Both the position numbers and the translations under genes were made by a program. A model generated the notes under the pieces. That model made no database searches. It saw only the letters and a program-made list of their open reading frames with translations, and was not told the DNA's origin. DNA of 37,498 bases from Methanomicrobia archaeon (lineage in GTDB: Archaea; Methanobacteriota_B; Thermococci; Methanofastidiosales; NM3), in the NCBI GenBank assembly GCA_030603445.1, contig JAUVXU010000016.1, forward strand, positions 1 to 37,498. The letters are read 5' to 3'. Shown here in pieces: positions 1 through 37,498 of this stretch (position 1 is its first letter; each line of letters starts with the position of its first letter).

Positions 1-2
1 AA

Positions 3-194
3 GACGTAACACCAAGTAATATGGAATTTTACAAAGCAGAAAAAGAACCTATTGCTTTTGGTCTTTTCGCACTTAACGTTATAGTACTTACTAACGACAA
101 AGAAGGCGGTGACCTGGACCCAATGATTGACGCCATAAAAGGAATTGAAGGCGTTAGTGAAGTTGATGTCACAGATGTAAGAAGACTTCTTTAG
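3..194 (+). CDS. ef1b: Translation elongation factor 1-beta (aEF-1beta), C-terminal part
   Basis: Only the last 63 residues are in the window; the start lies upstream. aEF-1beta is the guanine nucleotide exchange factor that recharges aEF-1alpha with GTP during translation. The visible part carries the family's typical C-terminal pattern: a PIAFGL-ALNV strand, an acidic EGGDLDP turn, and the closing strand EGVSEVDVTDVRRL just before the TAG stop. No other reading frame is open through this stretch. It is followed by a hairpin and T-run that probably end its transcript, and faces the convergent Fic gene. Seen: the pattern and the stop. Known: the family's function. The identification is secure despite the truncation. 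Confidence 0.9.
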   Translation, partial: DVTPSNMEFYKAEKEPIAFGLFALNVIVLTNDKEGGDLDPMIDAIKGIEGVSEVDVTDVRRLL

Positions 195-241
195 GTAGTT
201 ACTATATTATTACAATTCTAAAAACTATTTTGTATAAAAAT

Positions 242-279
242 AACTGATTTTAATAGATCAGTTTATAATCATTTTTTTC
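242..279 (+). terminator. Hairpin plus T-run after aEF-1beta
   Basis: A perfect 7-bp inverted repeat (AACTGAT at 242-248, ATCAGTT at 257-263, 8-base loop) is followed by a run of seven T around 272-278. It lies 47 bases after the aEF-1beta stop and just before the end of the convergent Fic gene, so it fits a terminator for the plus-strand transcript. Confidence 0.6.
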
Positions 280-292
280 TATTTAATTTATT

Positions 293-1414
293 TTAGAGTT
301 GGGACAATTTATCAAAAATTTCATTGCATTTCTTCTTCTTGCTACACGTTCCGCAAAATCCAATGAATTCCTCAATCTCCCTTGAAAGTTCATTTCTTGC
401 GTTTTTTAACAAAACCTCATGAACTTCTATCAAATTTCCAACTATAAATTTGCACATTTCATGGTAGCTATTATCATTGCTTCCCTTTTCCAGTGCCGTG
501 ATATATTCTTCCCTATTCTTATTATCAATAAATATGGTTGGATAATGATTATTTCTTAATATAATTCTAACAAGTTCTCTTCCAACACGCCCATTGCCAT
601 CCTTGAAGGGATGGATTTGTTCAAATTTTTGATGAAGGCCTGAAGCAAGTTCTACTGGGTGCAATTTAGATAGATTTACATTATACCAATTAATTAAACT
701 TGATATTTCCTCTTCTATCTCTAAATATGTCGTAGGAACGAATTGTGTTCCCGTAATGCCAACATCTATTCTTCTAAAACACCCTGCAGAATCGTCATAT
801 ATGTTTTGCATTATAATTTTATAAATCCTTTTAATCAACTTTTCATTGATATCGATGTATCTTTTCTCCAGAACGTATTCTTGCAATCTCCCGTAATTCT
901 CAATTTCATAAAATTCTCTTTTCTCTTTTCCAGATACTGTTAGGCCTTCATTTAAAGTTAAATTGGTCTCTTGTAATGTATAGGTATTTCCCTCGATGCT
1001 TGTTGTCCCATATACATATTTTGTGAAAATGTTTTGTTCGTATCTTTTCAGATCATCTTTAGTATAATTTTGCAGCATCCCCCTGTATGTTATATTTATT
1101 AATTCTAGTAATTTTAATTCGTGTTCAGATATGCAGGTAGTGTCATACATCGTACAGGCTAAATCAATCAATGAGGAATACGTGTTGACTAACGTCTTTT
1201 TTAGTGCATAACAAAAACCACATCGTATTTCTTCTTCACTGCAATCAGTTTTACATACGTAAATGTCCCAATGCTTCCTCTTTATTTTACCATTGTCCAA
1301 AACCAGCTTGAAGTCTGGGAAAACATAAAACTCAATATTCTTGTTGTTCTTTACTCTTAATTTGGCCAATATGTCTTCAAATGGCATGTTCATAATATTC
1401 ATATTTTCTGTCAT
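293..1414 (-). CDS. Fic-family protein (probable AMPylase), autoinhibited class II type
   Basis: Fic enzymes usually move AMP from ATP onto a hydroxyl side chain of a target protein. The catalytic loop HPFKDGNGRVGR (His268) matches the full HPFx(D/E)GNGRxxR motif, so the protein should be active. Upstream, TTSIEG at residues 137-142 fits the inhibitory (S/T)xxxE(G/N) helix, placed N-terminal to the Fic core as in class II proteins, where the Glu blocks productive ATP binding. Two cysteine groups flank the core: C54, C58, C65 and C68 near the N terminus, and CGTCSKKKKC near the C terminus. They may bind zinc, which is unusual for Fic proteins. GGAG lies about 10 bases before the ATG. The gene is visibly richer in A+T than fen and rpoK, which may mean recent transfer. 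The target is unknown. Confidence 0.88.
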   Translation of the reverse strand: MTENMNIMNMPFEDILAKLRVKNNKNIEFYVFPDFKLVLDNGKIKRKHWDIYVCKTDCSEEEIRCGFCYALKKTLVNTYSSLIDLACTMYDTTCISEHELKLLELINITYRGMLQNYTKDDLKRYEQNIFTKYVYGTTSIEGNTYTLQETNLTLNEGLTVSGKEKREFYEIENYGRLQEYVLEKRYIDINEKLIKRIYKIIMQNIYDDSAGCFRRIDVGITGTQFVPTTYLEIEEEISSLINWYNVNLSKLHPVELASGLHQKFEQIHPFKDGNGRVGRELVRIILRNNHYPTIFIDNKNREEYITALEKGSNDNSYHEMCKFIVGNLIEVHEVLLKNARNELSREIEEFIGFCGTCSKKKKCNEIFDKLSQL

Positions 1415-1571
1415 TGGTTTATATCTCCACAGATATTTAATATAATTATATATCTATAGATACAATAACATTTATATTATTTATGGATATTTTTTCGGAT
1501 ATAGCGTAAAATTAATAATTTTAATAATCAAGTCAAGATTCATTCTTTATTGTGCAGTTCTATTAAACCTT

Positions 1572-2570
1572 TTAGAACCACCTGTCAAGCGTCTCTTGCC
1601 TGATGGCGCTTTCCAGTCCTTTTTTTAATCTTTCCAACGCACGTTCAACACGCAAGCGAGAGAAATCGCGTTCATCGCAGAGGAACGAGTAGATGCCGCT
1701 ATCATCAGATCCCGAAAACGAGAAATCCAAATTATCTGCAACATTAGGGCGCAAGAACATGTCTTTTAATTTAGGATCTATATCATAATCCTTAAATTTT
1801 TTGTCTCTTACTATATCAAGCGCCTTTTTAGGGCCTATGCCCATTATGCCCTCGTTGTAGTCTGTGCCTACGAGGAGTGACAATTCTATTAGCTGTTCTC
1901 GTGATATTTTAAGGCTTTCAAGCACATCTGGCAAAGATATTAACTCCGGAGCTATCTCGCGATACACGTTTTTTCCTGGCAGCTTTCGCCTTCCTGAAAT
2001 CGTGACATTTCGCACAAGAAGCGGCGCGCCAAAAAGCAGTGAATCATAATCCTGGGAGGCAACTGCATACACCCTTTGGTCTGTGGTGCACATATGGACC
2101 GCCTGAGCCTCCCCTTCCGATGGCGCGTCCACGTAAGGGACCCCCATTAATGTCAAAAGCTCCTTTGCCTCTTTTAGCATGTCCTTTGAAAACGTGAGCA
2201 CCTGTTGTGAATACTTTGCATAATCGTGAACCCTGCCTTCCACCTTAGCACGTATTGCCTTCTTTCTTGCAGCATCTTTTGCCTTCTTGCGTTCACTAAG
2301 TGTTTGCAGCTTCTCATCAGGAGGCTTGCCATCAAAAACGTATACTGGGCATATCCCCATCTCAAGAAGGCTTATTGTCCTGTAGAATAGTCCTGAGAGG
2401 TGTGAGGTCGTCCTTCCCTTGGTATCCTTTAATACTTCTCCATCACGCTGCCTGATTATTGCAAGGAACTGGTAGAGCGCATTAAGCGCATCCACACATA
2501 TTACCCTGCCATGGAGCTGGGAGAACTCTATATCCTGCTTTGGGATTATGTCCTTTAGGTCTACACCCAT
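1572..2570 (-). CDS. fen: Flap endonuclease 1 (FEN-1)
   Basis: This structure-specific nuclease removes 5' flaps during Okazaki fragment maturation and base excision repair. The family pattern is complete over about 332 residues: N-terminal MGVDLKDIIP, the metal ligand in VICVDALN, the EGEAQA acidic pair after VPYVDAPS, the DYDSLLFG pair, and the GTDYN...GIGPKKAL helix-two-turn-helix. The last residues, QETLDRWF, are a classic PCNA-interacting (PIP) box, so the enzyme should be clamp-tethered. I place the start at the ATG giving MGVDL, because archaeal FEN proteins begin this way; a GTG two codons earlier is also open. The start is 2 bases after the rpoK stop, so the two genes are co-transcribed. 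Confidence 0.96.
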   Translation of the reverse strand: MGVDLKDIIPKQDIEFSQLHGRVICVDALNALYQFLAIIRQRDGEVLKDTKGRTTSHLSGLFYRTISLLEMGICPVYVFDGKPPDEKLQTLSERKKAKDAARKKAIRAKVEGRVHDYAKYSQQVLTFSKDMLKEAKELLTLMGVPYVDAPSEGEAQAVHMCTTDQRVYAVASQDYDSLLFGAPLLVRNVTISGRRKLPGKNVYREIAPELISLPDVLESLKISREQLIELSLLVGTDYNEGIMGIGPKKALDIVRDKKFKDYDIDPKLKDMFLRPNVADNLDFSFSGSDDSGIYSFLCDERDFSRLRVERALERLKKGLESAIRQETLDRWF

Positions 2571-2572
2571 TT

Positions 2573-2848
2573 TCACTCATCCGGCCGTATTACGGTCAGT
2601 GGCAAGATACCTTCTTTTAGTTCCAAGATAGCTATCTTTATGGAATCTGTTTCATCTGTATCAATAAGAAGTGGGGCATTCATTGCTATTTGCAACGCCC
2701 TAGCACCAATAATTCTAGCTCGCTCATATCTGTTTAATATAAAATCACCTGCCTTTAGCTTACGTTGTAATCTATTTATAAGGGTAAAAACACTGGCCTT
2801 TTTAACATTTGTCCTTTGCTTTAAAATTATTTCGGTTTTCTCGCTCAC
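2573..2848 (-). CDS. rpoK: DNA-directed RNA polymerase subunit K (Rpo6/RpoK)
   Basis: This small subunit, the archaeal counterpart of eukaryotic Rpb6, helps assemble and stabilise RNA polymerase. The C-terminal half has the signature [19 protein letters not shown] followed by the strand ending [10 protein letters not shown]. The open frame extends upstream to 2971, but that extension overlaps the preceding gene and its terminator and looks non-coding (hydrophobic, Phe-rich). I choose the GTG at 2848 (VSEKTE...), giving 91 residues, near the family's usual length. A TATA-like box centred about 28 bases upstream would make the message essentially leaderless. It forms an operon with fen. Confidence 0.9.
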
Positions 2849-2872
2849 AAGAAAATGTTTTTCAAAATAATT

Positions 2873-2882
2873 AAAATATAAA
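2873..2882 (-). promoter_or_regulatory. TATA-like box for rpoK-fen
   Basis: On the minus strand the sequence reads TTTATATTTT, centred about 28-30 bases before the GTG chosen for rpoK. That is the usual archaeal TATA distance for a leaderless transcript and supports the GTG start. The box overlaps the U-rich tail of the upstream gene's terminator. Confidence 0.5.
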
Positions 2883-2909
2883 AAAAAGAAGGAAAAAGCC
2901 CTAAAGGGC
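2882..2909 (-). terminator. Hairpin and T-tract ending the surface-protein operon
   Basis: On the minus strand GCCC-TTTA-GGGC is followed by CTTTTTCCTTCTTTTTTT. The TAG stop of the CARDB/TPR-like gene lies within the palindrome, in its loop and first right-arm base. The stem is short (4 bp) but the pyrimidine tract is long, as expected of an archaeal terminator. The same layout recurs at 30691-30722. Confidence 0.6.
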
Positions 2910-4574
2910 ATTAAATATCCTGTCCTCAAGCTCGCGCACCAGTATGTCTGCCTGCTTAAGCGTTGAAGCATCCATCTTGGACACCAGCTCGTTTCGCTTG
3001 TTGACTATTCGTGAATAAGAGTCCACAGCTTCCTTGATGTGTTTTGATACTGTCTCCTCGTCATAGTGCTCGACAGCCTTCTTCAGCCCATCCATAAACG
3101 CAGCAACATGCTTGTCCATAGGCGGAACTGGTATTTCGGCTGGTTCTTCTGGAGGCGTTGGCGGTTGTGCTTTTTTCGTCTCTAGTTCTGTAACAGGGAC
3201 GGGGGGCGCCTTATGTAACGTAGAGGCTACAAACTCCTCATACGTCTCCTCCTCTTCTTCCTCTTTTCTCCTCTTTATGTAGAAGAATAGTATTACTGCA
3301 AGTGCTATTATCAGTAGTAAAAGCCACCAGTAGTTTGACAAGAACGAACCGCCATCTTCAGATTCACAGTTCCCGATCTTCTCGTTTAATATGTCTACCA
3401 TTTCCTGGTCATCGTATGACTCGTAAATCGCTATAGCGCTTTCCCATTTCAATATAGCGCTTTCACAATTTCCCGCCTCTGCATATGCATCCCCTTGTAA
3501 TACAAGGTCTGCTGCAAGGGCGTACTTGTCGCACTTTTCAATAAGCATCAGACATGAAGCTGCACCTTCTTCGTTCCCGCACTGCTCGTAAAGTGATTTC
3601 GCCACCTCTAGCTGTGAGATCGCAGATTCGCAGTCTTCATCATACAGAGCAAGTGCTTGTGCGTATATCTCATCTGCAAGGGCGCATGGGTCCTCTGCCT
3701 CAACGACAGTAAATACCATCTGCACCTGATTGTTCTCTGTTGAAAGCTCGTTTGATGTTGGATTTAGGTAAAGTCTCCCTGTAAATGTTCCAAGTTTGCT
3801 TGCCATCCACTGCAACGATACTGTCTGGGTTGAGTTTGGTTCCAGATCGACCTCAACGTAGGCCTGTTTTCCCTGGGCTATCTCGCTTATGTAAAGGGCT
3901 AGCTGTTTTGGGGGAAGAATATAGTTCCCATCGACTGTTATATCTACTGTAAATGTTACAACGTCTCCAAGCTTCGGCGACTCTGGTGATATCGTCATGT
4001 TGGATAATATAACATCAAATGAATCTAACACGTGAACAGGAAGCTCAACGGTCCTTTTGCCAATATCTGTGTTAACAATGAACAAGATGTTATAGAGGCC
4101 CGGGGCAGTGCCTTCCGGCACATTTACCGTCACCATTACATCCTTGCTGTCATCCTCGTCCATTATCAGCTTGTCGTCTGAAAGCTCTATTTCCCAGCCA
4201 AGCGCGTCCATAGTACTTAGGTAGAAGTTGTGGACCGTTGTTGATGCTTGTTGTGCCAGAAACGCTGATAGGCCGCTTCCTACAATACCCATTCCACCAC
4301 ATGATCCTCCACCAAAAGATGTTCCTCCTTCCGGTGGCGGAGGTGGTGTAGGAAATGGTGGTTCTGGAGTTCCTGTGGGTGGATTATATGTCGGCGGAGG
4401 TGTGCCTGTTGAGGAGGTTACTATTGTCAGGTCAAACACAGCAGCGTTGCCTGCAAATACCATCTGCTCCTGCTCGTCCCAGACGATATATACTTCATAA
4501 GTAGCACTAGCTACCTGTGCTGCACCTAAGAGCAGCATAAGAGCCAGTGCGAATCCATATGAGCTTTTTTTCAT
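2901..4574 (-). CDS. Membrane-anchored surface protein with NEW3/CARDB-like and TPR-like domains
   Basis: Function unknown; probably an envelope scaffold or anchor. In order, the 557 residues show a signal peptide ending near VASA, a short beta region, a Pro/Gly-rich linker ([15 protein letters not shown], then GGGSCGGMG), a NEW3-like Ig fold ([20 protein letters not shown]), a CARDB-like fold ([20 protein letters not shown]), a TPR-like helical pair rich in Cys ([30 protein letters not shown] and a second copy), one membrane helix ([19 protein letters not shown]), and a charged cytoplasmic tail with RRKEEEEEE and a Pro-rich stretch, ending in predicted helix. Its topology is outside domain, one helix, inside tail. 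It starts 13 bases after the stop of the 2167-residue surface protein, which has no visible anchor, so the two may form a complex. Confidence 0.75.
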
Positions 4575-4587
4575 TACGGCTCACCAC

Positions 4588-7500
4588 TTATGAGATATCT
4601 AGTGTACAATCCACATCACAGTATACCCAGTACGCATGCCATTTGTTAAATGTATCAAAACCATTTGGAGTAAACCTTCCGCGTGGATCGTAGAGCTGTG
4701 CGTCACTAGCAGGTACCGATGGATCGTATGTCCACATTAGATTGACTGCATCGCCAGGTATCTGTGTCATTGCTGAAGGAATTGGATTTGCATTGGTTTG
4801 CAACTGGTAACCCATAAGGCTCCAATGCCCTCCAGGTAAAGCAATAGACTGTGTTGTTACTAGCTCACCGACCACCTTGAGCGTATGTGGACCAATCATG
4901 TGCAGCCAGTATCCTGTATCGCCCTCTATTTCCCACATTTCTGTTAGGGCTATATGTGACTGGTCGTAGAACTCGTAGCTATCCGAAGCATTGTCCCACT
5001 TTGCAACCTTGTCCCAGAGCGTGTCATCAATGCCGCTGGCATACATAAGCGCAGGCCATATGGTATCATCAGGCACAAGAACCGGGAATGACAACATGTA
5101 CCATCCTGGACTAAGTGCGATTTGCTCAGGAGTTCCATCCACAAGTGTGAAAGTGAGTGTTGGGGCGTCTCCATCCATAAGGGACATGGTTTGTGTCTCC
5201 ATTATCCTGTCGTTGCCATTGTCAGATGCACATACATGATAGTCTATAGGTGGATCTAAAGGTAATCCTGCAGGCAGGCCGGGGAATGTGACACTTCCAG
5301 ATGCATCAGTAAATCCCTCTGCAACGAGTGTGAACACATTGTCGCCTTCCTGATACCATACAGTTACCAATGCTCCTAGTATGGGGTTTGCTGTTCCATC
5401 GTCAACTGTTACTGTCACATCTGCAAATCCTGCGTTGGCTACTAAACTAAAGTTCTGCATAACTGGAGGTGCACTTGAGTCAACAAATAACCCTGTAACT
5501 GTGTTATCATCGTAATATCCTAACTTGGAAACAACCATATCGTATGTTCCCGTTGGAAGGGCTGTTATCGTGTACGAACCAAATCCATCTGTGTAAGCAA
5601 TGTATTCAAGCGAGGTTGACTGATCCGTAGCCTTGACGAGGGCATGTTCTATGGGGATTGTTCCATCATCAACAATTCCTTGTATCTGGCCATTGAATTC
5701 TGGCGTCATTACCATATTTACTGTTAGGCTGCCGGATAGATAGTCATTATAGTCAACTTCCACCCACTTGGTAGATGGATTGTATCCTGTCTTTGAGAAC
5801 ATCAGGTACCATGTTCCAACAGGTGCACCGACCTCATCGTCAGGATCTATAAGACCATTTTCGTTTATATCCGCATGCACCCAGTCGTCAGTATATGGAG
5901 ATCCACTTGTGGTCGTCCAGTTCCCGTCACCGTCTGTTAAAACAGTGTATACTGGCGTTACAAAATCATCAGGTGAATACCATTCGATTAATACGCCAGA
6001 TAGGCCTATAGATGAATCTGATACATTTCCATTTACATCCACATAATATCTGGCCATTGGTATGTCAAGTGTTGTAGAACTGCCGCTTGTGATTATCACA
6101 GGATTACTTGGATATACCCAGTCCTGGTACTCTGGTAGTTCAGGGGCGGCCCATACCTGTATGCACTCTACGGTGTATGACCCAATAGGAAGATTTGGGA
6201 TGAAGTAGAATCCTGTATCATCCGTATATGCCTCAAACGTTCCTCCTGTGTTCTTCACAGCTATTATCTTGGCATTTATCACCTTATCAGGTGCACTCTT
6301 AATCAGGTTCTCGTCAACATCCTCGAACACGTAGCCTGAAATGGAGTTTGAGAGCTTCGCAAGAGCAAAGTTGTTTGGAGGGAAGTTGTATCCTAGTATC
6401 GCCGTTATATACTGTGTGTGGTTCTCATATCCTGTTGCGCTTACCTCTACAAGGTATGTCTGGTCTGCAACGAGCCCATCGAACATATAGAATCCAAAGC
6501 TGTCTGTTGTCTGTGTATCTGAACCAATAGATACCGTCGCATTGACTATGCCCTCTGTTGATGGTGTTGCATCAACATCGTACTGTCCATTGGTGTTTGC
6601 ATCAAAGTACACCTCTCCATGGATATATGCGGCTGTAAACGATGTATTCTTCTCAAGCGGGAAGTCTATCCACTGGCCGTGTCCGGGCTGGAATGGTAAA
6701 TTCCTCTGTATCCCGATTTCAAAGAGCTCTGGTGCATCTATTGCCAAGACCGTAAACTTCGTTGATATGCCTGACATTTCCGACGGGATCTCATTTATTA
6801 TATAATACCCTGTGGAATCTGTGTTTCCTTTAAGGAATGAAGTCGTGACTACATTATCAGGTGATGATCCTGGTATGAATACCATGACATCATTTAACCT
6901 CTCATTGTCGTCGACTACACCATTATCATTCATGTCCCAGAATGCAATTCCCTCCAGCCAAGCATCGTATGGTGTTGATGGTGCAGGGGCTATCATGACC
7001 TCTGTTTGCGCACCTGGAGTAACATATTGTGTGAAACCCACCATATAATCGGCAGGACTAGATAGTGGTATGTGCATCTTTGCAGTCACTGTGTAAGTGA
7101 AGCATGCTGTATCTGGGATATCCATAAAGATGAAGTTGTACTCATCACCACTACCAGGGTTTCCATCTGGGTCTGTCAATGTAGAAGCGCTAAGCACTGT
7201 AAGACCGAGTCCGGGTACAGATACCTCAACTCCTCCAATTTCCTCTCCTGAATCATACGAGGAGCTGCTGTCGTCGTCATAATACACAATTCCAAAGATG
7301 TTATTGTCAGGCATCGTGGTCTCATCCCACAAGACGAAGTTCTTCCTCGTTATGCCGTACCCTACCACTGTGACGTCATATATCTCCTTTGTGACATAAT
7401 CCGTGGTGTTGGGTTCCTCGGGAGCCTGTAAGGTGTATGTACCGCTGTTTGCCATAATGACATAATACCCTTCATCATCAGTAGTCTCCGACTCTGTGTT

Positions 7501-10500
7501 TGTGGGTATGTCGTCATCTAGTGCAGCTACATCTATTCCGGCAATTCCGGCCATAGTCGTGCTATCGCTCACACGACCAATGATAAGCCCCTCATCCTTT
7601 TCTAGGAGGAAGTTGACCTCTTCTGGAGGTATGCCGCTACCGTTTACTCCGCTAAGATGAATAACGTTGACATCATAGTCTACCACAAAGGAATACCCAT
7701 CCTTGGTGCAGGTCGTTGTGTATGGTATGTAAGGTGCGTTGGCATATATGCCGTCAAGCCTGTAGTATCCAAGAGAGTCTGTGTAAACTGTCATGTTTGC
7801 TATCTTTATGACTGCATTACTAATTGGAACGTCTACTGGATCGTCAATTCCTGGATCGTAGGCACTATTTGAATTATTATCTATATAATCCCAAACGCCA
7901 TCATGATTAATGTCCTCAAAGACGAAACCCTCTATTGCCCCATCCTTTTCCAAGGTAAAGTCTATGTTCTGCGTCTCTATGGCTTTCGGAACTGGGACGT
8001 TATATATAATATCAGTCACATAATGGGGTTTTCCTGCCTGTATAGCGTAGTAGCTTGGAGGTGTTGGGGTCGGGACATTAAGGATTATCCAGAATCCCTC
8101 TATGTCTGTCCACGTGTTCTTGCTCGTGGCCTCAATCCATACTTCCGCCTCTGCATTAATATCATTTATCGAAAGCACGACCCTGCCAGACACATCTCCT
8201 GTGACAGGCAATGGATCTGACTTATCAAGCGGATAGTCTATATCAATTGTAACATCGGTCAGTTCTATATCTTCCATTACCTCGATGTTGTTGCAAAATT
8301 CATAGTCAATTGCACTTAATGGTATATCGCCATATAGGTAGATTGAAGCATCGGCCGTAATTGGTGAGCTTTCGTGTGTCTCGGTGTTGTAGCCAAGAAG
8401 GTATGCAATACCTGTATACCTGTTTATTTCATATATTATATCCGGGTCCTCAGCTGGAGTTACCGGAGTAAGTGTCCTATCTTTGGTCACAGGCACATCC
8501 AGTATAGTATAGTAACCTGTGGTATCAGAGGTTGCACCATAAAGCTTGGACAGATATACTGCTGCATCAGGCTTCGCAGGTTCTGTTAAAGCATTCCAGA
8601 CTCCATTCCCATCAAGATCATCCCACACAAATCCTTCCACGCGCCCTGTTTCAATATTAAGAGCTATGTTCTTTGTTATGGTAGATTCTATGTTGACGAA
8701 GTTAAACTCGAACTCGTACCAATATGGGTCGCCACTATTATGGTCAAACTTCTGTGAGATCACAAGATGCCTGCCTTTTGGCAATGCATTTCCGCTTGCA
8801 AAGACATAGTTTCCGTAGAAGTCTGAGAGCACTCCTATGACATCAGTACCATTGTATGCCCAGTCATTGTCGTATCCTGGCGTCCATACGTCTGCCTCGT
8901 CTACAGGGTCTCCCCTATCTGAGATATTTCCAATTAGCTCCCCATTCTGCTTCACCATTGGAATATCCTGATATGGATTTTCTGTATCGCCAACAAACGT
9001 GTACAAAGCAGGAGGCACTAGTGGGTACCACTCGTAATCTCCGCCATATGCGACAAGATTGTGCACACCATCGTCTGCTTTTACTATGTAGAATCCGAAA
9101 TCATCTGAAACTGCAGTTGGATATCCTGGCACCTCTACTGTGATTCCAGGTATGCCTTCCCCTTCTTCCAGTGCTGAGGATATATTAACATCCTCATATA
9201 CTACTCCTGAAACGTAGCCGTAGTATGATGCTGTTGCCGCAGGCAAGTAGAAGTCAACATTTGTCTGCAACCCTGCCGAAACGACATTATCCGTCTTTAT
9301 TACAAGGTCATAGTCGTCCTCAACGTATGGGTCTGGGTATGGTGTTGAAGGTGACACTATCACGTCATCGTCAGCCACCACGGTGTAACTGCCTATCGGA
9401 ACTTGTACGAACTCGTATATTCCGCTGCCGTTTGTTATAGCCATCCTGCCATAAACGCGTACCTTTGCACCCTCTATTGGGGCGCCGCTTCCCAGCGCAA
9501 ACACCTTTCCTTTTATCACGCCTGTCTTGCGTATTATGACAAGATCATAAGCGTCTGCATAAGATTCATTGGCAGGCTCTGGATATACCTCAAGTGTCTT
9601 GAGATAATAATGCGGCTCTTTTGCCTTGACTATTACTGGAGCCACGTGATATGATATCGTTTGTGAAGTATAATTGTATACGGTGTATCTTTCTATGTTC
9701 ACTCCCTCCAGCACGTACCATCCATTAGAATCTGTAAGTGAGGATATTGTGGAGTTTGGTATGGACATAGGAACATTAGGTACCGGCAAGGCATCCTTGT
9801 CCATTATCTGTCCAACAATAAAACCAGGATTCTCCAATAATGAGAAGTCTGCTATGAAATTGAAGTTTGGAATTACCTCGACCCTTTGTTTCTTCGTTTT
9901 ATGGAAGAGTTTGTCATCAATTGGACATGCATCTGTTGCGACCACATCGTACTCGCCGTTTGGCACTTCAACGAACATGTAATACCCCATCTTATCAGTA
10001 GCTACAGAAAGCCCAAGACCTGGGATCTCAACTGTGGCCGCCTCAATAGGCCTCATGTTCTCGTCTAATACAATACCAGAAACATAACCTGTTGTTGGGG
10101 TAAGGTACTCAGGAACTAGATTAAAATCAGCTAGTGTGGTAACGGCTGCGCCTGGTTGTACAAACTCTGAGTAGGCTGCAGGATTAAGGGTATACGCCCC
10201 AGAATCTTTGTAATACTGGACACATATCTTGTATCCGTCCTTCTCACAAATTACTGTATAGCTTCCTGGCATTACGCCTGTAATTACATAATCACCGTTT
10301 GAGTCGGATACGCCTGACACCCCAAGCCCGGGTATAGAGACAACTGCGCCCTGAACAGGTGCTCCGCCATTTGAAATGTGGCCCTGTACCGTCCCGTTGT
10401 TAGGATAAAGGATAAAGTTGACATTTTCTGTTGTTTCACCGCGAATTACCTGGACCGCATTTTTAACCTGGTCCATATACTCTTCCTTGGATGCCCGTAT

Positions 10501-11091
10501 ATCGTATGTCCCGGATGATATGCCTGAGAAAACATAATTACCGAACTGATCTGTTCTGGTAGTAGCTGGAGTTCCCAAGACCGTGTTTATAACAGCATGG
10601 GTGACATAGTTAAGCACCTCTACTTCAATACCAGCAAGAGCTTTTCCGTCCGTTCCGGTAACGCGCCCGTATATTGAGTCTGCAAGGATCATCTGCACGC
10701 TGCCGGCTGGTAGGCTCAACGCCCCAGATGAGTTGTCCACGTTATAGGTAACTGTCAAGAAACCTTCTGACTTGAACGTCAGATAATGAAGCCCATCCCA
10801 ATCAAGAAGCGATCCTGGTGCGACCCCTGAAAATACGTTTGAGAAGCTACCAAGAGGTGCTGGTGATGTCGTGGCCCCGATGAGGCCCGAGTTATCAAGG
10901 TAAACGTCTATTCCGAAAAGTCCCTCTCCTGAGTCGCATATGCCGTTGCCGTTTGAATCAAACCACACAGCGTCTTGCAAACCATCTATACTAGTTGCCG
11001 CCCTCGTAGGTTGTACGTTAATATATACTAAACTTAATAATATAACTGCGCCAATAAAAAGCGAGAATCCTTTCTTAACAGTATTGTCCAT
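4588..11091 (-). CDS. Giant secreted protein of about 19 carboxypeptidase-regulatory/SdrD_B-like beta repeats
   Basis: A 2167-residue exported protein. Residues 1-31 form a signal peptide (KKGFSLFIGAVILLSLVYI...TRA). Then come about 19 units of 80-130 residues with the CarboxypepD_reg pattern: a GxVxD start, a PGLG strand, TDSxGYYxxxxVPxGxYTV, and a closing strand. Many units carry DxNxNGxxD loops (DSNGNGICD, DMNDNGVVD, DANTNGQYD, DINENGLID) resembling the calcium sites of SdrD_B and dockerin folds. The last 190 residues form a different domain (LSPGWYMLSFPVLVPDD...HWSLMGYQLQ), common at the C terminus of secreted repeat proteins. No C-terminal membrane helix, PGF-CTERM or sortase-type tail is visible, so retention probably needs a partner, perhaps the next gene. 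A GGGGGAGG ribosome site lies 8 bases before the ATG. Adhesion, S-layer or matrix roles are inferences. Confidence 0.85.
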   Translation of the reverse strand: MDNTVKKGFSLFIGAVILLSLVYINVQPTRAATSIDGLQDAVWFDSNGNGICDSGEGLFGIDVYLDNSGLIGATTSPAPLGSFSNVFSGVAPGSLLDWDGLHYLTFKSEGFLTVTYNVDNSSGALSLPAGSVQMILADSIYGRVTGTDGKALAGIEVEVLNYVTHAVINTVLGTPATTRTDQFGNYVFSGISSGTYDIRASKEEYMDQVKNAVQVIRGETTENVNFILYPNNGTVQGHISNGGAPVQGAVVSIPGLGVSGVSDSNGDYVITGVMPGSYTVICEKDGYKICVQYYKDSGAYTLNPAAYSEFVQPGAAVTTLADFNLVPEYLTPTTGYVSGIVLDENMRPIEAATVEIPGLGLSVATDKMGYYMFVEVPNGEYDVVATDACPIDDKLFHKTKKQRVEVIPNFNFIADFSLLENPGFIVGQIMDKDALPVPNVPMSIPNSTISSLTDSNGWYVLEGVNIERYTVYNYTSQTISYHVAPVIVKAKEPHYYLKTLEVYPEPANESYADAYDLVIIRKTGVIKGKVFALGSGAPIEGAKVRVYGRMAITNGSGIYEFVQVPIGSYTVVADDDVIVSPSTPYPDPYVEDDYDLVIKTDNVVSAGLQTNVDFYLPAATASYYGYVSGVVYEDVNISSALEEGEGIPGITVEVPGYPTAVSDDFGFYIVKADDGVHNLVAYGGDYEWYPLVPPALYTFVGDTENPYQDIPMVKQNGELIGNISDRGDPVDEADVWTPGYDNDWAYNGTDVIGVLSDFYGNYVFASGNALPKGRHLVISQKFDHNSGDPYWYEFEFNFVNIESTITKNIALNIETGRVEGFVWDDLDGNGVWNALTEPAKPDAAVYLSKLYGATSDTTGYYTILDVPVTKDRTLTPVTPAEDPDIIYEINRYTGIAYLLGYNTETHESSPITADASIYLYGDIPLSAIDYEFCNNIEVMEDIELTDVTIDIDYPLDKSDPLPVTGDVSGRVVLSINDINAEAEVWIEATSKNTWTDIEGFWIILNVPTPTPPSYYAIQAGKPHYVTDIIYNVPVPKAIETQNIDFTLEKDGAIEGFVFEDINHDGVWDYIDNNSNSAYDPGIDDPVDVPISNAVIKIANMTVYTDSLGYYRLDGIYANAPYIPYTTTCTKDGYSFVVDYDVNVIHLSGVNGSGIPPEEVNFLLEKDEGLIIGRVSDSTTMAGIAGIDVAALDDDIPTNTESETTDDEGYYVIMANSGTYTLQAPEEPNTTDYVTKEIYDVTVVGYGITRKNFVLWDETTMPDNNIFGIVYYDDDSSSSYDSGEEIGGVEVSVPGLGLTVLSASTLTDPDGNPGSGDEYNFIFMDIPDTACFTYTVTAKMHIPLSSPADYMVGFTQYVTPGAQTEVMIAPAPSTPYDAWLEGIAFWDMNDNGVVDDNERLNDVMVFIPGSSPDNVVTTSFLKGNTDSTGYYIINEIPSEMSGISTKFTVLAIDAPELFEIGIQRNLPFQPGHGQWIDFPLEKNTSFTAAYIHGEVYFDANTNGQYDVDATPSTEGIVNATVSIGSDTQTTDSFGFYMFDGLVADQTYLVEVSATGYENHTQYITAILGYNFPPNNFALAKLSNSISGYVFEDVDENLIKSAPDKVINAKIIAVKNTGGTFEAYTDDTGFYFIPNLPIGSYTVECIQVWAAPELPEYQDWVYPSNPVIITSGSSTTLDIPMARYYVDVNGNVSDSSIGLSGVLIEWYSPDDFVTPVYTVLTDGDGNWTTTSGSPYTDDWVHADINENGLIDPDDEVGAPVGTWYLMFSKTGYNPSTKWVEVDYNDYLSGSLTVNMVMTPEFNGQIQGIVDDGTIPIEHALVKATDQSTSLEYIAYTDGFGSYTITALPTGTYDMVVSKLGYYDDNTVTGLFVDSSAPPVMQNFSLVANAGFADVTVTVDDGTANPILGALVTVWYQEGDNVFTLVAEGFTDASGSVTFPGLPAGLPLDPPIDYHVCASDNGNDRIMETQTMSLMDGDAPTLTFTLVDGTPEQIALSPGWYMLSFPVLVPDDTIWPALMYASGIDDTLWDKVAKWDNASDSYEFYDQSHIALTEMWEIEGDTGYWLHMIGPHTLKVVGELVTTQSIALPGGHWSLMGYQLQTNANPIPSAMTQIPGDAVNLMWTYDPSVPASDAQLYDPRGRFTPNGFDTFNKWHAYWVYCDVDCTLDIS

Positions 11092-11385
11092 TTACAATTC
11101 CTCCCCCAAAACAGAATTCTATCTTAAAAAAATCAGATAGGTTAGTAAAATAACCAAATATATCTTCTAGGTCGATATGCATAATAATACACCATATGGA
11201 TAATTATTCATTTATTGTAACTTTTCCTTTAAATACTTTTTGCAATACATTTTAAGTAAACGTCATATATGATGTATTTACTACCTTTATGACCGATAAT
11301 CCCTAATAAATATAAAATATAATAGAAAAATAGAAAAATTGTCCAATACCGAAAAAATAATGCACATCAGCGCAGAAGAATAAGC
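11092..11385. promoter_or_regulatory. Intergenic region with promoter for the surface-protein operon
   Basis: These 294 bases have no gene that I can support. On the minus strand there is a strong ribosome site (11100-11107) and a TATA-like stretch GATATATTTGG near 11153-11163, which would start the message about 40 bases before the giant gene. A near-perfect 16-bp palindrome, ACGTCATATATGATGT (one mismatch), lies at 11260-11275. T-rich minus-strand tracts at 11300-11360 probably end the prenyl synthase transcript. Confidence 0.5.
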
Positions 11386-12486
11386 TCATGTCTTCCTATC
11401 TATAAGATAGTAAACAAATGATTCTAGTATATTGTGTGCATCGTTTTTTGGCAAAACGCGCCTAGCATCCTCCCATGAGGAGATTACAAGGGCATCAGCC
11501 ACTTTCCTTGCACTTTTGATTGCGCCATAAGACTTGATGATCCCTATAGCTATGTCTATCTTATCCTTGTCCTTGGTATGAGAGCTCAAGATGCTAAGAA
11601 GTTTTTCAGCCTCATCAGGTGGAGCGCGCTGCAGCGTTTTGATAACAAGAAGTGTTATCTTTCCCTCTGTGATGTCGTTTCCATACGGCTTTCCAAACTT
11701 GTCCCTGTCCTCCCCTTCGGTGATAATGTCGAGTATGTCGTCTTGGATCTGGAACGCAATGCCTATAGACTCAGCAAACTTGCCCAGTATATCAACATGC
11801 TCGGAACTTGCACCAGAAAGAACTGCAGCAATCTTTGCTGACATTCGCGCAAGCGTCCCGGTCTTGTAAGCACACATCTGTATATACTGCTCTTCTGTTA
11901 TCGTGTCGGCTTTCTTCTCGCCCCTGTGCCAAGATATGTCAAGTGCCTGTCCCAGATGAACGTTTATCATCTCGCGGGAGTAGATGTTATAGGTCTTTAG
12001 CATCACATCATCGGTGAAGTTGTGCTCGTTTCGAAGCAACAGTGCCAGGGGGATGAAGTAGAGGGCATTGCCTGCATTTATTGCAGTATCTATTCCATAA
12101 AGCAGGTGAAGGCTTGGTTTCCCTCTTCGAATGTCTGCCCCATCCTCTATGTCATCAATGATTATGGTGCCGTTGTGAACAAGCTCGGGGAGGGCTGCAA
12201 AATCACGGGTATTTTCAATATCCCCACCAAGGGCCTCAACTATCAAAGTAAACAGTGCTGGGCGCCAGCGCTTTCCTCCTCGCGACAAAAAATCCCATAC
12301 AGGAATTGAAATCCCATTGTCAAGTGTTGTTGTGTCGTAGGCATAAGCAGGCTTTCCTGAAATGAAGTTAACATACTCCTTTGTCACGGAGCGCGGCAGC
12401 ACCTTCTCTATAAGTAAATCTATAATCTCCTTACGCGATTCCAAAAAAGCATTGATATCTACTGATGACACAAATTCACCCGACAT
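11386..12486 (-). CDS. idsA: Polyprenyl (geranylgeranyl/farnesylgeranyl) diphosphate synthase
   Basis: This trans-prenyltransferase condenses isopentenyl diphosphate with allylic diphosphates to build the C20 (or C25) chains of archaeal ether lipids. The 366 residues contain GGKRWRPAL for diphosphate binding, the first Asp-rich motif DDIEDGADIRRGKPS (residues 111-125), and the second in FQIQDDILDI, followed by KFGKPYGNDITEGKIT. The residues four and five places before the first motif (Gly and Thr) are small, so the pocket is not closed by an aromatic residue as in short-chain farnesyl synthases; product length is therefore probably C20 or more. The N terminus is slightly longer than usual. 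It lies 31 bases after argH on the same strand. Isopentenyl phosphate kinase, in the same pathway, is 4 kb away. Confidence 0.92.
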   Translation of the reverse strand: MSGEFVSSVDINAFLESRKEIIDLLIEKVLPRSVTKEYVNFISGKPAYAYDTTTLDNGISIPVWDFLSRGGKRWRPALFTLIVEALGGDIENTRDFAALPELVHNGTIIIDDIEDGADIRRGKPSLHLLYGIDTAINAGNALYFIPLALLLRNEHNFTDDVMLKTYNIYSREMINVHLGQALDISWHRGEKKADTITEEQYIQMCAYKTGTLARMSAKIAAVLSGASSEHVDILGKFAESIGIAFQIQDDILDIITEGEDRDKFGKPYGNDITEGKITLLVIKTLQRAPPDEAEKLLSILSSHTKDKDKIDIAIGIIKSYGAIKSARKVADALVISSWEDARRVLPKNDAHNILESFVYYLIDRKT

Positions 12487-12517
12487 TCTACTTGAAGTGC
12501 CTTCTTAAATACTTTTT

Positions 12518-13717
12518 CTATTCCCTATCCTTAGAACCTGAAAAGTACTCGTCTGCCACTTTTCTGTAAGCGGCCCTAAACGGCACGCCTTTTCTTACCA
12601 GATCATACGCTTTCTCTGTAAGAAACACCTCTGGAGAAAGACTTTTCTTGCAAGCATCCTCGCAGACATCCAATGTAACAAGCACCTTCTCCATTATCGA
12701 GAGGGATGATAACACTATATCAAACGAGTTGAACACGGCGCCCTTTGAAAGCTGCAAATCACGATGATAACCAGAGATAAGATTGTGGGCAAGGGCAGCT
12801 ACCTGCGTCTCATACCCAGAGATGACGGCATAATACCCCCTCACTACCTCCAAAACATCGGGATTTGTCTTCTGGGGCATTATCGAGGAACCTGTCGTCA
12901 TGGACTTTTCGATTTTGAAGTACCCCATATCAGGATATGAGAACAATATAATGTCACTTGATAATCTGTTAAGATCGTACATGAATGCGTTAAGGGATGA
13001 GAGCAGCATCTTGTCATGCTTCGTCCTGCTAATCTGGGAGTATATCCCGTTTATATCAACACTCCTAAAAGAAAGCTCATCAGCAACGAATCTGCGGTCC
13101 GTTTGTATAGGTAGCCCATATCCTGCCCCTGTGCCCAATGGATTTGAGCTTAGGATCTTTGCGACAAACTCCAAGGATGAAATGCTATCGCAAATTGATG
13201 CTACGTAACCATCTGCCCAGTCCTTAATAGTAGTTGGCATAGCCTTTCTGGTATGGGTATGGCCTGCAAACGCAACATCGCCTTTCTCCGCGATAAGCTT
13301 CTTTAGCATCGCTATGACATCAAGTGCCGCATCCACTATCCCTTCTATCTCATAGATATAACATAATCTTAGGGCACAGAGAACCTGGTCATTTCTAGAG
13401 CGGCATGTATGGATCTTTCTTCCAGTATCTCCTAGCTTCTCAGTAAGGTAGCGCTCAATAGCACTATGGCAGTCCTCATCTTCCTCAGATATCGTGAACT
13501 CGCCTTTTTCGACAAGGGAAAGAAGGTCCGTTAACGCGCCTTTGATAGCAGCAAGCTCTTCTGATTCCAGAATCCCTATTTTATGCAATGACTTAGCGTG
13601 GGCTATTGATGCCTTGCAATCAAATGGGAGCAGGCGCATGTCAAGATCCCTATCACTAGATGATGCGAAGCTTGATGCAACTTCATCATGCGGAACATCT
13701 TTTTGCCACAACTTCAT
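12518..13717 (-). CDS. argH: Argininosuccinate lyase
   Basis: It cleaves argininosuccinate to arginine and fumarate, the last step of arginine synthesis. The fumarase/aspartase superfamily motifs are present: HTCRSRNDQ, GHTHTRKAMPTT, and the flexible catalytic loop GSSIMPQKTNPDVLEV. The C-terminal segment SPEVFLTEKAYDLVRKGVPFRAAYRKV, typical of the ASL C2 domain, is present, but the protein stops about 12 residues later. At 399 residues it is shorter than the usual 450-490, with a brief C-terminal end. The ATG overlaps the argG stop by four bases (ATGA), so translation is probably coupled. Confidence 0.95.
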   Translation of the reverse strand: MKLWQKDVPHDEVASSFASSSDRDLDMRLLPFDCKASIAHAKSLHKIGILESEELAAIKGALTDLLSLVEKGEFTISEEDEDCHSAIERYLTEKLGDTGRKIHTCRSRNDQVLCALRLCYIYEIEGIVDAALDVIAMLKKLIAEKGDVAFAGHTHTRKAMPTTIKDWADGYVASICDSISSLEFVAKILSSNPLGTGAGYGLPIQTDRRFVADELSFRSVDINGIYSQISRTKHDKMLLSSLNAFMYDLNRLSSDIILFSYPDMGYFKIEKSMTTGSSIMPQKTNPDVLEVVRGYYAVISGYETQVAALAHNLISGYHRDLQLSKGAVFNSFDIVLSSLSIMEKVLVTLDVCEDACKKSLSPEVFLTEKAYDLVRKGVPFRAAYRKVADEYFSGSKDRE

Positions 13718-14928
13718 TTTTTTGAACCTGCCTTTAGTCGTATGCCAAATATCTTGATGAATCCCTTGGCATCGGTTTGATCATAACCGCCTTCCTCATC
13801 CATAGAAGCTACCGCCCCATCATATAAAGAACTACTTGATGAGCGGGATATAGCAGACGCATTTCCTTTGTAAAGAACCATCTCAACATCGCCATTCACG
13901 CTCTTCTGGCTATGATCTATTGCCTTCATCAAAAACTCGAACTCAGGAGAGAACCACAATCCATTGTAGATAAGCTTGCCTATCTCGACTTCCATGATCT
14001 TCTTATAATATTGCACTTCCTTGTCCAAGGTTATTGATTCAAGGTCCCTGTGGGCATTGTATAGTATCGTTCCTCCGGGGGTAACATACACACCACGAGA
14101 CTTCATCCCCATAAGCCTGTTCTCTACCATGTCCACGATGCCTATGCCATGTTTTAATCCTAAGTTGCAGAGATAATTGAATATGTCCGTTGGTCCCTTT
14201 ACAGCGTGCCCATTGTCAAGATTCACTACCTTGGAAGGTTTTCCGTTCTCAAATGTGATTTTGATATATTCTGGTGTGTTAGGGGCATTGAATGGGTGTG
14301 TCCCCTTCTTGAACATCGATATGTCGTAGCGCTTTGAAGGATCCTCAAGAACACCTGCCTCATAGCTGGTATGCAGCATATTCTCATCTATGGAAAATGG
14401 CTTCTTCAACGATACAGGTATGGGGATATTGTGCTTATCTGCATAATCTATCATATCTGTTCTTCCTTTAAACTCCGAGAGGAAGACTGGGTCCTTCCAT
14501 GGACTATATATCGTGGCATCAGGCATAAGCTTCATGTATGCCAATTCAAAACGCGCCTGATCATTTCCTTTTCCTGTTGCGCCATGGCACAGTATTTTTG
14601 CGCCTTCCCTCTTTGCTATCTCAACATGCCTTAAGGCGATTATAGGCCGTGCAACAGCTGTTCCCAACAAGTACTGCCCCTCATAGATGGCATTTGCCTG
14701 AATAGCCTTGTACACATAGTTATTTACAAACTCGTCCTTAAGGTCCTCAACATATACTTTTGAAGCTCCACAAGCCTCTGCCTTTGTGGCTATCTCATCA
14801 AAGTCATCGTCCTGCCCCACATCTGCCACGTAGGCCACGACCTCATTTCCGCAATCAATAAGCCATCGCAAGATGATGGAAGTATCAAGGCCTCCACTGT
14901 AAGCAAGCACAATCTTATTGTCATTCAT
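13714..14928 (-). CDS. argG: Argininosuccinate synthase
   Basis: It joins citrulline and aspartate, with ATP cleaved to AMP and pyrophosphate, to form argininosuccinate. The N-terminal PP-loop AYSGGLDTS, the CHGATGKGNDQARFEL segment and SPWKDPVF are all family hallmarks, and length (404 residues) is normal. I choose the ATG at 14928 (MNDNKIVLAYSGG). GTGAT lies just upstream as a ribosome site; the frame is open three codons further to a GTG. It is the first gene of an argG-argH-prenyl synthase run. The divergent region upstream has repeats that could be operators. Confidence 0.96.
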   Translation of the reverse strand: MNDNKIVLAYSGGLDTSIILRWLIDCGNEVVAYVADVGQDDDFDEIATKAEACGASKVYVEDLKDEFVNNYVYKAIQANAIYEGQYLLGTAVARPIIALRHVEIAKREGAKILCHGATGKGNDQARFELAYMKLMPDATIYSPWKDPVFLSEFKGRTDMIDYADKHNIPIPVSLKKPFSIDENMLHTSYEAGVLEDPSKRYDISMFKKGTHPFNAPNTPEYIKITFENGKPSKVVNLDNGHAVKGPTDIFNYLCNLGLKHGIGIVDMVENRLMGMKSRGVYVTPGGTILYNAHRDLESITLDKEVQYYKKIMEVEIGKLIYNGLWFSPEFEFLMKAIDHSQKSVNGDVEMVLYKGNASAISRSSSSSLYDGAVASMDEEGGYDQTDAKGFIKIFGIRLKAGSKK

Positions 14929-14977
14929 TAACATCACTAAAGAAAAGCATGATTATTTCTTACTTAAAAGTATTGAT

Positions 14978-15036
14978 TGATTTCAAACTATAATGGGCGG
15001 TGGAGAAAAGATTTTTGACATTTTGATTTCAAACTA
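14978..15036. repeat. 13-bp direct repeat TGATTTCAAACTA, two copies
   Basis: Identical copies of TGATTTCAAACTA lie at 14978-14990 and 15024-15036, 46 bp apart start to start, in the 157-bp region between the divergent argG and ACT-domain genes. The base before each copy is also T, and ATG follows both two bases later, so similarity extends further. Paired identical sites in a divergent promoter suggest binding sites for a regulator, but none is identified. Confidence 0.55.
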
Positions 15037-15038
15037 CT

Positions 15039-15056
15039 ATGTTTTCTAGAAAACAT
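15039..15056. promoter_or_regulatory. Perfect 18-bp palindrome, candidate operator
   Basis: ATGTTTTCTAGAAAACAT is a perfect 18-bp palindrome. It abuts the TATA-like box of the ACT-domain/IPK transcript, where a bound dimer would meet the TFB recognition element. It starts 3 bases after the second direct repeat. Confidence 0.6.
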
Positions 15057-15065
15057 TTTTATATT
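15056..15065 (+). promoter_or_regulatory. TATA-like box for ACT protein-IPK operon
   Basis: TTTTTATATT is centred about 25 bases before the ATG at 15086, so transcription should begin at or next to the start codon. No ribosome site precedes the ATG, in agreement with a leaderless message. Confidence 0.6.
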
Positions 15066-15085
15066 AAAAAGAAAGTGCTCCAAGT

Positions 15086-15721
15086 ATGAAGACCACTGCA
15101 GAGATAACGAAGGAATATATAGATACCCATCCCTCCATCAAAGACTGCATACGCAACAACCTCATAAATTATTCCAAACTGGCAGAAAAGATAGCAAGTG
15201 AGAAACATATAGAGAAGAAGACCAGCAAAGATGCCATCATAGTTGCCAGCAGACGATACTATGAACAGCTAAAACCCGATAAAGCGCACGAAGATAGTGT
15301 AATGGACATACTGCACAGAAGCGAGCTTGAGATAAAAAACAAGATAGTCGTTGCGATCATTAAAAAGACAGTTCCTCAAAAACTACTTCTAAACATAGAG
15401 GAGATAATAAAAAAGGAACAAAACATATTCTATAGCATAGAGGGCTCAACAGCAATAACGCTTATTACAACACAAAAGCACAAGAATCAGATAGAATCGC
15501 TATTAGAAGAGAACATCATCAAGGTCTCGGAGGATCTTGCGATGATCACCATAAAAAGCCCCCAGGAACTAGAGGAAACACATGGTGTTACAGCATACCT
15601 CTACTCCCTGTTCGGAGAGCATGGCATAAACATCTCTGAGACCATGAGCTGTTGGACCAACACTATTTTCATAATCAACGAAATGGACATATCAAACGCA
15701 ATTAAATTCCTAAAGTTCTAG
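15086..15721 (+). CDS. ACT-domain protein with N-terminal helical domain (archaeal, function unknown)
   Basis: The 211 residues divide into an N-terminal helical part with the pattern THPSIKDCIRNNLINYSKLA (about residues 14-33), which I recall from conserved archaeal proteins of unknown function, and a C-terminal half with two betaalphabeta-like units; GVTAYLYSLFGEHGINISETMSC is typical of an ACT small-molecule-binding fold. No catalytic motif is visible. ACT domains often sense amino acids, and the gene is divergent from argG, but it is co-transcribed with isopentenyl phosphate kinase (8-base gap). A regulatory role is an inference. The start is supported by the TATA spacing. Confidence 0.7.
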   Translation: MKTTAEITKEYIDTHPSIKDCIRNNLINYSKLAEKIASEKHIEKKTSKDAIIVASRRYYEQLKPDKAHEDSVMDILHRSELEIKNKIVVAIIKKTVPQKLLLNIEEIIKKEQNIFYSIEGSTAITLITTQKHKNQIESLLEENIIKVSEDLAMITIKSPQELEETHGVTAYLYSLFGEHGINISETMSCWTNTIFIINEMDISNAIKFLKF

Positions 15722-15729
15722 GTGGGAAA

Positions 15730-16491
15730 ATGATAATAATAAAAGCTGGCGGATCGGCAATAACAGATAAAAAATTGCCCTTTTCAATAAAGGCGCACGC
15801 CTTGGAAAACATGGCGCACGCCTTAGCAGACGTGAAAGAAGATGTTATACTATGCCACGGCGGGGGGTCGTTTGGACATCCTCTGGCAATCAAATACAAC
15901 ATAAAAGGAAACATCACTACACAGGAACAAAAAATCGGCATATCCCACATAAATCTTGCTATGCGCAACTTGTCAAACATCGTCTGTGAAACTCTTATAG
16001 AGGCTGGCTGCAAACCATTTGCGCTGCAGTCCAGCGCATGCATGACAGCAGCAAACGGCATGCTGGAGACTTTCAATAGCGATCTTGTGAAAAAGACGTG
16101 TGAGAAAGGATTTATCCCACTGCTTTACGGTGACGCGGTCCATGACTCAAAAACCGGATTTTCGATCATATCTGGTGACCAGATAATGAAACATCTTGCA
16201 ATCACGTTCCCAAACTCCCGCATGATATTTCTAACAGATGTTGACGGGATATATACTGCAGACCCAAAGCGTGACAAAAATGCCGCCCTTATTAAAGAGG
16301 TGCCATTTTCAAAACTGTCATCAATAAACGCGGGAGGCACAGGAGACGTCACAGGCGGCATGAAAGGAAAGCTTAGTGAGATAATCAAACTAAAAGGCCT
16401 TGTAAGTGAGATACTAATCATCAACATCGAAAAAGAGGACGCGCTGCCATACGCCCTCAAAGGCGAAAACCCCGGGACGCGCATATACTAG
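15730..16491 (+). CDS. ipk: Isopentenyl phosphate kinase
   Basis: It phosphorylates isopentenyl phosphate to isopentenyl diphosphate, the last step of the modified archaeal mevalonate pathway, and so supplies the prenyl synthase in this window. The 253-residue amino acid kinase fold begins IIIKAGGSAITDK (phosphate loop). It contains CHGGGSFGHP with the His that marks IPK within the family, a YGDAV strand, and FLTDVDGIYTADP with a GGTGDVTGGMKGKL nucleotide-site loop. AGGTGGGA lies just before the ATG as a ribosome site. The TAG stop shares the bases CTAG with the stop of the convergent phosphate transporter. Confidence 0.93.
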   Translation: MIIIKAGGSAITDKKLPFSIKAHALENMAHALADVKEDVILCHGGGSFGHPLAIKYNIKGNITTQEQKIGISHINLAMRNLSNIVCETLIEAGCKPFALQSSACMTAANGMLETFNSDLVKKTCEKGFIPLLYGDAVHDSKTGFSIISGDQIMKHLAITFPNSRMIFLTDVDGIYTADPKRDKNAALIKEVPFSKLSSINAGGTGDVTGGMKGKLSEIIKLKGLVSEILIINIEKEDALPYALKGENPGTRIY

Positions 16492-17432
16492 ATCGCAAAA
16501 TAAAGCAGGTAAGTTGCAACACCAGAACACAAAGGCGTTGCTATCCAACTTCCAATGATGCGAAGTATGAATCTCTTGTTAACAGAACTTTTTCCCCTTG
16601 TAAGCCCAACGCCCACAACGCTGCCAACAGTCGCCTGGCTAAGGGATACCGGTACACCAAGCATCGTGCAGATGATCACTGCAACTGATGCGGATAACTG
16701 GCTGCTAAAAGCCTGTATGGGGTCAAGTGTTGTTATGCCTTTTCCAATTGTAAAGATAACGCGTTTTGAGAAGAACAATGCACCAATTGCAATTGACAAC
16801 GAACCTAATAAAATAGCATGATTTGTATCCATCACATTGTTGACAGCAAGCACCCCAATAACATTTCCTATATTGTTTGTGCCAAGAGAGAACGCCACAA
16901 ACATCCCTGATATGAACACCAGTACTGCAATGGTCTTCTCAAATAGGAGGCTTGGTCCCTTAAAGATTAAACGAAACAGCTTAAAGAAGATGAAGAACAT
17001 CACAAAAGAAAGCACTGCAGAAAATACTGGCAGAATTGTCCATATGATAGCTATATTGACCACAACGGAGTTGTTAACTGTCAATCCAGCGGCAAGCCCA
17101 GTGCCTGCAAGCGCCCCGACAACAGACTGCGTCGTCGATACTGGAAAACGAAGATAGGTTGCTATTGCAACAGCCAGCGCAGCACAGAAAAGCGATATGG
17201 CAAGAACATCAAAACTAAGGGCCGATGTGTCGATTATGCCTTTTCCAATAGTGGATGATATCTTATTGCCGCCCAAAAACGCCCCGATGACAAGGGCAAC
17301 TGCTGCACATACTACGGCCTTTTTGTATGGGACTATGTTAACTCCAACGGTGGTGCCTATTGCATTTGCTATATCATTTGCTCCCAAAGTAAAAGCAACT
17401 AGCATACTTGCAACTATCAGTCCATATTCCAT
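16488..17432 (-). CDS. pit: Inorganic phosphate transporter, PiT family
   Basis: A membrane carrier that couples phosphate (or metal-phosphate) uptake to cation or proton entry. The duplicated PiT signature is clear: FTLGANDIANAIGTTVG near the N terminus and FSLGTNNIGNVIGVLA in the second half, with about ten hydrophobic segments. The frame is open to 17543, but I choose the ATG at 17432 (MEYGLIVASML), because the signature normally follows within about 20 residues of the start and the extension covers AT-rich promoter-like DNA. No PhoU-like gene is next to it. It converges on ipk, and the two stops overlap. Confidence 0.92.
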   Translation of the reverse strand: MEYGLIVASMLVAFTLGANDIANAIGTTVGVNIVPYKKAVVCAAVALVIGAFLGGNKISSTIGKGIIDTSALSFDVLAISLFCAALAVAIATYLRFPVSTTQSVVGALAGTGLAAGLTVNNSVVVNIAIIWTILPVFSAVLSFVMFFIFFKLFRLIFKGPSLLFEKTIAVLVFISGMFVAFSLGTNNIGNVIGVLAVNNVMDTNHAILLGSLSIAIGALFFSKRVIFTIGKGITTLDPIQAFSSQLSASVAVIICTMLGVPVSLSQATVGSVVGVGLTRGKSSVNKRFILRIIGSWIATPLCSGVATYLLYFAI

Positions 17433-17656
17433 CCAAGCACCACTTTTATAAATAATAAAAAGCATTGCAAATAAATAAATGTTATTATTGGGGAGTTTTT
17501 TGATTATTATACCAATATAAGCAAATTTATCAAAATTATTCATTATATAATGTTTTGATTAATCTACCCCCGCTGACCATATTTATCATGATTGTCCCAA
17601 AAGTGAATTAACAACTTTTATAAATCCAAATAACATACTTCTAAAAGGTGAAAAAT

Positions 17657-18346
17657 ATGGAAAAAGGGAATGATTACGAATTTGATGTAATAAAAGACCC
17701 AGCATACACTCTACTACATATAAACCTTGCCAACGGGCAGCCTGTCAAGGCAGAGTCCGGCGCAATGGTATCTATGTCAAGCAACTGTGATATCGAGACC
17801 GGGATGCAGGGAGGAATGTTTGGTGCATTCAAACGCAAGGCCCTGGGAGGAGAGTCTTTCTTCCAAAACACGTTTACAGCAAAAGATGGCCAAGGGGAAG
17901 TTACATTTGCACCAGGATATCCTGGAGACATAAAACATATCCCAATAAATGGGGAAACATGGTTTCTACAAGGAGGCGCGTTCCTTGCATCCACCCCGTC
18001 TCTGACTCTAGACACAAAGTTCCAGGGATTAAAAGGATTAGTATCTCGTGAGGGTATGTTCTTCCTCAAAGTAGAAGGAAACGGGGACCTGTTCATATCC
18101 GCATTCGGGGCAATAGTCGACCTTGACCTAGACGGCGACTTGATAATAGATACAGGGCATCTTGTAGCATTTTCAGGAAACATAGAATACGATGTAAAAC
18201 GCATAGGCGGCATGAAATCAACGCTGCTCTCAGGAGAAGGACTTGTCCTGCGCCTGAGGGGAAAAGGCAAGGTATACATGCAGACGCGCAACCCGAACGC
18301 CTTTGGGAAATGGATGTTGCCATTTATTCCTGTCAACAAGAAATAG
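17657..18346 (+). CDS. AIM24-domain protein (TIGR00266 family)
   Basis: About 229 residues matching the AIM24/TIGR00266 family of beta-rich proteins: AESGAMVSMSSNCDIETG near the N terminus, LGGESFFQNTF, PGDIKHIPI, the GEGLVLRLRGKGKVYMQTRNP strand, and a closing WMLPFIP. Molecular function is unknown across prokaryotes; the mitochondrial relative affects inner-membrane organisation. I place the start at the ATG at 17657, since GGTGA five bases before it is a good ribosome site and the GTG at 17648 is part of that site. The gene stands alone. Its stop touches the stop of the convergent ABC ATPase gene with no base between. Confidence 0.88.
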   Translation: MEKGNDYEFDVIKDPAYTLLHINLANGQPVKAESGAMVSMSSNCDIETGMQGGMFGAFKRKALGGESFFQNTFTAKDGQGEVTFAPGYPGDIKHIPINGETWFLQGGAFLASTPSLTLDTKFQGLKGLVSREGMFFLKVEGNGDLFISAFGAIVDLDLDGDLIIDTGHLVAFSGNIEYDVKRIGGMKSTLLSGEGLVLRLRGKGKVYMQTRNPNAFGKWMLPFIPVNKK

Positions 18347-19129
18347 TCAGTCTACCACATCTATTAAGGTGACCTGGTATGAGTCTATCTTGGTGTTGAA
18401 GTTAAGCTCGGCTTCCACACCATAGACCTCTTTTATGTTCTTTGTCGTAAGCACCTTTTCTGCATCGCCACATGAATGCACACACCCATCATTTAGCAAT
18501 AGCAGGTTGTCACAGTAGCGCAGTGAATGATTGAGATTATGGGAGATTATTATTACCATCATATCCTTCTTTCTTGCCAGCTCGCGTATTAACTTCATTA
18601 TCTCGAACTGGTGGTTGATATCTAGTTGTGATGTTGGTTCGTCAAGAAGGAGTATCTTTGGCTGCTGAGCCAGCGCCCTTGCTATTATAACGCGCTGGAA
18701 CTCTCCTCCGGAAAGCTTTGATATTGGCCTGTCATAAAGATGCTCTATGGATGTAAGGTGCATTGCTTCATGGACCACATCTACATCGCCTTTGTTTTCC
18801 CTTTGAAATCTGGAAAGATGCGGCATTCTGCCCATCATCACAACATCAAGGACATTGAAAGGAAATGTTATCGAGGAGCTCTGGGGCACAACCCCAAAAT
18901 ATTGGGCGATTTTTTGCCTACGCCACTTTCCCACATTCTCTAAATCCAAAAGTATCTTTCCCTTTTGTGGTCTGACTGCCATGCGCATGCACTTGAGCAG
19001 CGTTGTCTTTCCAGAACCATTTGGCCCGATAACACCAAGGACCTCTCCGCTCCTAGCACAAAATGAAACGTTCTTAAGAACTTTTTTTGAGTTGTATGAA
19101 AAATCCAGGGACGATATGCACAGTTCCAA
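18347..19129 (-). CDS. ABC transporter ATP-binding protein, FecE/BtuD type
   Basis: The ATPase that drives a type II importer for iron chelates, haem or corrinoids. All motifs are present: Walker A GPNGSGKTT, the Q-loop in VVPQSSS, signature LSGGEFQRVIIARAL, Walker B ILLLDEPTSQLD and the switch His in IIISHN. The length (260) is normal. It is the third gene of a binding protein, permease, ATPase operon and begins one base after the permease stop. The substrate cannot be read from the ATPase. Confidence 0.93.
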   Translation of the reverse strand: MELCISSLDFSYNSKKVLKNVSFCARSGEVLGVIGPNGSGKTTLLKCMRMAVRPQKGKILLDLENVGKWRRQKIAQYFGVVPQSSSITFPFNVLDVVMMGRMPHLSRFQRENKGDVDVVHEAMHLTSIEHLYDRPISKLSGGEFQRVIIARALAQQPKILLLDEPTSQLDINHQFEIMKLIRELARKKDMMVIIISHNLNHSLRYCDNLLLLNDGCVHSCGDAEKVLTTKNIKEVYGVEAELNFNTKIDSYQVTLIDVVD

Positions 19130-19130
19130 G

Positions 19131-20186
19131 CTACCACCCCATGCTTTCTTTCCTTCTTCTTAACAGATACAAAAAGAAGGGAACACCGAACAATGATGTT
19201 ATGATCCCAACCGGCAGCTCGGCCGGCCGGATGACCGTTCTAGCAAGCGTATCTGTCAAAATAAGGAATATGCTTCCCATCAAAACGGATGATGGAATAA
19301 GTATTTTATGATCCGGCCCGACCAATATGCGTGTCACATGTGGTATTATTAGCCCAACAAAACCTATAACCCCCGAAACGGCAACGCATGCGCCAACTGT
19401 CAGTGCTGTTAGGGTAAGTATGAACTTCTTTAGGCCCTCAACATTTATCCCAAGGTCTGATGCATTCTCTTCGCCAAGCAAAAGCGCATTGAGCTCCCTG
19501 GAGAAGAACACGAACACCGGAACGCTAACAACGATAAATGGTATGGTCACCAGCACCTTGTCCCAGCTTGCAGCCCAGAGGCCTCCCATCATCCAAAAGA
19601 CGATACGCTCCAGCTTCTCATCAGACAAGTAAAGCATAAGTGACACCAATGCAGAGAAGAAGGAGGATACGGCTATTCCTGATAGTAGCAGCGTTTCTAT
19701 AGGCACCCTGCCGTTAACACGCGATATGAGATAAACGGAAAACACGGTCAAAGTCGAAAAGAGAAACGCAGCAAAAGGGACAAATATATACGCAAGCCCA
19801 AGATTTATTGCCAAGGCCGCACCAAATGCGCCCCCAGAAGATACACCACATATGAAAGGTGATGCCATAGGATTGCGAAACAATCCCTGCATAGCGCAGC
19901 CAGAAACTGCAAGCCCTATGCCGACAAGCATGCCAAGAATTACACGGGGGAGACGAACATCCAAAACGATTGCATTGTAGGAATGGGGCCACGTCTGAAC
20001 AATTGAGTCTCCAAGATAAGGGATCTGTGAATAAAATATCTTTAAAATTACAACTGGGCTTATGGAAACGGGCCCGACCATTATGCCTACTATGATTGTC
20101 ACTAAAAGTAGAAAAGAGAGGCCCACAAGTATGGTAAGCCTCTTTATTCTCTGATCATGGTAGTATGATTCCAGATCATGCATCAC
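19131..20186 (-). CDS. ABC transporter permease, FecCD/BtuC family
   Basis: The membrane subunit of the importer, with about ten hydrophobic segments in 351 residues. Family hallmarks are VRLPRVILGMLVGIGLAVSGCAMQGLFRNPMASP near residue 75, GVSSGGAFGAAL, and VSGVIGFVGLIIPHVTR near the C terminus, which contacts the ATPase. The GTG at 20186 or the ATG at 20183 can start it; GAGTGA, the end of the previous gene, may serve as ribosome site. The operon is binding protein, this gene, then the ATPase. Confidence 0.92.
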   Translation of the reverse strand: MMHDLESYYHDQRIKRLTILVGLSFLLLVTIIVGIMVGPVSISPVVILKIFYSQIPYLGDSIVQTWPHSYNAIVLDVRLPRVILGMLVGIGLAVSGCAMQGLFRNPMASPFICGVSSGGAFGAALAINLGLAYIFVPFAAFLFSTLTVFSVYLISRVNGRVPIETLLLSGIAVSSFFSALVSLMLYLSDEKLERIVFWMMGGLWAASWDKVLVTIPFIVVSVPVFVFFSRELNALLLGEENASDLGINVEGLKKFILTLTALTVGACVAVSGVIGFVGLIIPHVTRILVGPDHKILIPSSVLMGSIFLILTDTLARTVIRPAELPVGIITSLFGVPFFLYLLRRRKESMGW

Positions 20187-20189
20187 TAT

Positions 20190-21521
20190 TCACTCAAAAT
20201 GTTCAGGATAAAACCATTTCGCCAGCTGTTCAAGGCCAAGCACCAGTCTTGGGTTTGATGTTAGATGGTCGCTCTCGATAGAATACACCTGCTCGTTCTT
20301 AACAGCAGAGATGTTATCCCACCCTTCACGTGCCTTTATTTCCTCCACACTGGCCCCATATGACAAGACTATTATAATGTCTGGGTCTTGGTCTATTATC
20401 CACTCACTTGAAAGCACGGGATACTTCGTTTCCTGGTCCCCTGCAATGTTATAACCTCCGGCAATTGTGATAAGCTCGCCTGTAAAGGTGTTTTTATTTA
20501 ATGTCTTAAATGGTTTTGATGTTTCATAATACACCTTTGGCCTCTCATCAGAGACAATACTAGATACATAAGAATTGATATCAGATATCGTTTTGTCCAT
20601 TGATGATATTATAGATTGCGCCCCTTCTTCCTTGTTGAGTATTGTGCCAAAGAGAGCTATTTCGTCATATACGCCCTGTACAGAAGATGGGTTGATGGCC
20701 ATTACATTAATTCCCTTCGCCTCTATGCTTTCAATAGCCTCGTCATAGTAGTACCACATGACGACAAGATCGGGTTCTAGTTCTATGAGTTTTTCCATAT
20801 CAAGGGATGACCCGCTACCAAGATTTGGTATGTCTAGTACCTCTGAAGGGTACTTGCTGTACTTCCCCCTTCCAACAACAAGGTCTCCTGCACCAATGGC
20901 AAATATGACCTCTGTTGAAGAACCTGCAAGAGAGACTACACGCTCAGGCACTTTCTCTATGAAAACATCCCTTCCGGCGCCGTCTACAAAGCTGAAGTAT
21001 ATGTAGTTCTCAAATATGGATGGGGGTATCAAGACCTCATCTATGACATGAACGACCCCATTTGTGCACGAAATGTCTTTCTCTGTGACAGAAGCGTTGT
21101 CTAGCATAATGTCTCCTGCTGTTGAAATACTAATCGATTCCCCCTGCATAGTCTCCAGCGTCTTCATCTTAGATACATTTGCAATAGAATAGTCGCCTTG
21201 TACTATATGATAAGAAAGTATTTCAAAAAGCAGTTCTTCGTCTGCAAGATAGTTTCCAAGCTTTTCCTCTGATAGCTTGGAAAATGCATCATTAGAAGGC
21301 AAAAATACTGTGATTGGGCCTTCAATATTAAGCATATCCGCAAGGCCTACCGTATCAAAGACCTGAAGAAATGTAGAGAACGTTCCGTCTTCAGTAGCCA
21401 TTTCCATGGCGGTCTTATCTGGAGATGATCCTCCAGTTACACAACCACTGACCGCAAGGCCTGCAAGCATTATAAGTACCATAATAATTTTACTTTTTTG
21501 TGTCACTTTTTTTTCCTCCAT
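20190..21521 (-). CDS. FAS1 (fasciclin) domain fused to FecB/BtuF-type substrate-binding lipoprotein
   Basis: Solute-binding component of the ABC importer, with an unexpected extra domain. After a lipoprotein signal (MLAGLAVSGC, Cys anchor) comes a complete FAS1 domain of about 130 residues with both conserved boxes, ITVFLPSNDAFSKL and NGVVHVIDEVLIPP. A full BtuF/FecB domain follows (VPERVVSLAGSSTEVIFAIGAGDLVVG, LEPDLVVMW, ending LGLEQLAKWFYPEHF). FAS1 usually mediates adhesion, so the fusion may tether the binding protein to the envelope or a matrix. The frame is open to 21641. The ATG at 21521 is one start; the GTG at 21506 has GGAGG eight bases before it and is equally likely. Substrate may be a corrinoid, given the corrinoid enzymes nearby, or an iron chelate. 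Confidence 0.88.
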   Translation of the reverse strand: MEEKKVTQKSKIIMVLIMLAGLAVSGCVTGGSSPDKTAMEMATEDGTFSTFLQVFDTVGLADMLNIEGPITVFLPSNDAFSKLSEEKLGNYLADEELLFEILSYHIVQGDYSIANVSKMKTLETMQGESISISTAGDIMLDNASVTEKDISCTNGVVHVIDEVLIPPSIFENYIYFSFVDGAGRDVFIEKVPERVVSLAGSSTEVIFAIGAGDLVVGRGKYSKYPSEVLDIPNLGSGSSLDMEKLIELEPDLVVMWYYYDEAIESIEAKGINVMAINPSSVQGVYDEIALFGTILNKEEGAQSIISSMDKTISDINSYVSSIVSDERPKVYYETSKPFKTLNKNTFTGELITIAGGYNIAGDQETKYPVLSSEWIIDQDPDIIIVLSYGASVEEIKAREGWDNISAVKNEQVYSIESDHLTSNPRLVLGLEQLAKWFYPEHFE

Positions 21522-21554
21522 ATCACGTTTAACTAAAAACAAATTTAACATCGC

Positions 21555-21563
21555 ATTTATAAG
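21555..21563 (-). promoter_or_regulatory. TATA-like box for the FAS1-BtuF/permease/ATPase operon
   Basis: CTTATAAAT on the minus strand predicts transcription from about 21532, just ahead of both possible starts of the binding-protein gene. It supports rejecting the 40-codon upstream extension of that reading frame. Confidence 0.55.
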
Positions 21564-21683
21564 TTTTACTAGCAAATATTGGATAAAACATGAAATGGTG
21601 ACACATTCTAACATTATTTCTGTAAAAGGTAACATGTTCAAGTTCCATTTTGTAGTTTGTATTGATTAAATAAAATTGGGAAA

Positions 21684-21692
21684 ATAATATAT
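21684..21692 (+). promoter_or_regulatory. TATA-like box for the PfkB-family kinase gene
   Basis: ATAATATAT is centred 29 bases before the ATG at 21717, and no ribosome site is visible, so the kinase message is probably leaderless. Confidence 0.55.
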
Positions 21693-21716
21693 GCTTAGAA
21701 AACACAACTACCTACA

Positions 21717-22550
21717 ATGACAGTGACATGCTGCGGGAACATAAACGCCGACATCATCATGGAACTAAAAAGATTCCCGGACCATCACGAGAAAGTTGTG
21801 ACAGACACTTACTTCATGGGGCAGGGCGGCTCTGCTGCAAACACCTGTTGGTGGCTTGCCAAACTCGGTATAAAGACCTGTATGGTAGGAAGTGTTGGAG
21901 AGGATATCTATGGCAGGCACGCTATTGATAGCTTAGAAGATGCCGGCGCAGATACTAGAATATATGCATCCAAGAAAAGCACAGGACTTGCAGTTGTGCT
22001 ATCAAGCAAACAGGATAAGCGCATGGTAAAGATAATGGGTGCTAATGAGGACCTAATTTTCAATCAGGATGACTTTTCTGGCAGCTCCCACATCCACATC
22101 TCATCGGTAGGATATGATATGGCGGCCGCTATCTTGACGTATGCCAACTCCAAAAACATCCCTGTGTCATGGGACCCTTCCGAATCCCTCTATGCTGACC
22201 TTCTCCCCTCTGTTGATCTTTTGTTCATAAACGAAGATGATCACAGGCGAAATCTGCGCTCAATAGGGAAAACCCCACCTAAAAACATAGTAGTGACAAA
22301 GAACGGAGGAGGTTGCGCCATAAACGAGAAGCACGAAGTGCCTTCAATAAACGATAAGGTAGTTGACACCACAGGGGCGGGGGATGCATTTAATGCAGGA
22401 TTCATATACGGCCTGAAAAATAAGTATGAATTAATAGAATGCGGTATGTGGGCTGTTGCATGCTCATCGCTTAATATAAGAAAAATTGGGTCAAGAACAG
22501 GGTTCACGACAATAGAGGAAATAAGGGACATAGTGAAAAATGCATTTTAA
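21717..22550 (+). CDS. PfkB-family carbohydrate/nucleoside kinase
   Basis: A ribokinase-like ATP-dependent sugar or nucleoside kinase. The 277 residues show the N-terminal GNINADIIMELKRFP strand, the GGSAANTCWWLAKLG signature and the C-terminal DTTGAGDAFNAGF signature, with the catalytic Asp and the anion hole. The substrate is not evident: ribose, nucleosides or fructose phosphates are all possible in archaea. It is a single-gene transcript, divergent from the ABC importer and convergent with the antiporter. A T-rich stretch after the stop (22580-22602) may end its message. Confidence 0.9.
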   Translation: MTVTCCGNINADIIMELKRFPDHHEKVVTDTYFMGQGGSAANTCWWLAKLGIKTCMVGSVGEDIYGRHAIDSLEDAGADTRIYASKKSTGLAVVLSSKQDKRMVKIMGANEDLIFNQDDFSGSSHIHISSVGYDMAAAILTYANSKNIPVSWDPSESLYADLLPSVDLLFINEDDHRRNLRSIGKTPPKNIVVTKNGGGCAINEKHEVPSINDKVVDTTGAGDAFNAGFIYGLKNKYELIECGMWAVACSSLNIRKIGSRTGFTTIEEIRDIVKNAF

Positions 22551-22613
22551 GAGCTAGTTATGTTGATAAAGGCACTATAACACATAATTTTTTAATTTTA
22601 ATTTGAAGCGGAC

Positions 22614-23759
22614 TTATCCTTCTGATTTCAATTTTTTTAGTGCGATTGATAATATTGGGGGCGTAATAAGTGTGGTTACTATCACCATTGTAAGTATTAT
22701 AGAAGCTATCTCCGAGGATATGATGCCATATTCAAGACCAATTTTTACAAGCACCAGCTCCACACCTGCTCTTGGTATCATGGCAACGCCTATTGCAAAA
22801 GATTCCTTGCCTGTAAAGTTGGAGATGCGTGCACCAACCCCGCAACCAACAACCTTTCCGATTATGGCCACTGTTATTAGCACAATCGTGAAAAGGCCAA
22901 GGGATGAAACAGCACCGATATCAAACTGCATTCCTATTGTCACAAAGAAAATAGGAATAAAAAACGATTCACCAAAAAGAGATACGTGCTCCAGAAGCAT
23001 TCTAGAAAGGTGCGTCTGTCCCAGAATTAATCCCCCTATAAAAGCGCCAGTTATTATCGACAATCCAATATCTTCTGCAATCACCCCTAAAAAAAGGGCA
23101 ACTATAAGGCCAAGAAGCAAAATATCTGCAGTGTTTTGTATTTTAATGATCCTTTTTGAGAACTTTTTAAATAGTTTAACAACTAGTGTCAGTGACAGTA
23201 TCAAAAAAAGCGCAGATAAAAACACTGTTGAAAAAATCTCTTTTATAGCTATACTTCCCTTAATAGCTATTGTTGCCACCATGCCGGCCGCAATTATCCC
23301 TATTACATCATCTATTACTGCTGCAGTCAGTATAACTGTGCCCACCTTCGTTTTTATCATCTGCAGTTCCATAAGGATCTCCGTTTTTACGCCCACAGAT
23401 GTTGCCACTAAAGAAACACCAACAAACATTGATATGATTTTAGAATAGCCAAAAAGAGAGGTAACACCATATCCCAGGATAAAAGGCAGGATAACGCCTG
23501 CAAATGCAACAATTGTTGATGATTTTCCTACCCTCTTAAACTCTTCAAAATTTGTGGATAAGCCGGCAGCGAATAAAAGAAATAAAATGCCAATATCTGC
23601 AACATCTTCCATAGTTCTTGTTAATGTTATTATGCCAAGATTCCCAATTATCATTCCAATGACTAATTCACCCAAAAGTAAAGGTTGCCTTATCTTTTGT
23701 GATAATAATCTTCCAAGCAATGCCGCGATTAATACTATCAACAAGTTTGCACTGAACAT
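22614..23759 (-). CDS. Cation/proton antiporter, CPA2 (KefB/NapA-like) family
   Basis: A membrane antiporter of 381 residues with about eleven or twelve hydrophobic segments and no C-terminal TrkA/RCK domain. The first helix ends GRLLSQKIRQPLLLGELVIG, as usual in CPA2. The paired aspartates in AAVIDDVIGI (residues 150-151) match the ion-binding site of NapA/NhaA-type electrogenic exchangers, so Na+/H+ exchange is more likely than K+ efflux; this is an inference. It lies 22 bases from the end of the methyltransferase operon on the same strand and could be read from it. Confidence 0.87.
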   Translation of the reverse strand: MFSANLLIVLIAALLGRLLSQKIRQPLLLGELVIGMIIGNLGIITLTRTMEDVADIGILFLLFAAGLSTNFEEFKRVGKSSTIVAFAGVILPFILGYGVTSLFGYSKIISMFVGVSLVATSVGVKTEILMELQMIKTKVGTVILTAAVIDDVIGIIAAGMVATIAIKGSIAIKEIFSTVFLSALFLILSLTLVVKLFKKFSKRIIKIQNTADILLLGLIVALFLGVIAEDIGLSIITGAFIGGLILGQTHLSRMLLEHVSLFGESFFIPIFFVTIGMQFDIGAVSSLGLFTIVLITVAIIGKVVGCGVGARISNFTGKESFAIGVAMIPRAGVELVLVKIGLEYGIISSEIASIILTMVIVTTLITPPILSIALKKLKSEG

Positions 23760-23781
23760 ATCTCATCATGCCCATAATATG

Positions 23782-25482
23782 TTATAAAAACTCCTTAGGA
23801 GTCAAGGTTAATGTTCTCAGGTTCTGTAGCGGTGTTCCAACAGTAATATCACAACCTCCTGCCAAGATATAATCCCTTTTACCCATTTTCTCAATGCAAG
23901 ACCTTGCCTGAGATCTAACATCCTCTGGCCTTCCAATATAAAGTGTCTCAAGAGGACTTATATTGCCTAAAAGCGTGAGATTTGAATTTATCTTTTCTCT
24001 TGCGAACTTTAGATTTACATTTGAATCTACGCTTAATACATTAGTTTTAGCTTCATTAAATAACGTAAGGCGATCATTTATGTCACCGCAGATGTGAATG
24101 GCCGAGTATATATTTCTTTTACTACAATAGTTTAAGGTACGTTTAATGTAAGGGAGCGAAAATTCCTGAAATACTTCAGAAGATATTAACTCTCCTGATG
24201 CAACAGGATCACAAAAATGTATGCATTCAACACCTTTTTCTATAAGTATTTGAGAAAAACTCATTATTACCTTGGTGCAAAAATCAAGAAGTTTTAATGT
24301 CGACTTTCTATCTTTATAAATATCCATCATCAGGTTTTGAGTTCCTCTTATCTCGCCAGCAAGGGTAAAAGGCATAACAACACTCGCATATGAAAACTTC
24401 TCATCCTTGTTTAATTGGGAAATCTGAACAAATGTTTCAACAGCAGCCCTAATTCTTTCATTTTCCATAATATCGGGAAGTTCAAGATTATCAATATCAT
24501 GTGATTCTTTCAAAAGAGGTTTTATTGTGACAGGATTTCCTTTCGATTCAATCCTTACTTCCCCGCCAATCGCTTCGACAGGCGCAAGCCAGTCCCACAT
24601 ATTTTCAAAAGCATCAAATCCGCTCTTTTTTACTTCTTTAATTTGTATTGTTGCCGCACGCATGGGATCTTTTATAGATTTTGGAACAGATATTCTGGCA
24701 TGGTCAAGAGCCCAATAACCCTGGAAAGGGGGAGCTGTGGGGACGATGTCTGGTTCGTCATGTTCTAAAGTTGCAATAATCCTATCATAGGATTTTATTT
24801 TTCTTTTTCTTTTTGAGGTGTGCCTTTCCCTATCGACGATCAATTTTTCTGCTAGCTTAACTGCCTTTACAGCATCGTCTGCATAGCCATCTGCTCCAAT
24901 CCTATAGGCAAAATCTGAAGTTATGGGTGCACCGCCAATCATCACTTTTGTATCTTCTTTTTTTTCTAAAAAAAGATTTACAACATCAATCATGTTTTCC
25001 ATGGTTGTAGTCATCAAAGCAGATACTCCCACAATATCGGCATCCACTTCCTGTGATTTATCTAAAAATTCCTGGGGAGCTGTATCTGTCCCAAGGTCAT
25101 AGACCTCAAATCCAGCGGTCTGCAACATTATTTTCACAATATTTTTTCCTATATCGTGAAAATCACCACTTATGACCCCTAGAACAACTTTTCCCTTGAT
25201 TTTAGCTTTGATATGGTTATTAGAAAGATATGATTCTAAAATTTTTAAAGAAGAATTGGCAGCATTTGCCGAAAGAAGCATTTCAGGAATAAATATCTTT
25301 CTTCTCTCAAACAGCATGCTGACAACTTCCATGCTGTGTTGATATGCAATGGTTATCTCTTTATTGACATCTATTTTTTGATTTGTTTCTATTATTTTAT
25401 GTGAAGCTTCAATCGCCCCTTCTTCATCTCCGCCGATAATACATTTGCAAAGTCTTTCAATTACCCCCTCTTCATCGGACAT
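23782..25482 (-). CDS. Corrinoid protein fused to UroD/MtaA-type methyltransferase
   Basis: One chain of 566 residues carries both a methyl-cobamide carrier and a methyltransferase. Residues 1-95 are the helical cap, and 96-215 the B12-binding fold with GDFHDIGKN, His109 being the lower cobalt ligand. A basic linker (RERHTSKRKRKIK, 218-230) leads to a UroD-fold TIM barrel. The zinc ligands typical of MtaA/MtbA are present: His463-x-Cys465 in HICGD and Cys544 in GGCDI. Both halves closely resemble the adjacent separate corrinoid protein and the methyltransferase at 26586-27611, in the same order. The order is opposite to CmuA, where the corrinoid domain is C-terminal. A 68-base gap and its own GGGGGGAGA ribosome site precede it. 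Substrate unknown. Confidence 0.92.
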   Translation of the reverse strand: MSDEEGVIERLCKCIIGGDEEGAIEASHKIIETNQKIDVNKEITIAYQHSMEVVSMLFERRKIFIPEMLLSANAANSSLKILESYLSNNHIKAKIKGKVVLGVISGDFHDIGKNIVKIMLQTAGFEVYDLGTDTAPQEFLDKSQEVDADIVGVSALMTTTMENMIDVVNLFLEKKEDTKVMIGGAPITSDFAYRIGADGYADDAVKAVKLAEKLIVDRERHTSKRKRKIKSYDRIIATLEHDEPDIVPTAPPFQGYWALDHARISVPKSIKDPMRAATIQIKEVKKSGFDAFENMWDWLAPVEAIGGEVRIESKGNPVTIKPLLKESHDIDNLELPDIMENERIRAAVETFVQISQLNKDEKFSYASVVMPFTLAGEIRGTQNLMMDIYKDRKSTLKLLDFCTKVIMSFSQILIEKGVECIHFCDPVASGELISSEVFQEFSLPYIKRTLNYCSKRNIYSAIHICGDINDRLTLFNEAKTNVLSVDSNVNLKFAREKINSNLTLLGNISPLETLYIGRPEDVRSQARSCIEKMGKRDYILAGGCDITVGTPLQNLRTLTLTPKEFL

Positions 25483-25550
25483 TGATGTTTCTCCCCCCTA
25501 AAATAAAATGTATGCACCCTATTCACTTGTGCCTTTTTAAAGTTATTACT

Positions 25551-26573
25551 TTATAGTTTCCCCCTAATCTTTTTTGCAACATTAATATAATTGACGATGT
25601 TTTCTGTTGGAGTTTTAGGAGATATTCCGCACCCTGGAGCTATAATATCTGCCCCTTTAAGGATGCATGCTTTTGTTTCTGATTCTATCTTTTCCTTGCT
25701 GCCGAGCATAAGTGTATCTATTGGATTGATATTTCCCACCAGTGCTGAATTTTTCAAATATGTTTTTGCAGTTTCAATATCCACAAGATGGTCAATAGAT
25801 ATTCCCCTAGCACCAGTTTTTTCCATAGCATCCAAAATAGCGGTTGTGTCTCCGCAAATGTGTAGCACAGCAGGTGTTTTAAGGGTTTTTATAATATCCT
25901 CAATCCTTGGTGCAACCAAACGCTTGAAATCTTCTGGGCCTATTAATTCTGTGGTTGCAGAAGGATCTATTATTGTGATCGAATCAGCTCCCTGGTCCTC
26001 TAAATAATTTGAAAAACTAATACAAACCTCTTTCGAAAAATCTAATATTTCTTCTACAAAGCCAGGATTATCAAAAAAATCAAGTAGAAGATCTCCAATT
26101 CCTCTCAGATGCCCTGCTAGAGTGAATGGTCCCACAACGCCGCCAATTATTGGTATTTTGTCATCTGTCCATTCTTTTAACATAGATACTGCAGTTCCGA
26201 TTACTGGCATCCGCTTATCTTTTTCCGGATTGGGAACAGCAAGGTTCTCAAGAGACTTTTTATCAGAAACTGGATGTTTTTGAACAGAAGGTTGAGAAAT
26301 CAAGTCCCCCTGCTTTATTGTGCACCCAAGAGCTTCTGCTTCCACTGTTAAACAAAAAGGAACTCTTGCGCTTTCTATCCCTGTGTATTTCCAGGCGCCA
26401 AAAGAGAGTCTGGCCATCTTTAATGCATCACTATGTGCCTGGGGCCAAAAAGAGTCTGTCTTTTTCATCAGTTCTATAGTTCCAGTTTGAAGCGGACATG
26501 CACAGGATGGTCTTTCTATATCCCTACCTTCAAGAATATGTAGATATCTTTCTTTTAGTGTGAGTTCGCCCAT
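25551..26573 (-). CDS. UroD-family cobamide methyltransferase, MtaA/MtbA-like
   Basis: A 340-residue TIM-barrel methyltransferase. It moves methyl groups between a corrinoid protein and a substrate or acceptor such as coenzyme M or a pterin. Zinc ligands are His238-x-Cys240 (LHICGD) and Cys315 (APGCG), and the active-site DPSATTELIG strand is present. It diverges from its two paralogues, which share WDWLAPVEA and GPPFQGYWALD, whereas this one has ACPLQTGTIELM near the N terminus, so it probably has a different partner: it may be the MtaA-like second methyltransferase. GAGGAG lies before the ATG. The gene starts 12 bases after the preceding stop. Confidence 0.88.
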   Translation of the reverse strand: MGELTLKERYLHILEGRDIERPSCACPLQTGTIELMKKTDSFWPQAHSDALKMARLSFGAWKYTGIESARVPFCLTVEAEALGCTIKQGDLISQPSVQKHPVSDKKSLENLAVPNPEKDKRMPVIGTAVSMLKEWTDDKIPIIGGVVGPFTLAGHLRGIGDLLLDFFDNPGFVEEILDFSKEVCISFSNYLEDQGADSITIIDPSATTELIGPEDFKRLVAPRIEDIIKTLKTPAVLHICGDTTAILDAMEKTGARGISIDHLVDIETAKTYLKNSALVGNINPIDTLMLGSKEKIESETKACILKGADIIAPGCGISPKTPTENIVNYINVAKKIRGKL

Positions 26574-26585
26574 GACATCTCCTCA

Positions 26586-27611
26586 TTATAAAGGCAATTG
26601 GACAGCCTTTTTCCAGACTTCTATATTCTCTATGGGTGTGCCTGGAGCTATATCACATCCCGCACCCAAAATATGGCCTATGCCGCCCGTCTTTCGGATA
26701 CAGGATTTTGATTCTTCTAGGGTATCTTTCGGAGTTCCGTTAAATAATGTTTCAGCCGGATTGACATTCCCAAGAAGTGTTTGTTTGTTTCCAATTGTAT
26801 TTTTTGCATGTTCCAAATCTACGAGAAAATCTAATGAAAAAACATCTGCTCTTATGTCTGCTATGCTTTCAAGCCTGTCTGAAGTATTTCCACAAATATG
26901 CAGCAGAACATATCCATCCTGATCTCTTACTACCTTTGCAACGTCTTTTGTATATGACTGTGAAAATTTATCAAAATCTTCCTTTGATATCAGGTCCCCC
27001 GATGCTGTGGGATCGCAGAGAATTATCCCATCAACTCCCGAAGACATTAAATATTCACTATAATTCTTCAAAGTTTCAGTTGAGAAACTAAGCATGTCTT
27101 TAACAAATTTCGGATCATCGTATAGATCAAGCATCAAATTCTCCACGCCCCGGAGTTCTCCGACCAGGGTAAATGGACAAACTAGCGTCATGTATAAAAA
27201 TTTCTCTTTTCCAATTTTCTCCATTAATATCTTTGTAGTTTGCATTGCACTTTTGGCGCGGTAATCTTTTTCCGGGTCAGGTTGTTCCATTTTATCAAGT
27301 ACATCTGGGCCGCTGATAATATGTGTCATGGTGTTTGGACCCCCCACATCTGGAATGTTAACCTGGCATCCAAGTGCCTCAACAGGTGCAAGCCAATCCC
27401 ACATCGTTTCCAGGCCATCGAATTCACATTTATTTGTTACATCGATTTGTGCCAATGCTGCGAGCTTTGGATTTTCTATAGATTTTCCTACATTTAATTT
27501 AAGGTAATCAAGAGCCCAATAACCTTGGAAAGGCGGTCCTGTAGGTATACGATCCACCCCTTCCTTTTCGATAGCTGCTATAAACCGCTCTTTTGAACTC
27601 ATTTTTTCCAC
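26586..27611 (-). CDS. UroD-family cobamide methyltransferase, substrate-side candidate
   Basis: A 341-residue UroD-fold methyltransferase with zinc ligands His238-x-Cys240 (HICGN) and Cys319 (GAGCDIAPGTP). It is very similar to the C-terminal half of the fusion protein two genes on: both have PPFQGYWALD, MWDWLAPVEA, PFTL-GE-RG and a DP-ASG-LIS strand. It starts 3 bases after the stop of the corrinoid protein gene, so the pair is translationally linked. By analogy with MtvB/OdmB- and CmuA-like proteins it could demethylate the organic substrate, but whether it is first or second methyltransferase cannot be decided from sequence alone. Confidence 0.88.
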   Translation of the reverse strand: MEKMSSKERFIAAIEKEGVDRIPTGPPFQGYWALDYLKLNVGKSIENPKLAALAQIDVTNKCEFDGLETMWDWLAPVEALGCQVNIPDVGGPNTMTHIISGPDVLDKMEQPDPEKDYRAKSAMQTTKILMEKIGKEKFLYMTLVCPFTLVGELRGVENLMLDLYDDPKFVKDMLSFSTETLKNYSEYLMSSGVDGIILCDPTASGDLISKEDFDKFSQSYTKDVAKVVRDQDGYVLLHICGNTSDRLESIADIRADVFSLDFLVDLEHAKNTIGNKQTLLGNVNPAETLFNGTPKDTLEESKSCIRKTGGIGHILGAGCDIAPGTPIENIEVWKKAVQLPL

Positions 27612-27614
27612 TTT

Positions 27615-28256
27615 TTAGCCCCCTAATAGCTTTCCAACAAGTTTTACTGCTTTGGCTGCATCAGCGGCATAGCCGTCTGCTCCAATTGAATCGGCGTAAC
27701 TCTGTGAAACTGGCCCCCCTCCAATTATAACTTTGCAATTAACATTTTGTTCTTTAAGTGATTTTATGATATCGGGCATGCCAATCATGCTTGTAGTCAT
27801 GAGGGCAGACATTCCAACTATGTCTGTAGCCTCTTCTTTGGCAGTCTCCACAAATTTCTCAACAGGGACGTCTTTTCCAAGATCGATTACATCAAATCCA
27901 GCTGCTTCACAAAGCAGTTTTACTAGGTTCTTTCCAATATCGTGTATGTCGCCTGCAACTACGCCCAATACAATTTTTCCATTTGTTCTAACAGAACTTA
28001 CTGGTATGTGTGGTTTTAATATATCAACTGCCATATTCATCGCTCTTGCTGAGCGAAGTATTTGAGGGACAAATACCTCTCTTTTTTCGTATTTATCACT
28101 TACAACCTGCATACCCGGGCTAAGTCCTTCCATTATGCAGACATATGCATCAATACCTATCTCAATCGCTCTTTTCGCAGTTTTAATTGCAAGTTCATGA
28201 TCTCCGCTGACAACTGCACTTTTGAGCGTTTCAAATATTTTTTCTTTTTCTTCCAT
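27615..28256 (-). CDS. Corrinoid protein (MtaC/MttC-like methyl carrier)
   Basis: A 213-residue methyl-corrinoid carrier. Residues 1-90 are the helical cap that shields the methyl group (EGLSPGMQVVSDKYEKREVFVPQIL), and the rest is the Rossmann-like B12 domain with GDIHDIGKNLV, His105 being the lower cobalt ligand, and IVGMSALMTTSM for the nucleotide loop. The length is normal for MtaC/MtbC/MttC proteins. The ATG lies one base after the stop of the iron-sulfur flavoprotein gene, and the methyltransferase follows 3 bases on. Reductive reactivation of oxidised Co(II) would be needed; no RamA/RACo gene is in the window. Confidence 0.94.
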   Translation of the reverse strand: MEEKEKIFETLKSAVVSGDHELAIKTAKRAIEIGIDAYVCIMEGLSPGMQVVSDKYEKREVFVPQILRSARAMNMAVDILKPHIPVSSVRTNGKIVLGVVAGDIHDIGKNLVKLLCEAAGFDVIDLGKDVPVEKFVETAKEEATDIVGMSALMTTSMIGMPDIIKSLKEQNVNCKVIIGGGPVSQSYADSIGADGYAADAAKAVKLVGKLLGG

Positions 28257-28257
28257 T

Positions 28258-28836
28258 TTATCGCCTTTTAATCATTTTAACAACTTCACAAACTTTTCTT
28301 GCTAAATTTTTGCTTGTTTCAATACCGAATTCATCCTTTTTGGCATCATTAACATCGCATCCTACACCAACTCCCCCAAAATGGGAGCTTTCTTTCTCAC
28401 TGACTACAACTGCATTGTGGGTAAGGAAAAATGCGTGTATTTGTTGCAACGTTGTTTCCTGACCCCCGTTTCTATATGCTCCAACACTAATTCCGCCCCC
28501 GACCTTGTTTTGTAGAACAAAACTATCCCGTATGCAGCAGGTTCTGTCCATCATTGCTTTTGTCTGGGAAGAAACACCGCAAAAGTAGACTGGGGAACCT
28601 ATTATGATGCCATCAGATGATGCCATTTTTTCAATTACAATCGCCATATCATCCTTTTGTGAACATTCCCCCTTTTCCTCGCAATGCCCACATCCAAGAC
28701 AAGAAGCAATTTGAAGGTCTTTTAAAAGTATTATTTCTGTTTCAAATCCGGATTTTTGTATTTCTTTTAAAGCTTCTTCTACCAAAAACTGTGTATTTCC
28801 CGCTCTTGGAGAACCAACTATCCCCAATATCTTCAT
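28258..28836 (-). CDS. Iron-sulfur flavoprotein (NADPH-FMN reductase/ISF family)
   Basis: A 192-residue flavodoxin-fold protein with the FMN loop GSPRAGNTQFL at the N terminus. The compact cysteine motif CLGCGHCEEKGEC (CxxCxxCx5C) is the ISF family's [4Fe-4S] site. GSPVYFCGVSSQTKAMMDRT is the second FMN contact. ISF proteins pass electrons between ferredoxin and other acceptors. Here it overlaps the oxidoreductase gene by four bases and precedes the corrinoid protein by one, so a role in carrying electrons from aldehyde oxidation or in reducing the corrinoid is plausible but inferred. Confidence 0.9.
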   Translation of the reverse strand: MKILGIVGSPRAGNTQFLVEEALKEIQKSGFETEIILLKDLQIASCLGCGHCEEKGECSQKDDMAIVIEKMASSDGIIIGSPVYFCGVSSQTKAMMDRTCCIRDSFVLQNKVGGGISVGAYRNGGQETTLQQIHAFFLTHNAVVVSEKESSHFGGVGVGCDVNDAKKDEFGIETSKNLARKVCEVVKMIKRR

Positions 28837-30677
28837 AAAAATTCCCCTTTTAGCCCTATAGACTCCAGTTTAGCTTTGGAGGGATATCCCTTTTCGTCCC
28901 ACCCACGAAGGGTATAACATTCTTTGAGCATCTCTTCAAAAGGAGGGACACGGCCTTTTCTGGCTCCTTCTTTTGAAGGAACCATTAACTTTTTTGGCAA
29001 TATATCGTACTCGGGGCCTTTTCCATCCCTAATGTTTAGCAAACGCTGGAAGTTGTAGATTCTTTCTCCACAAGTTGCAAGATCTTTGATAGACCATCCC
29101 CACCCGGTAGTTGCATTTAGGGCATCAAGATATTGTGTAATTGAAGCTTCACCTTCAACAAAGACAAATGCACAGAGAACGGCCGATCCTAAGAAAGCGC
29201 CAAAATCCTGGTGTACAATTGCAAGCTTTGTCTTATCTTCCACAACAAAAAACCTAGGTTTTTTGCCTACATCAAATTCAGGAAGTATAAAACCACCAAT
29301 CTCTGTTTCTTCCGGGCATCCCCTATAATGGCAAGCGCCCCTTGTGCCTGTAGCATAGTTGACTGCAAGGCTATAGCACAGTCTCGGATCATGCCCGGGC
29401 AGATCAAGCCCTCTGACATGGACCGCATAATCCTCTTTTCCAAACTTCTTCGCTACATTTAAAGTGCCTTCAGCAAGCAAGTCTCCAATGCCTTTTCTGT
29501 TTCCTATCATCTCAACAAGTCTGATCACGGCCTCGGAATCGCCCCATTCTATCTTCATATCACCCAGTTGAGCAGCAGGTATCCAGCCGTTCTCATATGC
29601 CTGCATGGAAAAACCAATCACAGACCCAGTGGAGATAGTATCTATTCCTAACTTGTTGCAAATGTCATTTGCTTTTGCAATAGCTTTGGCATCGTTAACA
29701 AGACAGTTGGCTCCGAGAAGCGCAAGAGTTTCATATTCGGGGCCAGGGCCATCAATCATATATGGCTCCGTAATGCTTATGTGTCTATGACAAGCAAGAG
29801 GACAATACAGGCAGGCCTTTGGTTTTACATTCAATGTCTCGTTGTAATTTGGAGTGCATAGGGGTTCTCCTTCTTCAGTCCAGCAGCAGCCGTCCCAGTA
29901 TTTTTTTGGGGTGTTATCTAATGCATTGAATGTTTCAAATCCCCCAACTGTCCCCCATTTTCTTAGGTCTTTTCCTCTTTCATTTTTAGCCATTTTTTTC
30001 ATTATATCTTTCTGGATTTCCTTTAGCAGTTCTTCATTATGCACTTCTAGTTTTTTTCCTCCAAGAACACTGACTGCTTTAAGGTTTTTTGAACCCATTA
30101 CAGCGCCATTGCCTGTCCTGCCGGCATAACTATGCTTATCTACAACAACACATGCAAAACGTACTTTTGATTCTCCAGCAGGCCCTATTGCTGCCACGCT
30201 TGCTTTTTTATCAGTCTCATTTTTTATAGCATCAATAGATTCAAAGCTGTCCTGCCCCCATATCCCGGAAGCATCTCGTATCTCCAGATTATCCTCCTCT
30301 ATCCAGAGGTATACGGGGGATTTTGATTTTCCTTCCACAATAAGAGCATCAATACCGCAGCCTTTGATATTTGGGCCGAATTTCGCGCCAGCTGCAGAAT
30401 CACCCAAAGTATATGTTAGTGGTGATTTAGAAATCAACGACCATTTTGCCGAACCAGGTATTTTCGTTCCCTGAAATGGCCCTGTAGCAAATATTATTTT
30501 ATTGTTAGGGTGGAGGGGATCAACTTCCTTTGGAACTTCATCATAGAGTATCTTGGCGCCAAGCCCCGAGCCACCTAAAAATAGCTTGTAAAAATCATCA
30601 TCAAATGTATCATATTTTATCTTGCCATCTGTAAGATTTACTCTTGCAATTTTATTAAAGTAACCTGATCCCGACAT
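28833..30677 (-). CDS. aor: Aldehyde:ferredoxin oxidoreductase (tungsten enzyme)
   Basis: It oxidises aldehydes to carboxylic acids at a tungsten bis-pterin centre and reduces ferredoxin. The 614 residues are of normal length. Hallmarks include the N-terminal YFNKIARVNLTDGKI, GGSGLGAKILYDEV, TGPFQGTKIPGSAKW, GRTGNGAVMGSKNLKAV for the pterin, and the [4Fe-4S] ligands Cys289, Cys292 and Cys296 in CLYCPLAC, with a further Cys in GSAVLCAFV. The specific aldehyde cannot be told. AAGGAGG lies 9 bases before the ATG. A terminator-like hairpin separates it from the upstream iron-sulfur protein gene, so its expression may be attenuated relative to the first three genes. Confidence 0.95.
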   Translation of the reverse strand: MSGSGYFNKIARVNLTDGKIKYDTFDDDFYKLFLGGSGLGAKILYDEVPKEVDPLHPNNKIIFATGPFQGTKIPGSAKWSLISKSPLTYTLGDSAAGAKFGPNIKGCGIDALIVEGKSKSPVYLWIEEDNLEIRDASGIWGQDSFESIDAIKNETDKKASVAAIGPAGESKVRFACVVVDKHSYAGRTGNGAVMGSKNLKAVSVLGGKKLEVHNEELLKEIQKDIMKKMAKNERGKDLRKWGTVGGFETFNALDNTPKKYWDGCCWTEEGEPLCTPNYNETLNVKPKACLYCPLACHRHISITEPYMIDGPGPEYETLALLGANCLVNDAKAIAKANDICNKLGIDTISTGSVIGFSMQAYENGWIPAAQLGDMKIEWGDSEAVIRLVEMIGNRKGIGDLLAEGTLNVAKKFGKEDYAVHVRGLDLPGHDPRLCYSLAVNYATGTRGACHYRGCPEETEIGGFILPEFDVGKKPRFFVVEDKTKLAIVHQDFGAFLGSAVLCAFVFVEGEASITQYLDALNATTGWGWSIKDLATCGERIYNFQRLLNIRDGKGPEYDILPKKLMVPSKEGARKGRVPPFEEMLKECYTLRGWDEKGYPSKAKLESIGLKGEFL

Positions 30678-30690
30678 TGAAAATTGCCTC

Positions 30691-30722
30691 CTTAAAAAAA
30701 AGAAAAGCCCCTAAAGGGCTTT
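30691..30722 (-). terminator. Intra-operon terminator/attenuator hairpin
   Basis: On the minus strand AAAGCCC-TTTAG-GGGCTTT is followed by TCTTTTTTTT: a 7-bp stem, 5-base loop and T-run. The TAG stop of the HdrD-like gene is in the loop, and the ribosome site of the oxidoreductase gene follows directly. It should partly end transcription inside the operon, depending on ribosome position. Confidence 0.65.
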
Positions 30723-31991
30723 GTCTAAAAGTTGCATCAGATCGTATGTCGGTATATCTTTTTTGATGGCTTTAGCTCCGTCATTAAGGTTCGCATGACA
30801 GAATGGACATATAGAAACAACAGCTTCTGCTCCAATTTCCATTGCTTCCTCAATTCTGACCGAAGACGTGTTTACTGCAAACTCTGGATAATCAGTTTTG
30901 ACTCCTCCGCCTGCACCACAACAAAGTGAATCTCTCTTTATCCGATTGAATTCAACAAGCTCCAGACCTGGAATAGCTTTCAAAAGTTCCCGGGGCTGTT
31001 CGTAGACCGAGTGGCTCTGATCTTCTTCTCCACTGCCAAGAACGTATCTGTGAAGATGTCTTCCTGTGTGACATGGGTCATGATACGCTACCTTCAATTT
31101 TACGGGTTTTTCAGGTTTCCATTCACCATTTTTGAATTTTTCGTGGAGATAGTCTATAGTATGCATTATTTTTATGCCATCCACATAGTCCTCATATCCT
31201 TCTATGTCTGGATAATCCTTGTTAAAGCATCTGAAACAACCTGCACAGGACGTTATAATAGTATCAACGCCGCGTTTATCATGGAGCTCCTTGAACGTTT
31301 CCAGTGTTTTCTTTGCGACCCTCTCAAATCCTTGCTCCACACCCATTCGTCTGACAGTAGAACCACAACAGACCTCTTTATCATAAAGATATCCGAAATC
31401 AACGCCTATTTTGTTGAGTACATTTACAGTGGAAACAGCTATGTCCCTAATTGGTGCATTGTACGCGGGAGTGCATCCTGCATAATAAAGCACTTTAGCA
31501 TCTTCCTTATTTATATTCTTAATAGGCGTGGTTTTCTTGAAAGCATTTGTCCATTTGGCCCTGAGCTTTCGTGGCCCAGTGTAAGGATTGTCGTTGTTTT
31601 TCATCGATTTTATTAGAATTTCTCCTGATTGGGGGCCAAGCCCTCGTTCTTGAATTTCAAACCGTATATGCTGAAGAATATCGGCGCCATATGCCCTAAT
31701 TGGCTTGAAGGCATCTGTATCGTTAAGATAACATTGTTCTGCGCAATTCCCACAAAGGGTACAGTAGCTAAATGTCTCTGCAACATCGTTATCCCACTTG
31801 AGATCCCCGTTTCTAAGTGCCCGATATATCTGCATCCTGCCCTGCAGTGTATAATCGAGGAAAGATCTGTCAATAAAGGAGGGGCATATCCTCTCTCTTG
31901 TTCCTTCGTGTTGGGTTCTGCATGTTCCGCACCCTATGCATCGCTCGGGAAGATTATTTTCCTTCAATATTTTTTCAATATCTAGTGTCAT
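30711..31991 (-). CDS. HdrD/GlpC/GlcF-type iron-sulfur protein with two CCG domains
   Basis: An electron-carrying subunit of 426 residues. Two N-terminal clusters are bound by Cys18, 21, 24 and 36 (CIGCGTC...CP) and by Cys77, 80, 83 and 87 (CTLCGNCAEQC). Two CCG domains follow (EVCCGSTVRRMG and DSLCCGAGGGVKTD), the fold that holds the noncubane cluster in HdrB/HdrD and occurs in GlcF, GlpC and LutA. It starts directly after the stop of the flavoprotein gene, as in GlcD-GlcF pairs, so it probably accepts that flavoprotein's electrons. The acceptor (thiol/disulfide, quinone or ferredoxin) is not indicated; no membrane cytochrome is present. Confidence 0.9.
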   Translation of the reverse strand: MTLDIEKILKENNLPERCIGCGTCRTQHEGTRERICPSFIDRSFLDYTLQGRMQIYRALRNGDLKWDNDVAETFSYCTLCGNCAEQCYLNDTDAFKPIRAYGADILQHIRFEIQERGLGPQSGEILIKSMKNNDNPYTGPRKLRAKWTNAFKKTTPIKNINKEDAKVLYYAGCTPAYNAPIRDIAVSTVNVLNKIGVDFGYLYDKEVCCGSTVRRMGVEQGFERVAKKTLETFKELHDKRGVDTIITSCAGCFRCFNKDYPDIEGYEDYVDGIKIMHTIDYLHEKFKNGEWKPEKPVKLKVAYHDPCHTGRHLHRYVLGSGEEDQSHSVYEQPRELLKAIPGLELVEFNRIKRDSLCCGAGGGVKTDYPEFAVNTSSVRIEEAMEIGAEAVVSICPFCHANLNDGAKAIKKDIPTYDLMQLLDKAL

Positions 31992-33449
31992 TTATATCCC
32001 CCCTATTTGTCCCCGATTCATGATTCTATACGGGTCTATGGCATCTTTTATCGTTTTTATCAGCTTTACAGTGTTCGGATCTGCATTTTCCATATTAACA
32101 CGACTTGCCCAATAAGTGGGCTTGTAGATTACTGCGCCCAATTTGACTTCAGCTTCGCCGATCTCTTTAAGAAGAGCCCTATCTTTCTCTTTTTCTTTCT
32201 CACTGGCATCTTTATGCTGGAATACATTAAACCGAAGTATGGTTTCATGGCCGTTTTCCATTACTCTGTTATATTGCATTATGGGATGATCAGGTTCTAC
32301 ATAACCACGTTTTTCGTAGATCTTCTCAGCAATCCGATAAAGCTCCGCCTGTAGAAATGCGGGTACATAACAGCCGACCCATTGGCCAATGCCGCCTCTA
32401 TTGCCATCCATGTCATTGGTGAGCTGCATTGGTAGATCATGGAAGTACTGCAATTGATTTCCAGGTGGAAGTGTAGGTAGTCCTTCCTTTTCTGGTGTGA
32501 TCACAATGTTCTTATCCTCGGCGCAAATCTTTTTCAATATCTCTATCTTTGCATCCATCAACTTTTCACTTGCAGCTTGCAAAACAACCCAGCTCTGAAG
32601 TTCAGCCTCGCCTTTTTCTCTGTAAAACGGCATTTTCTCTCCGCATTCCACTCGCCCCCATGCCCAGTTGTTTGATGCAATATCACAAGCAATCTGTTGT
32701 TTGGCAATATTCATCTGATTTGGGTATCCGTGCTCAACAGTATCTGCATCCACGTAAAATGCTTCCTGATATGCTGGTTCCTTGTAAATCTTTATTCCGG
32801 CTTTTGTAACGATGCCCGTAGTACCTGCCCAACCAACAAACAGGCCTGTAAGATCTATAACCGGGGCCCGTGATCCCCAATATGGCGATATCATGTGCGA
32901 GCCTAATCTGACAAGTTCCCCGTTGGGCATTACTGCCTCCAGGCCATTGAGATAGTAGCTTCCATCCCCGTGGGCAAGACCAATATCCATCATGCCACAC
33001 AACAAATATCCTGTTACGACACCGCTTGCCGGTGGTGAGTAAGTATATGCACCAACATAACCGGGTGCTCTTTTTACCATCTCTCTCTTAAAATCTGCCC
33101 AAGTAAGCCCCCCTTCTACTACAGCATAGAGGGCGTCTGTGTTTATTTCTTCAACTTTGTTCATTCTTCTTAAATCAATTATCAAGCCCCCGTGATAGGC
33201 ATTGCACATGCCCGCAGTAGTTAAATTGCAGACCCACGGAATAACATTGACCTTGTTTTTCCAAGCAATGCGCATTATGGCCTGTATTTCCTCCGTATTT
33301 GCAGGCATGCATACTGCATCTGGTTTACCAGGCGGTTCTACCGCACACCAATCGTTTGAATATGCATAACATGTCGTTTTCTTTTGAGAAATATATTTTT
33401 GTCCAACTACTCCTTCAAGTTCATTATATACTTTTTTATCTAATACCAT
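31992..33449 (-). CDS. FAD-linked oxidoreductase, GlcD/vanillyl-alcohol-oxidase superfamily
   Basis: A flavin dehydrogenase of about 485 residues. The PCMH-type FAD domain shows the diphosphate loop VIPWVCNLTTAGMC, LIIDLRRMNKVEEINTDALYAVVEGGLTW, and SPPASGVVTGYLL...GDGSYYLNGLEAVMPNGELVRLG. The C-terminal part ends IKDAIDPYRIMNRGQIGGI, close to the LKxALDPxxIxxPG end of 4-cresol dehydrogenase and vanillyl alcohol oxidase, and also compatible with GlcD. No covalent-FAD residue is assigned. I choose the ATG at 33449, which has GGAGGTG six bases upstream; the open frame to 33539 runs into the poly-T hairpin and the permease. A 2-hydroxy acid or an aromatic alcohol or phenol are candidate substrates. 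Confidence 0.85.
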   Translation of the reverse strand: MVLDKKVYNELEGVVGQKYISQKKTTCYAYSNDWCAVEPPGKPDAVCMPANTEEIQAIMRIAWKNKVNVIPWVCNLTTAGMCNAYHGGLIIDLRRMNKVEEINTDALYAVVEGGLTWADFKREMVKRAPGYVGAYTYSPPASGVVTGYLLCGMMDIGLAHGDGSYYLNGLEAVMPNGELVRLGSHMISPYWGSRAPVIDLTGLFVGWAGTTGIVTKAGIKIYKEPAYQEAFYVDADTVEHGYPNQMNIAKQQIACDIASNNWAWGRVECGEKMPFYREKGEAELQSWVVLQAASEKLMDAKIEILKKICAEDKNIVITPEKEGLPTLPPGNQLQYFHDLPMQLTNDMDGNRGGIGQWVGCYVPAFLQAELYRIAEKIYEKRGYVEPDHPIMQYNRVMENGHETILRFNVFQHKDASEKEKEKDRALLKEIGEAEVKLGAVIYKPTYWASRVNMENADPNTVKLIKTIKDAIDPYRIMNRGQIGGI

Positions 33450-33468
33450 TATTTCCACCTCCCACTTT

Positions 33469-33514
33469 ATAGACCTAAAATAAAAAAAAGAAAAAAAGAA
33501 AAAAAGAGGTCTAT
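33469..33514 (-). terminator. Inverted repeat around a U-rich loop after the permease gene
   Basis: ATAGACCT (minus strand, 33514-33507) and AGGTCTAT (33476-33469) form a perfect 8-bp stem round a 30-base, almost pure T loop with scattered C. The TAG stop of the permease lies in the first arm. The U-tract could end archaeal transcription, and the stem could hide it, so this looks like a second attenuation point in the operon. Confidence 0.5.
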
Positions 33515-34875
33515 TTTTCTTCCGTGCCTGTCGGTACACTAATTACGTACTCTTCTGGATATCTGCTTCGTTCATATCGTAGGAACAGCCATACTAACAA
33601 GCCTAGGAAGTAATAAACTGCGAACATTTTCCATAGCGTGTTGTCAAAGTATTTTATAGTGTAGTAAAACATCGCAATTCCGCAAATCACAGCTAGAACG
33701 CCGGTAGCAACGCCGCCGGGTACTTTCCATGGTCTCTTCCAGTTCGGATGTGCGCTTCGAAGTTTGATGAACGAAAGGCTTGACACAGTGTATGTTATTG
33801 TCACTCCTACTGCCATTAGCGTGAACAGATATTCAAGCCAACTGGTTCCAGATATCGCTATGAAGAACAAAGCGACAGCAAGTATTGCCCAGTTTGCTGT
33901 GCTGGGTACGTGGTGTTTGTTCAACCTGTCAAATTGTCGTGGAAGTATTCTTGCTTTCCCCATGCTGTACAGAAGCCTTGAGCTTGCAAGCCAGAATCCA
34001 TTGAGGCATGTAGCAAGTGCGAAGAAGTTTGCCAAAGCTATCGCATACATGGCCCAACTACCATACAATGCTCCTGCAATCGTTGCGCTTACCATTTCAG
34101 TTTCTATCAGTTGATCAAACGGCATCATTCCGGAATTCACTATACACAACCCTGCGTACAGGACTATGCAGAAAAGAACCGAACCCACTATAAGCCTCCA
34201 ATGTTTCTTAGCAGGATACTTTGCCTCTTCAGCAAACTGAGGAATTATTTCAAATCCAAAGAACATAGTCACCATCAAAGCAGTTGCCGTGAAGAAACCA
34301 CTAGTACCTGTCTGGTAGAACGGATGTAAATGTGCTGTTGAAAACGTTGAGTGTGTGACGAACAGAGCCATTATGGTAAATGCGACTACCACAAGCACAA
34401 TAAACATTATAAACTGTGCCGTAGCGCTGATAATCAGTTCCCGAGAGTTCAGGATCGCAAAACAGATAGCAAGAATAGCAGCTATTATCATCATCTGTGA
34501 TAATGTCATAGCAGGCAGCCAGAGGTATTGGATTATCCAAAGTAGAGCCATAAGCTGGAACGAAAGAACTGTTGTATATGAAAGTAGCAAGCTCCATGAG
34601 GCCCAGTAAGATACTTCTTTTCCAAAAGCATTTTGTATAAATACAAAGGGTCCACCAACAAAAGGTAACATTGCCGTCATTTCACCATATACTAGACCTA
34701 TTGGGACACACATAAGTCCCGTGATCACAAATGATAGAGCAATCGAAGGTCCTGTAAGTGATATCCACCACTGCATCATTACGAGCCATGGGCCAATAAT
34801 AGCCGCTGTTGCCATAGCAAATAAGTACCAGCCTCCAAGAGATCGCGTGAGTTTCATTGTTTCATTTTCAGCCAT
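33511..34875 (-). CDS. APC-superfamily amino acid/amine permease
   Basis: A 454-residue transporter with about twelve membrane segments. The first helix has AAIIGPWLVMMQWW in place of the usual glycine-rich GxGIF loop, and GYLVYGEMTAMLPFVGGPFVF-like helix 2 (GLVYGEMTAMLPFVGG) and WLASSRLLYSMGKARILP are typical of APC. The first gene of the nine-gene island, it has a perfect GGAGGTGA ribosome site 7 bases before the ATG. It probably imports the substrate on which the island acts. APC carriers usually take amino acids or amines, which favours an N- or S-methylated amino compound, though some import other acids. The substrate is not determined. Confidence 0.9.
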   Translation of the reverse strand: MAENETMKLTRSLGGWYLFAMATAAIIGPWLVMMQWWISLTGPSIALSFVITGLMCVPIGLVYGEMTAMLPFVGGPFVFIQNAFGKEVSYWASWSLLLSYTTVLSFQLMALLWIIQYLWLPAMTLSQMMIIAAILAICFAILNSRELIISATAQFIMFIVLVVVAFTIMALFVTHSTFSTAHLHPFYQTGTSGFFTATALMVTMFFGFEIIPQFAEEAKYPAKKHWRLIVGSVLFCIVLYAGLCIVNSGMMPFDQLIETEMVSATIAGALYGSWAMYAIALANFFALATCLNGFWLASSRLLYSMGKARILPRQFDRLNKHHVPSTANWAILAVALFFIAISGTSWLEYLFTLMAVGVTITYTVSSLSFIKLRSAHPNWKRPWKVPGGVATGVLAVICGIAMFYYTIKYFDNTLWKMFAVYYFLGLLVWLFLRYERSRYPEEYVISVPTGTEEK

Positions 34876-34913
34876 ATTTTTTTCACCTCCTTTTAATTTG
34901 ATATATATTTAAT

Positions 34914-34926
34914 ACTCATAAAATTC
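34914..34926 (-). promoter_or_regulatory. TATA-like box for the nine-gene island
   Basis: GAATTTTATGAG on the minus strand would start transcription about 34896, leaving a leader of some 20 bases that keeps the ribosome site at 34883-34890. A second AT box at 34901-34912 lies too close to the gene to preserve that site. Confidence 0.4.
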
Positions 34927-34960
34927 ACTCTTTTTTCTTTTTTTAAGCCTTTTGAGTCCT

Positions 34961-34978
34961 ATTGCAAACTGTTGCAAC
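34961..34978. promoter_or_regulatory. Candidate operator, copy 1 (ATTGCAA-ACTG-TTGCAAC)
   Basis: An 18-bp inverted repeat with 7-base arms and a 4-base spacer, with one mismatch at the outer base. It lies about 40 bp upstream of the island's TATA-like box and 52 bp from its twin. Size and symmetry suit an Lrp/AsnC dimer, encoded divergently next door. Confidence 0.65.
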
Positions 34979-35012
34979 AGATTATTTAAATCATTATTTT
35001 AGATAAACGGGT

Positions 35013-37498: not shown

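Follow-up and report, generated by a model that had tools for sequence, protein, structure and literature searches.

A conserved nine-gene archaeal operon suggests that one methylated compound could provide both methyl groups and electrons for methane

Methyl-reducing methanogens are believed to rely on an external supply of H2 or formate, and many of their corrinoid methyltransferase sets have, to our knowledge, no known substrate. Known amine donors are served by MttB/MtbB/MtmB-type enzymes, not by UroD-type enzymes. The HdrD-GlcD pair of methyl-reducing methanogens (Methanomethylicia/Verstraetearchaeota and Korarchaeia) has been proposed to act as a CoM-S-S-CoB reductase, and elsewhere a role in linking the oxidation of lactate with CoM-S-S-CoB reduction has been proposed for HdrD-GlcD. 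His-Cys-Cys (HCC) zinc ligands go with S-methyl, not O-methyl, substrates, and in O-demethylases the zinc cysteine is replaced by a carboxylate or by non-ligand residues (PMC10418091). MtoB of the Mto O-demethylase systems has a size of 47-48 kDa, mtpP encodes an MFS transporter, and type 1 mlp gene clusters have been assigned to S/Se-methyl metabolism (Kountz and Balskus).

The window analysed here, a stretch of 37,498 nucleotides, derives from a Methanofastidiosia-type archaeon that encodes MCR elsewhere in its genome, and it carries a nine-gene minus-strand operon that was confirmed as real, beyond chance adjacency. All nine open reading frames of the preliminary description were recovered on this strand with unchanged coordinates, and the families named for them were matched in Pfam in every case. 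Gaps in transcription order are ~61, 0, 33, -4, 1, 3, 12 and 68 bases, the first of which assumes the likely ATG start of the second gene at 33449; the GTG start at 33539 in the list of reading frames would make that gene overlap the permease gene. The claim of a single conserved unit was borne out by gene order in both sister genomes. In G001 the order Perm-FAD-CCG-AOR-CorP-UroD1-UroD2-Fus is retained, with identities of 77, 80, 78, 66, 65, 64, 56 and 56%, respectively, and in G002 the same order runs up to the contig end, with the CorP reading frame present; genes flanking the operon are different or rearranged. The Isf-like flavoprotein is absent between AOR and CorP in G001, where a 33% relative lies ~2.3 kb beyond Fus. 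A Na+/H+ exchanger gene on the same strand, 22 bases after Fus (22614..23759, minus; Na_H_Exchanger, 199 bits), is a possible tenth gene; the nearest exchangers in G001 and G002 share 33-34% identity and are convergent, and the orientation is thus not conserved.

The first gene encodes an APC-family permease of 454 aa (33511..34875, minus; AA_permease_2, 139 bits), with a 35% relative in genome G534 that adjoins AOR-FAD-CCG-UroD1. It is followed by genes for a FAD-binding dehydrogenase of 485 aa from the likely ATG (31992..33449, minus; FAD_binding_4) and an HdrD/TfrB-like protein of 426 aa with Fe-S motifs, two CCG domains and Fer4_8 (30711..31991, minus). The predicted structure of the FAD protein is closest to the D-2-hydroxyacid dehydrogenase mLDHD and then to VAO/PCMH; its score against the glcD model is 72 bits (cut-off 568), and a search of the protein for GEHG, the metal motif of GlcD and D-LDH, found it absent. 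The CCG protein scores 112 bits to CCG over two stretches, both cysteine motifs of which are intact, and 173 bits to the TfrB model, under the cut-off of 385. The tungsten-type aldehyde:ferredoxin oxidoreductase (AOR; 28833..30677, minus; 614 aa) matches AFOR_N and AFOR_C with 256 and 390 bits and 1AOR with 419 bits, and belongs to the AOR family, with the four cluster cysteines and the active-site glutamate and histidine kept; further AOR genes occur elsewhere in the host genome. An Isf-like iron-sulphur flavoprotein of 192 aa (28258..28836, minus; FMN_red, 120 bits) carries a CX2CX2CX5C motif.

The remaining four genes encode methyl-transfer proteins. CorP, a corrinoid protein of 213 aa (27615..28256, minus; B12-binding_2 plus B12-binding), has the cobalt-ligand motif DIHDIG and is followed by UroD1, a proposed substrate:corrinoid methyltransferase of 341 aa (26586..27611, minus; URO-D, 229 bits), whose relatives share 52-55% beside CorP in Methanosarcina-like genomes and 42-47% in Thermoproteota. 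Fus (23782..25482, minus; 566 aa) joins a corrinoid domain (B12-binding_2 plus B12-binding at residues 7-208, with a DFHDIG motif) to a second UroD1-type methyltransferase (URO-D at 233-560); UroD1 and the UroD domain of Fus form one donor-methyltransferase clade, in which the latter groups with Thermoproteota UroD1 (support 98/87). Both keep HCC zinc ligands, as does UroD2, a candidate MtaA-like methylcorrinoid:CoM methyltransferase of 340 aa (25551..26573, minus; URO-D). UroD2 lies above the cut-offs of PRK06252 (374 bits; cut-off 244) and TIGR01463 (302 bits; cut-off 235), and UroD1 (199 and 192) and Fus (189 and 194) fall under those of TIGR01463 and PRK06252, respectively. To the MtaA model UroD2 scores 345 bits, below the equivalog cut-off of 400; against the CoM-methyltransferase and MtaA models, respectively, a real MtaA next to MtaB reaches 326 and 349 bits and UroD2 374 and 345. 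UroD2 also matches the MtaA structure 4AY7 with 220 bits and falls in the MtaA-type clade; CmuA and a clostridial mlp-like cluster from plasmid searches served as references. The preliminary description had named clustering with true uroporphyrinogen decarboxylases as grounds against its interpretation; the UroD proteins match CoM-methyltransferase models with far higher scores than hemE models. Its suggestion that the final methyl acceptor lies elsewhere does not fit with UroD2, which is MtaA-like by scores and clade, so that CoM would be the acceptor and be catered for within the operon. It rightly placed the corrinoid activator elsewhere: full-length RACo is encoded on contig C27, and there is none in the operon.

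A divergent gene upstream (35219..35770, plus) encodes a putative Lrp/AsnC-like HTH regulator of ~183 aa, recognized by similarity to a G001 gene located 3.2 kb past the operon's far end (57% over 167 aa). HTH_24/AsnC-type matches are weak and only the G001 protein exceeds the cut-off; the reading frame in the window has no ATG, GTG or TTG near its start. A pattern search found an operator-like palindrome, GTTGCAACAGTTTGCAAT (34961..34978), beside an AT-rich TATA-like box, and a second one, GTTGCAAGTATTTGCAAC (35013..35030), 52 bases upstream of the first. With at most one mismatch, GTTGCAAN4TTGCAA has five matches in the window versus 0.15 expected; a one-mismatch copy lies upstream of the G001 permease gene, where the second site is a half-site only. 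A sigma-70 promoter scan was equal to chance, with a model that does not cover archaeal promoters. The putative regulator and the conserved palindromic operator suggest that the operon is regulated, which indirectly favours its earlier characterization as inducible.

Relatives of the module occur in another archaeal phylum, Thermoproteota, as APC permease-AOR-ThiS-FAD-CCG-UroD1 in one genome (L251) and FAD-CCG-UroD1-CorP in another (L249), and it is the same FAD subfamily that adjoins UroD1 there. UroD1 was found in 5 of 398 genomes and the FAD protein in 4, with 3 shared (P ~4e-6). MCR is present in four of the five Thermoproteota UroD1 carriers versus 27/398 genomes (P ~8e-5); the MCR search gave no match in carriers G119 and G915, both of which may be incomplete. 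A Methanosarcina-like genome encodes UroD1-CorP-UroD2 with no FAD, CCG or AOR nearby. The idea that UroD1 is MtpA was considered and dropped: this Methanosarcina-like genome also contains an mtpCAP-like set (corrinoid-UroD-MFS), which stands apart as a distant lineage, and UroD1 does not group with this set, the sole Mts/Mtp reference in the tree, picked by synteny. In the open-licence literature, we found no paper joining AOR or HdrD-GlcD to corrinoid methyltransferases in these organisms.

We consider the chances about even that the nine genes form a methylotrophic operon with which a methyl-reducing methanogen both demethylates and oxidizes one and the same substrate. In this scheme, the permease would import a methylated compound resembling an amino acid, with a thioether (R-S-CH3) as the likeliest candidate, and the methyl group would be moved to cobalt by UroD1 with free CorP and by Fus with its own corrinoid domain. 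UroD2, judging by its family, would then pass the methyl group to coenzyme M, and MCR would yield methane and CoM-S-S-CoB. In the organic remainder, the FAD protein may oxidize an alcohol or hydroxy group, with electrons flowing to the CCG protein and on to CoM-S-S-CoB, as proposed for HdrD-GlcD, and AOR may convert an aldehyde, either formed in this step or released alongside, to the acid with ferredoxin. The Isf-like flavoprotein would serve as an electron shuttle, RACo would reactivate the corrinoid, and the regulator would act on the operon via the paired palindrome. The single-substrate route from alcohol through aldehyde to acid set out earlier is plausible. This gene content suggests that methane could be made from one food molecule as the source of methyl group and electrons alike. 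Methanogenesis without external H2 or formate is a more tentative extension, in which a methylthio compound taken up by the cell (an alcohol, aldehyde or hydroxy acid) would be the source of both, and the soluble FAD-HdrD-like pair and AOR would reduce CoM-S-S-CoB and ferredoxin. If true, the operon would offer a concrete, testable case of one compound as methyl and electron donor, a function for one branch of the widespread, unexplained HdrD-GlcD pairs, and an overlooked organosulphur source of methane.

On sequence grounds, the imported compound is probably a sulphur-methyl compound: a thioether donor for UroD1 and Fus is likelier than methoxyaromatics or amines because of the HCC zinc site and because UroD1 (341 aa) and the UroD part of Fus are shorter than MtoB. 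The zinc-ligand rule is not absolute, since HCC ligands also occur in a UroD beside MtrH in another archaeal genome.

A rather doubtful alternative invokes two substrates, with methyl transfer from a thiol or thioether, FAD/CCG oxidation of an unrelated hydroxy acid or alcohol for CoM-S-S-CoB, and AOR clearing or using aldehydes of any kind. The lactate role proposed for HdrD-GlcD elsewhere, the D-2-hydroxyacid dehydrogenases nearest the FAD model, Asgard FAD-CCG pairs without methyltransferases and Methanosarcina-like UroD1-CorP without FAD-CCG favour it, but the same FAD subfamily stands beside UroD1 in another phylum and the GEHG motif of D-lactate dehydrogenases is missing from the FAD protein. 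Methoxylated aromatics, one of two substrate classes proposed in the preliminary description, are unlikely. They would require that an aryl alcohol undergo VAO-like oxidation, that AOR act on the aldehyde, and that UroD1 or Fus carry out the O-demethylation; aryl aldehydes are plausible for AOR, and VAO, eugenol oxidase and p-cresol methylhydroxylase are further matches of the FAD model. However, UroD1 and Fus have HCC ligands where O-demethylases have a substituted cysteine, UroD1 has 341 residues against the 47-48 kDa of MtoB, and an MtaA-like protein stands in place of an MtrH-like MtoA. A reverse or relief role, in which methylated thiols are made from methyl-CoM under redox stress and the oxidases rebalance electrons, is quite improbable: M. 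acetivorans, believed to give off methyl sulphides, raises expression of mtpCAP and mtsD if MCR or Hdr becomes limiting, but the dedicated permease at the head of this operon and another beside the G534 cluster suggest uptake. A class of N-methyl donors, comprising the methylated amino compounds proposed earlier and guanidino compounds, fits APC or LIV-type transporters and the arginase-family genes near some related modules, yet it is very improbable given ligands that point to sulphur and known amine methyltransferases that are not UroD-type; a guanidino substrate was dropped because the operon contains no arginase-family gene. A chance neighbourhood of unrelated genes, conceivable in that each of the FAD-CCG, AOR and UroD families is common, is already largely refuted and has a negligible probability, as order is conserved in G001 and G002 and the module recurs in Thermoproteota.

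Compared with described methyltransferase systems, UroD2 resembles MtaA/MtbA in its scores above subfamily cut-offs, its zinc site and its clade, but it does not reach the equivalog cut-offs for MtaA and MtbA, and the operon has no MtaB or MttB partner. Mts/Mtp systems (MtsD/F/H and mtpCAP) likewise combine UroD-type methyltransferases and corrinoid proteins or fusions with a transporter and a regulator, and the operon shares their HCC zinc site, which occurs together with a partner corrinoid protein or a fused corrinoid domain; it differs in its APC permease and in having FAD, CCG and AOR genes. Mto/Mtv systems share a corrinoid protein, a UroD-superfamily methyltransferase and a transporter, whereas this operon lacks an MtrH-like MtoA and an activase and has smaller UroD proteins, HCC ligands and an MtaA-like partner. 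Type 1 mlp clusters share several UroD paralogues with a corrinoid protein and HCC ligands, whereas this operon has no Ram/RACE gene and adds FAD, CCG and AOR. As in HdrD-GlcD, a FAD-linked oxidase adjoins a two-CCG HdrD-like protein in an MCR-bearing host, but the flavoprotein lacks the GEHG of GlcD/D-LDH and its subfamily is only ~31% identical to the Methanofastidiosum pair. FAD-CCG is not tied to a methyltransferase role, since the Asgard pairs have no methyltransferases nearby; unlike HdrD-GlcD, the pair in this operon sits among methyltransferase genes and an AOR.

All nine genes of the preliminary description were confirmed as it described them: an APC permease (Perm), a flavoprotein (FAD), a CCG-domain protein (CCG), an aldehyde:ferredoxin oxidoreductase (AOR), an iron-sulphur flavoprotein, a free corrinoid protein (CorP), two UroD-family proteins (UroD1 and UroD2) and a corrinoid-UroD fusion (Fus). 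The order Perm-FAD-CCG-AOR-CorP-UroD1-UroD2-Fus is identical in sister genome G001 (56-80% identity), where the iron-sulphur flavoprotein is the sole operon gene out of place, and the part carried by a 9-kb contig of sister genome G002 is likewise kept, CorP included. DNA identity across the operon stretch is 94.8% between G001 and G002; from permease to AOR, the window and G001 share 67%. The conserved order is therefore non-trivial; the operon is intact at the sequence level. The host archaeal genome (1.62 Mb, 96% complete; the window is its contig C44) encodes methyl-CoM reductase (MCR) and belongs to the same order as Candidatus Methanofastidiosum methylothiophilum (G015, LNJB01000001.1) and the same family as 'Candidatus Methanofastidiosia archaeon MAG 293' (G003, JAHKLV010000093.1); H2-dependent methyl-reducing methanogenesis has been inferred for members of this group. 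Among 115 genomes sampled from the parent phylum, FAD proteins with >33% identity are confined to the host's genus.

UroD2 is MtaA-like on sequence grounds: it exceeds the subfamily cut-offs for CoM methyltransferases, scores comparably to the MtaA adjoining MtaC and MtaB in G002, and has MtaA (4AY7) as its closest solved structure. These cut-offs are not reached by UroD1 or by the UroD domain of Fus, which form a single clade and are therefore candidate substrate-specific methyltransferases; UroD1 is the best candidate, and Fus, with its own corrinoid domain, a second. Within the clade, UroD1 groups with Methanosarcina-like proteins (100/99) and the Fus UroD part with Thermoproteota UroD1 (98/87). 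The DxHxxG motif is kept in both corrinoid domains, and His-Cys-Cys zinc ligands in all three UroD proteins. S-methyltransferases typically carry these ligands, while in O-demethylases one or both zinc cysteines are replaced (Kountz and Balskus, PMC10418091), although His-Cys-Cys also occurs in another genome's UroD beside a corrinoid protein, the corrinoid activator RACo and MtrH. In the host, RACo lies on contig C27, adjoining a UroD-corrinoid fusion, and this fusion is conserved across many genomes of the order. A second corrinoid-UroD-MtaA set stands beside another FAD-CCG pair on host contig C5 (L041:12342-17991); its MtaA is above the MtaA equivalog cut-off and has no MtaB next to it. 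Methanofastidiosum carries this type of set too, there adjoining RACo.

Besides 4Fe-4S motifs, the CCG protein carries two CCG domains complete with their cysteine motifs, and its top NCBIfam match is TfrB, under cut-off. The FAD protein model (mean pLDDT 74) best matches the D-2-hydroxyacid dehydrogenase mLDHD (TM 0.83 by target), followed by VAO-type enzymes (about 0.75); its sequence lacks the GEHG metal motif but has a conserved Tyr-Lys close to the C-terminus. AOR retains CxxCxxxC...C, the EYE glutamate and the active-site histidine, its predicted cofactor residues being intact. AOR genes are generally common across the order, and a seemingly broken copy in two pieces, with in-frame TAG and TAA, was seen on host contig C11 (113434-114544). 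A paralogous set within the host's taxonomic family, on host contig C40 (L043:9044-20000) and also in L046, L047 and L049, comprises FAD, CCG (47% to the window's), ferredoxin, an AFOR_N-only protein and a BPL_N-domain protein, then HdrC, HdrB, HdrA, MvhD, an Fe-S protein and a formate dehydrogenase-like gene. Its first five genes resemble a Desulfobacterota module (L086, L093 and L113) of FAD-CCG (41-45% CCG), ferredoxin, an AFOR_N-only protein, a BPL_N-like protein, an MtaA-like UroD and an arginase-family protein, with an LIV-type ABC transporter in L086 and L113 and an aldehyde dehydrogenase-like protein in L093 and L113; it is a related yet different module. A distinct arginase-family protein that retains its metal-binding motifs is found repeatedly, in several lineages, close to FAD-CCG/UroD modules (L251:11531-12574, L252:12654-13859, L064:1143-2228 and L113:18186-19259).

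Upstream of the permease gene, an AT-rich TATA-like box is flanked by two copies of GTTGCAA-N4-TTGCAA that lie 52 bases apart. Allowing at most one mismatch, the window holds five matches on both strands against 0.15 expected; G001 has a one-mismatch copy at the corresponding place and only a half-site at the second position. The likely operon regulator is encoded by a divergent HTH gene of 183 codons; its family assignment is weak. In G001, a gene 57% identical to it lies 3.2 kb past the cluster's far end. In the window, the regulator's frame (35219-35770) lacks ATG, GTG and TTG where the conserved part begins: G001 has TTG there and the window TTT, which may reflect a sequencing error or an unusual start codon. 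Elsewhere in the window, an ABC ATPase, a FecCD-type permease and a binding protein with a seemingly extra N-terminal fasciclin-like domain (18347-21641, 2-5 kb downstream of the operon) may take up cobalamin or iron chelates, and a secreted-looking protein of 2167 aa (4588-11091) carries many repeated carboxypeptidase-regulatory-like units.

Operon-related genes recur together with MCR in Thermoproteota. Of 398 genomes, 5 have UroD1 relatives (E up to 1e-50) and 4 have FAD orthologues (44-47% identity), with both in 3 (hypergeometric P ~4e-6); a fourth UroD1 carrier, G119, has a 41% FAD fragment at the end of a contig, 1.3 kb away from UroD1. Gene orders are APC permease (35%), AOR (31%), ThiS-like, FAD (45%), CCG (37%) and UroD1 (42%) in L251 (G534); FAD (47%), CCG (38%), UroD1 (47%) and CorP (53%) in L249 (G665), whose contig also carries an MtaA-like gene; and AOR (34%), a ThiS-size protein, UroD1-like (33%) and CorP (56%) in L252 (G550), near an MtaA-like gene and a diverged FAD-CCG pair. 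MCR is present in 4 of the 5 UroD1 carriers versus 27 of 398 genomes overall (P ~8e-5), that of G689 being divergent (75 bits). UroD1 (52-55%) also adjoins CorP in three Methanosarcina-like MCR genomes, followed by UroD2 (45%) in L237, with an APC permease downstream in L234 and FilR1-type regulators nearby. Because FAD, CCG and AOR are absent near these three UroD1-CorP pairs, the methyl-transfer core is of greater age or wider spread than the added redox genes. Several other corrinoid/UroD (364-366 aa)/UroD2-like sets were seen in Methanosarcina-like loci (L238, L239, L240, L241 and L244), some near PAS-type or FilR1-type regulators.

In the proposed scheme, the substrate, a thioether, would be imported and demethylated, its methyl group passing to cobalt and then to CoM, while AOR would carry out an oxidation with ferredoxin and FAD/CCG would deliver electrons to CoM-S-S-CoB. 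Within the thioether class, our guess is that a methylthio alcohol, aldehyde or hydroxy acid, such as methionol, methional or 4-methylthio-2-hydroxybutyrate, fits the whole gene set. If electrons are indeed drawn from the organic part, a single molecule would supply methyl-reducing methanogenesis in both of its branches, with no need for external H2. The searchable literature gave no report of a conserved operon that joins these parts. Every part is a member of a known family, and the FAD-CCG pair resembles the HdrD-GlcD pairs of methyl-reducing archaea, which have been proposed as CoM-S-S-CoB reductases (PMC10667645, PMC6783470).
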